Positions 1 through 64,000 of a stretch of DNA of 64,000 bases are shown in pieces. The notes beneath the pieces were generated by a model. That model was not told the origin of the DNA. It searched no databases and saw only the letters and a program-made list of their open reading frames with translations. This DNA comes from Acanthamoeba lenticulata (taxonomy: Eukaryota > Discosea > Longamoebia > Acanthamoebidae). The translations under genes and the position numbers were made by a program. Positions within the stretch are counted from its first letter, which is position 1. Every line of letters starts with the position of its first letter. The DNA lies in contig NAVB01000201.1 of the NCBI GenBank assembly GCA_002179805.1, positions 28,682-92,681 on the forward strand. Reading direction: 5' to 3'.

Positions 1-3000
1 AAGAGGGGAGAAAGTACCTGGAGCTCTCGCTTGAGCATGTCGTAGCCGGCCTCGAGCTGCACCTGGAACTCCTCCTGCTCCGGCTGGATGAGGGTCTTGT
101 TAAGCATGAGCGCGAACTGGCACAGCTTCGTGAACGAGACGATGGCCTCCTGCAACCTGTCCTCGTCCAACCCGTCCCCTCCCACCGTTGGTCCCACGAT
201 CTCGCCGGGGGCAAGGCGAAAGGGGGAGAAGAGAGGCTACCGAGCGACGTGGTGGGCCGGGAAGTCGGCGGTCTTGTCGAGGAAGATCTTGGCGATGGCC
301 AGCGGGCCGGCGTTGACGGTGACCAGCACGCTGCCCTGGAGCACCTGCTGGAGGGTCTTGGTGTTGGGCGGCGTGGTGTCCAGCTCCGTCCGCAGGGCGA
401 CGATGCGGCCCTCCACGAGCTCGATCGCCGTCTCGATCGGCTCCAGCACGATCTGGACGTTGGCCACGTTGATGTCGTCGTCGTTGTCAGCGATCAGCAG
501 ATGCACGTGAGGAAGAGAAGAGGCTTGAGAAAGAAAAGAAGAAGGACGAGGGACGTGCCTCCTTCTTGGAAATGACGGGCAGGCGGCTCTTGACGAAGGG
601 GAAGGCCTTGGCCGTGCGGAGGATGGTCTTGCGCTTGCACTGGTCGGCCAGATCGCCGTGCGCCTTCCCGCTCTTGGTGAAGGGGCTCTCAAAAATGAAC
701 TGGTCTACTCTCGCCCCCCCCCCCGTAAATATCGTGTTTAATAAAATATATAATTATTTTAAAAAAGAGTGTATAAATCCAAATATTAGCTTCAATTTAA
801 AGAAAGAACAGGGAAATACCGATGTGGAATTTGCGGTCCCAGAGGTTGGGGCGTTCGGCCAGCTGGGCCGGATCGAAGAACTCGGTGAGGGACACGACCT
901 GGAAGTAGCACACGTCGGGCTTGAGCTTGGTCAAATCCACGCTGATGTTGCCCAGCAGCTCCACCTTGTTTCCGAACTTTTGCGAGAACTGGCTCTGTTT
1001 CGTTTGCACTCTCACCATGGTCAGTCACGTGTGCTGATGGTGATGCTCGTGTTCGTGATGGTGGTGGAGAGGAACCTTGAGGCGCGTCGTGAAGTCGTTG
1101 AGGCGGACCGAGTCGTTCGCGCGATACACGAACTCCTTGCCCTCGAGATCGCGCCACTGCTTGCCGAAGAAGGCCACGCGGTAGTAGTTGCTGAAGAGGC
1201 GGCCCCTCTCCGCGTTCTGCGTCGTGCCACCCCCGCTGCATCAGCAAGGAATGCCAGGAATGCCAGGAATGCAGAGCACGAGCGTGCGGTCGTGCGACGC
1301 ACCGACTTGACGAGCGACTCGCAGACGACCTTGAGGTCGCGGAAGCACTCGCCCAGGAGGCCGTAGTCGCGCTCCTTCTGGTGGATGTTGATGACGTACT
1401 TGTAGATGTCGATCACCAGCTCGAACAGGTTGGCCTGCGCTCCGTCCAGTATCACCACACGCGCGTGAGTGCCAGCCACGGACGGCGCACGCGGAGAGGA
1501 ACACGCACGTTCTTGGCGATGGCGATAGCCTCCTTCAGCACGCGCGCGAGACCCTCCTCGGAGAACACCTTGGGGTTGTACATGCCCTCTTCGCCCTGCA
1601 CAAGCACGCGCCACGCGGAGGTGAGCACACGCGCGTGGGAACACACGCGCACGGGCACGAGCAGAGAAATGGCGTACGCCGACGTCGAGGGAGATGTTGG
1701 GGAGGCCGGACTCGGCCGAGATGTTGGGCGAGACCGGCGCAAAGGCGGCGTTGGTGGCCGGGATGCCCTCGGTCGTGCCCTTTTGCTTCGTCAGGAACTC
1801 GGAGATGAGGGCCGCCGCGTGCATCTTGCACTGCACCGCCTCGTCAAAGTTGCGTTGCTGCGATACCGTCCCCCACCCACAGATTAGCCAATCAGTCGCC
1901 GCCACGTCACGGTGGGCACGTTGGCACGGCCTCGCACGTACCTCGAGGTGGAAGTTGGCAAGGTTGTCGAGCCATGTGACGCGGAGATCGGGCGAGTCGG
2001 TGTAGCCGAGGGAGACTTGGTAGTAAAGGTCGCCCGTCATCTCGCGGTCGTAGGCGTAGTCGGCCATGTCGAGCGAGTGCTTGATCACCTCGAGCAGGCG
2101 CTTGCACAGGGCCTCGGTCTCGCCCTGGAGGTTGGTGTTGCGGACATCGCGCTTGGAGTAGGCCGTGACGGCGGCCAGCGAGGCCGTCAGGTAGGAGTAC
2201 TCCTTCACCGTGCCCGTCAGCCGCGAGACGGCGATGGTCGACTGCAGCCGCGTGCGCGCGATCGTCTTTGTCTCGGCGAAGTTTGTCTGCATTAAGTACA
2301 CAAAGCGTCAGCAAAATAAATAAAAAAAAAAAGGGAAAATATTAATATTATCATAAAAAGAATAAACGTCGACGAGCCGTGCCTTGATGAGGAGGTAGAA
2401 GAGGGCGGCGGCCTTGGCCCGGACGACCGCGTGGGGCAAGTTGCAGTGGCGCAGGATCTCGAAACAGAGGTCGCCGCAGTAGATCGTGTTGCCCCACCGG
2501 AACAGGGTCTGCGGGTAGGTGTGGATGAAGAAGCGCAGGGTGTCGAAGAGCGCCATCAAGAGCGACACGCTGGCCTCGCTCTGCAGCAGCAGGCCGATCG
2601 CCCTGAACAGGCATTCCTGTTGTATGACGTGGCGCCACGTCACACGACCACTACCAGGTTATTATCGGGCACGAGGAGCCAAGGCCAAGCTGGCGGGCAC
2701 GGACCATGTGCTCCTTGGTCTGCTCCTTGAGGTCCCAGTGGAAGTCGTGCATGAACTCCTCGACGACGTCGAGCACGACGAAGCCCAGCTCGCGCTTGAG
2801 GTGGGGCTCCTGGAAGGTCTGGATGGCGAGGCCCATCACCTGGAAGAGGCCCTTCACGTTCCGGAGCGCTTCCTTCTTCCACCACTGCCGCAGGAGCCGC
2901 GCGTGGTCGCAGTTCTTGACGATCCACATGAAGCAGACCAGCCAGTCTCGCCGCTCCTCGTCCCCCATCCCCTGCAGGATGCTCGCCTTCTCCAGCAGCT

Positions 3001-6000
3001 GCGCGGGTGCGCGCATCACCACCACAAGTTTAGCCGCCGATGTGCATGCGCGTGTGTGCGGTGCGTGTTCGTACGAGGAGGAGGTAGGGGAAGTAGATGC
3101 CGGCGACGCGCTGCTTGGCCGCCGGGTCCTGGTATCGTCGGTCGGCGTCGTGCTTCCACAGCAGCCATCGCAGCGTCGTGATTGCCTGATTATTTTTATT
3201 GATATAAAACAAGTCAGAACAAAATAATAGGAGAATAAATGAAATGAAATGATATGAAAAAAAAAAAAAAAAGTATGCGAATACGTGCCTCGGAGCGAAT
3301 GAGTTTATCGCGTGGAAGACAGGCGATGATCTCATGGATGACTGTGCCCGCCAGGAAGTGCGCCTTCCTGCAAGCCGCATGAACCATTTAGATCGAGATT
3401 GGCCACAAAAAACGAAAAGCGACGAAAAATGAAGTTTAGGGGGATGAGCACCAGAACTGGGCGGGGATGGCGGGGACCGAGACGATTCCGGGCGACACGG
3501 GCACGTTGAGAGGCACAAAGTGCTCGTAGTCGCACACGATCTTGAGAACATTGAACTTGAACTTTACCAGCACGGCCGAGTCGTTGGCCGGGCACAGCTT
3601 GGCCACATAGTCGTCGACCTGCAGGCGCGCGCAAGCGACGGGCCGGTCATTCACGTGATTCACGCGATGGCCGGAAGACGGGAGGCGCGCACCATGCCGA
3701 GCACGGCGCCGCGGTCCATGACGGGGAGGAGGTCCTTGAGGAAAAGACCGATGTTGCTGTTGAGGTCGGCCACGACCGGCGCGCACCAGGGCTCGCCGTT
3801 CCGGATGCCGCGCATGAGCAAGTGCACGAGCTTGGCCAGCTCGCCCACGAACTCGGCCGTGAAGTACTCTTTGCGCCGGCTGTCGTCGCCTGTATCGGCC
3901 CCCACGAGGACATTCGTGAGAACGCCATTGCAAAACTGACCAGCTCCCGCAACATGCAAGGGCGGGAGACTCGCGAGGAACGTACAGCGGAGGCCGGCCT
4001 GCTGGAGGGTGAGGAGCATGGACTTGACGATGGCCTCGAAGAAGAACCAGGCGAAGCGGGTCACCTCCGCCAGCACCGCGTTCTGAGCGACAGAAGGGCG
4101 TCAGAACAGGCGCGAGTGAAGGGGGAGGGGAGGACGAGTACCGTTTCGCGGAGAGCGGTGAGCCACTGGCGGACGAGGGCCTCGTGGAGGGGCACCTTGG
4201 CCGGCTTGGGCAGGTCGAGCATGTACTCCAGGTAGGACGTCAGGTTCGGGTTGCGCGTGCGTCGGCCGCTCACCATCGTCATCACTTCCACGCTGCGCAC
4301 ACCATCGCGGTCAAGTCAAATTTGTTTAACCAAAATGAACAAATATTCTAATATTTATTTGTTAATTTTTTTTTATGATTACTAATTTATAATCATGATT
4401 AAAGTACCTGTTGAGGAGAGTGGGAATGGCGAAGAAGGCGGCGCGAACGGCGCCCGGGGCCATGTTGCACATGACGTAGGCCATTTGATTGAGCAGGACC
4501 GGGAAGAACTGCACCTGCGCGCGGCCCGCGGCTTGCTTGAGCCCGTCGATGACCTTCTCGAGGAGCTCGTCGTTGCGCTCCGACGAGTAGTGCTTGAAGA
4601 AGGCGTGCAGGTGGGGATCCTGCGTGTAGACGGTCGACACGAGCTTCGTGCGGACCACGAACAGCGGCTTCCCGTTGTCCAGCCACTGCTCGCCATTCCA
4701 AGCGACACACGTCGACACATTAGCATTAGCATCTCGTTCCATCGACACCGCAGCACACACGCGCGGGGGCGGAACGCACCTGCGTGTTCTCCTCGACAGC
4801 ACTCGACCGGTACGAAGCCACCAGCGCGCCGGCCACGGGCAGGCGCTGCGGCTCGTCCGCCAGCACTCTGTGCCATCCATCCCATGAGTGTGAGCAAATG
4901 AGCAAGAGAGATGCTCCAGCGAGGCGGGAGGGGAGGGGGGCACGCACCGCCCGTCGGCGTCGAGGAGGGGCAAGTAGGCGTAGGCGCACACAGACTGTGG
5001 CGTGGCACACACGCACACCGCACACACGCGGCCCGGAATGAAAAGAATGAAGACGCCGTTAATGGTGTGAACGCGAAGAAAGAACGAAGGCGAGCAAGTG
5101 GGAGGTTGACCTCGGTCTGGGACTTGGGTTTGACGCCGACGTTGAAGAAGGTGAAGAAGAGGTGGTGCTGGGGTCCGAGCTGGCTGGGCAGCTCGACTTT
5201 GATCTCGTGGTAGTACACGGGCTTGCGATCGTTAATCCGAATCGCTGTCTCGAACTGCGTCACGAGCTTCCCGCGGCTGCTCCCGCCATAAATCGCCTGC
5301 ACGTGCGTGCGCGTGAGTGCGCGTACAACTGTGCATCAGGCGAGGACGGCGTACGGGGAGGCCGCTGGCGTGGGGGTCAGCATCAGACTCGCGCAGCTGG
5401 ACGCGGACGCCGATGTTCTTGCACTCGCCCTTGCCCTTCCACTTGCTCAAATTCACCGAATCTATGTACACGTATCTGCCCCGTCGCGTGTGAGCCACAA
5501 AATATAACAATAAGAATCTAATTTTTTTTTAAAAAAAAACAAATATAAAAAAACAAGGGAAAAGGTGTCTTACAGGTGATTGACGTAGTCGACGGCGGGC
5601 AGGGGCTCCTGGATCTCTTGCGCAAACCAGGCCACCTCCTTGATGAACTGGTGACGCATGCACGGGTGAGATCACATTCATTCATTCCACACATTCCATT
5701 CCTTCCATGGGGGACGTACGTCAGAGCCGGCGGGGTGAACGGGCAGGTAGGACGGGTCGATGCGGCCGGGCAGGCGATCGACATCGGCCTCGTTCAGGAG
5801 GGTGGCCTCCATCTTGAAGTAGCCCGGGATGAACTTGGCCTGTGTTTGTGTGCGCGCGCGTGTGCGGAGTCGCGTGACAGCCCGTAAGTCTTGTGCACGC
5901 GCCACACAAGACAGACTGAACGGGCACACGCACCTTGGTGTCCTTCTCGCGCTTGCGGATGAGGTCGAACAGCTTGTCGTCGCTCTGGTCATCCTTGATG

Positions 6001-7891
6001 CGCGTCAGGTTCTGCATCACCACCTCGCGCGGCAGCACAAAATTGCCCTTCTCGTCGAACACCTGTGCGGCGATGATGAGCGTCAGCCATCCATTGATCT
6101 TCGGGAAGCGCCGAGGCAGAGCAGGGCCGAACCTGGATGGCTGACCAGGCGAACGGCTGTGTGTACTTGGCCAGGCGCTCGCACGAGGCCTCAAGCTCTT
6201 TGATGAACTTGGCCCGCTCCTTCTGCTTGATCTGCACCGCCCAGTATTAAAATAGTATTCAGTATTTAAAATAAAACAAAATAAAATAAAAATGATGTAA
6301 AATAAAAAAAATTGGCAAACTGAATGTCGACGCCGTACGGTAGCGTGTTTGAAGTAGGGGTCGGCCGCGGCGTCGGGGTCGCCCCGCGCGATCTGCTCCA
6401 CGCGCAGCACGAGGTAGAGGCTCGACGAGGGTTGCGGCAGGCCCACGCGGAACAGCGCGCGTGGCGTGCGGGTCTCGGCGTCCACCTTCTCCCCGTCGCC
6501 CTGATGACACACGCACACACGGTCAGTCTCGAGTTGCCGGGCGAGGGCAAGGCCCAAGCCCATGGGGCGCGGCGTACGAGGCGGTGGGGGATGAGCTTGA
6601 CGAGCGGATCGGTGTTGAGGTCAAAGTGGAACGTCTCCGAGACGCGCTGTCGGGACTGCACATCGACCAGCACCAGCGAGCAGAAGAAGGGCTCGACCTT
6701 GCCCAGCGCGAACGACAGCTCCTTGCACTCCACCAAAAACTCCACTCCCCTTCACGGCGTGAAGAGAGAAATAGAATGAATTATACATCCTTGAAAAATA
6801 AATAAATAAAAACTCAACAAAACTACACATTTAAACGAACCGCTTTTGGGGGAAGGGCGCGATCTGCGGCCGAGCGTCGGTCGGGTCGAGCTTCTCGGGC
6901 CGAGCCAGGGTGTAGGCCTCGAACACATTGCACCGGTTTTGCAGCTGCCGAACAAAATACATCACGTGCAACACGCGAGCTCCGGTCAGCCTCACGAGCA
7001 GAGCTTCCAATGAGGGAGGGAGGAGGGACACGCACGCGCAGGCCGGCCTCCTTCTTCCTGGCCTCGGGGCTGGGCGCCACGAGGATGTCAGTGTCCAGCT
7101 CGGACTTGCTCGCCGCCTTCTCGCTCGTCGACTCCTCTGTCGGCGCGGCACAGACGCGGGTGAGTGCTACGATGGCAGCCCGCGAGCGAGCGAGAGAAAG
7201 GAAACAAAGGAAAAGAGAGAAAAGAGGGAGCAAGAGACCAGGCGGCAAATTGCCCAGGGTGAGCGGCGTGGGCTTGGTCTTGCCGTCGAACTCGAGGTAG
7301 TTGTGCGTCACTGTGACCCAATCGCGCGCAAACACGCCGAGCGCGTCGGCTACGAACAGCTGCGGCTTCGATCGGGGGCTCTGCGCCACCTCCTGTGCGA
7401 CAAGGACGAGGTGAGCATGACATCAGCTCAGCCGACCGCGCTACGCGCCGCTTTTACGCAAATAAAAAAAATATTCGCGGCTTTTAGACCAAAAAGTCGG
7501 CCAATAAAATGAATAAATAAAAAGAGCAATAAATCATTGAGATTGAGGATGAAGAGGGACTAAGTACGGGCAGGGCTGAGTGGAGGGTGCGGCGGACGCG
7601 CTTGGTGTGGTCGATGCTGAGGTCGTCCTTGGGAAAGGTGAGGAGGACCACTGAGGCCTGGTCTGCCGTAGCGGCCTTGTGCAGGGTGGGCGCACTCAGC
7701 CTCTCCTCGAGGTCGGCGCACCCCGGACGACCGCTGTCGGGCAGCCCGTTCGCCGAGGAGGAGGTCAGAGTGGAAGACGCTGCAGACTCTGACGCAGGGG
7801 AGGACGGGGCGCTCGCCCCCGAGATTCGTCGCGGAGAGGCGGAGTCCATGCTGCTGGACAGCATTTTTTCCTTCCCCTTCAGACGTTCCAT
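1..7891 (-). CDS. DOCK-family (DOCK-C/Zir-like) Rho GTPase exchange factor, multi-exon, 3' end outside window
   Basis: Likely a guanine nucleotide exchange factor for Rac/Cdc42-type GTPases, acting at membranes to drive actin remodelling. The start is the ATG at 7891, opening MERLKGKEKML; the open frame further upstream begins only with GTG. Conserved blocks in order: a DOCK-C N-terminal part (FHFDLNTDPL near 6640; PFAWSAIQV near 6140); a C2-like DHR-1 domain (VYYHEIKVELPSQLGPQHH at 5220-5160, then a YLPLLDADGR block near 4970); a middle helical region (FAWFFFEAIVKSML near 4040; PVMDRGAVLGMV near 3715); and the catalytic DHR-2 domain from about 2300 to the window edge (SPDLRVTWLDNLANFH near 1990; FESPFTKSGKAHGDL near 680; LQQVLQGSVLVTVNAGPL near 330). 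The last visible exon stops at 18, just before a GTAC donor, so the C-terminus lies outside. About 15-20 introns interrupt it. The family call is firm; DOCK-C rather than DOCK-D is less so. Confidence 0.9.
2625..2642. repeat. perfect 18-bp palindrome TGACGTGGCGCCACGTCA in a DOCK intron
   Basis: Perfect dyad symmetry. In the minus-strand gene it lies about nine bases before the likely acceptor (ATACAACAG then GAATGCC). Nearly the same sequence sits at 24571-24588 at another gene's splice acceptor. Confidence 0.85.
5841..5866. repeat. alternating purine-pyrimidine TG/CG tract in a DOCK intron
   Basis: An almost unbroken run of alternating TG and CG around GTGTGCGCGCGCGTGTGCG. Comparable tracts occur in other introns of the same gene (for example 1614-1662, 4988-5032 and 5299-5330). 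Confidence 0.75.
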
Positions 7892-8085
7892 CTTGGCTCA
7901 AGTGTATGAACAACTGCTCGAGCTGAGGCCCCTGTTGCCTCTGCCGTTGTTGCTGGGTGGGAAAATTAAACTGGTCGGCCTGTTTCTGTTTCAAATTGCG
8001 TTTGGCAAACACTCCGCAAATTGAGAACACAATGGATTAATTTGTTAATTTTTACAATGCCAAAGAAAAATAAAAAGGCCACAAA
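7892..8085. promoter_or_regulatory. divergent promoter region between the DOCK and OXNAD1-like genes
   Basis: These 194 bp separate the two outward-facing start codons at 7891 (-) and 8086 (+), so both promoters must lie here or inside the genes. The right half is AT-rich. No TATA box or other defined element is convincing. Confidence 0.45.
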
Positions 8086-9336
8086 ATGAGCGAGATTACA
8101 ACGCATCTGCAGCGAACAGTAGGATTGAAAAGGCAGGCAGCGCTGGTGGCTGCACGAATCGTTTCCATCTCGACCGAGACACCCACAGTGCGTCGTTTCT
8201 TGCTGCAGCCTCAGCTGGCACACCACGACGGTGAGCCCCTCGCAACCACACACCACTCCGAGGCTCAAGCTACGTTTGACTTTCGTCCCGGCCAGTGGCT
8301 TGACTGTCACTTGCCCGGCGTGGACGTACGTGGGTCCACCACGTGCGACGCCGCAACCAAACTGTTCATTGACGTCAAGATGTCCCTGCAGGTCGTGGGC
8401 GGCTATTCCATCTGCTCAGACAGGAAGCAGTTGGAGAAGGAGGGCGTCATCGAGCTAGCCGTGAAATACTCAACCCACCCACCGGCCCTATGGATGCACA
8501 CGCAAGCGAAGGAAGGTGCAGGCTCCCTTCTTCTTGCCATGTCGGCCGTGGCCGTTATTGAACGCAGCGGTGGATCCAACAGGCGACGAGATCCACATTC
8601 GCGTGGGAGGTGAATTCGTGATGGACGATGAAACCATCAGGAACAAGAAGATCCTGTTCGTCGCAGGTGGCGTGGGCATCAATCCACTCATCTCAATGAT
8701 GCGCGAGCTGCACGACACCAACGACTTCGACCTCCCAGGTTCGTTATCGAGGACGCTTGCGTCTTTCTTCACCCTGTGTTCTCAAGGACAGGTGTGGTGT
8801 TCCTAGGTCGGCGGGCGGTGCTGCTCTACTCGGCTGCGCAGAAAGCCGAGCTGGCGTTCCGCAAGGAGATCCAAGAGCTCACTCGTACGACATCTGATCG
8901 ACCGTCTCACTTCTTCTTCTTCTTCTTCTTCTCTGCCTTGTGGCATTCTTGTCATGAGCTCATGCTTTGATTCAACCTGCGCACAGGAGTGGACTCGCGG
9001 CTTCTGGCTCGATTCTTTGTCACCAAGGAAGCCATCAAACCCGATGAGGACGCAGGTGCGTCATCGCTGCTTCGTGTTGCACATGCTTCCCTCCATCTTC
9101 GTCCTTCCTTCTCAACTTCATGGCGTGTAGGGCTCGAGGCTGGCCGAATAGACGTCCCGCGACTACGATCAGCGCTCGAAGAGCTCGTGGGAGAGGCAAC
9201 GCCACCACAGAGCTTGGCCTTGGCAAACGTGGAGGTGTTCGTCTGCGGGCCCCGACCCATGATCGATGACTGCATGTCCAACCTCACAGCTCTTGGCCTG
9301 GCTGAGAGGCAGGTCCACCACGAGTGTTGGTGGTGA
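8086..9336 (+). CDS. OXNAD1: OXNAD1-like ferredoxin-reductase-type NAD(P)H/FAD oxidoreductase
   Basis: A predicted flavin-dependent oxidoreductase of the ferredoxin-NADP reductase superfamily; the physiological acceptor is unknown. Human OXNAD1 is thought to be mitochondrial, but no clear presequence is visible here. The ATG at 8086 begins MSEITTHLQRTVGL. The FAD-binding barrel is marked by FRPGQWLDCHLPG and GGYSICS. The NAD-binding half carries GGVGINPLISMMREL, AVLLYSAAQKAELAFRKEI and VFVCGPRPMIDD. The chain ends HHECWW, in keeping with an aromatic end facing the flavin. About five short introns split it, each clear from loss of frame between conserved blocks. The DOCK gene lies divergently upstream. 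Confidence 0.88.
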
Positions 9337-9454
9337 CAAATTTGCCTTTCTTTTCCTCGTGGAGAAAATCGAGATTTGTTTTATCAAAATAAAAAGAAGA
9401 AAAAATGAAGAAAAAAAAAACTAGGAGCACAAAGACGCAGGCAAGCAGCTCCTC

Positions 9455-10279
9455 ATGTCTCGAAGGAAAGAGCGCCCACAGGAGGTGCGGGTGAGCCTGT
9501 GCAGCGTTGTCGCCACAGGCGTAGATGGATGCTTGCTGCTAGCCCCACAGCTCTGGGGCAACGGGGTGACGCTGGAGGACAACACCACACACGCCCTTCT
9601 CCTCTTCACCTTGGCACACGTGGCAGCCGCGTTTATGCCTGCTGTCCTGTTCAAGACACATACCGTGCGACCTTCCTTCGCACCCACGTTCGATTGATTT
9701 TGGACTCTTTTTAACGGTGCAGATAAGACCTTCGTGGGCGCAGCCAAAGCAATGCTCAGCGGCTGCATTCTGTTCTACGCCCTCGCGGTGCTGTTTGGAG
9801 CACCTATAGTGATGTGCGTTCTCCCCCCCCCCCTCCTCCCGCAGTGCAGCTCCAGAGCTGAGCCAGCTTGCAGGCACGGAGACCAAACCCTCTCGTGGGC
9901 TTGTCTCATGGCCGTGTTGACGGCGGTGCCCTTGGCAATGGCATATCTCCCAATGGGGCCCGCTCTCATCTCATCCACGTACGTGCTCCCAGCGGGCAGC
10001 TGTTGACACCATCAGTGTTGACGCGGGCTTCGCACGATCAGGTTTTGTGGCAAGGCGAGGGAGACTTCAGCCGCACTTGGCGCGCTGGGCGCCATGTTGG
10101 GCGCCTGGGTGGGTGCCTTCTCGATCCCGCTAGACTGGGATCGGCCATGGCAGCCCTTCCCGATCTCGTCCACCTACGGCGCCCTGTGGGGGCACGCCAT
10201 CGGGCACGTCTTGGGCCTCGGCTACTGCGCTCTTGTTGTTCTGCGTAGACTGCGAACACCAACAAACAAAGCCTTGTGA
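9455..10279 (+). CDS. PIGF: PIG-F-like GPI-anchor ethanolamine phosphate transferase subunit
   Basis: A polytopic ER membrane protein. In the family, PIG-F stabilises PIG-O and PIG-G, which add phosphoethanolamine to the GPI anchor. The ATG at 9455 gives MSRRKERPQEVR, then hydrophobic segments in separate exons (ALLLFTLAHVAAAFM; MLSGCILFYALAVLFGAPI; SWACLMAVLTAVPLAMAYL; ALGAMLGAWVGAFSI). The diagnostic C-terminal block is IPLDWDRPWQPFPISSTYG followed by ALWGHAIG; the LDWD-PWQ-WP/FP-I pattern is the best-conserved part of the family. It ends with a short basic tail (RRLRTPTNKAL). Three or more introns. A ten-base C run at 9829-9838 lies in one of them. Confidence 0.85.
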
Positions 10280-10453
10280 GTGACGTTTCATCCTTTGCTT
10301 TATGATCATGAGTTTCGGGGGTGCTCCGCTCTTTGTGCGATCGCCTGACAAGACTGTTGAGCTTCAACAGGCCGCCAACGGCAAGCGGAGATAAATCCAA
10401 CCAAATAAAGTTGGAAAATTATATTATTGTCTTTTTCCACTACAGACGGGAGA

Positions 10454-12025
10454 ATGAAGAGGAAGGCGGGTAGTGCCGAGGCATCATCTATGAAAGGCAA
10501 AACTGTCCCCACGAAGGAGGAGCCTGCCACTACTGAATTGGCGGAAGCGGCTCCGGCTGCCGATGAGATTAATCGCGATGAGATTACAAATGGTGATGTG
10601 GAATCAACAGCGGAGGAGACAACTCAGAAGAAAAAGAAGCCAAGGCGGGGCGGGCGCGGACGTGGACGCAAAGCAAAGAAGCCGGAGGACGACCAACCAG
10701 CGGCCAAGAGCAAGGAGGGCAAGGACGAGCAAGAGACTCAATCAACCGAAGCCAAGGAGCAGCCAGCGCAGCAACCCTCAGAAGAGGCCGATGATGACGA
10801 AGATGGGGCTGATGAGGACGACGCCAACGGCAGCACCGAAGGCGCCGAGTCGGGGCAGACCTTGGGCAAGAGGAAGCGACTCACCTCCACTCAGAGGCGA
10901 CGACTGATCAAGAAGCGGAGAAAGGAGGAAGAGGAGCAAAAGAAGAAGGAAGAGGAGGAGCAGCAAAAGAAGCAGCAAGCCGAGACAGAGGCGCAGATTA
11001 AGCGCTGGGCGGAGGAGGCAGACGAGCAACCGCGCCGGTTCAACAAGGAGGCCAGGGCAAAGTTTGCCGCCGCGGCCCGGGCCGAAAGCGAGGCCGGGGC
11101 CCGCTCTCGCAAGGTCCGTCGTGTGCGTGGTGTGTGCGCGCGGCGCGAGCATGTGTAGGCACTTCCACCATCGTTGCCATTGCACACGGGAGTTTAACGT
11201 CCTGGCCATGCACAGACCTGCTTCGGGTGCCGCAGGCGAGGCCATACGCTCAAAGGTTCGGCCACACGCTCCACTACAACAGCTGCCAGTTTGTTATTTA
11301 TTTGAGCGATTTATCAATCATTTAATAAGAATACATCTTTCTGTTGCTGACCGTTTCGTGTCAAAAACCAGAGTGTCCGGATGCTGCCAGCGCGGCCCCA
11401 CAGGAGGTCGAGGGCGCCAACGCGGGCCAGTACTGCTTCAACTGTGGCAAGTCCGGACACACGCTCTGGAATTGCACGCAGCCCAAGGAGAACGGTATTT
11501 GTCCCCTCTGGCCTCTCCTTCTCGATCCTCGCCTCTTTGGTCGCGCCTTCGCCACACGACTCACCATTTTTTCTCTCGCGAGGACAGGCGGCTTCAAGTT
11601 CGCCAAGTGCTTCATTTGCAAGGAGCAGGGCCACCTCTCCGGCGGCTGTACGTTGTCCAACACTCTGCACCGTTGACGTTGCCGAGGCTCACCGCAGTGG
11701 GGCGGAAACACAACACGCCACAGGCCCGAAGAACCCCAAGGGCGTGTACATCCACGGCGGGTCGTGCAAGTACTGCGAGTCGGTGAACCACCTCCAGAAG
11801 GACTGCCCGCAACACCCCAAGCGCAAGCGGCAGGAGCTGGCGGAGCAGCAGCGGCAAGAGGCGACCGGCCCTTACGGCGAGCTGGACCCCGAGGGATTCG
11901 GGCCCAACGACAACAACAAAAACAACAGAGGAGACAACAGGCGCAGCCGTGGTGGCGGTCGCGGCGGCGGTTTTGCTCGCGGCCGAGGCGGCCGAGGAGG
12001 GCGCGGCAAGCATGTTCAGTTCTGA
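10454..12025 (+). CDS. ZCCHC9: ZCCHC9-like nuclear zinc-knuckle protein
   Basis: A CCHC zinc-finger protein with the layout of ZCCHC9, a nucleolar RNA-binding protein. The first exon from the ATG at 10454 encodes a long Lys/Glu/Asp-rich region with nuclear-localisation-like KKKKPRRGGRGRGRKAKK and KKRRKEEEEQ. Four knuckles follow over several exons: CFGCRRRGHTLK (last Cys in the next exon), CFNCGKSGHTLWNC, CFICKEQGHLSGGC and CKYCESVNHLQKDC. The segments FAKCFICKEQGHLSGGC and NPKGVYIHGGSCKYC closely match the family signature. The end is an RGG-rich tail (GGGRGGGFARGRGGRGG) that I do not recall in animal ZCCHC9, then KHVQF. At least four introns. A separate CCHC gene lies 1.8 kb downstream. Confidence 0.88.
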
Positions 12026-12209
12026 GAGAGGAGTAAGAAGAACAATTTTATTGCTCCCATCCGCCCATGACTGGTCACGTTCCGCTCTTGATCTAGACCA
12101 CCTACGCCAAGAGCCATTGGCTGCCCGCGTTCTCTTCTCTGCTGCATGGAGCTCAAAGAGGAAGAGAAAAAAGCTGGAAAATCGATTCGTGCCAGAAAAG
12201 TGCCTCTTC

Positions 12210-12533
12210 ATGGACGAAGCGAAAGCAGACGAAGAAGGTGGACTCGGACGTCTCCTGGCCATCGAAGAAGAGACGATGCTCAACGCTATTGAAGAGAAGC
12301 TTGACCAATACGACTTGACAAGTGAAGAGCTGGAAGACGAGGATATGGAAAGGTTATGGAAGGAGAACCTCAAGTGGGAAGTGCTGGACGACGTACAGCG
12401 CGAAGTAGAGGTGATAAAGCGCGAGCTTTTGAGTGAAGTGGCGAACGAGCTGCGACGAGGTCTTGCACAACTCGTGCTTGGCAGCACTAGTGCTAGTACG
12501 CCAGAAGGCGATTCCAGCAACATCATCAGCTGA
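12210..12533 (+). CDS. small acidic helical protein, unknown function
   Basis: A single-exon frame of 107 codons from the ATG at 12210 (MDEAKADEEGG). It is very acidic and predicted helical (ETMLNAIEEKLDQYDLTSEEL, WKENLKWEVLDDVQREVEV), ending TPEGDSSNIIS. I do not recognise a family. The open frame extends upstream in the same phase into the last exon of the ZCCHC9-like gene, so a longer N-terminus or an upstream exon is possible. It lies 185 bp after the previous stop and is tail-to-tail with the acetyltransferase gene, whose stop is only 9 bp away. The even acidic amphipathic composition favours a real gene, but support is ORF-only. Confidence 0.45.
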   Translation: MDEAKADEEGGLGRLLAIEEETMLNAIEEKLDQYDLTSEELEDEDMERLWKENLKWEVLDDVQREVEVIKRELLSEVANELRRGLAQLVLGSTSASTPEGDSSNIIS

Positions 12534-12542
12534 CTTCTTGTT

Positions 12543-13067
12543 TTACACCACGAGACGCCTTTCCATCCACAGCAAGTTGTGGCCCTTTTCCACTTCCGTA
12601 GCGAAAGTGATGAACCGGAAGCCGCATCGCTCGTAGAAGCCTCGCTTGTCTTGCTCGCAGGTCAGGTAGAGGCTGGTCATTCCAAACGTTGCCCCAGCCA
12701 AGCGTGCCAGCTCTTCTACGATGCGTCGACCCAGCCCCTTGGCTCGGTGTGTCCGGTCGACGATGAGAAGGGTGAGTAGCCCTGCGTCCTCGCCTACACT
12801 GCTCAGTTCCCCGTGGGGTGCCCCATCAAAGGCCTCGAGGCAAGCGTGGCCCAAGACCTGGTCCTCGCCTTCAATAAGCAGCAAGATGAGCGGTAGGCAA
12901 AGCTCATCCAGAGGCTCCGCTTGGGTAAAATCTAAACTCACGGCTGACATGTCCCACTCCTGAGCCAAAAGGTCTTTTACCTGGCCGCACAGGTGCGGCA
13001 CGCCGAGCAGCGAGACGAACCTCTGCCCTTGCGGCATCAGGAGCGATGGGATTTTGATATTTGGCAT
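12543..13067 (-). CDS. GNAT N-acetyltransferase, NAA80-like (putative actin N-terminal acetyltransferase)
   Basis: A complete intronless 174-residue protein from the ATG at 13067 (MPNIKIPSLLMPQG). It has the GNAT fold: strand beta4 with LLTLLIVDRTHRAKGLGRR, where RAKGLG is the acetyl-CoA pyrophosphate-binding R/QxxGxG motif, then RIVEELARLAGATFG and LYLTCEQDKRGFYERCGF in the beta5/alpha4 region. The front part (LCGQVKDLLAQEW, LPLILLLIEGEDQVLGHACLE) resembles NAA80/NAT6, which in animals acetylates the processed N-terminus of actin. The acetyltransferase call is firm; the NAA80 assignment is inference from overall pattern. Its stop is 9 bp from the stop of the convergent acidic-protein gene. 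Confidence 0.75.
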   Translation of the reverse strand: MPNIKIPSLLMPQGQRFVSLLGVPHLCGQVKDLLAQEWDMSAVSLDFTQAEPLDELCLPLILLLIEGEDQVLGHACLEAFDGAPHGELSSVGEDAGLLTLLIVDRTHRAKGLGRRIVEELARLAGATFGMTSLYLTCEQDKRGFYERCGFRFITFATEVEKGHNLLWMERRLVV

Positions 13068-13107
13068 TTATTTTTCTTTTACAAATTAAAAGAGAAAAAA
13101 GCCCTTT

Positions 13108-13724
13108 TCAGTTGTGTGAGAAGAAGCCCACCGGCAGCGCGTGGATGAAGAGAGCGAAGAGAACGATGGCAGCGTACTTCCACAGGAACTTGTAGCGGAA
13201 GAACACGGTGTAAGTGTAATACACGATGACGATGTGGATGTAACACCCGACCGTGATGAAGAGGGAAAGGACAGCGAGCAGCGCCACAACCACTGCCTTT
13301 TCCTCCACAGTTCCGTTCCACCGAAATTGCTTAAATTGTAGCGTCATGTCGTAGAGAGCTCGCTTTTGGGGGTCCTTGAGTGTCTGATACGCTGAGCGGC
13401 CACATGCAGTCAGTCGGGAGCTCTGCCTGGCGCGTCTGGCGGAAAAACGGCCTGCGTACCTTCAACAACCTCCTGGAAGCGGACTGAAGCTTCGTCCTGC
13501 TTGGCTTGGCTCAGGTGAGTGAACTTGTCGGGGTGCATTTCCAGCGTCTTTACGCGGAAGACGCGCTTCAGTTCGGCCAGCGTAGCATTGCGCTCCACTC
13601 CGAGAACCTGATACAACGTCATGTGGGCATTGTTCTCATTACTTTCGCCAAATATGGCGAACGCAGCTCCACAAAGAACCAGGACGACCACAAGCAATGC
13701 CAAGGCGCTCTTCGTCCTGTCCAT
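13108..13724 (-). CDS. membrane-anchored DnaJ (J-domain) protein
   Basis: A J-domain co-chaperone, probably of the ER or endomembranes. I chose the ATG at 13724 because it opens a signal-anchor (MDRTKSALALLVVVLVL); in-frame ATGs at 13838 and between lie on a polar leader. The J domain reads TLYQVLGVERNATLAELKR, with HPDK in the loop, then FQEVVE joined across a GTACGC...CAG intron (about 13396-13459) to AYQTLKDPQKRALYD. A C-terminal part follows with two hydrophobic segments (VVVALLAVLSLFITVGCYIHI; YAAIVLFALFIHALPVGFF), ending FFSHN. About 182 residues. The HPD motif, essential for Hsp70 stimulation, is intact. Confidence 0.85.
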
Positions 13725-13868
13725 CTCTTCGGCACGGGTACAAAAGAGCGGGAAACGGGCCGGCAAGAGAAATGACTCATGCATTTTCTCTTTTATTTCA
13801 ATTGTTTCTTCTCTTGGCCGTTTACTTTTTCTCTGCATACCCGAGCATCAACAACAGTAACTCAAAAG

Positions 13869-14948
13869 ATGTCGAGGGCGGCCGATATGCAGTGCCACCG
13901 GTGTGGCCGTATGGGACACACTGCCAAAAACTGTTCACGCCCGCCGGATTGCTTTCGGTGTGGGCAGTCGCACTATGCGCGCGATTGCCCATCAGCCCCG
14001 CGACCAGCATGCTATAAATGTGGACGCACAACGCACTTTGCCCGCGATTGTCCCGTGGGCATCAATTGCCACAAATGCGGGCAGCAAGGCCATTTTGCCA
14101 AGGATTGCACTGTGGAGCAGCGAAGGCGAGATCGTATGATTCCCTCCTCCGGGGAGGGATGCATTTTTGTCATTCATCCTTATTTTCTTTGGCTGATGTG
14201 ATTCAACGTCTAACCTTCCCCTTGGCCTACAGGGAGGCCCATGGCGCCCGAGATCACCGCCAGTCAGCTGCCGCCGGTGATATGCTCAGCTTGCAACCGA
14301 CGAGGCCACGACGCCTCGCGCTGCACCTCGGGCGAGATACAAGAGTTTGATGACTTTAAAGGTGCGTCGTCGCGGCGCTCTCTCTCTCTCTCTCTTTCTC
14401 TCTTGCACAACTCGCTCTCCACGCCTCGGCTCCGTGCCGTGCTGTGCCGCGCTTGTGCTCTGGCTCACTCGCCTTGGGCTCCTGCTCTCCTCCCCGTCAC
14501 AGACTCGCTCGTGCTCCCCGACCTGCTGGGCCAGACCACCAAGCGGAAGCAGCCTGTGGTGGCGACGCCAGACGAGGATAAGAAGACGGACAAGAAGCGA
14601 AAGGTCACCACGCAGATCCTGATCATCTCCAAGAAGAAGGGCGTGGCGCCCGAGCCCAGCGCGCCCAAGCAGGAGGAAGAGACCAACAACGAGGGAACAG
14701 AAGAAGAGCAGGGAAGTGGTGGAGGCCTCTTCTCTCTCTTGGCCGACTACGGGGACAGCGACGACGACGACGAGGAGCAAGCGGTCACAACACCAACTAC
14801 AAGCACAGCGGCCGACGATGCGGCCCGAGCACAGGCCAACGGCTCGCGAGAGGGCGAGGAGGAGAATGGAGGGGACAACGCCAGCAGCAGTAGTGGTGCT
14901 CACGAGGCGAGCCAGCCCGCCGCTGAGGTGGAGGTTGGAGCCAAGTAA
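13869..14948 (+). CDS. five-knuckle CCHC zinc-finger protein (CNBP/GIS2-like) with acidic tail
   Basis: A putative single-stranded nucleic-acid-binding protein. From the ATG at 13869, four knuckles follow in one exon: CHRCGRMGHTAKNC, CFRCGQSHYARDC, CYKCGRTTHFARDC and CHKCGQQGHFAKDC. A fifth (CSACNRRGHDASRC) sits in exon 2 and a basic/acidic tail in exon 3. Knuckle 2 is one residue shorter than CX2CX4HX4C and knuckle 3 lacks the usual Gly before His. The tail has a likely NLS (KKTDKKRKV), then LFSLLADYGDSDDDDEEQ and Ser/Glu-rich sequence to the stop at 14948. Intron 1 is about 14134-14230. Intron 2 (about 14361-14502) contains a CT-rich polypyrimidine run. Confidence 0.82.
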
Positions 14949-15177
14949 GAAGCAACAACAACAACAATAAAACGTGGTCTACACACAACCGTTCCTCTTG
15001 TTCTCTTTTCACACGCCAACTGGCGACAAGACAACCTGGCGTTGCGGGGCGGCAGCTTGTCGCCGGTTCCCCCGCTTTTACCGAAAGGCGCTTCTCACCA
15101 GCCCACAGAACCGTTCTGGACCAGGCGCTGGAGGAAGAGGCAGCAGCCCACAGAAATCACAACACATAGGCTCAAAG

Positions 15178-16577
15178 ATGGATGCAACAAAGGAAGTGTG
15201 GCGCTCTCTGTCTGAAAAGTGGACTGGGACACTCACCAGCAAGCAAGAATGGCCTGAAACGGATTCAGCAGCAGCATCTTCTGTCTCTTCTCCTTCAGCT
15301 GCGTGGGATGCGCAACAGCCCATGTCGTTCAAACCATCGTCGGCAGCCTTAACAGCGCCTTCCCTCCTTTCAAGCATCAAATCTACAGCCGCACACTCGC
15401 TGACAGCAGTCAAGATGGCAGCGGCCACAGTCACTGGGTCGGCCTACTCGCGGACCTCAGTCGTCGAGGGCGAGATCATCAAGGCTGGCTACGTGATCAG
15501 CATCTCCGGCTGGCAAGCCATGTGGCCTGGCCTCAACGTGCTCGAGCTCACAACAACTGGCCTTCGCCTGCTCGTGCGGCCTCTCATAGCAAATCAATCA
15601 ATGCGCTACTTGGGAGTAGTACTGACCACTACTTTACACACAGAATGAAGAAAGGCAAGAGGTCAAGGCGGACATGCGGCTGGCGGCCGTGGCTGAGGTA
15701 AGCCTCCATGAGCACAACCCCATCCAGTTCATCGTGCGCGGCTCAAGCACCTGGACCCTCGAGTGCCGCGACGTGCGCGACGCCGCCGACTGGGTCGCCA
15801 CCATCCAGTACGTGCGGCTCGCATGTGACATGAGCGTGTGTCGAGGATTGACCCACCCGGGGGCGCCTTTGCAGGAACGCCATGAACGAGCACCACTGCG
15901 GCCTCGATGGCGCGAAGCCGATCAGCCCGCTGGCTATGCGGCGCTCACGCGCGTCCACGGCCCCGGCCCCAGTCATGCCTCCGCGCCGCTCCAGCACCGC
16001 CGCCGTCGCCACTGGAGGCTCTGGGTTGGGTTCCACTTCGCCGACGTGGTCGTCCCCGTCGTCGTCGCCGCCCGCCAAATCGTCACTTTCGATGTCGTCG
16101 CTCCCGTCGATCGACGCGCCGCTGGAAATGAGCTTCGCCTTTGACGCCCAACGCGACGCCGCAACAACGACCCAAGCCAGTCCAGACCTGTTGTTGGGCA
16201 GCGGGTCGGAGCCGTCTGGGTCCATAAAGATCGCGCTGCCGCTGTCTCCTTCGTCGGCATCGACAACCGGCAAGAGGCAGCGGGCCCACACCTACGGCGT
16301 AGCTGCGCCGATGACGCCCACCAGCGGCTCGGCGTCCCGCCTGCGCTCGCCCACCATCTCGCGGACGACCTCGACCGAGCGGAGAGCCACCGCGCCCACA
16401 GCTCCCTTGTCACGAGACGCACAGACTGCGTGGGACCCATTTGGCGAGGCCTTTGCCTCGCCGCTGTCTCCGCTCGCGCCCGCTTCCTCGTCGTCGCAGC
16501 ACGTGCCCGCAGTGCCTTCGCCTGCAAGCCCGGTGGCTCGCTCGGACGACTCCCCCCTGATTGATTTCTTGAGCTGA
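15178..16577 (+). CDS. PH-domain protein with Ser/Pro-rich tail and endocytic-type short motifs
   Basis: From the ATG at 15178 a Ser/Ala-rich leader precedes a pleckstrin-homology-like domain split by introns: VVEGEIIKAGYVISISGWQ, LNVLELTTTGLRLL, then HNPIQFIVRGSSTWTLEC and RDAADWVATIQ, whose last helix carries the invariant PH Trp. The final exon is a long disordered Ser/Thr/Pro/Ala-rich tail. Near its end are WDPFGEAF, a DPF motif of the kind that binds the AP-2 appendage, and DDSPLIDFLS, which resembles a clathrin-box-like LIDFL. These short motifs are seen; their function is inferred. The PH domain would suggest phosphoinositide or membrane binding. Confidence 0.72.
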
Positions 16578-16929
16578 TGAAACGGTTGGTCCTCTACTAC
16601 GCGATGATGAATCGGTGCAGCAAAGACTTGTTGTTGGCAGTTTCTGGGAGGTTGAGCAGCACGCCAAGAAGACCAACTTGTCGACGTGCTGGTTGTTTCA
16701 GTCGACCCTAATCGTGACGTGGTCAGATAGGTGTCATCATCGAAGTTAGGGACAGTGAGCAGATGGCAGAAGAAGCCTTGTGGTGGAGCAGTTCTTCCCC
16801 ATGGCTTCCCATATAGCCTTCTGCAGAAATCCAACAGTTCCATGAAAGGAAATCCACGACATGGCGTAGGGCTGGCGTGCTCACTCCCAGCATCGTCTTC
16901 GTAGCTGTAGCATATTTTCTTTTATTCTT
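16578..16929. other. intergenic, no feature seen
   Basis: About 350 bp between the PH-domain stop and the end of the retroelement homology. Short open frames exist on both strands but none has recognisable protein character. It may hold the PH-gene 3' UTR and the lost 3' part of the element. Confidence 0.5.
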
Positions 16930-18649
16930 TTTTACCGCCACATCCTTTCCTTCCTTCCGTACAAAGACTCTCGCCAGAAACGCAGGGCGCCACTAGCACC
17001 GGCACTTCCGCCGCTACTCCAACAGATGGACTGCCCCGAATCGGTCCCCAGCACTGCCCACATCTCCTTGCGGTGAATTCGCCACTCGCGCTCCTCCTCC
17101 GAGAAAGCTCCACGCGCCTCCTGGCAGCACTCCGGCAAGCATCCGCCCCAGCCATAGCCAGAAGCGTTGGTCTGGACCGTCAGCACCCTCGAGGGGCGCC
17201 AGATAGGCGCCCCCTGCCGCCGCCGCATATTTGCCCGCAGGAAACGCAAGTCCGCCCTCGCCTCGCTTGCCGCAACGCGTAGACCGCGCCCGCCACTCAG
17301 GCCAGCTCCCTCCGCGTTCTCCACGGCTGATCGTTTTCGGCGCACAGCTCCTCGGCCTTCCGCAGCTTGTCCTCCGGCGCCTTGAACAAGCCGTTCTTCA
17401 GGTCGACCACGAGGCCCAGCACCTCCGCCTCCTGCGTAGGCTCCCAGCAGCCCTTGGTGGGCTCGCGCACCCAGCCCAGCTGCTCCAAGAGAGGGGCTAT
17501 CAGCCTGTCGCGCACTAGGAGCAGCTCCTCCTTCGTGGCTGCCAGCACCACGAAGTCGTCGAGGTAGGCCGTCACGAAGACGCCCTTCTCCCGCCACGCC
17601 CGGAGCATGCAGCGCACTATCTTGGTGAATGCCCATGGCGAGAGCCGTAGGCCGAACGGCAAAACCCGGTACCGGAACCAGCGCCTGCCCACTTGAAAGC
17701 CTAGCATGGCCCGCGTCTCCTCCTCCATGGACATGTGGTGGTAGCCTTGCGCGAGATTGAAGGTGATCATCCACCACCCTGTCCCCGCAAGCCTTGCCAG
17801 TGAGGCCAACCCCTTGAACTTGCACCGCCGCTCCGCCAAGGCCGAGTTGATCGCCCGCATGTCGATCACCAGGCGCCCTTCTTCGCCACCAAGAACACCG
17901 GCGAGATGTACTTGATGCCTGGAGGCCGCTCGTCGCCCTCGCCCATGGACTCCACCGCCTGGTGGCGCAGCAGGCGGTCGAGCTCCTTCTTGAGCCACTC
18001 CACCTGCTCGCCGTTGAACTCGTAGACCCGCGTGTCCTCCGTGACCAACCGGATCAACATTGCTGGCAAGCCCTGAGCAATCCACGCCAGCACCTGCTCG
18101 GTGGCCCCGATCTTCTTCCATTCCTCCACTCACTGCTTGAGCCGTCCCACCACGCAAATCTCCTCCCCCAGCACCGCCGGGCACGCGTGTCTGTCTTCCA
18201 CGTTCCCATTGGGTGCCACTGGCTCCACTAGCACTGGCTGCTCCACCACGCGCTGCACCTCCTCGTGCTGCACCTCCTTGTGCGCCATCTTGCCGCCTAC
18301 CACCACGCACTCCTGCTCCTCGTTCCTCCCAACCACGCCCACCACGTCCTCCACTTGCACCACCACGGCCTCCTCCACTGGCGGCACTATTGCTGGCCTG
18401 CCCCAAAGCGCTTGGGGCAGTCTCGCACAAAGTGGCCCACGTCGCCGCACAGGAAGCAGTTCCGGCTGTCCTGGCCGCCGCGCTGAGCTGCCGATCCTCT
18501 GCCGCTCCTGCTTGTCGGGTGGGCAGCCACTTGGGGGAAGGCGGCAGCTGGGCTTGACCCCCACCCTGCAGTGGCACCCTCCTGCATCATGCCCCAGCCG
18601 GCCAGGCTGGTCAATCCCCACCTGCTGGCGCAGCCCACCTCCATTGCCT

Positions 18650-18659
18650 GGGGGGGGGG
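18650..18659. repeat. ten-base G run at a composition boundary
   Basis: An uninterrupted run of ten G on the plus strand inside the gag/zinc-knuckle part of the retroelement. It sits within about 100 bp of the switch from ordinary CpG content (17-18.6 kb) to almost none (18.7-21.18 kb). Confidence 0.7.
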
Positions 18660-18749
18660 CTGTAGCTGGGACCCCCAGCCCCCACTCCAGCTGCTCACAC
18701 TGTCCCTTTGGCGAAACCCCTGTGGCTGCCAGCCCTCCTTGGACACCAA

Positions 18750-19402
18750 CTTCCTTGCGCTGGCAATCTCATCAGCAAACTCATCTAAAAAACTGCCCAC
18801 ATCACATTTCAGCTTCACCACCACCAACCAGCTCTCCCACTCACCAGTGACAACCTGCACTCCTCACCACTTAATCTCATCCAATGCTTCCTTGACCACC
18901 TTGCACAACTCAACAAGATCATCCACATCTGCACCAGACAGGATTCACCCCACTCACACAATGAAGTCATGTTGCATGACATTTCAAACTTGATCTCCAG
19001 CCACATCTTCTCTACTTCCATTTGCCATTTGAGTTGATTGTATGAAGTTGTCAGCTGCCCCACTTCTGCCAAGAGAGACTTCCTTGTACTGGCAATCTTG
19101 TTGGTGAACTTGTTTAAAAAACTGCCTGTGTTGTGTTTCAGCTTTGCCGCCACTGACCAGCTCTCCTGCTTGCCAGTGACAACCTGTGCTCCTTGCTGCT
19201 TGATCTCATCCAATGCTTCCTTGACTGCCTTGTGCAACTTGATGAGATTGTCCATGTCTGTGCTGGACAGGATTTGCCCCATTTGCATGATGAAGTTGTA
19301 CTTGTACTGGTTGTGTGATATTTCAAACTTAATCTCCAGCCACATCTTCTCTGCCTCTGTTTGCTACTTGAGCTGATTGTATAAAGTTGTCAACTTCTGC
19401 CA
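18750..19402. repeat. two-copy tandem direct repeat, about 329 bp unit, in retroelement gag
   Basis: Copy 1 is about 18750-19078 and copy 2 about 19079-19402. They align throughout; copy 2 lacks about 8 bp near its end. On the minus strand both encode related segments (ESWLVVVKLKCDVGSFLDEF against ESWSVAAKLKHNTGSFLNKF), so the duplication is of coding gag sequence. Differences are mostly CA in copy 1 against TG in copy 2 at the same place. Confidence 0.88.
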
Positions 19403-20262
19403 AAAAAAACTGATCTACAACTTGGTCACTCTCCATAGCCTTGCACAAGAGCTCCCCAAGCTGCTTGGCCTGGCTGGTGGAAAAGACTTCTTGCAATTGC
19501 CTCTGATTGCACTGTTTTTACACCTTTGCCAGGCTGTCAGCTTGCCCTTGCTTGATGTCCTCCTTTTCAGGCTCCTCCTCTTTGCTATCCATGTCTTCCT
19601 CCTTGTTGAACTCCTTTTTGTCCTCCTCCTCCTTGTCCTCCTGGTCACCCAGGCTATCTTGTCACTGTTTCTTTGCCCCCTGCCTACCAGGGGCCCTTGG
19701 TGCCACCCTGCCCTGACCACTAGCTGCAAAGGCGCCCCCAGTAGCATCCAGCTGCTTGTCTTTCCATATTGGATTTTTGCCTTCTGCAGCATGCCCAGTA
19801 TCTCCAAATTGATGGTCAGCAGCTGGATATGTGATGCTTCCTGCTGCCTTGTTGATGTGGTAACCACTGCAGGTGTAGATGTGTTGCCATCCTTTAGGGC
19901 ATCCTCTGGTTGCATAACTGTGCAGATGTGCTGTCCTATCAGGTGCATATAGTTGAGGCCCCTCTCAACCACTCATGTGACCATTCTCCTCAACTTTGTG
20001 CCTGCACCAGCTCCACTCCCATCAGCATCAGCTCTCTTTCCCAAGGCAGTCACTACCTTTCATGTGTTTTTTGCTGAAAGGTTCAATGACCTCATGATGC
20101 TTCTCATGCCCTCTGGGGAGAGTGAAGAACCTTAACAGCTTTCCATGGGCCTGGGTAAGGACCCCAGTGTGGGCCAGCAATTTTGTACAGAAATTAATCT
20201 TGTGAAGTTGTAATTTTAGTGCTTCAGCCACATGCAATATAATATACTATTTTGATTTGAAT

Positions 20263-21180
20263 TTAGAGGTTGGTGGCAATATTGGTGTCAGAGAGAGCAG
20301 AGACAGTGTACAAATCCTGACTCTCAAGGAGCATGAATGAGACACCGCCACCCATGGAGATGTGTATGACTTTGTCCATGGTGCCTTGTTGTTCCACCAG
20401 TGTGGCCATGTCACTACCACCTGCCACAGAAAACAACATCATCAGCCTTTAAAACAGTCATCTATGAACTCACCAACATAGTGCTGTTTTTGGTGGCCTT
20501 GAAGATGGTTGAAAAGGGGTCTTTGGAGCCTTTAGCAAAAGCTGGGAACTCAAAGATACTGGTAGGTCCATTCCAGACAATGGTTTTAGCATGGAAGACC
20601 ACCTTGCAGAAGAGTTCATAGCTCTTGGGGCCAATATTGAGGCCCTGCCAGCTGTTGGGGATGCCCTCAGTATTGGTTGCAGCACCCACCTGGGTGTCCT
20701 TGCTGAACTTGTTGGTGGTCATGTTGTCCATGGGGAAGTGGAGCTTGATGCTGTTTTTCTTGGCCTTGGCCATGATGTCTTTATCTTGGCGCTGCCTTTG
20801 TCAATGATGGACTTGCTGATCTTGACACCATAGACCACTTTCCTTCCTTGTCCACACTGGAGCCCTCCTCCTCAATGTGGAAGCGCAAGTTCTCCAGCAG
20901 GACAACCTCGCCTGTTGTGGCAAGGCCCAGCTGAGCATGTTAGTCCTCTGTTGACACAAAAGCATGCAGCAGTTGATGGGAGGGTCATACCACACTTGAG
21001 GTTGGCACAAGCCTGCTCAACCTAGGGGCCCACACAATCCTCTAGGAACTTGATGTCCCTTCAAAAAAAAAGGGACAAAGATAGATTAACAGTAGATCAG
21101 TGCAAAAACAAGATTGGTCATACTTGTCAAGGAACTTGCTGAAGACTTTAGCAACAGGGTAGAGTTGGAGCACCTATTCT
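20263..21180 (-). pseudogene. phosphoglycerate kinase pseudogene (non-processed, internally deleted)
   Basis: Minus-strand similarity to PGK in order: SLHPVAKVFSKFLDK, then after an intron RDIKFLEDCVGP, VEQACANLKCG, VVLLENLRFHIEEEG; later DIMAKAKKN, GIPNSWQGLNIGPKS, AKTIVWNGPTSIFEFPAFA and ISMGGGVSFMLLES near the end. Breaks: an in-frame TAG after DCVGP, a frame change near 20780, and loss of roughly the middle 100 or more residues between FHIEEEG and the segment around DIMAKAKKN. The N-terminal part upstream of 21180 is missing. Two intron-like gaps with GT and AG ends are retained (about 20421-20473 and about 21062-21127), so it arose by DNA duplication and not from mRNA. It shares the near absence of CpG with the adjoining retroelement. 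Confidence 0.85.
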
Positions 21181-21333
21181 CCACTCCAACTTTCCGGCAG
21201 ATTCTGCTGATGCATCACCCAAGCACCCTTGACTCGGCGCAGGTGGTGCACGCAACGACGAGGAACGCGTCTTTTCACGCTGCGTGAAAGAAACATACAA
21301 GAGGTTGTTTTGGGGAAGGCACGCTGCACCACA

Positions 21334-21618
21334 TCATCTGCGAGTGCGGCCCCGCGGTGTGGTCGCCCTGTGCGTGATGGGCAGCTCCTCCTCGCCCTCG
21401 TCCTCCTCCTCTTGCTCGCTCTGGGGCTTCTGCTTGCTGCTGCCCTTGCCCTTGCTCCCGGAGGCCTTGCTGCCGGCCTTGGCCTTGGTGGCCCGCGTCT
21501 TCGTCGCTTTCTCTTCTTCTTCTTCTTCTTCCTCTTCCTCCTCTTGCTCTGACTTGTCCTCAGCTTCCTCCTCTTCTTGCGCTTTTCGGCTGCGGGAGGT
21601 ACAAAATTTATTCCACAT
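21334..21618 (-). CDS. Glu-rich and Lys-rich low-complexity fragment, doubtful gene or exon
   Basis: An open frame from an ATG at 21618 encodes a long Glu run, then KATKTRATKAKAGSKASG and GSKGKGSSKQKPQ, another acidic stretch, and ends RTTPRGRTRR-like. The first codons lie over an AT-rich stretch ending CCTCCCGCAG, which looks like a 3' splice site, so this may be a last exon of a minus-strand gene instead of an independent one. The reverse strand over the same bases is also open because of the (GAR)n composition. It abuts the end of the PGK pseudogene, and a gene tail cut by the duplication is possible. Confidence 0.3.
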   Translation of the reverse strand: MWNKFCTSRSRKAQEEEEAEDKSEQEEEEEEEEEEEKATKTRATKAKAGSKASGSKGKGSSKQKPQSEQEEEDEGEEELPITHRATTPRGRTRR

Positions 21619-21667
21619 TTTCGCAAATTAAAAATGTACATAACAAGAGCACGGTGGACACCGAGGG

Positions 21668-22915
21668 TCAACCGTCCTTCTTCCACCGCAACCTGACGCG
21701 CCCACCCTTTCTCGTGCTCTGTTCAAGCGCCTCCAGGCTATGGAACGTGAAGTTGCCGCTGGGCTTGTCTCGCCACCCCATCTCGGAGCCTGGGTGGTCG
21801 CTCCTTTGTTCATCTCCGGCCATCACGCTGCCTCTCCTCTTCTTGTGCTTACGTTCGGGGCTGGTCTCTCCTTCCTCCACGCCCTTCTTCCGGCGTGGTG
21901 TCCTTGCTCGAGCTGGCGGACAATCGAGTTCTTTCGGCTTTCGCACGCCGTTGTCGGGTTCATCCCGTGGTGGTGGGCGGTGAAGATGATCCGCCCAGGT
22001 GGGGGAAGAGCCAGACTGCGCCGTTGCCGGGGCCTGCTGCATAGACGGACAGAAAGTGGGCGAGGGAGGAAGTGGGAGTGGTGGGTGGTGGTGAGGAGGA
22101 TTGAGGGGCAATGGTGGGTGGTGCGCGTGAGGGCCATTGTGATGCGCGTGGCCACCATAGGGGTTCGGAGCGGCGTAGTAACAGGCGGCGAGGGAGAGGT
22201 AGTAGAACAGCGCGGCGCTGTCGTGGGGCGTCTGAGGCAGCTGCACCCCTGCTGCAGAAGCGAGAGCGGAGATCGGGTTGATGGCCGAGGTGGTGGTATT
22301 CAGCTCTAAGGGAGAAGGAAACGATGGAGGAGGAAACGATGGTGAAGGAGCCGGGGCAGACAGGAAAGGCAGATGTCCTCCACGAGGAGGAGCGGGGAAG
22401 TTGATTCGCTCTGGATCACTCGACGTGAAGGAAGATGGCGAAGGGAGGAGCCGACGAGGGTGTGGGGTTGGTATCGTAGGAGGACGTGGTGGCTCTCGCC
22501 AATGAATCAACGGTGGCCCAGGAAATGATGAAGCTGCGTACGCAGCAGCTTCTTCTCGCAGGTCGCCTGGAGATGGACTTTCGGACGAGCTCACGTCATG
22601 TGTCTTCGCTGCCTTGATGAGCCGAGGCGGAGGCCTCGACCGACGCTCATCTTCACCCCCTGCGCTAGCGGCAGCGTATGGTGGGTGGTGAACGTCTTGA
22701 TTAGGCCCTGCGGCTGTGACCTCGGCGCTGACTGTGGGTTGTTCGCTTGATACGACCCCCATGGAAGATGTGGTCTGATCTTCTTCATCTTCTTCGTCCT
22801 CCCAAGGCCTGTGGTGCCGGCGAAGCCGCCGAGGTGGAGGAGGTGCAGGGGTGGGCAGTGGACCATTTGTTCTGGACGCGTGAGGAGTTGTCTTGTTCGT
22901 GTGGTGGAGCTGCAT
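21668..22915 (-). CDS. Pro/His-rich low-complexity protein, unknown function
   Basis: A 415-codon open frame from the ATG at 22915 (MQLHHTNKTTPHASR). Features in order: Pro-rich PTPAPPPPRRLRRHH, acidic WEDEEDEEDQ, then long Pro/Ser-rich stretches with PPPSFPSP-like repeats, a short hydrophobic centre (SALASAAGVQLPQT and ALFYYLSLAACYYAAP), a His/Pro block (HAHHNGPHAHHPPLPL), basic ARTPRRKKG and ERKHKKRRGS, and the end SLEALEQSTRKGGRVRLRWKKDG. No domain is recognised. Length, a real ATG and protein-like composition support it. An intron near the C-terminus cannot be excluded. Confidence 0.5.
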   Translation of the reverse strand: MQLHHTNKTTPHASRTNGPLPTPAPPPPRRLRRHHRPWEDEEDEEDQTTSSMGVVSSEQPTVSAEVTAAGPNQDVHHPPYAAASAGGEDERRSRPPPRLIKAAKTHDVSSSESPSPGDLREEAAAYAASSFPGPPLIHWREPPRPPTIPTPHPRRLLPSPSSFTSSDPERINFPAPPRGGHLPFLSAPAPSPSFPPPSFPSPLELNTTTSAINPISALASAAGVQLPQTPHDSAALFYYLSLAACYYAAPNPYGGHAHHNGPHAHHPPLPLNPPHHHPPLPLPPSPTFCPSMQQAPATAQSGSSPTWADHLHRPPPRDEPDNGVRKPKELDCPPARARTPRRKKGVEEGETSPERKHKKRRGSVMAGDEQRSDHPGSEMGWRDKPSGNFTFHSLEALEQSTRKGGRVRLRWKKDG

Positions 22916-23769
22916 GGCGTGGAAACGCTGAGACTGACGGCTGGCCGGGAGCTAGTTGGGGGACTGGCGGAATCAGCCATGCAGAATATGGCCGCGCAGC
23001 ACCGACCAGTAGGCAAAAAGATCACGTTGGCCAATTGCGCGATTTAGCCCTGTTGCCTTTAATGGTTTCCGACGTAACCGCACGCTGCCATCTCGCCTCC
23101 TGCACCTGAGTGCACGTTTAGGAGTCATAGTGAACGACCTCCTCAACCTTGCCTTTTCTTACGACCAGAATCTCTTGTTTGTGTGGTCTTCTGTATGCAG
23201 CGGCTGAAACACCTTCACAAGGCACCACCCTCAGGGGCACGCGCTGGCACCAGCCCAACACTCCGTAACAAGCACGTTCGCCGCGGCAGGTCACGCTGCC
23301 TCCCCGGTGACGCCAAGTTATGCTTGGTATTTTGTTTTATTTTATTTCATTCTATTTTCCGGAGTGTCTGCTGCGGCGACTGTGCGACGCAGGACCACCT
23401 CTCATTCTTCCGCCATCGCACAGGTGAAGGTCTGCCGCGACTCTCTTGAGGGGCGCTCGTGGACACGAGGCTAGATTCCCTGCCAAATAGCTCGGATATT
23501 CAGGTCGGATAGACCACAGTGCCAGGCCCGTGTGTGGTTGGTTAATGGGAGTAGTGCTGTACTCCTCCCGACCCAGGAAGAAGAAGACGACAACGAAGCT
23601 AACGTGGCCACGACACGGGCGTACCCAGTGGTACTGTCGCGTGTTGGAAAGTTGTTCGTCTGCAAAGAAGAAAAGAGAAAGGTGAGGCAAGCATAGGAGA
23701 CACGCTTCAATTCCTCCTCCCCCCCTCTTCTTCCGCTTGAAACAACCTTGCGACTAGAAGAACAAGAAG
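22916..23769. other. intergenic region between divergent genes
   Basis: About 850 bp between the start of the Pro/His-rich gene (-) and the RA-domain gene (+). Minus-strand frames at 23352-23860 and 22591-23034 are open but lack recognisable character. It probably holds both promoters and perhaps non-coding first exons. Nothing specific is seen. Confidence 0.45.
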
Positions 23770-25564
23770 ATGGCGACAAGATTGTTGGGCTCCATGCCCT
23801 CCTCTTCCACCCTGGGTTCTTCGGCCTCTGCAATGGCGAGGCCTCATGCCGACAGCGCACCTCCCGCCCTGCGCTCCTTCCGCTCAGACACAGACGTAGC
23901 CAACCAGGTACGCCTCAAATGACTTCCTCAGACGTCCCAAGCCTTCATTCTGTTCTACCCCCCCCCCACCACCCGCTTTCGTTCTTTTGTGTGGGTCATT
24001 CCATGCATTCCTGACGTGCGCCTTTGGTAGAGGATGGTGGTGCGGATCTACTTCTCTGATGGGGCGTTCAAGAGGTACACGACCCACCCTTCTCCCCAAT
24101 TCTGCTACAACACGACTTGTGGCTGAGACTGAGGTGGGTTCTAACCGGGGAGCAGCATCATGATCAACGGCCTCACGACGGCCAACGAGGCATGCCTCAT
24201 GTTCGCCGAGAAGGTGCGGATGGAGCGCTTCCAGAAGAGCTTCCAGCTGAAGGAAGTCACGCCCTCTGTCCGTACGTAGCGCAGTTCTCCCGCCCTTTTC
24301 GGTGGTGTCGGCGATCTCCTCACCTCGTGCGATTGCGGTCGATTGCGCGTAGAGCGCATGGTCGACCCGAACGAGCGCCCGTTCGAGATCGTGCACCGGT
24401 GGATCAATGAGGGCTTCAAGCTCTCCATGGACGAGAAGTGGCGCTTCGTGTTCACCTTCACGCAGGAGGCCCAAAACCGCCTCCTCCGCAAGACCAAGCG
24501 CCTCCTCTTCTCGCAGGTGTGTTCCCTTCCCTTCCCTTCCCCCAAGTCACATATCGGCTCACGGCTATGATGACATGGCGCCACGTCAGCTCCAAAGCGA
24601 GCTCAAGCAGCAGCTCAAGAGCCAGCCGGCCTCGCGGGCGCCCCCGCCGCCGCCCAAGCGGCTCGCCCCCTCGTCCTCGGCGACGACCCGCCATGACGAG
24701 CCCCCGGACTGCGGCCGCGCGGCGGCCTTGCCAGCCTCCCCGCGCATGCACGCGTCCACCTCTTCCTCGTCCTCTTCATCACCATCACCATCATCATCAT
24801 CTTCTTCTTATTCGCTTCTCGAGTCGTCGACATCGACTCCCGTCCGGCGGGACGAGCTCGAGGCCGACCAGGCGGCTTCGTCGTCGACACCCTTTTTTGT
24901 GTCGACGTCGCCCAGACCGCAGGCGTCGACACCGCCGCAGCCGCAGGCCGGCGGCGCCACGGGAACGCTCCGCGGCGGCTTCTCGTCGCTGCCGCCGCTC
25001 TCGACCTCGCCGCGCATGGCCCCGCAGGTGCCCTCGCCCCAGTCGGTCCCGCCCCAGCCCGCGCCGGTGGTGAGCTCGGTTCGAGGCCGGCGCCAAGCGC
25101 GGCCGTCGCCGCTGATGCTGGCCTCGTTCAACATCGACAGCGAGGCCCAGCTGGCCGCGGCCGAGACGCAGTACAACCTGGAATCGACCAGCAAGCTGGC
25201 CTCGGCCTACACCCCGGCCTCGCTCGCGGTCGATCCACCGGCGGCTTCAGTCGAGTTCGGGCTGGGCGACTTGCCGCCGCCGCCGGCGTCGATGCTCCCG
25301 CCGCCGCCTGTGCCCATGATGATGAAGATGCCGACGATGGAAGCCGTGCCGGGGACCGACCGGGACAGCTACCTGTCGTCCTCGTCCTACGAGTCGGAGG
25401 AGGAGCGCGAGGGCGAGGACGAGCTCGTGGCGATGCTCGTGCAGTCGACCCTGAAGGACAGCCAGGTGCGCGGGATGCCCCTGCGTGACTGCTCCGAGCA
25501 GATGATGAACAACCTCGACGACGCGCTGGCCATGCTCGCCAAGCTCGAGTTCGACCTCGGCTAG
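23770..25564 (+). CDS. Ras-association (RA) domain protein with MRL/Grb7-like RA region and Pro-rich tail
   Basis: The ATG at 23770 gives a Ser/Ala-rich leader (MATRLLGSMPSSSTLGSS). After an intron beginning GTACGCC comes a ubiquitin-like RA domain: MVVRIYFSDGAFKR, IMINGLTTANEACLMFAEKV, then ERMVDPNERPFEIVHRW, which resembles the RA regions of Mig10/RIAM/lamellipodin and Grb7/10/14. The next block (DEKWRFVFTFTQEAQNRLL, LRKTKRLLFSQ) is helical. The last large exon is disordered, with Ser runs, PPPPPK and LPPPPVPMM polyproline tracts of the Ena/VASP- or profilin-binding kind, and ends in an acidic amphipathic helix (NNLDDALAMLAKLEFDLG). The PH domain of animal MRL proteins is not seen. It may link Ras-type GTPases to actin; that role is inference. 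Confidence 0.72.
24571..24588. repeat. near-palindrome TGACATGGCGCCACGTCA at a 3' splice site
   Basis: Eighteen bases with dyad symmetry except one position. The last intron of the RA-domain gene appears to end within it (CACGTCAG then CTCC). A perfect version of the same sequence occurs at 2625-2642. Confidence 0.7.
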
Positions 25565-25745
25565 ATGAGCATTCCAGACCTCATGCCTCCTCCTTCTCTT
25601 TCTTCGTTTTACTGTATAGCGACGCCATGCAGGGCCAGCCCGGACCACCCTGGACAACATTAAAGCCCCTTGACACCATGTAATTGAATAGTATTTACAC
25701 ATTTTATGTACATCATTTTTACATTTTGCCAAATAGTGGCGTGGC

Positions 25746-27271
25746 TCAAGTGATGACGAGGCGCGAGTGCTCGTAGCCGTAGGCGGCCTTGTGCGTCTCG
25801 AAGAGGTCGAGGAGGGCCTGCTTGTAGCGCGCGTGGAGGGCGTCGACGTCCTCCTTGGAGGGCGCGTCCACGGGCGGGCCCACGGGCAGCGGCGCACCGA
25901 CCACGACGTAGACCGGGCACTTGGCCGGGAGGAGCTTCCATGGCGACGTGCCCCAGGCGATGGTCGGCGCGAAACGAAGGCGATTGATCATCCACTCGCG
26001 CCACGACCTGGCCAAGTGCATCTGTTTGATTTTGATTTTTAATCATTAGTTTTTACTTTTAAAACAAGAATTTTTTTTCAATAAACAAGAATTGCGAGGG
26101 ATTTAAGGTTAATAATTAATAATAAATAAATAAATAAATTATTACTAACAAAAATTGATAAATTAATAAATAAAACCTTACCTGATCATAAAGCTCGGTG
26201 GCACCAAAGGCGTAGACCGGCACGAGAGGGATGCCGAACTTGAGGGACAGTTCGATGAAGCCCTTGCGCCGTTCGAGGACCAACACCTGCTCGTTGGTGC
26301 GCGGGCGCGACTCCAGAATCTCAAGCGACCCGCCCGGGAGGATCAGCAGGCTGAACTTGTTCTCCAACGCCCTCCTGTGGTCGTCGTTGTCGTAGTGTTC
26401 AGAATCAGCAATCACCATCAACCACGCCACAGCTTGCTTGCTTGCGTCCGCACGTACTCAGCGTTGCCTCGCGAGGCGTCGATGCCGCCGGCCCACAAGG
26501 CGAGCTCTCGGGTGATGGGCATCTTGAAGATGCACGAGGCCGTCAAAGCTGTGTGGATCAACCAAGGTCAGGAGGAAGAGACTCGGTTTAGCACACATGG
26601 GGCCCTGTGCATTCAGGTTGAGGGGACCAACCGACCTTGGACGCGGACGCCAGGGAAGAGGCGAGGCCACTGGGAGGTCTTGCCGATCGGGAAGGCCGAG
26701 AATGGCATCACGCCGTGTGGGTGGACGCCGAAGATGTATTGGCCCGGCGGCAGCTCTGGTTGAGCCCACCCGCGTCAGGGCTTGTGGTGATCGACTCACA
26801 GTGAAGGTGAAGTGAAGTGGGCCGTACTCTGGGTGCGGATCAGCTTCATGGGGAAGTAGTCGGTGAGGGCATCGGTGATCCAGGAGGTGAGGAACCATTC
26901 CCATCGGCGCTTCCCCGTGCGTTCAGAGCCATCAAAGTAGTAGTACATGTAGCCTGTAGACGAGTACACATGAAGAAAAGTTGAGCAGGAACGATCGCTC
27001 AAACAGTGCTACATTTGGTCTACGCACCAACGGCGAGAAGGACCAGAACGTGGAGGTAGGTGGGGGCCAAGGTGTAGGCCAAGTAGGCCAAGGCAAACAA
27101 AAGGAACTGGTGGAAGAAGAGGTAGTGCCACACCGAGAGCGATGCATATACGGCCGCCGTCCACAGAGCGCCCTTCATGGCCGACGTGCCTTGGCTCAGG
27201 TGGCCGCTCAGTCCGCGCTTCAGGGTGGCCAGCTTGGGCGCGCGCGGCTCGCTCAGCCAGAGGGACACCAT
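25746..27271 (-). CDS. DGAT2: diacylglycerol O-acyltransferase 2 family (DGAT2/MGAT)
   Basis: An ER and lipid-droplet membrane enzyme that transfers acyl-CoA to diacylglycerol (or monoacylglycerol) in triacylglycerol synthesis. The ATG at 27271 opens MVSLWLSEPRAPKLATL. A hydrophobic hairpin follows (FFHQFLLFALAYLAYTLAPTY and LHVLVLLAVGA), then YFDGSERTGKRRWEWF and DYFPMKLIRT. The essential HPHG motif is intact in QYIFGVHPHGVMPFSAF. Later blocks are SCIFKMPITRELALWAGGID, LLILPGGSLEILESRP and ERRKGFIELSLKFGIPLVPV followed by YAFGATELYDQ, all characteristic of the family. It ends EHSRLVIT. At least five introns, one very AT-rich (26025-26185). Which acyl acceptor it uses cannot be told. Confidence 0.93.
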
Positions 27272-27741
27272 GTCTGACTATTAGGTGTTGGATGTGTTGG
27301 TGTGTGTGTTGGTGTGGCAGACTTGTCCCGATGCGGCAGAAGATAAGACGACTGAGCTGGCCAGCTTGCGGCGAGGCGAGCATGGCTCTGGTCTGCTGCT
27401 CCGTCGGATTCGCTAGAGTACGGGTGGCACAGAACAGAAATCCAACCGGAAGCAACACAGTTCCACGGTAAAGATCTCCCACCCAGCGCACGGCACGTTC
27501 TTCTGACAGACTTGGCAGGAGGCCGTCATCGCTCTTCCTTCCTCCTCCACTCTGCGCCTTGCGCACGGCCAAGCGCCAACCGTCAGCCGAAAAACAGTCA
27601 GCGACGTGGGTGGGCGCTAATGGTCGTAGTACCTGCCAAGCTGATTTCTCGTCTGGCTTGTCCTCTGCAATCCCAAGAGTAACTTCCCCTTCTGCACACA
27701 CAACGTTTATTTGGCCTTCCCAAATGGGACCCACATTGCTT
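27272..27741. other. intergenic region upstream of DGAT2
   Basis: About 470 bp between the DGAT2 start and the DUF423 stop. A minus-strand frame runs through it but starts with GTG and shows no protein signature, so it is probably promoter and 5' UTR of DGAT2. Confidence 0.45.
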
Positions 27742-28321
27742 TCACTTGGGCAGTTTGGCCAGGGCCAGCGCGACCCAACCGCCCATCAGGGCGATCCCAC
27801 CAACAGGCGCGGAGCCCTTGAACGTTCTGCTAGGCCGCCGCTGATTAGCCAATGCTGCTTGCACACGCCCACAGAGAGATATAGACACACGTACGGCTGC
27901 TGGTTGTTCGTCAGCGTCTTGACGTACATGGTGCCGGAGAACAGGGTGATGCCTGAAGGTTTTGTTGTAGGAGCGTTGAGATGAAACGACCACTACACTC
28001 GAGTGTAGTGGGGGGGGGGAAGTACCGGAGAGGAAGAGAGCGCCTGCGATGTGGCTGAAAGGAGAGGCAACGAAGCCGCACGCAAGCAGGGCAAACGAGT
28101 GCGTGAGGTGATAGTAGTTCCCCGTTTTCCACAGCTTGAGAAGGCTGGGGTCCTCCACCTGGGCCACTAAGCCGTGTGCACCGTACGCCCCTGCTCCAAC
28201 AGCCGCAGCGCCCTACAAATGACCGTGGCCAACGATGAGGTTGCGTACCTCTACGCCGGAGCATTAAAGAACGACGTACCGACAACCCACCAACACCCAG
28301 CCAGAGCGACCTTCTTGCCAT
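27742..28321 (-). CDS. TMEM256: TMEM256/DUF423 (UPF0382) small membrane protein
   Basis: A small polytopic membrane protein of unknown function, widespread in bacteria and eukaryotes. Exon 1 starts at the ATG at 28321 (MARRSLWLGVGGLS) and ends at a GTACGT donor. After a TTTGTAG acceptor comes GAAAVGAGAYGAHGL, the family's N-terminal signature, continuing VAQVEDPSLLKLWKTGNYYH. Next are LTHSFALLACGFVASPF and IAGALFLSG. After an intron containing a perfect 22-bp palindrome comes ITLFSGTMYVKTLT, and then APVGGIALMGGWVALALAKL to the stop at 27742. Four hydrophobic segments as expected. Confidence 0.88.
27990..28011. repeat. perfect 22-bp palindrome followed by a G run
   Basis: The centre is CACTACACTCGAGTGTAGTG with one further matching pair outside. 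Bases 28010-28019 are all G. It lies inside the predicted intron of the DUF423 gene, so no coding constraint explains it. Confidence 0.85.
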
Positions 28322-28700
28322 GGCTGAGTGAGAAAAATGGCCCCTGCCTGCTTTTTATGCTTGCTTTCCACTATTTTCAGCAAGGACTTATCTATGGCCC
28401 ACACCGGACCAGACTGGTGCTCATCATGCATGCATCTACGAAGGTTGCGGTATGCTGAAGGTACGTGAGAGTGCGCCACTATGAACGGCTGCCTGAGCTG
28501 ACCATTTATTTTAAAAATGATATTTTATTTCTTGTCTTTTTAGACATAAAAGGAGAGGCGTGCCCTTTTGGTAGAGTGGGGGGCGGTGAAGGGAGTTCAG
28601 CGGTGCGACAACAGCGCAAGAAAACACACGCTCAGTTGAGGTTGTGTCAAGGCTTGGCCATCCTTGCCCCACAAGTTTACTGTGTTCCACCCACACCACC

Positions 28701-31700
28701 ATGGGGGACTGGTTTGAGTGCAAGACTCCTGAAGGCCACGTCTACTGGTACAATCGAAAGACTGAAGAAAGCAGCTGGGATCCACCTGCTGGCGTGCAAC
28801 GCTCCAACGCTGACCACGTACGTTCTTCGAGTACTCTCTTAATAATCTTGACAACGACTGAATTTTCATCAACTGCGTTCCAATTTTCGGATTTGGCAGG
28901 ATGGATTGGTGTGGATCCCGCATCCTGAGGAGGGCTACGTGCCCGGTAAGGTCACCCGCGACTGTGGCGATGGCACGTGCGAAGCGACGACCAGCGATGG
29001 AGAGGCACGCTTCCCCGACCCTTTTCTCTTTTTCGTTTCATGAACCTAATGGGCTTGTTGGGCACCGCTGCTTCGGGGACGGCCGTGCAGACGCTGTGGC
29101 TGCGGATGCGCCCCGCCCTGCTGGAACCGGTCGTCAGCTCCACGCTCGAGAAGAACGTGGACGACCTTGTGCAGATGGAGCATATTAACGAAGCCATGAT
29201 CGTGCACAACCTGCGGAAGCGCTTCAAGAACGATCAGATTTATGTACATAAACACGACGACGCGCACTCTGCTTTCTTCTCTCATCTTGCTTGTGCTGAT
29301 CTGGTGGTGGGGGACGGGCGCCAGACCAACATCGGCACGATTCTGGTCAGCGTTAATCCCTTCAAGAAGCTGCCGCTCTACACACCCACGGTCATCGACC
29401 AGTACATGCACAAGGGCATCAAGGAAATGCCTCCCCACACGTTCAACATCGCCGACAACGCGTACAAGTGCGTTTCCTTCTTTTTCTGTAAATTATGGCG
29501 AAAGGCTGACTTTGCGCGGCGGGCGGGCAATCAGGGCCATGATTGAAGGCAAGAAGAGCCAGTCAGTCCTCATCTCGGGCGAGTCCGGCGCTGGCAAGAC
29601 CGAGTGCACCAAGCAGTGTCTCATGTACTTTGCTGAGTTGGCTGGATCGACCAACGGCGTGGAGCAGTTTATCCTGTTGGCCAATCCCATCCTCGAGGCC
29701 TTTGGTACCAACATGCTGCCCGCCTCGCTTCGCCCCCAAATCGCTCCCTCGGCCATACCGCTGCGGCCGCTCACCTTGAGCTCTCTTCATGTCGCTGCTG
29801 GCTCCAGGTAACGCCAAGACGCTGCGCAACAACAACTCTTCGCGCTTCGGTAAGTGGGTGGAGATCCACTTTGACTCGAATGCCCGCATCTGCGGCGCCA
29901 GCACCGTCAACTACCTCCTCGAGAAGTCCAGGTGCCTCTTCCCTTTCTCGCTTTCGATCTCCCCCCATTGGCGCCTGTGCTCGCCTGGCATTTTTTCTTG
30001 TTTTCTTTGTCGTTTTTCTAACTTTATTTGTTCGCCATGGTGCAGGGTGGTGTACCAGATCAAGGGCGAGCGTAACTTTCACATCTTCTACCAGCTGGTG
30101 GCCGGTCTGGACCAGGTGACCCGCGCCAAGCTGCACCTGAAGGAGGCCGGGGCCTACAACTACCTCAACAAGAGCGGTTGCATCGACATCGAAGGCGTCG
30201 ACGACGCCAAGGACTTTGAGGAGGTCAAAGAGGGTACGGACCATTGGCTCCGGCGTCCGCACGGTTGCGCTCACACTCGTTGAACTCACACTCGTTGAGC
30301 TCACACTCGTGGTGTCCGTACGTATAGCCATGATCAAGCTGAGCTTCGAGCCGCATGAGATCGACAGCGTGTGGCAGCTCACAGCCGCCATCCTGCAGCT
30401 CGGCAACGTCACGGTGCGCGTTCCCTCGTGTGTCTTTTGTGCCGACTGGGATCGACCCACGCTTGAAGCTGACGTCATCACACGCCATCATGCAGTTTGA
30501 GCCAGAGATGAGCCCTTCGGGCCCGGACCCGTCCAAGTCGCAGGTTGCTGACAAGGCCCAGCTCCAGAGCTGCGCTGAGCTTCTGGGCGTCAGCGCCACC
30601 GCCCTGGAGGGCGCCTTGACGTCGCGCCTCATGGAAATCCGCGGCTGCGCACCCACCCGCATCCCGCTGACGCCAGAGCAGGCGCGCGATGCCTGCGACG
30701 CCTTGGCCAAGGCCCTCTACGGCCGCATGTTCGACTGGATCGTGCGGCGCGTCAACCAGTCCATGAAGCCCGCCACGGCGCAGACCACTGGTTCGCCCAA
30801 ATTCGTTGGCTTAATATGTTTGCGTTGCGTTGTAGCTGACTACACGCATCTGCTCTGTGCTTCTGTGCAGTGATTGGTGTGCTGGACATCTTCGGTTTCG
30901 AGATTTTCCAGAAGAACAGCTTCGAGCAGCTCTGCATCAACTTCACCAACGAGAAGCTGCAGCAGCACTTTAACCAGTACACCTTCAAGCTCGAAGAGGC
31001 GCTCTACCAGGTTCGGTGGCCACTTTATATTAGTTGCCTCCAATTATGCGCACAAATTAACAATAATAATAATTCCAAAACCAACACAGAGCGAGGGCAT
31101 CAAGTACGAGCACATCAAGTTCATCGACAACCAGCCCGTCCTCGATCTCATCGAGAAGAAGACTCCCCAAGGTTTCTTTTCTTTTGATAATTTTATTGAT
31201 TTTTATTTATTTTATTTTTTTAAAAAAAATTTGCTGTACTCATGGCGGCTTGGGGGTTGGGCGTGCGGGCAGGCCTCATGCTCACGCTGGACGAGCAGCT
31301 GTGGGTGCCCAAGGGCTCGGACCAGACCTTCATCCTGGCGTGCAACAAGACCCACGGCGCCAAACAGCACGCCAACTACGCCGAAGTCCGCACCTCCAAC
31401 GTACGTCCCCGCCCCGCTTCAGGCACACACGCCAACCACAACGTTGTGGCCAAGAGCACCATGTTGAACGCCAACGCATCGTCACTGTAGATCGAGTTTG
31501 TGATCAAGCACTACGCCGGCGACGTGACGTACGATGCCACGGGCTTCCTCGACAAGAACAAGGATACGCTGCAGAAGGATCTTCTGGTGGTGGTTGAGGG
31601 GACGAGCAACAAGTTCGTCTCCATCCTGTTCCCGGCGATCGGTACTTTTATATATTTGTTCATCGTGTCGGCTGCTTTTGAAGTCTTCCCCCCTTGAGAT

Positions 31701-34700
31701 TGGGGGTCTCATCGCGGCGTGTTGAACAGCCGACGCGGATCGCCGGACGTCAAAGGTGACGCTGGGCAGTCAGTTCAGGCGGCAGCTCGAGGACCTCATG
31801 ACTACCCTCAACTCCACCGAGCCCCACTTCATTCGGTAAACACACCCACTTCCTCATCTATTTATTTTTATTTTATTTTTCATCATTAATCTCATAATTT
31901 TGTGACGCCACAGCGCCATCAAGCCGAACATGGAGAAGGTGCCCAACAAGTTCCAGGGCGCGCTCAGTCTTCAGCAGCTTCGCTATGCTGGTACGTCCTC
32001 CCTTCCAGGGGAAACACAAACGCTTCTATGGGCTATCGGGCTGATCAACGCGTGGTTTGTGTGTGTGTGTGTGTGACACCAATCAGGCGTGTTCGAGGCC
32101 GTGCAGATCCGGCAGACGGGCTACCCGTTCCGCTACACGCACAACGAATTCCTCCAGCGGTTCCTGCTCCCCTCTTGGCTTGCTTTCGGGCTCCCTGCCC
32201 TCCCCATGGGGGGTGGCATGCGTTGACTCACGCATCGCGTTGTGGTGGCGTCAGGTACGGGCTGTTGAACAAGAAGATCGCCAAGGACCAGTCCAAGGAC
32301 CTCAAGGCTCGGTGCACGGAGCTCATCAAGTCCCTCAAGGGCGACTTCTCCGAGGTGCAGGTCGGCAAGACCCGCATTCTCTACCGCGCCCACTCGACCA
32401 GGTCCTCCTTTTTTTTTCTGATTTTTTGATGAAAGCAAAAAGGTTGGCAGCTCACGAGCCAAGCGTTGCAGGGCGTTCGAGCTGCTGCGCAACATCCAGA
32501 TCGAGAAGCTGTGCATCCTCATCCAGAAGCACCTCCGTCGTACGCCGCCCTTTGCGCCCCGCTTTGCTCCGTGGCTCTCGGAGTCACATCACCGCCCAGG
32601 AGACTTTGGGCCGGCCTGACTGGTGGTCGTCTGTGTTGTTGTTGGCTCGACGTGACGTCGATGTGCAGGCGTCTTGGCCCAGCGCCTCCTGAAGCGGATC
32701 AAGGTGGTCAAGGCCCCGTTGGCAGAGGCTCTCAAGGCGCGTGACATCGACAAGCTCAAAGCCGCGCTCGAGAAGGCCAAGGATATCGAGTTCAAGATCA
32801 AGTTGATCGCCGACTGCGAGAAGCTCCTTACCTACCTCGTCAAGGAGAAGGAAATCAACCAAAAGGTTCATTTATACATTTTTTCTTCATTTATTGTTGT
32901 ATTTATTTTGATACAAGAAGAAAAATTGAGCAAAACTAATGAAGAATTGCAAACTAACAAATAAAATTTGGGACACGTGGTCAACTGCAGTTGAACGACT
33001 TGATCGGCGGCGCCAAGGGAGAGGGCAAGCAGATGGGCGCCTGGGAGAAGATCTTCGACCAACTCAACCAAATCATTGCCGATGCCGACGAGATCGAGCT
33101 CACCAACGACCTCGTCACGCGCGGCCGGGAGATCGTCACCTTTGTCAAGACCAAGAAGTACGCGCCACGGCACAACGACAATACTCTTGTGATGTTTTTT
33201 GTTTTGGCCATGGAATGCTCATTCACGAGTTATCGGTCCCTACGCGCAGGGAGTGCATGAAGATGTTCGAGGAGGCCACCAAGGACTCCAACAAGGAGGT
33301 TCTCATCGTCGCCATCCAGAAGGGACGCGACATCGGCCTTGGTGCGCGGCTCCCATCCCTCTCGACACCAGAGAAAAAGCGAGAAAGAGGCCCCGAGATA
33401 TCAAAATCTTGCTCACCTCTTCCCTGTTGGTGGCCACCACAGACGAGAACGAGCCGCTGTTCGTGCAGGCCAAGAACGAGCTGGCGCGCATCGAGAAGGA
33501 GGAGGTGCTCCTCCAGGCCCTCGAGACCGCCATGGCCAGCGGCGCCTCCAAGCTCATTCGTACGACGCGCCACTTTCCCCGTCCACATGTCTCGAGGGAT
33601 CTCATTCTCATGGCCGCGTTGCGGCGAGTGCAGCCAACACGGACCCCAAGGAGTGGGACCACTCGGGCATCAGCACCGACGCGCTCGAGGCCGCCATCCG
33701 TGAGGCCAACGCGTTTGGCGTTCGCACGCCGGCCGGCAAGAAGCGCCTTGTCGAAGGTGTGTTGGCGCTGCGTTCGTCATCTCTCTGTTTAGTCGCCGTT
33801 TGCTGATCTCGGGGGCTGCTCCTCGACTTCTCCAGGCCAAGTGCTGGTCGACATGCGCAAGGGGCTGCTGAGCGAGGACTGGGACGCGGTGAAGGCGGTC
33901 CTCATGAAGGCTGCCAGCATGCCGTTCCACTGCGACGAGATCTCTCTCGCCAACGAGGAGGCACGCGCCAATATCCCCGCCGCCGCGCTGGCGTCTCGCT
34001 CTGGTTATTGCAACGCAACGTCGGCTCACGAGGTCACGTGATCACCAGGTGGCAGCGCGGGCGGCCACGAAGGAGATCATCGATAAGCTGGTCGAGGCGA
34101 CGCAGCAGTACGACACCGAGGGCATGGCCTATGGCATCCAGCAGGCCATCGCCCTGCAGCTGGGCGGGCTGCCCGAGGTCGCTGAAGCCGAGAGACTCCT
34201 CAAGCAGGTCAACACCGCCAAGATCGCGCTCAAGAGCGCCCTCGAGACTGTACGTGTCCAAGTGTTCATTTTGGTTTTTTCTTTTTCTTCCGTATTTTTT
34301 GTCGAAATATTTACTCATTAATGTCACTTTTTATATATATAAAATAATGCAACTTGCAGGCGATTCTGGAGGACTTGGAGCTGGCCGTGGCGCTGGGCAA
34401 GTCGTTCCCCTTCCTGGCCGAGGACGTGGCGCGTGCTGAAGCTCTGGGCAAGGCCATCTACGAGAGCGACCAGGAGGCGCGAGTGGCGCTGTTCTTCATG
34501 GAGCGGCCGCTGCTGGAGGCCGTCTATACCAAGACCCAGGCCCTCAAGATCCAAAGCAACCTCATCACCGAGATCAAGGTCCGTTCGACTGCGACAAAAA
34601 CAAAGAATGCGACGACTCACCGTATTGTGCGGTGCGGTGTGGAACAGGACGCGCTGAGCTTGGACAACACCAAGTTCATTCAGCTGCAGCTCAAGGTGGC

Positions 34701-36693
34701 CAACAGGATCGGCGACCAGGGCCGCGCCATCCGCCTCCAGATCCAGCTCAAGGGTTCGCTTCCCTTCCCTGGGATCGCTCTCTTTCTCCTCCAAGTTGAT
34801 GTTTGTTGTTTGTATGGTGCTGATGTCGTTGGGCGGTCGGTCGTCACACAACAGAGTCGTTCTTCCAGCAATTCCGCAAGATGTTCGTCCTGGCCGAGTG
34901 GAAGCGGCTGCGCGATCCCGACTCCTTCGCCAAGACCAAGATGTTTGGGCGCGAGGCCCTCCGCAAGGTGGCCGGCCCCTCCGCCTCCGGCCTCCTGTCA
35001 GAGAGCACGAACCATCGCGCCCTTTAAGGCTGTACTGACGCGCGGGCGTTGCGCGCCGCACACACGCATTGGGGATGTGCAGGGCATGCTGTCGTGGAGC
35101 AGAGAGCAGATCCCTACGTCGCTGACCCTGCTCGAGATGCCCTACTTAAAGCAGGCCGTGCGCTTGTTCCGCAACATCCAGGGATTCATGGGCGACCGGA
35201 TTCTGGCCTATCCCAACACCCTCGCTCAGGACCTCATGGAGCAAGGTCTATCATCAGCCTTCGCCTGGGCCTTGATTCGAAGTTGATGCTCACATCATTT
35301 ACTTTTCATTATCATTATTATTCATTTTATATAAACAGGTCTGCGCACGCCGGAGATCAGGGACGAGATCTACTGCCAGCTGATCAAGCAGCTCACCGAC
35401 AACGACAACCACTTGTCCGTCGAAAAGGTCCGCCACCAAAACATCAGCCAAACACCCGTGTGTGCCTTGTACTTATTTTGGCGGTGATAATGACGGTGGT
35501 GGTGATGGACGTGTGCCAGGGATGGCTGCTGATGGGCATGTGCCTGCAAACGTTCCCGCCGAGCGACGACTTTGTGAACTACCTGGAGCTGTTCCTCAAG
35601 GACAAGGGCCGCAGCAACAACTTTGTGGGCATGCTCCACGACACGCAGTACACGGCGCCCAAGACCGAGGTGCCCAACGTGGAGGTCCTGCTGCCCACGC
35701 TCTACCGCACCTACAACCCGTGGATCCTGATCGACGTCCCGACCGACGTCCGCCCAGAGCTCGTCCCGCCCGACTTCCAGGGCTGGGGTACATTTTGCCG
35801 ACAACCCGTCCTCGCCCCCCAAATCTCGGTCCCGTCGGGATGCTGACGCACTGTATGTGTGGGCATGGACGACAGCTGGCGCCGGCTCGCCGAGGCGCGC
35901 GGCAGGGATCCGGGACCCGACGGCCGGCTTTGGCACCATTCGAAGCGTGTTTTACGGTACGACCGCGGGCTGGTTGTCCGACAGCGAGAGAGAGCCTCGG
36001 CCTGGCTCACCCATGCGCGTGCGTGCGTGCATAGGGGAGGAGGTCGCTTCGTCATCCGACGGTGGGAATGACAGGTCCCGGGGCCGGACGTGGCGGGAGG
36101 ACGCCCTGGACCAGCTGGGCAAGCCCAAGGACAAGACCATCTTCTCGCTGTGGACATTGGAGAAGGGCTGCTCCACGACGACAGGGAATGAGCCCTCGGA
36201 CGTGGCCGTCGTGGACGTGGGCGTGGCCACCATCCGCCCGGGCCAGACAGCTGCCGTCCACCCGGTGCCGGAACCGCGGCCCAAGTTCCAGCCGCGCGGG
36301 ACGCTGCGCAACTACAACCCGATCGAGGCCTCCAGGCCGCGCAACACGGCGCCCAGCCTGCGCATGCAGACCCTGCGCGGCATCGAGCGGCCCTCCACGC
36401 CCGAGATGGACTCGCAGGCCACCCTCAGAAAGTTCAACAACGAGAACGTCATGCGGTTCGTGTGCCACCTCTCATCTGTGTTAAAGAAGAAGAAGAAGAA
36501 GGCTAACTGGGAGTGAACGGCAAACAGGGTGTTGGTGATGTACGACTTTGATGGCGGCGGTGATCCAAAGAAGCTCAAGATCAAGCGCGGCGACGTGCTC
36601 ACCGTGCTGAAGGAGTACACTGGCTGGGGCATGGGCCAGCTCAACGGCAAGCAGGGCCTCTACCCGCTCAACTACGTCAAGCCGATCGAGTGA
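28701..36693 (+). CDS. class IV myosin heavy chain (WW - motor - MyTH4 - SH3), Acanthamoeba HMW myosin type
   Basis: An actin-based motor. The start is ACCACC-ATG at 28701. An N-terminal WW domain ([27 protein letters not shown]) is followed by an SH3-like segment ([19 protein letters not shown]). The motor has the P-loop [11 protein letters not shown] (about 29575), switch [11 protein letters not shown] (29830), switch [13 protein letters not shown] (30880), the [16 protein letters not shown] helix, [31 protein letters not shown] and the converter ([16 protein letters not shown]). After one IQ-like stretch the tail is a long series of helical repeats. A MyTH4 domain follows ([35 protein letters not shown]), and the C-terminus is SH3 ([37 protein letters not shown]). 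No FERM domain. About 25 introns. This order is the class IV layout described for Acanthamoeba HMW myosin. Confidence 0.95.
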
Positions 36694-36967
36694 GTCAACC
36701 ATCCGGCTAGAGGGTCGATGAGAACCGGTTTTGGAGGGGGGAACACGTCACAATGTAACCGCTTTCTTGGCATGCCAAGCATTCCAAGAGAAACTGGCGG
36801 TCAACTATTCCGCCTTAATTTTCTTTTGAGGCCACACAATCCCCAACTGAATTGGGCACTTTGGATCTGCTCTTTGCTTTGGATCCGCCATTTTTGACCT
36901 TAAAATCACTGCAACCTGCATGGTGGTTCTTCTTGGACTGATTGTTTGATAGAGCCAGAGAAGAAGA

Positions 36968-39900
36968 ATGGGTAATCAACAGAGCGCCCCCGCCAAGCCC
37001 TCGGCTTCAGCACCTCCCAAGAGCGAGGAAAGCGGTGGGCTCTTTGGTTGGTTCGGTGGACAACCGACAGCCTCGTCGGCCTCTGCTTCCACTTCATCAT
37101 CCACGCCACCAACAACGACCTCACCGCCGTCGCCCGCTCCTACCCCAAGGACTGCAGCAACTTCGCAAGAGCCCTCGACTCCATCCACTCCCACTATAGT
37201 ACGTCTCAATGTTGTCATTTTCTGAATCTCAATCGCGCTACTCGCCCAAATTCATCACTTACATTGTTTTATTATTATTTTTATTTTTTAGTCCCCCGCC
37301 CCGGTGAGGCGCACGGTGGAGAGCGAGCAGCGCGCGCGCAGCGGTTCCAAGCTAGCTGGCCTGCTGCCGACCCTGTCTGCCAATGATGAGGTCCTCACCT
37401 CCGAGGTGTTTGCGTCGACTGAAGGCCTCCGCCTCGACGACGACGATGACGATGCCGCCGTCCATCATGATCCCCTGGCCGCGACCAAGCAGAAGAAGCC
37501 CGACGCGCCCACCGCCGCGGTCACCGACTCACCCAGCTTCACTCGCCCACGCCACTCCTCGATGTCACTGGCCATCGCCGCCGTGGCGGCCGCCGCCAAC
37601 AGCACAGACGTGGCGGGCTCGCTCCTGCCGGGACACGGCTTCGGCGAGGACGTGCACGACCCGCTCTCTTTTGGCTACAAGGCGGCCGGTGCCACGCCTC
37701 GAGGCCCGGCCGCTGCGTCCGCGGCCAAGCCAGCGGCCAAGGACAAGGCCGACACGGACATGTTTGGCGGACAGGCCAGCAAGGCGACCGGCGTGCCGAG
37801 CCTCTTTGGGAGCGACGACCGGTTCGAGCGGGAGAAGGCCAAGAAGAAGCAGGTCTGGGACGACCTCTTTGGCGACGCGGACTCGGTCTGGACGCCGCGC
37901 CCGTCGGCCGCCAGTGAGCCGGCCGAAGCTGCTGACGTGGCACGACGTCAGCAGGATGATGATGATGATGATGAAGAAGACGATGAAGAAACGCGGGAGT
38001 TGAAGCGGCAGCAGGAGGAGACCGAGCAGGAAGAGGCCGAGACGCTCGTGCGGCTGCGGGCCGAGAAAGAGGAAAAGGAAAGGAAATTGAGAGAAAACGC
38101 AGAGGCGGAGGAGCGCGAGCGCCAGCGGCTCCGCCGCGAGGCCGAAGAGGCTGCGGCAACTGAGGCCGAGCGCCAGAGGCAACAGCTCCTCGCGGAGGAA
38201 CAACAGAAGCAGAAGCAGAAGCAGCAACAAGAGGAGGAAGAGCGCAGGCGCAAAGCTGACGCCGAGGCCAAGGCCAAGGCCAAGGCCGAGGCCGCCAAGG
38301 CAGCGGCGGCGGCTACCTCGGCGACTGCGGTCTTCAGCGCCGACTCGCTCTTCGGAGGCGACAGCCCGTTCGCCCGGCCGACCGCCAAGAAGGTGCGCCC
38401 TATTCTGGTGCCCCCTCTTTGGGGTCCCTCTTTGCTCACATGTGCGTGCGGTGGCCAACACGGAACAGGCGCCGGCGGTGGTGTCGTTCGACGACTTGTT
38501 CGGGGACAGCGCCAAGTTCGAGGGCGCCGACCCGCTGTTCGGGGACGCCTTTGGCGGCAGCAGCAGCAGCCACGAGGCTGAAGAGGCCGCCCGCAAGCGG
38601 CGGGAGCAGGAAGAGCAGGAGGCCAAGGCCAAGGCCGAGGCTGAGGCCGAGACGGCGCGGCTCATGCGGGAGCTTGAGGAGCACGAGCGTCGGCGCAAGC
38701 AGCAGGCCGAGCAGGAGGAGGCCGAGGAGCGCCAGAGGCAGCAACAACGCCGCGAGGCCGAAGAAGCTGCTGCGGCAGCCGAGGCCGAGCGCCAGAGGCA
38801 ACAGCAGCAGCTCGAAGCCGAGGCCGAGGCAAAGCGTCAGCGCGAGGCCCGCGAGAGAGAGGAGGCCGAGGCTGCGGCGCGGCGCAAGGCCCAGGAAGAG
38901 GCGCAGCAGGAGGAGCTGCGCCGCAAGCAGCAGGCCGAGGCCGAGGCCCGCGAGGCCGAAGCTGCCAAGAGCAAGCAGGCTTCGTCGCAGGCGCTGTTCG
39001 AGGACCTGTTCGCCTTTGACGCGACGACGGCGACGACCGCCTCGCCCCAGCGCACGAAGAAGGCCAGCGACGACCTCTTCTCCTTTGGCGGCGATGATGA
39101 CGACGGTCTTTCGTTCTTGTCGTCATCGTCCGCGCCGTCATCGTCTTCATCGGTGTCCTCGTCGCTCTTTGGGGAGCTCGAGGACCCGCTGTTCGGCGGC
39201 CTCACGAGCGCGCCCAAGCCCAAGTCCGCAGCAGCGGACGAGGAGCAGGCCAAGGCCAAGGCCAAGGCCAGAGCCGCAGCGGAGAAGGAGGAACAGGCCA
39301 AGGCTCAGGCTGCCGCTGCTGCAGCTGCGGCGGCAAAGGAAGAGGAGGAGCGCCGACGGCGGGAAATGGCCGCCGCCGAGGAGGCCGCGGCTCGCGTCGA
39401 GAAGGAGCGCAAGCAGCGCGAGGCAGAAGCCGCGGCTCGCGCCGAGGAGGAGGCCGAGCGCGCTCGCCAGCGGGAAGCCGAGGAGCGGGCTCGCAGAGAG
39501 CGCGAGGCGGCGGCTGCGGCGGCCGAGGAGGAGGCCCGCCGTCAGGCGCAGGCCGCTCGTGAGGAAGCCGAGCGGAGGCGCCAACAGGAGGAAGAAGAGG
39601 CTCGTCGTCGGGCGGAGCGGGAGAGGGCCGAGGCTGAAGCTGAGGCGACCCGACGTGCCCAGGAGGACGAGGAGCGCGAGCGCCTCCGTCGCCAGCGCGA
39701 GGAGGAGGCCGCCGCCGCCAAGGCTGCTGCCGAGGCCGAGGCTGAAGCCGAGCGGCAGCGCAGGGAGCGCGAGGAGGCCGCCGCCGCGGTGGCTGCCAAG
39801 GCTGCAGCCGAAGCCGAGGCGGCCCGGCGCGCACAGGAGGAGGAGGAGGAGGAGGAGCGCAAGCGCCAGCAGAAGCAACGCGAGGAAGAGGAAGCTGCGG

Positions 39901-42900
39901 CTGCTGCCAAGGCTCGGGCCGAGCAGGAGAAGGCCGAGGAGGCTCGCCGCGCGCACGAGGCCGAGCTGGAGCGCCAGCGCCGACAGCAGCAGGAAGCGGA
40001 GGAAGAGGAGGCCAGGAAGAAGAAGGAACGCGAGGCGCCCAAGGAGAAGCCCAAGGACGAGGCGCGGTTCGAGGACCTGTTTGCCGAGGCCGACAATTTG
40101 CTGCTCTCGTCGCCCGGCAGCAAGCGAGCCGCCACGCCAGGCAACAACAGGAAGAAGACGTCCGCTGCCGACGCGCTCTTTGGCGACGCCGATTCGATCT
40201 TCTCTTTCACCTCCTCCACGCCCAAAAAGGCCGCCTCGCCCTCGTCGTCGTCTTCGCTCTTTGCCGAGCTCGACGACGATCCGCTCTTCGGCAGCCCGGC
40301 CAAGTCCGCCGCCGTGGCGCCGTCGTCGCCGGCGACCCCGCAGCGCCGGAAACTCGACTTCAACGCCGACGAGTTCCTGCAGGACATCGGTGTCACGACC
40401 GCCACCACGGCCAGCCAGCCCAAGGCCGCGCCCGAGGCCGTCGTCCTGGACTTTGGGCTCGAGGACAAGGAGCGCCGATGGGCCGAGGAGAAACGTCAGC
40501 AGCAAGAGGAGCAGGAGAGGCAGAGACGCGCGCGGGCCGAGGCCGAGGCGCGCGACAAGGCCGAGCGCGAGAGGCGCCAACGCGAGGAAGCCGAGGCGGC
40601 CGAGCGGCAGCGCAGGGAGCGCGACGAGGCCGAGGCGCGCGCAAAGGCCGAGCGCGAGAGGCGTGAGCGCGACGAGGCCGAGCGCGCCCGCGTCGAGCGC
40701 GAGCGGCGCGAGAAGGCCGAGCAAGAAGCGGCCGCAGCTGCTGCGGCGGAGGCCGAGAGGCAGCGCAAGCGGACCGTGGCCGAGAAGGTGGCGGCCGCGC
40801 AGGCCGTGCTCGACGAGGCCAAGCAGTTCCGGGACGAGGCCGCTCAACGCATCAACGACCTGAGCGCCGCCGCGGCCAAGCCCGCGCTCCGGCGCCAGTC
40901 CTCGGGCCGAGTGATGGCCGCCGCCGCTGCTGCCGAGGCCGCCGCCACCGCCACCGATACGGCCGTCGTCGGCGATGCCGGTGCGGCCAAGCCGGCGCTG
41001 CGGCGCCAGGCGTCGGGCCGAGTCGCGGCCGCCACCACGGCTGCCACCGTCAGCGACACGATGAACGAGGAGGCGTGCGCGGCGTGCGGGAAGAAGGTCT
41101 ACTTTAGCGAACGCCTTTCGGTCGACAAGAAGGTGTTCCACCGGGCCTGCTTCCGCTGCACCCACTGCAACAACACCCTCAAGCTCGGTACGGCGTCCTC
41201 CCTTCCCATTCTTATTCTCATCGCTGCTGGCATGCGCGGAATGCGAGGCATGCGTGAAGAATGCAAGGCACGAGAATGAAGGTCACTGACTGTTGATGTT
41301 GGACACTCGATATGCAGGCAACTACGCGTCGGTGTCGGGCGCGTTCTACTGCAAGCCCCACTTTGCGCAGCTCTTCAAGGCCAAGGGCAACTACTCGGAG
41401 GGCTTTGGCGAGAAGAAGCTCACCGCCCAGTGGGCCGAATCCAAATCATCGCCCGCGATCGCCTCGTCGACGGCGGAGACGCCCGCAGCAGCAGCGACTT
41501 CCGTGGCCTCTGTCCAGCCCGAGGCCATCGCGGAAGAGCCCCAACAGCAGCAGCCCAAGCCCGTGCCGGCGCCCATCAAGGCCGAGCCCGAGGCCAAGCC
41601 CGAAGCCGTGGATGAGCCGGCCGAGAGGGCGTCGTCGCCCCCGCGATCGAATGCGGCAGGAGGAGGAGGCGGAGGAGTGGGCGGGCGCGCGTTGCCGCCC
41701 AAGCGCGGGACGGGCACGCGGGGCCGACCGGTGCGCGGGCGAGGCGCCCTGCCCACGCCGCCCGGGCGGCGCAATCTGCCGCTGCCCTCCCCGCGCGCGG
41801 ACAAGGCCGCCCCCGCCGAGCATGGGCATGAAGAGGAGGATAAGCGCCCCACCAACCTGCAGCCGGCTGCCGACACCAACAAGGACAAGGACAACGACAA
41901 CGACGGGGCCGCGGCCGAGAAGCAGAGGCAGGACGCTGCGGCTGCGGCTGCGGCTGCGGCCGCAAAGGCCGAGGCCGAGGCTGAAGCCGCACGACGGGAG
42001 GAGACGGCGCGACGCGAGCGCGAGGCCGAGGAGGAGCAGCGGCGCCGGCGTCAGAAGGAAGAGGAGGACGAGAGGGCCCGCGCTCAGGCAGAGCGCGAGG
42101 CCGAGGCCGAGCGGGCTCGCCAGAGGCAAAAGGAAGCCGAGGAGCAGGAGGCCAAGGCGCGGGCCGAGCGCGAGGAGAAGGCGCGCCTCGAACGCGAGGC
42201 CGAGGCTGAGCGTGCCCGCCAGAAGCAGAAGGAGGTCGAGGAGGCCAAGGCGCGAGCCGAGCGCGAGGCCGAGGTCGAGGCTGAGCGCGCTCGCCAGAAG
42301 CAAAAGGAGGAAGCGGAGGTCAAGGCGCAGCGTGAGCGCGAGGCCGAGGCCGACCGCGCCCGTCGGCAGCGTGAGAAGGACGAGGCCGAGGCCGCCGCAG
42401 CTGAGAAGGCTCGCCAGGCCGAGGAGGAGCGCGAGCGGCAGCTTCAGGAGGTCGAGGCCGAGCGCGCGCGCCAGAAGCAAAAGGAGGCCGAGGAGGCCCA
42501 GGCGCGAGCCGAGCGCGAGGCCGAGGCTGAGCGTGCCCGCCAGAAGCAGGAGGCCGAGGAAGCCAAGGCCCGGGCGGAGCGCGAGGCCGAGGCTGAGCGC
42601 GCTCGACAGCGCGAGCAGCAAGCGCGCGAAGCCGAGGCCGAAGCTGAGACAGAGGCCGAGGCGGAGGAGACCGAGGCGGTGCCCAAGCAGCCGGCCGTCG
42701 CCGGGTCGGACGCGCTGGACAAGGTGGCGCCAAAGGGCCGTAAGCGCCTCGACTCGGTGAGCAAGGAGCGGTTCGTGCCGGACGAGACGCTGCGCAAGCG
42801 CGGGAGCAAGGCCCGCGTCAAGCCCAAGCGCCGACGCCTGACGTCCGGCGGCCGCCGCGAGCAGTTCCACCACCCGGCCCTCAAGGAGCTCGAACCCTGC

Positions 42901-43891
42901 ACCGCCCCGATGACGGACGAGGACGACGGCTCCACTGCTGCTGCCGCCGCCGGCGACGAGGCCGGCGAGGCGCGGCCGCGGATGGGCCTCAACGTGTCGC
43001 CGCACGGCTCCAAGTCGGTGGTCCTGAGCCGGCCGGGCGCTGGCGGCCGCGGCCGCGGGGGCGGGATGATGGGCTTTGGCAACATCGACCTGGGCTCCGT
43101 GCGCCTCAAGAAGTCGGCGCCCGGGTCTTCGGCTGGGCCCGCGTCGGCGCCCGGGTCGCCTGAGCCCAAGAGCGCAACGGCGGCGGCGTCGAGCGCGCCG
43201 GCGACGGAGCACCGGTCGCTGCTGCGGACGCACTCGTCGCCGGGCATGGCGGCCGGACTCCGGTCGTCACCGGCGGGCAGCCCCTCGGGCTCGACGCGCG
43301 CCAGTGGAAGCAGCAGCTCGGCCGCGCTCGACAGTCTCCTCCAGTGGACCCGCTCCATCGCCGAGAAGTACGACGGCGTCTCTGGTACGGCACTGCGCTA
43401 CATTTATTTTTATTTTTATTTTTATTTTTATTTTTATTTTTATTTTTATTTTTTCGAGAGTATTATCGTTTTTGGGAACGTTTGTTACCATTACATTGAT
43501 TTGCTAATAATAATTTCTTGTTTGGTCTGCAGTTACCAACTTCACGACGTCGTGGAAGGACGGGAAGGCATTCGCGGCGCTGGCCCACTACCACGCCCCG
43601 TCAGCCTTTGAGTGGTCTGAGATCGAGGGCCTGACGCCCTTCGCCAGGTACGAACCCTGCCCGTGTCGTGTGGAGCTAGTTCCCACCTCGCTCACCAGCT
43701 CTTCTTTTTCATTGTGACGCCTCAACCGAACCAGGTTGGAGAAGGCGTTCGCGACGCTGGACGGGTTGGGGGTGACGCACATCTTGGACCCGGATGACAT
43801 CACGAGCCTCCCCACCCCGGAACGTCTGAGCACCATCACCTACATCAACGAGATCGCCAAGCGCCTGCGCATCAGCACCAACGTTTCTTGA
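36968..43891 (+). CDS. giant coiled-coil LIM and calponin-homology protein with N-myristoylation signal and LFG-motif array
   Basis: About 2,100 residues. The ATG at 36968 gives [12 protein letters not shown], a textbook N-myristoylation site (Gly2, Ser6). A disordered region and several very long Glu/Ala/Arg/Lys/Gln single-helix or coiled-coil stretches (about 37990-38320, 38570-38990, 39230-40060, 40450-40860, 41930-42670) are broken by linkers carrying repeated acidic LFG motifs ([39 protein letters not shown]). A single EPLIN/CRP-like LIM domain follows ([53 protein letters not shown]). At the C-terminus is a CH domain ([51 protein letters not shown]). Introns include 37199-37290 and 38393-38466. 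Probably an actin- and membrane-linked scaffold (inference). It starts 275 bp after the class IV myosin stop, on the same strand. The long antisense frames come from composition. Confidence 0.85.
43402..43456. repeat. (TATTTT)n microsatellite in an intron
   Basis: About eight tandem hexamer units of the ATTTTT type fill the 5' half of the intron between the last disordered exon and the CH-domain exon of the LIM/CH gene. It is much more AT-rich than the flanking exons. Confidence 0.85.
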
Positions 43892-43954
43892 ACAACCGCA
43901 AGTTCAAGTTTTTTTGCCAAATTTGTCGAATACATCAATACTTCATCGCCATCT

Positions 43955-46900
43955 TCATTCTGACTGGTCCTGTTGACTATCCAGATCTTGAAGCTGGTCA
44001 CCAGCTTCTTCTTCCTCCTCCTCCTCTTCTTCTTCTTGGGGCTCCCCAAGCTCCGTCTGGAAGTCAAACGTCAGGAACATTGGCAGCGGCTCCTCGCTCG
44101 CCACCTCCTCGATTCCCTGTTCTCGTCCTTCTCCGCAGGGCTCCACCTGCGCCTCGTCCTGCTGCTGGGCCGCTGGCGCGATGGCCAACGACGACGGTGC
44201 CTCGGACGGCGGTGGTGCATCGCGGGCGTAGATGGGGTCCACGAGCGCTGGCGGCACCAGCGGGAAGGCAAGCCGCAGCAGCCACGCGTGTGGCTTGGCC
44301 TCGAGCCCCAAGCAGTTGACGTGCCTGTGTGGGACGCGTTAGCACTCATGTGTGGACGATGAGAGAAAGAAGGAAGCTGCCGAACCGTCGCTTGCGGCGT
44401 CCCTCCTTGGCCTCGTGGTTGAGGGCGTCAAGGCGGGCGATGTGCTGCGCCATTCCGAAGCAGTCGACGCTGGCGTAGCGCGAGACGTGGTGCACCCGCG
44501 GCACCACCCCCGCGTACAGCGCCTCGTACTCGGCCCGGCTGCTCTCCCTGTGCGGTGCGCCGTGTGCGTCGTCAGCCCACGCGCGCGCGCTTAATTGCGT
44601 GCAAACGAACGCGTGAGGGAGGCGTCGGGCGGCGCACCTGAGGGTGAGCTGCCGATTGTGCTTGTGCGGGACAGCGAGCTCCTCGACGTGGTCCTCTTCC
44701 TCCGGTGGGAGGCAGGCCAGGCCCAGCACGGCCGTCGCGCCCTCGATTTCGCGTCCTGCTCGTCGACGCAAAATCACTCCGGGCCTCACGCGCGTGCGTG
44801 TATGTGCGGCGCGCGTGTGTGTGTGCCATGAACGTACCGAGCAGAGCGTCGGGGGTGAGGTCCATCCCGTGGTGCGTCAAGCGCTTCAGGCGGCGGCGCT
44901 CGGTCCGGCCGGCGTCGTTGAAGCTGAGCACGTCGCACAGAAAGGCCAGCCCGTCCACCAGCCCGCTTGAGGCTGCGGCTGAAGAGGCGGCAGCGTCGGC
45001 CAGGGGCGCGCCCACGCGCGGGAAAAACGAGAACAGGTTGCAGTGCGCCATCGACGTCACGGCCGCCTGGGCGCCCACGCGAAGCCGCGCCTCGTCGCGC
45101 TGGCCATGCGCGAGCTCGGGCTCGGGCTCGGGCTGCGGCAGGAGCAGCGAGGCCAGCGAGCCGTGGCGCGACGCCACGTCACCCAGGCCCAGCCAGCTCA
45201 GATAGTTGAATCCGACGCCCAGCGGGAGCTCGTCCTCCTCCTTCTCGTCAGCACGTCGGCGCAGTTGATGTCGTTGACGACGAGACGATAGTGGCTGCTG
45301 GGTCCAGAACTGGAGAGCGAGGAGACTCTGCCGCAGGTCGCCTCCGACGTGCTCCACGAGCTGCTTCACGTCCATCGTCTGCGCCACTACGTCGTCGCAG
45401 GACATTCCTGAAATTGCTCGCACAAGGATGGCGTCAGCATCACAGGGCAGAAGCGGCTGACGTCAGCATGACAAGGCAGAGGGACGCGGCACCTTCGGCG
45501 AGGCAGACCAGCTGGAGGTGGAGCAGGACGTCAACCTGGGCAAGAGGGCTCAGGTGAAGGTCTACATGCACGCAGTCCCGGAGCACGACGTCGGCCAGCT
45601 CCTCCGGCACGTCGTTGCATGTCAGCACGATGGGCGTCTTGGCGATGCGCAGCAGCTCGCGGAGCGCCGCGAAGAAGCCCTTGTCTCCGTCAAACACCAC
45701 ATCGACCTCTTCGAACAGCACCAGCGAGCACCGCGCCGAGCCGCTGGCGGCCGCTGAGCCATCGGTGCCCGGGGCCGCGCCGTCGGCCGCTGCGGTAGTA
45801 GCCGCGGCGGCAACGACGTTGCGCGACTGCGTGGCCTCCTCGACGAGACGCTTGACCTGCGCGCCGGTGCGGTCGACCGATGGGTTGATCTCTAGCACGC
45901 GGAAGCCGAGCTCTTCGGCGCACGCGTAGACCGCCGCGGTCTTGCCGATGCCGGTGGGCCCGCGGAGGAGCAGCAGGTTGGCGTTCTTAAGGTGGCGACT
46001 GACGTCGTCATCCTCGTCGTCCTTGGCCCGCCTGACCCGCCGTCGGCCCGCGCCGCCGGCCTTTTTCGTCGACGCGCCGCCAACCGTCCATCGATCGAGC
46101 CACGCGAGGAGCGTCCCCACGCGGCCGGGCGAGTGGCCCACGACCTCGCGCGCGCATCGCGGGCGATACTTCTCGGTCCACAGCTGTGACGACGCCGCGT
46201 CGCCGCCGCCGGTGGCTTCGAGCAGATGCCAGGCCGCGAGAACCTCTTGCGCCTCGCCGACCGAGCGCTGCACGGCGGCCGACGGGAAGAGCGCGTGAAT
46301 GGCGTCGAGCACGCGTGCAACGTCGGTCTCACCGACGCGCATTACGTTGTCGCCGTCGTCGTCATGATTGGCGTCGACATCGCACACGTCGCGACTCGCT
46401 TCCTGGTTCGATGCTAAGATTCGCTGTCGCAGCACGTCGACGCGCTCCGGCAGCAGTTGCGGCGCACTGCCGCTGTCGCCGCCGCCGTCCATGGCATTCG
46501 TCGCTGCCGCTTCCATCAGCGACCCCAAAGTCGGCATAGTCCCGGCAGGACTCGGGGTCGGGAAGTCGTCCAAGGACGCGAGGAAGCGCTGCTCGCTCGG
46601 GCTCAGCTGCAAGACATGGCTCGGCACCGGAGGTGGCACCGGCGGATAGACCACTGCCGTCGCTGTAGTGGTCGTTGTCGTCGTCGTCGTTGTCGACGTC
46701 GACACGCATGGAATCTTGCGGGGCATGAGGAAGGGGTGCGCCTCCTTGCCCTGCGTAAGCTTGAGGTCCACGCGCTTCGACTCCTCCGTCTGGGGCCACC
46801 ATGCCAAGGCGTCAGTCTTGCTGCTGATGACGATGATGGTGGAGGTGAGGGGCAGGTACCCGTTTCTTGAGCTGCTCCTTGAGCTTGCTCCGGCGATGGG

Positions 46901-48569
46901 CCTCGCGTTGGACCTTCGTCATGAAAAACTCTTCGCTGCCAATCTGCGGCTGCGGCTGGTCAATCTCGTCGTCCTTGTTCCCGGCCTTGCCGCCGCGCCT
47001 CGACTTGGTTTTGACACCTGACGGCGATGACGCTGCTAATGGTGTCGGCAGTGGCTGTCCATCCTTGGGCTTGGCCGCGCCATCGCCGCGCCTCCGCCGC
47101 TTCCGCTGTGGCTCGTACGAGGCGTCCCTGCTCGACTCGCCGGCACTGGCGCTACCCTCCTCCTCCCCCTCCTCGTCGTCGCCTGACCCCGACAGCGCCC
47201 GGTCTCTCTTCCGCCGGCGGCTGCGCTTGTCGGAGGACGCCGGCGACGCCGGTGCCGACCTGCGCAGGTCCCGTCCATGATGATCAATAAAACGATGAAT
47301 CAAATGAGGAGTGGCAGTCCCGTACTGCGACCGCAGCGGCGAGCTCGAGGCCTCTTGAATCTCGGCCTGTAGGCCGGGCGGCACCTTCAGCCGCAGCACC
47401 AGCTTCTCGATAGGTGCCTCGGCCTCTGCGTTCCGAACGGCCGGAGGCTTGGTGGCCGTGGTGGCGGTCGTGGTTGTGGTCGTAGCGGTGGTAAAGGTCA
47501 GCGCAGCGACGGGCGGCGGCTTGGACGATCTGGACTTGAGCGAGGCCAGCCGGCCCTCCTTCTGCTTGGCCTTGCTCTTTTGCGCGGCCTTGCGCTTCCA
47601 CATCCAGCCCTGCTCGCCGGGCGAGCTCTGCTCCTCCGAGGAGCCCTCGGCCGAGCCCGCAGCCGCCACCACGGGGCTCGCCGGCTCGACCGCGGTGGCG
47701 GCGGCAGCTGCGGCTGCGGCGAGGGCCCGCTCCTGCTCCCTGATCTTCTCCAGCGCTGCGTCGCGCTTGACCTGCAGGCGCCCACTTCGTCGACGAGAGG
47801 TTCCGTCCTCGCTCTGACTGCCATCGGAATCACTGCTCTGCTGGCTCGACGTGGGCGTGGTGAGGTTGCTCGCACTCTCTTCGGCGGCCTCTTGACTGCG
47901 CTTGGCTGCGCGTGTACGGCGACTTCGTGCTGTAGTCGTCGTGGCGATCGCCGTTGCCGCCGGCGCCGCTGGAGCGGTCGAGTTGGCTTCGGTTGTCTCT
48001 GCCGGCGTGGACCCGTCTTCTCCCTTGGGCTGCGGGTTGGGTTCGTTGCTGCCCGGCTCGGCTGCTCCGGGCTCGCCCGCCGTCGGCATGAGGTTGCGCT
48101 TGCTACGTTGTCTCCGCGGCGCCCGGTTGTTGCCGTTTCCCGAGCGGTCCGAGGCGGTGGCCTCGCCTGTGGACGACTTGGCCGCGGCGGCTTTGCGAGC
48201 CCCCGGTCGCGTGATCCAGCCCGCCATGTCGCCCGACGCTTTGGTAGCCACTGAAACGGCCACGGCCGGTGCGGCCTCGCCCTGGCGGTTTTCCTTCTCT
48301 TCGTCGTTGGCCACGTCAGTCAGTCCAACGTGGGATGCGGAAGCGCCGCTGCTGACCTCCTCCTGCTGGGGGAGGCGCTCAGCCTTGCTGCCTTTCTTGC
48401 CCCGCTTCTGCTTTGCCGCTTTTGGCTTCGGGGAGGTTTGACTCACGGCCTTGTTGTGCTCTTCATCACGAATCACGATAGGTTTCTGTGCGTCGTTGCC
48501 AGCCGCAGATGGCGAAGCCTTGGAAGGCGATCGCGGCTGATGCATTTGCAGTAGGTCAAGTTGCTTCAT
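43955..48569 (-). CDS. ATAD5: ATAD5/Elg1-like PCNA-unloading AAA+ ATPase
   Basis: The large subunit of an alternative RFC complex that, in the family, removes PCNA from DNA after replication. Start at the ATG at 48569 (MKQLDLLQMHQP). A long, basic and acidic disordered N-terminus (to about 46855) ends KEQLKKR at a GTACCT donor; a CCCCAG acceptor at about 46784 joins TEESKRVDLK. The AAA+ core follows: LWTEKYRPRCAREVVGH, Walker A LLLRGPTGIGKTAAVYA, NPSVDRTGAQVKRLVEEAT, Walker B LVLFEEVDVVFDGDKGF (FEEVDV is the ATAD5 variant of DEAD), sensor 1 PIVLTCND, then the lid with MDVKQLVEHVGGDLRQSLLA (sensor 2 GGDLRQ). The C-terminal collar region (ALYAGVVPRVHHVSRYASVD; HAWLLRLAFPLVPPALVD) ends with a Glu run and QQDQSE at 43955. 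Its stop is only 63 bp from that of the convergent LIM/CH gene. The Elg1-type call over RFC1 or CHTF18 rests on the FEEVDV box and long N-terminus. Confidence 0.85.
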
Positions 48570-49084
48570 GCCCTTCTCGGCATCGTTCTTCCTGCGCTTA
48601 CGGCGAGGAGCTGGCTTGCCGTCTGCACAGCGTTGCGTAGGGTTGAATCAATTAGGTCCGAATTCTCAACAATGGATCAAAACAACTTGTGGGATTTTGC
48701 ACCAGGAGACGAGGTTGCCCCAAAGAGAGCCAGCAACGCTTGTCCATTCGCACCAGCCTCCATCCATCCACCCAAATGTGCCAAGACTTTTTTGTTTTCT
48801 ACAAACGGTGGGGTGGTTTTGGCGCGAAAATGCAACAAGCGTTTATCGTCAACCTTTATTTCCCTTTTATCAAGACATCTTTTGCTGGTGACCTTGGGAT
48901 CTCGCTCTGGGATTGTGGAGTAGTGCTCCAGCTCGCGTCACCGCTGCAGCCTTGCCACCTCGCCCGAACCCGTCAGCCACCTAAAAAAAATGAAATATGT
49001 TTTTCTTTTGTATTGAAAAGGTCAAGAAAAAGCAGAAATAGCCGAACAAAAAAAGACGCAGCGAACCAGCGATTCGTGATAGAT
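48570..49084. promoter_or_regulatory. divergent intergenic region between ATAD5-like and cactin genes
   Basis: 515 bp between two outward-facing starts. The ATAD5 frame stays open for a short distance upstream (KPAPRRKRRKNDAEKG) before an in-frame stop, and a GTGCAG acceptor-like site near 48623 could add an unseen first exon. No core promoter motif is convincing. Confidence 0.45.
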
Positions 49085-50991
49085 ATGGGACGCACGAAGG
49101 ACGACGATCGCAAGAGGAAGAGGGAGAAGGATGACGACAAAGAGAAACGCAAGAAGGAGAAGGCTTTGAAGAAGCTGCTTGAGACGCCTGAGGAGAAGCG
49201 CAAGAGGCGGCTTGAAAAGAAGGAGCGCAAGGCAAGGAAGAGGCAGCAAAAGGAACAAGAATCGTTGGCCGGCTACACAAACGAGGCGAATCCCTTCGGT
49301 GATGCCAATTTGACGGACCGATTCGTGTGGAAGCTGAAGAGGGAGAAAGAAATTGCCTCAGGCAAACGCAAAGCTGAGGAATACGATGATGTCAAGACAG
49401 AACGCTTGCTGCGCGAAGAACGACTGAGGGAACTGGAGAAGGCCAAAAAGCGTCGAGAGGAACGAGAGAAGGAGCGAGAGCAATGGGAGGCCGAGAGGGA
49501 GCGCATGGCGCGCGAGCGAGATGGATTGAGTTACGAGGACTGGGAGAAGCAGGAGCAAACGTTCAACCTTGAGCAGGCCAAACGGCGCTCAGAAATTCGC
49601 ATTCAAGAGGGCCGGCCCAAGCCCATCGACATCCTGTACAAGAACCTGAACATGGACGCCCTCGATCTCGACATCGAGCTCAACGAACCCTACAAAATTT
49701 TCTCCGATTTGTCGCTGCGTGAGTTAGAGGAGCTGCGCAAGGACATCCTCATGTACCTCCAGCTCGACTCGCACAAGGAATTTTGGCAATCGCTGCGTAT
49801 CGTGTGCGACGACGAGATCGAGCAGCTGCGGCAGCGTGAGGAAGCGCACCAAGCCAGGCGGCAGGGACTCGAAGCCAGCGGCGTACACAAGGCCGTGAGC
49901 GATGACGTGCTGGCTGTGTTCCGCGGCAAGACGTATGAAGAGCTCAACCGCATGCAGTCGCAGATCATGGCTAAGATCACTGCCGGCAACGCCGTCGATC
50001 CCGAGTACTGGGAAGGCCTCCTTGCTCGGCTGGTGGTGTACAAGGCCAAGGCCAAGCTGCGCGAGATCCACGCCGAGCTCCTACGCCGCAAGCTGAGCCA
50101 GCTCGAGGCCGGCCAGATGCTCGAGGAGGTCCGTCGCACCGTCGAGGGCAACCAAGACGAGGAGGAGGAAGCCACCTCGGCTGCGCCCGTCGCTAGCGGT
50201 GGCTGGGACGAGCCTGAGCCCGCGGTCGCCGACAACGCTGGCGGTGATGACGACGAATGCCTCAGTCCCGAGCTGGTCAACGAAACCGACGACGTGGAGG
50301 TGGTTGATCCGGAGCTCGACAAGCAGCGCCTCGAGGAGGAGCGACAGCGCATCATGGAGCGGGAGGCCAAGAAGCTGAAGGAGAGCTCGCTCGCGCTGGC
50401 TGCCGCGCCTGCTGCCCCCATCAGCCTCACCGATGCCGAGCTCTACCAGATCGAGGCCGAGCGCAAGATGGACGAGAACGAGGAGGCCTTCAGCAGCGAG
50501 GTTGCCCTCGAGGGCAAGAAGTACTGGTGGCAGGACAAGTACCGCCCGCGCAAGCCGCGCTACTACAACCGCGTCCACACGGGCTACGAGTGGAACAAGT
50601 ACAACCAGAGCCACTACGACCACGACAACCCGCCGCCCAAGACTGTCCAGGGCTACAAGTTCAACATCTTCTACCCCGATCTCATCGACAAGCAGAAGGC
50701 TCCGCGCTACTTCATCGAGCCAAGCGACTCGCCGGATACCTGTATCATACGCTTCCACGCCGGCCCGCCTTACGAGGACGTCGCCTTCAAGTACGTTTGC
50801 TTCTTCCTCCTCCTCTCTCTATCTCATCTCGAGCCAGACGTAGCGGCTGACGTAATCGTCGATGTCTACTCTCCAGGGTTGTCAACAGGGAGTGGGAGTA
50901 CTCGCACAAGAGGGGCTTCAAGTGCGTGTTCGACCGAGGCATCATGCATCTCTGGTTCAACTTCAAGCGCTACCGATACCGGCGCTGATGG
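49085..50991 (+). CDS. CACTIN: cactin (spliceosome-associated protein)
   Basis: Cactin is a nuclear coiled-coil protein that binds spliceosomal C complexes in several eukaryotes and was first found as a Cactus partner in flies. Start ATG at 49085 (MGRTKDDDRKRKREK) with a strongly basic N-terminus, then GYTNEANPFGDANLTDRFVW, a family hallmark, and the mid domain (RPKPIDILYKNLNMDAL; LDIELNEPYKIFSDLSL). An acidic linker leads to the nearly invariant C-terminal domain: KYWWQDKYRPRKPRYYNRV, GYEWNKYNQSHYDHDNPPP, YKFNIFYPDLIDK, CIIRFHAGPPYEDVAFK, then after one GTACGT intron VVNREWEYSHKRGFKC and MHLWFNFKRYRYRR. About 600 residues with one late intron. I rejected an in-frame upstream extension from 48689 because it lacks character. 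Confidence 0.95.
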
Positions 50992-51317
50992 GCGCCCATG
51001 TCCTTTACGCGCCTACTTGCACTGCTTCTGGCTCGTGCCATCAATACAAGCTGGCCTTGCGTCGTATTTATCTCTCTGGGCTCTCTCGATCGTGTGGTAT
51101 GCGTCGTGTGGTTTCTGTAGAATGCCCGAAGGACTATCTCGCGAGGGGCGTGATGTTGTCGCTTGGTTGCTTGTGTCTTGCGCAACGCGGCAGGCGGCGC
51201 TCTATTGGCTCTTCTCGGGCAAGAAGAGGCAGGCAACGGCACAACTTTCTTTTGTAGCCCGTGTAGGAACGCAACAGTAAGACAAACCAACAGACACCAA
51301 ACAACAACAACAACGTG

Positions 51318-52917
51318 ATGCAAAAGGCCAAAGTCTACAGCGTGGTGGGGTCCAACATCGAGCAGTTGGGCACCGAGCTTGAGAGAAAGTGCAAGGAGAC
51401 CGCCGCGGCCACAGAAGCCGAGGTAGAAGCCGCTCTTGTTGCTTCTTTTCATTGATTCGCTCCCTGACTTGCTTTCTTCCACTCGATCGCAGTGGCACAA
51501 GACGGGCAAGGCTCCTGGGCTGCTCATCTGGAGGGTGGAAAGCTTCAAGGTGGTGCCTGTCCCACCCAAGACCTACGGTCTTTTCTTCGAGGGCGACTCA
51601 TACATTGTTCTCAACGTACTGCTGCTTTACTTCCCTCGCCTTTTTTGTTCTTATCTCCTCTGACGTTGGGCACCAAAGTCACACGGCAGGCCTGGTGACC
51701 TTCGCTACGACGTCCACTTCTGGCTGGGCGACAGCACCACGCTCGTACGCCATTCTTACGTTTTGCTTTAGACATCGTTTCACAACCTGACCTGGCGCGT
51801 TGTGGGCTATGTAGGACGAGGCTGGCACGGCGGTGTACAAGACCATTGAGCTCGATACCTACCTGAAGGACGTTCCCGTACAACACCGCGAGGTGCAGGG
51901 CCACGAGTCGGCCCTCTTCCTTTCCTACTTCCCCAACGGCATCCGCATCCTTGAAGGCGGCGTCGCCACAGGGTTCCGTCACGTTGCCGCGGCCGAATAC
52001 AAGGTTCCCTCCTCCCCTTCGTTCTTCGGTGTCTCGCTTCGCTCTTTGCTGACGCTTCGTTCTTTCGACGATTTTGGCAGCCGAGGCTGTTGCATGTCAA
52101 GGGCCGAGGCCGCAACGTCCGCGCTCATCAAGTGCCGCTCACGCGCGACTCACTCAACTCGGGCGACGTCTTCATTCTCGGTGCGTCACGCCCACAAGCT
52201 CATTACTCAATGATTGGTGATTGATTAACCTGAGCGTGACTTTGCCACAGACAACGGCCTCACGCTGTACCAGTGGAACGGCTCCAAGTCGAGTGGCCAA
52301 GAGCGCAACAAGGCGGCCCAGCTGTGCCGCGCCATCGACGACGAGCGCGAGGGCAAGCCCCGCGTTGTGGTCATGGGTGCGCACCCCTCTCTCTTTCCTA
52401 AAAGACACTGGTGGTTGAGGACTAAAACTGACTGTGTATGAGGACAGACGAACACGACAACGACCCCGAGAAGGCTGACTTCTGGAACATCATCGGTGGG
52501 TTCGGGCCTGTCAAGTCTGCCGAGGCTGGCGGCCACGACGACGACTCGCACAAGGCTCCCAAGAAGCTCTTCAAGTACGTCACCATCTTCTTCATCTCTC
52601 ACCATCTTCATCTTCATGACCTAACCACATGGCTGGTGTTCAGGCTCAGCGACGCGTCGGGCCGGCTGGAGTTCACAGAGGTGGCGTCGGGGGCGGTGCA
52701 CAAGAACCTCCTCAACGACCACGACGTGTTCGTGTTCGACACCGGGGCCGAGGTGTTTGTGTGGATCGGCAAGGGCGCCAGCCAGCAGGAGCGCGCCAGG
52801 GGCATGGCCTACGCGCAGGACTACGTCAAGCGGTACAACAGGCCCGACTACTTGCCCATCACCCGCCTCTTCCAGGGCGGCGAGAACGAAGTCTGGGAAG
52901 CCTCCTTCGATCACTGA
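51318..52917 (+). CDS. severin/fragmin-type actin-severing protein (three gelsolin repeats)
   Basis: A Ca2+-dependent F-actin severing and capping protein. The ATG at 51318 ([17 protein letters not shown]) follows a CAACAACAAC leader. Gelsolin repeat 1: [84 protein letters not shown]. Repeat 2: [55 protein letters not shown]. Repeat 3: [55 protein letters not shown]. It ends [10 protein letters not shown]. About 360 residues, the length of severin; gelsolin itself would have six repeats. Six or seven short introns. Confidence 0.93.
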
Positions 52918-53043
52918 GAGATTGACACACAACTGCCTCCTGTTTTCTTGGTGTTGACGGCAATAAAATGTTGTAAAATGATGGGAATGTTGCGGATATA
53001 TTCCTTTTCTCGGCTTTTTGTTTTTCGTTTTGTCCAACAAAAA

Positions 53044-54590
53044 ATGAACGCAACGAAGGACAGCGAAGGAGAGTTTGCCAGCCCGCAAGAGGTCGAGTGG
53101 ACGCTTCCCTCGGGCCTCACCATCGCTTCTGTCGTGCGTATTCCCTCGCCCCTCCCGCCAGACCCCACGCTGAAAAAAGCGGTATCCCCCTTGGGGGCAG
53201 GTCTGGCGGGGCGGCAGTGGCGGTCAAGTCCCGGCCGCAGACCTGAGCTTCGGCGAGGAGGAGGGCGAGGAGGGCGGCGAGAGCTCTGCGCTTCATCGCG
53301 TGCTGCTCCTGCATGGTGTCTTGCCTTACCACTTATGCACCCTATGGGAACGCTTGACTTACCACACCATCTCTCTGGCGCCAGGCTGGATGGACAACAG
53401 CGCGACGTGGGCGCCGCTCGTAAGCCGCCTGGTCGCGGAGTGGGGCTCGGGCAGCATCGAGGCCGTCTGCGTCGACCTGCCCGGCCACGGCCGTTCGTCG
53501 TGGCTCTCTGGGCCGCGCCTCGCTGGCCCAGACGCCCAACAGCAGCAGCGCGCCCAAACGCCGCACCAACAGCAGCAGCAGCCGATCCAGGCGAGCTTCT
53601 ACCAGAGCGAGGACTACCTGCCCCCGCTGGTGTCGCTCGTGCAGGACTGCCTCAAGTGGCGCCGCTTCAGCGTCGTGGGCCACTCCATGGGCGCCGCGCT
53701 GGCCTTTCTCCTGTCGGTCGTGCTGCCGCCCACGGCCCTGCGCCGGCTGGTCCTCGTCGAGGGCCTCGGCCCCAGTGGCTCCGTCCCCGGCGTGCGTGTG
53801 TCCCGCCCCTCGCGCAGGCCCTCAAAGCTTGGCACATAACTCACATTCCATTGTGTCTCGGCATAGTCGGTGCCGCAAACCATGCGGGCGGCGCTGGAGC
53901 ACAACCGACGCATCGCCGCGGCCCAGCGCCGCAAGGTGTATCGGTCCCTGGCGGAGGCCATCCAGGCGCGCACGGGCGGCAACACCGCCTTTGGCCTGAG
54001 CCATACCGCCGTACGACCGGCCAGACAACGCATTGTGGTGGCGCGTGTTGGCTAGCTCACTCTCCGGACGTCTCGTGCGTGCATGCGCGCGTGCGACCAG
54101 GCGCGGCTCCTTGTCGAGCGCGCGACGCGGCCGGCCACAGAGGATGAGTGTCGGCGGGCGGGCGTGCCGCCGAACGAAGGCGTGGTCTTCACGCATGACC
54201 CGCTGCTGCGCAGCCGCACCCTGCGGCGCTTTGCCGAGAGCGATGTGCTCGAGTGCCTCGCAGCCATCCCCTGCCCCACCTTCCTCATCACTGCTGGTAT
54301 CATGAGCTACTGTTGCCCTCCTCCTTGTTCCTTCAAGCTCTCGCATTGATTGCTGATTGCCGGGGCCAGAGCGCGGGATCCCAGTCTTTGGCCAAAGCGA
54401 GGGCGCCAGGGAGGCTGTGCAGCGGCGAAAGAGCGCCATTCAGGACTTTCGCGAGCTGCACATCGATGGCGAAGGCCATCATGTCCACCTCGAGGCACCA
54501 GAGAAGATCCTCACAGCCGTTCACGACTTCCTGCGCCAGGAGGGCGACGTGGCCCTCATGACCGCCGAGCCCCGCATCGCTCGCCTCTGA
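53044..54590 (+). CDS. alpha/beta hydrolase, SERHL (serine hydrolase-like) type
   Basis: The ATG at 53044 opens MNATKDSEGEFASPQEVEW, then after an intron HRVLLLHG. GWMDNSATWAPLVSRLV carries the SERHL-type GW-DN oxyanion loop, followed by VCVDLPGHGRSSW. The nucleophile elbow is VVGHSMGAALAFLL. A Gln-rich insertion (QQQQRAQTPHQQQQQ) precedes it. The cap and C-terminal part includes RRKSAIQDFRELHIDGEGHH, whose HxHxE context (GHHVHLEAPEK) supplies the likely catalytic His. It ends AEPRIARL. About five introns. In animals SERHL proteins are peroxisome-associated; no C-terminal PTS1 is visible here, so location is open. Confidence 0.82.
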
Positions 54591-54710
54591 TGCTGCGTTA
54601 TTCCCCCGCAGGGGTGTGCGCCACCATCAATTCAAATGAAATCATTTTAAAAACAACAGCGCGGACGACCGCCACAAACTGATCATCACTAGCCTATGGA
54701 TGATGCATAC

Positions 54711-54723
54711 GGCACGGGCACCC
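54711..54723 (+). promoter_or_regulatory. conserved 5S upstream element GGCACGGGCACCC
   Basis: The same element (GGCACGGGCGCCC) lies upstream of the other 5S gene at exactly the same distance, ten bases before RNA position 1. The intervening ten bases differ, so it looks selected and not just part of the duplicated gene. Confidence 0.6.
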
Positions 54724-54733
54724 TCTTACTGTG

Positions 54734-54851
54734 GGATACGGCCATACTGCGCAGAAAGCACCGCTTCCCATCCGAACAGCGAAGTTAAGCTGCGCCAGGC
54801 GGTGTTAGTACTGGGGTGGGCGACCACCCGGGAATCCACCGTGTCGTATCC
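54734..54851 (+). rRNA. 5S ribosomal RNA
   Basis: 118 nt. The ends GGATACG and CGTATCC form a perfect seven-pair helix I. The internal sequence has the universal blocks CATCCGAACAGCGAAGTTAAG (loop B/helix III region) and TAGTACTGGGGTGGGCGACC (box C/helix IV-V). A run of six T directly follows, as in RNA polymerase III terminators. Confidence 0.97.
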
Positions 54852-54857
54852 TTTTTT
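54852..54857 (+). terminator. Pol III T6 terminator of the plus-strand 5S gene
   Basis: Six T directly after the 3' end of helix I. A 26-base conserved 3' flank follows (to 54883) that is shared with the other 5S copy apart from one base. Confidence 0.85.
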
Positions 54858-55599
54858 GTTCTTCATCTGCTTTCATCAAGAAAGCTGGGCAAGCAAGGAG
54901 GGGATGGTGTTGGGGAAGATTTGTGTGTTGTTGTTTGGGAGGAAAAGCACTCTTCTCTCTTCTTGTTTTGGAACGAAAATCTCTCCCATATAACATTCAC
55001 CCAAAGTCATTTAAATAAGCCTAAGTTATAAGTTCCTATCCAACAATATAAGCAAGATCAAACACTTTTAATGATTGATTGTATCATGGAATATGAAAAA
55101 GCCTTGAATATCTTAAAGCAATAAAAAAATACTTGGTAATTTTCATGGGTAACAGGCTAGGAAATTGAGAAGCAAAAAAAGGTAGTTTTCAAAATTGTCA
55201 TGTACATGGGTTTTTACATTGGTGCAAAAGTGATATTGTTACTTTTTTCTGGACACTTTGTTAAAGAAAAAGGTAAATTGACAAGCTTGGGTGGACTGGT
55301 AGAAAAAGAAAAAAAACCTGAAAAATCATTAGCAATTTGATATTTTCCAACCCATAAATGAACAGAAAAGTGTAAGAAAATGTACAAAAAGTCTAAAAAA
55401 TGATGTTTTCCTGTTATAACATGCAATATTTCATGTTTTTTGTACATTTCAAAAACATTTTTTAAAAAGTTATTTTTTTAATATTAGTTTTTCGTAAAAT
55501 AATAAAATTAAAATAATTATAAAAATATTTTTATATTTTTGCTTTGAAAACATATCATGTTGGTCATTTATTTTTTCTTGATGAAAGCAAATGAAGAAC
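54858..55599. other. AT-rich spacer between convergent 5S genes
   Basis: About 740 bp, far more AT-rich than the rest of the window, with poly-A/T runs in both directions. No gene is supported; short open frames are compositional. Outer ends carry the inverted copies of the 5S 3' flank (54852-54883 and 55574-55605). Confidence 0.6.
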
Positions 55600-55605
55600 A
55601 AAAAA
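55600..55605 (-). terminator. Pol III T6 terminator of the minus-strand 5S gene
   Basis: Six A on the plus strand, so six T in the transcript directly after the 3' end of the 5S RNA, exactly as in the other copy. Confidence 0.85.
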
Positions 55606-55723
55606 GGATACGACACGGTGGATTCCCGGGTGGTCGCCCACCCCAGTACTAACACCGCCTGGCGCAGCTTAACTTCGCTGTTCGGATGGGAAGCGGTGCT
55701 TTCTGCGCAGTATGGCCGTATCC
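55606..55723 (-). rRNA. 5S ribosomal RNA (inverted copy)
   Basis: 118 nt, the reverse complement of the 54734-54851 gene and identical by eye along its length, including helix I ends and internal control region. The two genes point at each other with 754 bp between their 3' ends. Confidence 0.97.
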
Positions 55724-55733
55724 GTCAACGTTT

Positions 55734-55746
55734 GGGCGCCCGTGCC
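55734..55746 (-). promoter_or_regulatory. conserved 5S upstream element GGCACGGGCGCCC
   Basis: Minus-strand copy of the element upstream of the plus-strand 5S gene, one base different, again ten bases before the RNA start. Confidence 0.6.
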
Positions 55747-55856
55747 CTGTGTGCCCATCCGTCCCAATCAGAGAAAGCTTCCTTGTACCGAGGGATCCAG
55801 ATAAATTGGCTCAAGTGCGCGCTCTTTTCATGAAGCCCGTTACTTGTAAAACACCT

Positions 55857-57123
55857 TCAACAAAATCGCTGCAAGAAGGAGATGTAGGCGTTCTTGGCCG
55901 GGGCGTTGGTCTGCGCACAAGCGATACGCTAATGAGATCGAGCGTCCGGGTACAAGAGAGGAGGACGAGCGGAGGGGGTTCGCACCGGGATGACGTGGCC
56001 TGTCGGGTGCTCAAACGTCGCGGCCGACGGGAACAGCCCAGCCAGCTCTCGGCTGTATCCTGGCGGCACGAGATCGTCCTTTAGTCCCCATACATGCAGC
56101 GTGGGCACAACGCTGTGGCCTTCCTTGAGCTCCGCGTAGGCCTGCCGGTAGGGCTCGGCCCGGACAGGGAACGCCTGTACACGCCGTGCTGTGAGAGGCC
56201 GTTCGGACAAATGCGGCGGTCCTGCGTGTGAAGTCGTACACAAAAGAAGATGCCAAACTTGAACCCGAATCGGAGGCGCGCGAACACGTCGTCAGAGCTC
56301 TCTGCTCCCGTGCCGTCGTCCGCGCCACCGACGGTACGGGGCGTCGAGGCCAGCGCGCACAGGAGTGATGCCAGGAGGCCTGTGGTGGGGTGGAGGTCGA
56401 GCGCGTGAGCGCAACCAGAAAACGGGAACCGCGGCCATGAGCCGGGCGGGCGCACCGCCTTGCGAGTAGCCGATCACGCCGTCAAAGGGCCCGTGGGCCT
56501 CCTCCCGAGCGATGAAGTCCGCCACGAACTGCACATGAGTCGAGTTGCGAAGAGACATTGTCAGCGAAGCGCAAAGGGAACGATGGAGACGAGAAGAGGT
56601 GGCGAGACGTCGAGTGTTTCAGCGATGCCCACAGTGGCGGTCCCGCCCGTCAGGTAGGCGCTCTGTGGCACGGTGTCCCACCATTTAAAGATGTCGACGC
56701 CCTCTGAACCGGTTTGAACAAGAGGATGGTCAGGTACAACAACAACAACAACAATAACAGCTGCAAGCTTGCTGGGTGGACACGAAACAACCTTGCTGGG
56801 AGGCTTCCTCCATCCGGTGCGGGCTTGGCGCGTACACTGCACCACGACACAAGGAGACGACGTCAGAGGCGGCAGGAAGGAATTCAACCCTACGGACGAA
56901 CCGTATTCGATGTCGAGCTTGTTCAGGCACCTTTGCCTGCCATGCGCATGTGGAAAGGACAAGGTCGTATTGTGAGCGCCAAGGTTTGCCGTAAGGCGGA
57001 GCCAACGGAAGCGTGCCTGAAGTTTTTAAACGTCTTGTCGCGGAAGACGTCGATGTTCTGCCGATACCCGTGAAAGCACAGCACTCGCAAGGGCCGTTTC
57101 TTTGTGGTGCTCTCCTTCTCCAT
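55857..57123 (-). CDS. FSH1/OVCA2-type serine hydrolase
   Basis: A small cytosolic alpha/beta hydrolase of the FSH1 family, which cleaves esters or thioesters; the natural substrate here is unknown. The ATG at 57123 gives MEKESTTKKRPLRVLCFHGY with the oxyanion HGYRQN. Later exons: GVDIFKWWDTVPQSAYL, FVADFIAREEAHGPFDGVI with GYSQGGAPARLMA (nucleophile Ser), SVVPTLHVWGLKDDLVPP (acid) and EHPTGHVIP (His). A last small exon, spliced from about 55899, reads TNAPAKNAYISFLQRFC to the stop at 55857. All triad residues are present. About five introns. The exon between the N-terminal exon and GVDIFKWW is placed only roughly because its frame is ambiguous. Confidence 0.85.
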
Positions 57124-57233
57124 TTCAATCGACTACAAACTCTTTCTTTTGGCGCCTGCTTTATGTTATGATTTTTCAAGCTTTTTTTTCACTTTGCATT
57201 TTGATTAATTTCAGGAGCTCGCAGCCGCTGCCC

Positions 57234-58359
57234 TCAGAGGTTGGCCTTCTTGGGCCCGAACTTGCCCGCCGCCAGCCCCAACCTGGCGAAGTACAACAAG
57301 ATTGGTTCAGAATGCTGAGAGCCTCTCATCACAACCTTTAAGAACAAACTAAAAAATGTGCATACCCGCCCTTGGTCAGCTTGTCGTAGGCGTCGATGTA
57401 CATTTCCTGCTTCAGCTGACTGAGAATGGTCTTGTTGGTGCCCTTCGGAGCCAATTGCTGGGCAAGCGCCACGGCCCGGGGCAGCACCTCGGCCTCGGAC
57501 ACCGCCGCATCGAGGAAGCCAGCCTGAGGGCCATCACCAACAAGCCAACAACAGGTCAGCTCACCTGCCAGTTTGCACAGGATCCGAGAGGACGACCTTG
57601 ACGCCCTCAGGCGCGTTGTAGCGCTTGGCCGTGAGGATGCTGTCGCGGAAGACGCCGCGCTCGAGCTTGGCCCGCGCCACGGCCGCCATGCCAGGGCACA
57701 GGTTGAGGCCAATGTCGACCTCGTTCATGCAACAGAAGCCTCGGTCCGCCCTGTTGGTGGCAGCCACGACCACGCCGTTGTCAGTCTCATCACCATGATG
57801 AGGTCTGAGAAGACGAACACACCGCATGATCCGGTAGTCGTGGGAGAGGGCCATGAGGAAGCCACCAGCAAAGCAGTGACCGTTGATGGCCGCCACCGTG
57901 GGCACGCCAGCGATCAGGAAATGGGCCAGCACGCCCATGTACTGGTTCATGAAGGACTCGACCTCGTCCGTGTGGCTGCCCACGTAGTCGAGATCAAGCC
58001 CATTGGAGTAGAACTTGCCCTCGCCTGTCGTGACCAGCGCTGTGGGCCCGTCCTGACTGCCGATCGTTCGTGGCAGAGCTCGCGTGAGTTTTTGTTTGGG
58101 CACGAGTGGCGAAAACGCACGCTTCGACGTAGTCAATGGCCTTGTGGAGCGCAACCATGAAGTTGGGGTTGAAGCGGTTCTCGTTGGCCTGCATGTGAAG
58201 GATGAACACGCCTTCGGCACCCTCGGCGGCACGCACCGACACGCCTGGCACAGGCACCGACCACCGGTGACGGCAGTAAGCACCAAGTGGCAACCACCAA
58301 AGAAAAGTCAGTGCAGCAGTGCCGCGACAAGTACCATAACCAAAGTCCTTGGCAGCCAT
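57234..58359 (-). CDS. crotonase-family delta(3),delta(2)-enoyl-CoA isomerase-like protein, peroxisomal
   Basis: Probably isomerises unsaturated enoyl-CoA esters in peroxisomal beta-oxidation. A short first exon at the ATG at 58359 (MAAKDFGYG) is followed by VSVRAAEGAEGVFILHMQ, then NRFNPNFMVALHKAIDYVEA. TALVTTGEGKFYSNGLDLDY has the FSNGLDL oxyanion box of plant-type ECI. Then VPTVAAINGHCFAGGFLMAL, CCMNEVDIGLNLCPGMAAV (likely catalytic Glu in NEVDIG) and DSILTAKRYNAPEGV. A later exon has GFLDAAVSEAEVLPRAVALA. The last small exon ends GKFGPKKANL; KANL is the non-canonical PTS1 of human catalase. About six introns. A hydratase is the alternative, but the box favours the isomerase. Confidence 0.87.
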
Positions 58360-58569
58360 CTTTCTGGGTTGTATGTGTGGGTTAAACAGTCAAGTGAGGA
58401 AGGACTTCAGGACTGAGCTCTTGAGGGAAGACCCACCTTCCCCGCCGAAGAAAAAAAAAGCGAGCAGAGAAAACGAAAGAAATCTCTTGAATGCTACGAA
58501 TGTAGAAAATGTAAAGTACAACAAAACAAAACATGAAGGAGAAGAGAAGGGGCCGGTTGCGGCAACGCT

Positions 58570-60777
58570 CTACTCGCCCCACGGGTTCGGGAGGACCTCG
58601 CTGTCGTTGATCCCCATCTCACGCAGCTGTCGACGCTCCTTCGCTCGTCGGTTCTGGAACCAGACCTGGACCTTGCGCGCCGTCAGACCCAGCTCCTGCG
58701 CCAGGCGCTCCTTGGTCTTGCGCGATGGCAGCGGGTCGCGTAGAAAGACTTCTTCCAGCTGTTGGTACTGCGCCTGGTCCGTGCGACTCCGATTCCTGCA
58801 AGAATAACAACAAATCGTCAGTAATCGAGTCGATTGATTACCAAGATGAACGACGTACGTCTTGGGCTTCTTTGCTGAGGGCTGCCCATCAGCGACGGCA
58901 CCCTGACCGATCTCGGGCGAGGAGGACGAGCCGGGCGACGAGTGGGCGGAGGTCTGCTGTTGCTGCTGCTGTTGGAGCTGATGAAGCTGGAGGCGCTTCT
59001 GCATGCTCGCGTGGGCTATTCGCTTCATGGCCACGTGGTGGGTGAAGATCTCGATGTCCTTCTTCGAGCACGAGGTCGAGCTGTCGGCCACCGCGTTTTG
59101 GAGGATGCCCTCGACCTGGCGCAGCTGCTGCTCGTGGTCCATCGCCACTCGCTGGCCCGCATTCTGCTGCGCCCCTGCCGTCTGTTGCTGTGGCTGGGCG
59201 AGCTGCTGCTGCTGCTGTTGCTGCTGCTGGACGGGCATCTGCAGCTGATGCGGCGAGATGCCGGTGCTGACGAACTGCTGCTGCTGGACTTGCTGCGGCT
59301 GCACGACATACTGCTGCTGGTGCTGGTGCTGATGCTGCATATGCGGATGCTGCACGTGCTGATGCTGATGCTGGTGCTGGTGGACGTGCATGTGCTGCTG
59401 CTGGTACATCTGCTGTTGCTGCTGCAGCTGCTGCTGCTGCGGCATGTGCTGGTGCTGGTGTTGGTGCTGGTGCGTGGCTCCGGCGCCGGCCGCGACGGGC
59501 ATCGGATGCTGAGGCGATTGCGGACGCGGCGGGGCCGCCCCGGGGGTCTGGTGCGGACTGAAGGCCTTCTTGGCGATAGGCCGGCTGAGCGGCGTGCGGA
59601 AGGCTGAGTGTTCGGACAGCACAAACGGCTGCGACGGGTCGCTGACGCCAAACTCGGTCGGCGCGCCGTCCTTGTTGATCCCCGTTGTTGTCGACGTCGA
59701 CGCATCGGTACCGCCCATCATCGCCGCAGCGTCGCCGGTGGTCGCTGTCGCGGAAGCGGCGTCGGCGGGCAGGTGCGGGATCTCGAGGACCTGCATGAGG
59801 GAGGCCTCTTGCTCGTCCTCGGGCAGCGGGTAGAGGAGCGTTGACGCCGTGAACGAGCGCGGGGACGAAGAGCGTGCCGAGGCCGACGAGAGCGACGAGA
59901 CGAAGGAGGGCAGCAAGATCTGTCCGTCTTCGAACGGGATCGGCGACGGGCGCGGCTTGTAGACTCGGCCTGAGACCGCGTCACACAGGAAAAATGTCGT
60001 CAGTAAAACAGGGAGAAAAAATAATTCGACTTCTTTACAGTTGATCAAATGTCGAAGGAAGGACGTGATGAAGGGCAATGGGTACCATGGTGGCTGTGTG
60101 GATTAAAACTATGGTGAGGATGTTGAGGATGGTAGTGATGGTGAGGATGGTGATGCTGTACAACGTAGTGCTGTGCCGTTTGTTGAGGAATGTGCTGATG
60201 ATGCGCGACTTGAGGCTGCTGGCCCATGGGGCCCGGCATATGTTGTTGCTGTTGCTGTTGGATGTGCTGTTGGGACGATTGGATGTGTTGCTGCTGGGGC
60301 GGCTGTGCGGGAGGCAGTGGCTGCATCTGGGGCGGCAGCTGCGGGGGTACAGGATTCCAGGTCGATCCACCCTCATAAGGCCCCAATACGTCGGGTGCCA
60401 TCATGAGATGTGCTGATGTAGCAGGAATTGACGTGGGATATTGACCTCCGAGGAACGAATGTGGCGAAGATGAGCGATTGAGGCCGCCATTTGGAAGGGT
60501 AAGAGGCGATCGAGTCGCAATTCGCTGCAGTGTAGAGAGGATAATGTCCGAGCCTCCTTCCGCTTTCTTGGCAGTTATTGACGTGGCGCCAGTGGACGAA
60601 GGCGGAGACGAATTCGAACTCGCAGGCGTCGTTGTTGCGGTGGTTGCAGTGGTAGTCGGAGCCGCGCAGACAGGAGCCGCAGTCGGTGAGGCCGAAGAAG
60701 TGGGTACGGCGGACGAAGCCTCGGCTGGCACGGCAGTTGGTGGCGAACCAGTTGATTCTTCATCTTGTCGTTTCCTA
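58570..60777 (-). CDS. homeodomain transcription factor with Gln/His-rich N-terminal region (5' exon unresolved)
   Basis: The last exons encode a homeodomain: RSRTDQAQYQQLEEVFLRDP, SRKTKERLAQELGLTARKV and QVWFQNRRAKERRQLREMG (Trp48, Gln50, Asn51 in usual numbering), then NDSEVLPNPWGE at 58570. The big middle exon (about 58862-59968) has dense Gln and His runs (HQHQHQHMPQQQQLQQQQQ and similar), typical of activation domains. The exon at 60045-60777 is Pro/Ser/Thr- and Gln/His-rich, starting RKRQDEESTGSP after a CTTCTTAG acceptor at about 60777. The open frame further upstream starts with TTG only and no in-frame ATG is convincing, so the start codon lies in an upstream exon I cannot place. Confidence 0.85.
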
Positions 60778-61400
60778 AGAAGAGAAGTACGCGAACGAAA
60801 GAAGAACAGGCCGTTCAAGGCTCGGAGTCAATCCAACGGTACCCGCCATGACATCTCCTATCCTCCCGAACAAAGAACGAAAGAGACAACAAGAGAGAAG
60901 AAGATGCGAACCTTTTGTTTGTTGGAGAAGGGGCTTGCATGGCAGACCGATGTGCGCGAACGCAAAGAGCTCACTTACGTGCGAACAAACGAGTACCAAT
61001 ACACTAGAGCACGCACGTCCACGAGGTTGACGGCCGTGAAAAGAAGTCGTATACAAGACGTCGTTCAACAAGAAGTGGGCAATAACCGGCAGTCCGACCG
61101 AGCACGGAGTCGACAGCTCCTGTGCTGAACGTCCCCAGTGCGCTTGGTGACGTGCCCCCCGCCAACCGTACACGTCAGGACTCATTTGGGGCTAAATGAA
61201 CAAGATCCTATCAATATCTGGGAATTCGTTTTTTTTTCACCTGAACTTTTCCTTTAGCTCGCATTCTCCAATGCCCCGCCCGTCCGGTGATCGCTGCACC
61301 AGGGAACGGACACACAGAGCAAAACTACCCATACATGTTGCAGAGCTCTCCGTCGTATCCTCGCCGGATTGTCACGACAAGCTTGCTACAACTTGCTAGC
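60778..61400. other. intergenic region, probably with the homeobox 5' exon and promoter
   Basis: About 620 bp between the homeobox gene's last placed exon edge and the MFS stop. A GTACCG donor-like site at 60840 and GTACTT near 60796 suggest a spliced 5' leader. No other gene is supported. Confidence 0.4.
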
Positions 61401-63714
61401 CTAGTGGGCCGTCGTGTCGTCGAGCATGTCGTCGTGCTCTGGCGACTTGTAGCGCTCGTAGGCGTGCTTCTTGGCTTGGCTCGAGGCGTGTCTTCGCCGC
61501 GCCCAGAGCCACAGGGATACCAGCACCGCCACGCCGCAGAGGAAGGCCGTGATGAACAATGTGTATCGGTAGCATTCTTCGTTGCTGCAGTGGGTGATCT
61601 TGTTGCCCGACTTGTCGATGGTGACGAACTGCCCGTCGCGCCGGAAGTAGTCGTTGAGGTTGCCCGCCAGCAGCGTCGCCAGCAGCTCGCTCCCGACGGC
61701 GGGCGCCAGGCCCAGGAAGCCAGCGGTCGACGCAAAGTACTTGTAGCCAAAGAACTCGATGGTGAGAGTGGGCACGACGCAGAACGTGGCGCCGTAGGCG
61801 ACCCCGAGGAAGACGACGCCCGGGTAGAGCATGGGCACATAGACGGAAAAGGCAAAGTAGAGCTGCACGACGCCCATCAGGCCCGCGGCGGCGACCAAAA
61901 ACGCCACGCGGCCGGTCTTGCCCCAGCGCGTGGTGACCCTGTCGGAGAGGAAGCCCACCAGCACGCGGCCCAGCGTGTTGAACGACGAGAAGAGCGAGAC
62001 CAGCGTGTTGATGGCCTTGTAGTCCGGCACCTGGTCCTGGTGATACTGTTCAAGGCCGACGGTGATGTGAGCCACAGCCGGCAGGGCAGGGCAGGGCAGG
62101 GCGGGCTCGAGGTGGACGCGTACCACGACTTTCTGGTCGACGTCGGCGAGGGAGAAGACCAGCTCGGCAAAGTTGTTGACCAGCGTGATGCCGGAGCCGA
62201 TGACGATCATGAAGACGAAGAAGAGCAGCCAAAAATCGAGCTTCATCAGAGCCTGGAGGAGTGTGAGCTCCTCGGCTTGGGAATCCTTCTCCTCGGGGGC
62301 TGCGTTGTCGTCCGACTCCACAGAAAGCTCTGCGTCCTCCGACGGTTCGTGTTCGCCATTCACGAGCCCCGAAGAGAAGTTGATGGAGCCCACGGGCACG
62401 GGCCGTTGCACGTAGAAGAGCGGGCCTGTGAAGGCCGGCACCAGCAAGAAGGAGCCCAACAGGCACAGCATCGTGATGGCGAACGGGAGCGGATCCACGT
62501 CGGTTATGCCTACGGGCACCCAACACACCACAAAAACAAACATTAATCGATGAATATTGCTTGATTAATTCAGAAAAAAATAAATGAAATAAAAGAAAAT
62601 ATGAAAAATACCTGTGGCGATTGAAGAGGCCCCGTTGAAGAGGGCCAACAGGATGCCAACGGCGTAGATGAACGTAATACGGCCCATCCTGTCCGCTTCC
62701 TGCAAGTCAGCGACATAAGTGGAGTGTCAGTTCCACCTGTGCATTCCTCGACGAGGGGTCTTGTCTTGTCAAGTGGAGAGTGGTGGCAGCGTGTGTGAAC
62801 CTTGGGCCCAAAGGGCGTGGGCACGTCATTGATCAGCATGCCAATCACCACACCGCCCACGCCCAGGAAGATGGCGAGGAACAGCAGGAAGTCGAGCACG
62901 TTGGGCATGTAGAATCCTGCGTTGTGCCAATTTCCCAACACAGCGCCGAGTTGTTGGCGAACGCAAACCAGCACAATGGAATGGTGGTCGTACCCTTGTA
63001 CAGCTGCGTGAGCACGCCCGAGCTGAGGCCGAAGAAGCAGACAAGTCCTCCTACCACCTGCGAAGCGCATCAGAAGGTCTCAGACCAAGGTACGATCTCT
63101 CGACAGGCCACGCACACACGCACCTTGCCACGGTCCTCGGGCCTGAAGTTCTTGATGTTGATCTTGAGAGCCACGCCATAGAGCCAGCTGCCGCCTTGGC
63201 CCATGATCGCGGCGAAGAGGCCAATGACGATGTTGTTGGTCGAGAAGTAATCATTGGCCGCCAGGTACATGAGCATGTAGCCTAGCGTTTTATCCTTGTG
63301 TAAGAGTGGGTTGGGCACAAGAGTGTGGCAGGCGCTGTACCGCCAAAGCTCATGGCTCCTCCAAGCAAGCTCGTAGAGCGCGGTCCAAAGAAGTCGAGCC
63401 AAAGGCCACCCAGCACGCTTGCCCAGGTGCCTGACAAGATGGGCCCCAATCAACACTCAAAATCTCATTTATGCAACCAATCGAAGTTTGAAGCCAAAGA
63501 AAAGGGTCCTTGTACCAGCGTTGCCAAGAGTAGCCACGAGGTTGATCTCCTCTGTGGAGTAGTGAAAGATCTGCTTCAAATCACTTGAGTAGACCGCAAA
63601 CATGTAGACGCTGCCCGAGAGTATCATGAGGTACACTCCCGCGACGAGGGACACCCATCGCGAGGAATAGACCGCCCACCCTGCGCCGTGGGTGACGCTC
63701 ACGGGCCAGGCCAT
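61401..63714 (-). CDS. nodulin-like / NFD4-type major facilitator transporter
   Basis: A polytopic membrane transporter. The ATG at 63714 gives MAWPVSVTHGAGWAVYSSRW, then SLVAGVYLMILSGSVYMFAV and YSSDLKQIFHYSTEEINLV, a match to the nodulin-like domain N-terminus. Later exons: LMYLAANDYFSTNNIVIGLF, MGQGGSWLYGVALKINIKNF, VGGLVCFFGLSSGVL, VLDFLLFLAIFLGVGGVV, MGRITFIYAVGILLALF. The long last exon has an acidic loop (SEDAELSVESDDNAAPEEKD), the second bundle (LDFWLLFFVFMIVIGSG; NTLGRVLVGFLSDRV, an MFS motif A-like GFLSDR; GVVFLGVAYGATFCVVPTL) and a tail ERYKSPEHDDMLDDTTAH. About eight introns. The substrate cannot be read; relatives are linked to iron, sugars or monocarboxylates. An upstream 5' exon is possible. 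Confidence 0.85.
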
Positions 63715-63821
63715 GCTCTTGCTGCAAGATACGCCCACTGCTGCAAATACGCGTTGGGTATCGAAAATTGCGGGGCCCGGCGGTTATCATTAAAGAAAGA
63801 AAAGTCAGGACACAAACAAAC

Positions 63822-64000
63822 ATGGACCTGCGGACGTTGCTTGCCGCTCGCGCCAGAGCCACCAGCGACGACAGAGCAAAGTCGCCGTTCTCCCCTGGCG
63901 AGAACGTCTGCACTCAACGACCGCTCAGACGAGAAGTGGACAACGACGCAGCTGAAGGCAGGCTGTACACCTGGGGCCGCAACGACTATGGTTATCCTCC
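63822..64000 (+). CDS. RCC1-repeat protein, 5' part only
   Basis: A frame from the ATG at 63822 (MDLRTLLAARARATSDD) stays open to the window end. The last visible residues, RLYTWGRNDYGYP, are the start of an RCC1 repeat (LYxWGxNxxGQLG). RCC1-like propellers serve as GEFs or as scaffolds; which applies cannot be told from 59 codons. It is divergent from the MFS transporter, with 107 bp between the starts. Confidence 0.65.
   Translation, partial: MDLRTLLAARARATSDDRAKSPFSPGENVCTQRPLRREVDNDAAEGRLYTWGRNDYGYP

Follow-up and report, generated by a model that had tools for sequence, protein, structure and literature searches.

The closest described counterparts of the sequence reported here are the RIP and RIP-like mutation of fungi and the CpG methylation of Acanthamoeba castellanii, and our account of them follows the accessible portions of the papers cited. 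About 91.9% of the C>T clusters left by RIP in Neurospora are strand-exclusive, and clusters confined to one strand are a hallmark of the process (PMC7296669). RIP can be triggered by closely placed repeat pairs of at least 155 bp (PMC4858203), favours CpA in Neurospora and has been described as a fungal-specific defence (PMC2621366). RID has likewise been reported as restricted to fungi (PMC12344493, PMC13297926). In the Ty1 Copia-like repeats of the basidiomycete Microbotryum, the change of CpG to TpG is strongly favoured, with TpCpG as the preferred context (PMC2621366). In A. castellanii, repressive CpG 5-methylcytosine (5mC) has been reported on retroelements and silent genes, together with DNMT1 and DNMT3 and a 29.5% reduction of global mCG by decitabine, in an article whose main text contains neither the string "repeat-induced" nor "hypermut" (PMC12344493). 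A preliminary description of the DNA studied here considered such silencing little described in this lineage; for A. castellanii, CpG methylation of this kind is already published. The titles and abstract openings searched, a set beyond which most subscription papers and preprints lie, held no report of RIP or hypermutation in Acanthamoeba.

We analysed a stretch of 64,000 nucleotides from Acanthamoeba lenticulata (assembly GCA_002179805.1, contig NAVB01000201.1, positions 28,682 to 92,681 of the forward strand), hereafter the window, and searched the assembly to which it belongs (48.5 Mb, 1,825 contigs). The window holds a tract that was probably produced by C>T hypermutation aimed mainly at CpG and acting largely on one strand at a time, with a RIP-like outcome. 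A block at 18721-21180 (2,460 bp) had been described as almost without CpG in otherwise CpG-rich DNA, with TG and CA correspondingly common, and all three observations hold. Seven CpGs were counted against 139.4 expected from base composition (Poisson probability of seven or fewer, 6e-50), the CpG observed/expected ratio (O/E) is 0.05 in the block and 1.00 over the whole window, and the O/E values of TG and CA are 1.74 and 1.50. The tract is somewhat longer than first noted, CpG being sparse past 18542 and dense again from 21195-21235. The tract has sharp edges and reaches from within a retroelement-bearing insertion across what is left of a phosphoglycerate kinase (PGK) gene. Alignment identifies contig C906, from the assembly searched, as a second haplotype of the locus, a term that here covers allele and segmental duplicate, which are inseparable from contigs alone. 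The features of the locus are as follows.

13799..16754, unstranded: CpG-normal flank common to C906 (98.7% identity; C906 7021-10000 matches 16754-13799)
17042..19979, unstranded: retroelement-bearing stretch, unmatched on C906, its low-coordinate part CpG-normal and its high-coordinate part hypermutated
17297..18577, minus strand: open reading frame (ORF) that matches the reverse transcriptase domain RVT_1 (E 3e-15; genome-wide match C183:46179-46511)
18543..21194 (approximate ends), unstranded: CpG-depleted, C>T-hypermutated tract, from CpG positions (O/E 0.00-0.21 in 250-bp windows over 18501-21250)
19980..21175, minus strand: PGK gene remnant, hypermutated relative to C906 (alignment to C906 3122-4436)
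21218..24062, unstranded: CpG-normal flank common to C906 (95.2% identity; C906 1-2885 matches 24062-21218)

The block consists of part of the retroelement-bearing insertion and what remains of a second copy of PGK. It had been taken as dead sequence made up of retroelement gag and a PGK pseudogene; PGK sequence (PF00162) was recovered in it and a retroelement (RVT_1) beside and partly in it, and the "gag" label found no confirmation, neither of the two internal ORFs tested having a Pfam match at E 0.01. Genome-wide, PF00162 has six matches, confined to C906 and the block. The two in the block lie on the minus strand at 20320-20800; one holds one TGA and two TAG codons, and the other falls below the cut-off. 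Among the four on C906, one contains two internal stops, which an intron may explain, and the profile is unmatched over positions 107-190. The C906 stretch homologous to the remnant has a CpG O/E of 0.99, and C906 is the only relative of the PGK part in this genome. Foreign DNA of native low CpG, an alternative raised at the outset, is rejected by this value for the PGK part; the retroelement part is a different matter, as no CpG-normal relative of its hypermutated stretch was found in the genome. In the pairwise comparisons, we removed known self-overlaps and any alignment that was shorter than 150 bp or exceeded 99.5% identity, and the relatives named are among 60 of 139 alignments plus the low-CpG ones. 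Separately, about 2.5 kb of C906 (L023, 4437-6926) is missing from the window, and its ORF pieces resemble, by eye, a SAM domain and a P-loop ATPase.

The kind of change is best seen in the PGK remnant. Under a filter that treats transitions alike, it differs from C906 by 137 C>T/G>A changes, three T>C/A>G changes and seven transversions in 983 columns; another 142 poorly aligned ungapped columns outside these hold 14 C>T/G>A changes, five reverse transitions and 20 transversions. According to a C>T-favouring filter, 83 of the 86 CpGs are changed, to TG (48), CA (26), TA (8) or CT (1). By the same filter, C>T is found at 92/175 cytosines in CpG, 28/129 in CpT, 7/122 in CpA and 9/173 in CpC, which amounts to 44 changes outside CpG, and indels are present as well. 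Nearly all CpGs are thus gone yet little else is altered, because divergence other than C>T is 10/983, near or above that of the flanks (21/2,816 for 21218-24062 and 4/2,953 for 13799-16754).

One reading of this pattern is spontaneous deamination of 5mC in silenced DNA over a long time, every site and strand being hit independently. It is consistent with CpG as by far the main context, and CpG 5mC is on record for retroelements and silent genes of A. castellanii, in the accessible portion of the report (PMC12344493). The loss of 83 of 86 CpGs against merely 10 other changes in 983 columns argues against it, as do the strands, considered below. Another reading is an artefact in which methylated CpGs are misread strand by strand during sequencing or assembly. 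Such misreading would leave TG or CA according to strand and no indels, the picture seen in the young element pairs described below, but the PGK tract carries stops, indels and C>T changes outside CpG relative to C906. Moreover, the young element copies show no gap column in 12,083, unlike unpolished nanopore contigs, and we regard the artefact as most improbable.

The lost CpGs of the locus are coordinated by strand, a feature absent from the preliminary description. It is evident in a tandem repeat of 329 bp in the retroelement part and in two runs within the PGK remnant.

18749..19080, unstranded: tandem repeat copy 1, reading CA at 28 CA/TG sites (C>T on the bottom strand), from self-alignment
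19078..19411, unstranded: tandem repeat copy 2, reading TG at these 28 sites (C>T on the top strand), from self-alignment
20695..20952, unstranded: run of lost PGK CpGs, 19 changed to TG and 2 to CA, from the site list
20963..21128, unstranded: run of lost PGK CpGs, 13 changed to CA and 1 to TG, from the site list

At all 28 sites of the tandem repeat, copy 1 reads CA and copy 2 TG, with no site in the reverse arrangement (p 7e-9); a few single-base differences between the copies run in either direction. In the global alignment of the PGK remnant, the order of TG and CA is clustered (22 runs against 34.7 expected, p 0.0008), and 51 of 70 neighbouring lost CpGs fell on the same strand (37.6 expected, p 0.0002). 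This clustering depends on the alignment, since the longer BLAST piece gives p 0.32 or 0.12 and the shorter p 0.017. Additionally, CpG was converted to TA, with both strands hit, eight times where independent strands predict 22.4 (Fisher p 9e-12). Such scarcity of second-strand hits agrees with the prediction for a substrate that must be CpG. Independent deamination predicts independent strands, and plain 5mC decay is therefore a poor fit to the coordination seen in the tandem repeat, in PGK and in the pooled retroelement copies, so that we consider it unlikely.

Strand coordination with CpG as the main context could also come from lesion segregation, in which unrepaired 5mC lesions accumulate during dormancy (cysts) and replication parts the strands, no dedicated enzyme being involved. 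However, the tandem repeat, with one strand changed per copy at 28/28 sites, would require near-complete conversion in one round. Deamination of 5mC in double-stranded DNA is far too slow for near-complete conversion within decades, and we give lesion segregation little credence.

The same behaviour was sought in retroelement copies found at 16 places by an RVT_1 search. Among them, L028 is of LTR type and carries domains for protease, RNase H and integrase, and L026 shows an endonuclease match below the cut-off. We pooled 14 of 17 derived-copy sets from PGK and five retroelement pairs, six comparisons in all, leaving out three sets with fewer than four sites and the old pair L034/L039. In this pool, 268 of 368 neighbouring lost CpGs were changed on the same strand, against 220.2 expected, and none of 5,000 within-set shuffles reached 268. 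With L034/L039 and the C906 flank added, the count becomes 328 of 482 (283.3 expected), and here too none of 5,000 shuffles reached it. The old pair itself shows no coordination (40/75 against 37.0; 17/30 against 15.9; at mirror sites, 15 runs where 18.2 are expected, p 0.16), and its apparent independence is what spontaneous deamination predicts. Coordination is also lacking in one direction of L029/L031 (4/11 against 5.0), in the L038-derived sites (2/5) and in the C906 flank (3/9). The case for coordination rests on the pool, the C644 pair and the tandem repeat, because the individual sets mostly give p values of 0.005-0.25; the sets are not fully independent, as the elements were picked by one domain. 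Two low-CpG spots of an arbitrary sample, L016 and L021, yielded no usable pair, one being without a relative and the other having too few sites.

On contig C644, one retroelement is present twice, at 711-4115 (L033) and 5494-8898 (L035), with 4.8 kb between the positions, and one copy is heavily mutated at CpG, chiefly on one strand. The closest named relative seen for an ORF of this element is a reverse transcriptase of A. castellanii Neff (61% identity over 31%). Among 3,402 ungapped columns, the copies differ at 122, by a transition in 121 cases, with CG>TG at 85 sites and CG>CA at 11 (p 3e-15). C>T affects 96/719 CpG cytosines, 6/426 in CpA and 0/461 in CpT, the total outside CpG being 7/1,544. 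Changes outside CpG are more frequent in L037 (CpA 21/374, CpC 8/374, CpT 9/262). A C>T surplus at CpT was observed in the PGK part (19985-21170; 28/129) and is absent from the C644 pair. Codon selection as the origin of the strand bias in the C644 pair was rejected: in the reverse transcriptase frame, the 3,402 columns contain 80 nonsynonymous and 39 synonymous changes and one new stop. The remaining young alignments likewise have more nonsynonymous than synonymous changes (43:24, 21:13, 32:11 and 25:8). Across the young retroelement pairs (12,083 columns in five alignments of four pairs), we counted 313 transitions, seven transversions and no gap columns. The control pairs (two DNMT2-like loci and two C906 flanks) gave 56 transitions, 32 transversions and 165 gap columns.

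An AID/APOBEC-type cytidine deaminase acting on single-stranded DNA or retroelement cDNA would likewise leave strand-coordinated clusters. The C644 pair shows mostly G>A in the sense strand of the element (the reverse transcriptase lies on the minus strand), and the genome has ten matches to the deaminase fold PF00383. However, both strands are affected within one element and in PGK, and the expected preference for a 5' neighbour is not consistent: on the top strand of L035, the changed fractions are 15/54 after A, 27/119 after C, 17/80 after G and 26/106 after T, and the other pairs have no common direction. This inconsistency, which spontaneous deamination would accommodate, and the small number of changes outside CpG in the C644 pair favour methylated CpG over an AID/APOBEC motif as the target, although other pairs show more such changes. 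A search with APOBEC_N carries no weight here, having matched nowhere, controls included. We judge an AID/APOBEC-type origin very unlikely.

The genome-wide picture bears on the proposal that A. lenticulata methylates, or once methylated, CpG in repeats or inactive DNA. A median CpG O/E below 0.8 was found at 11 of 16 RVT_1 loci (with about 1.5 kb on each side included) against one of 16 arbitrarily sampled stretches, 15 of which are at 0.86 or above. This small sample comes from 20 requested regions, 17 of which exist in the assembly, one of the 17 being the deliberately chosen C906. Among 300-bp windows of the sampled stretches, the chosen C906 included, 7 of 486 fall below 0.4. CpG depletion of the retroelements is patchy, as L028 (1.09), L030 (1.04) and L033 (1.03) are near 1, an outcome that the preliminary description had itself named as counting against its proposal. 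PF00145 matched at four places, one of them DNMT1 and the rest DNMT2-like, with the C399 locus classed through the near-identical C71. An SRA domain is also present. The DNMT2-like loci L003 (C71) and L004 (C399) are 97.6% identical and may be haplotypes of each other; the third lies on C1262. The four PF00145 matches, which come from an exon-by-exon search that can miss genes, include neither RID nor DNMT3, and an ADD_DNMT3 search matched nowhere, controls included. The part of the proposal that concerns CpG loss directed at repeats, with most other DNA spared, is supported by the counts at RVT_1 loci and by the presence of DNMT1 and SRA. Simple 5mC decay as its cause fails on the strand-coordinated, nearly pure C>T change with little other divergence.

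The tract and its relatives thus show change that is nearly all C>T, prefers CpG and is coordinated by strand, the coordination being present in the pool of other retroelement copies as well. We infer a RIP-like defence. Its substrate would be 5-methylcytosine laid down by the DNMT1/SRA system, and conversion would be an enzymatic, processive step acting on one strand, so that the outcome would resemble that of fungal CpG-type RIP. A possible trigger is the short tandem repeat inside the block. Were this 329-bp repeat to undergo slipped pairing, single-stranded DNA would be left on the bottom strand in copy 1 and on the top strand in copy 2, and these are the strands found mutated, an arrangement that arises by chance half the time. 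The hypermutated DNA takes in part of the insertion and the adjoining PGK remnant, and the C906 haplotype retains CpG-normal PGK sequence. Repeat targeting of the PGK part would need spreading, since C906 is its only relative. A fuller and more tentative proposal, which we hold possible but not probable, is an independently evolved amoebozoan RIP-like mutator that has a DNMT1-type CpG mark, is triggered by repeats or retroelements and converts CpG to TpG on one strand, with spill destroying a neighbouring metabolic gene copy.

Compared with RIP in Neurospora crassa, the locus and the young pairs share dense C>T/G>A clusters and, in part, their confinement to one strand, which is absent from L034/L039. 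A paper by Watters and others reportedly also deals with RIP and strands. The difference lies in context, CpG being favoured in PGK and the C644 pair in place of CpA, and in RID, which is fungal and was not found among the PF00145 matches of this genome; for these two reasons, we do not class the tract as a member of RIP. Fungal RIP, which takes place in the premeiotic phase of the sexual cycle, targets duplicated DNA, and here the tandem repeat and retroelement copies are affected, whereas the PGK part is matched on C906 alone. The mutation described in Microbotryum agrees in its favoured change, CpG to TpG in retroelement repeats, but, according to the accessible portion of the report, has a TpCpG preference with no consistent equivalent here, and it is fungal, not amoebozoan (PMC2621366). 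DNMT1 is shared with A. castellanii, whereas the DNMT3 reported there, in the accessible portion of that paper, was not detected among the matches here (PMC12344493). The restriction to CpG expected of plain 5mC deamination is approached by the C644 pair, with L037 and the CpT changes of PGK deviating from it; the independent strands it predicts are at odds with the tandem repeat, PGK and the pooled sets, L034/L039 being an exception. If true, a strand-coordinated, CpG-directed counterpart in an amoeba would point to more than one evolutionary origin of heritable mutation in silenced DNA, and it would stand beside a DNMT1/SRA methylation system, with RID undetected. In addition, counting strand runs among lost CpGs offers a sequence-only test by which, in other genomes that methylate their DNA, active hypermutation can be told apart from slow 5mC decay.

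Elsewhere in the window, the only other 500-bp interval with CpG O/E below 0.6 is 55001-55500, which is AT-rich (GC 0.27) and has a single CpG (O/E 0.11); TG and CA each occur 36 times in 54981-55560. A protein search with one ORF of the window gave three distant matches, none supplying a name. Another ORF is 59% identical to Balamuthia Cactin over 63% and up to 87-89% identical to unnamed metagenome proteins. At 38573-42748, long overlapping ORFs contain stretches with about 57-66% self-similarity in GC-rich, internally repetitive DNA.
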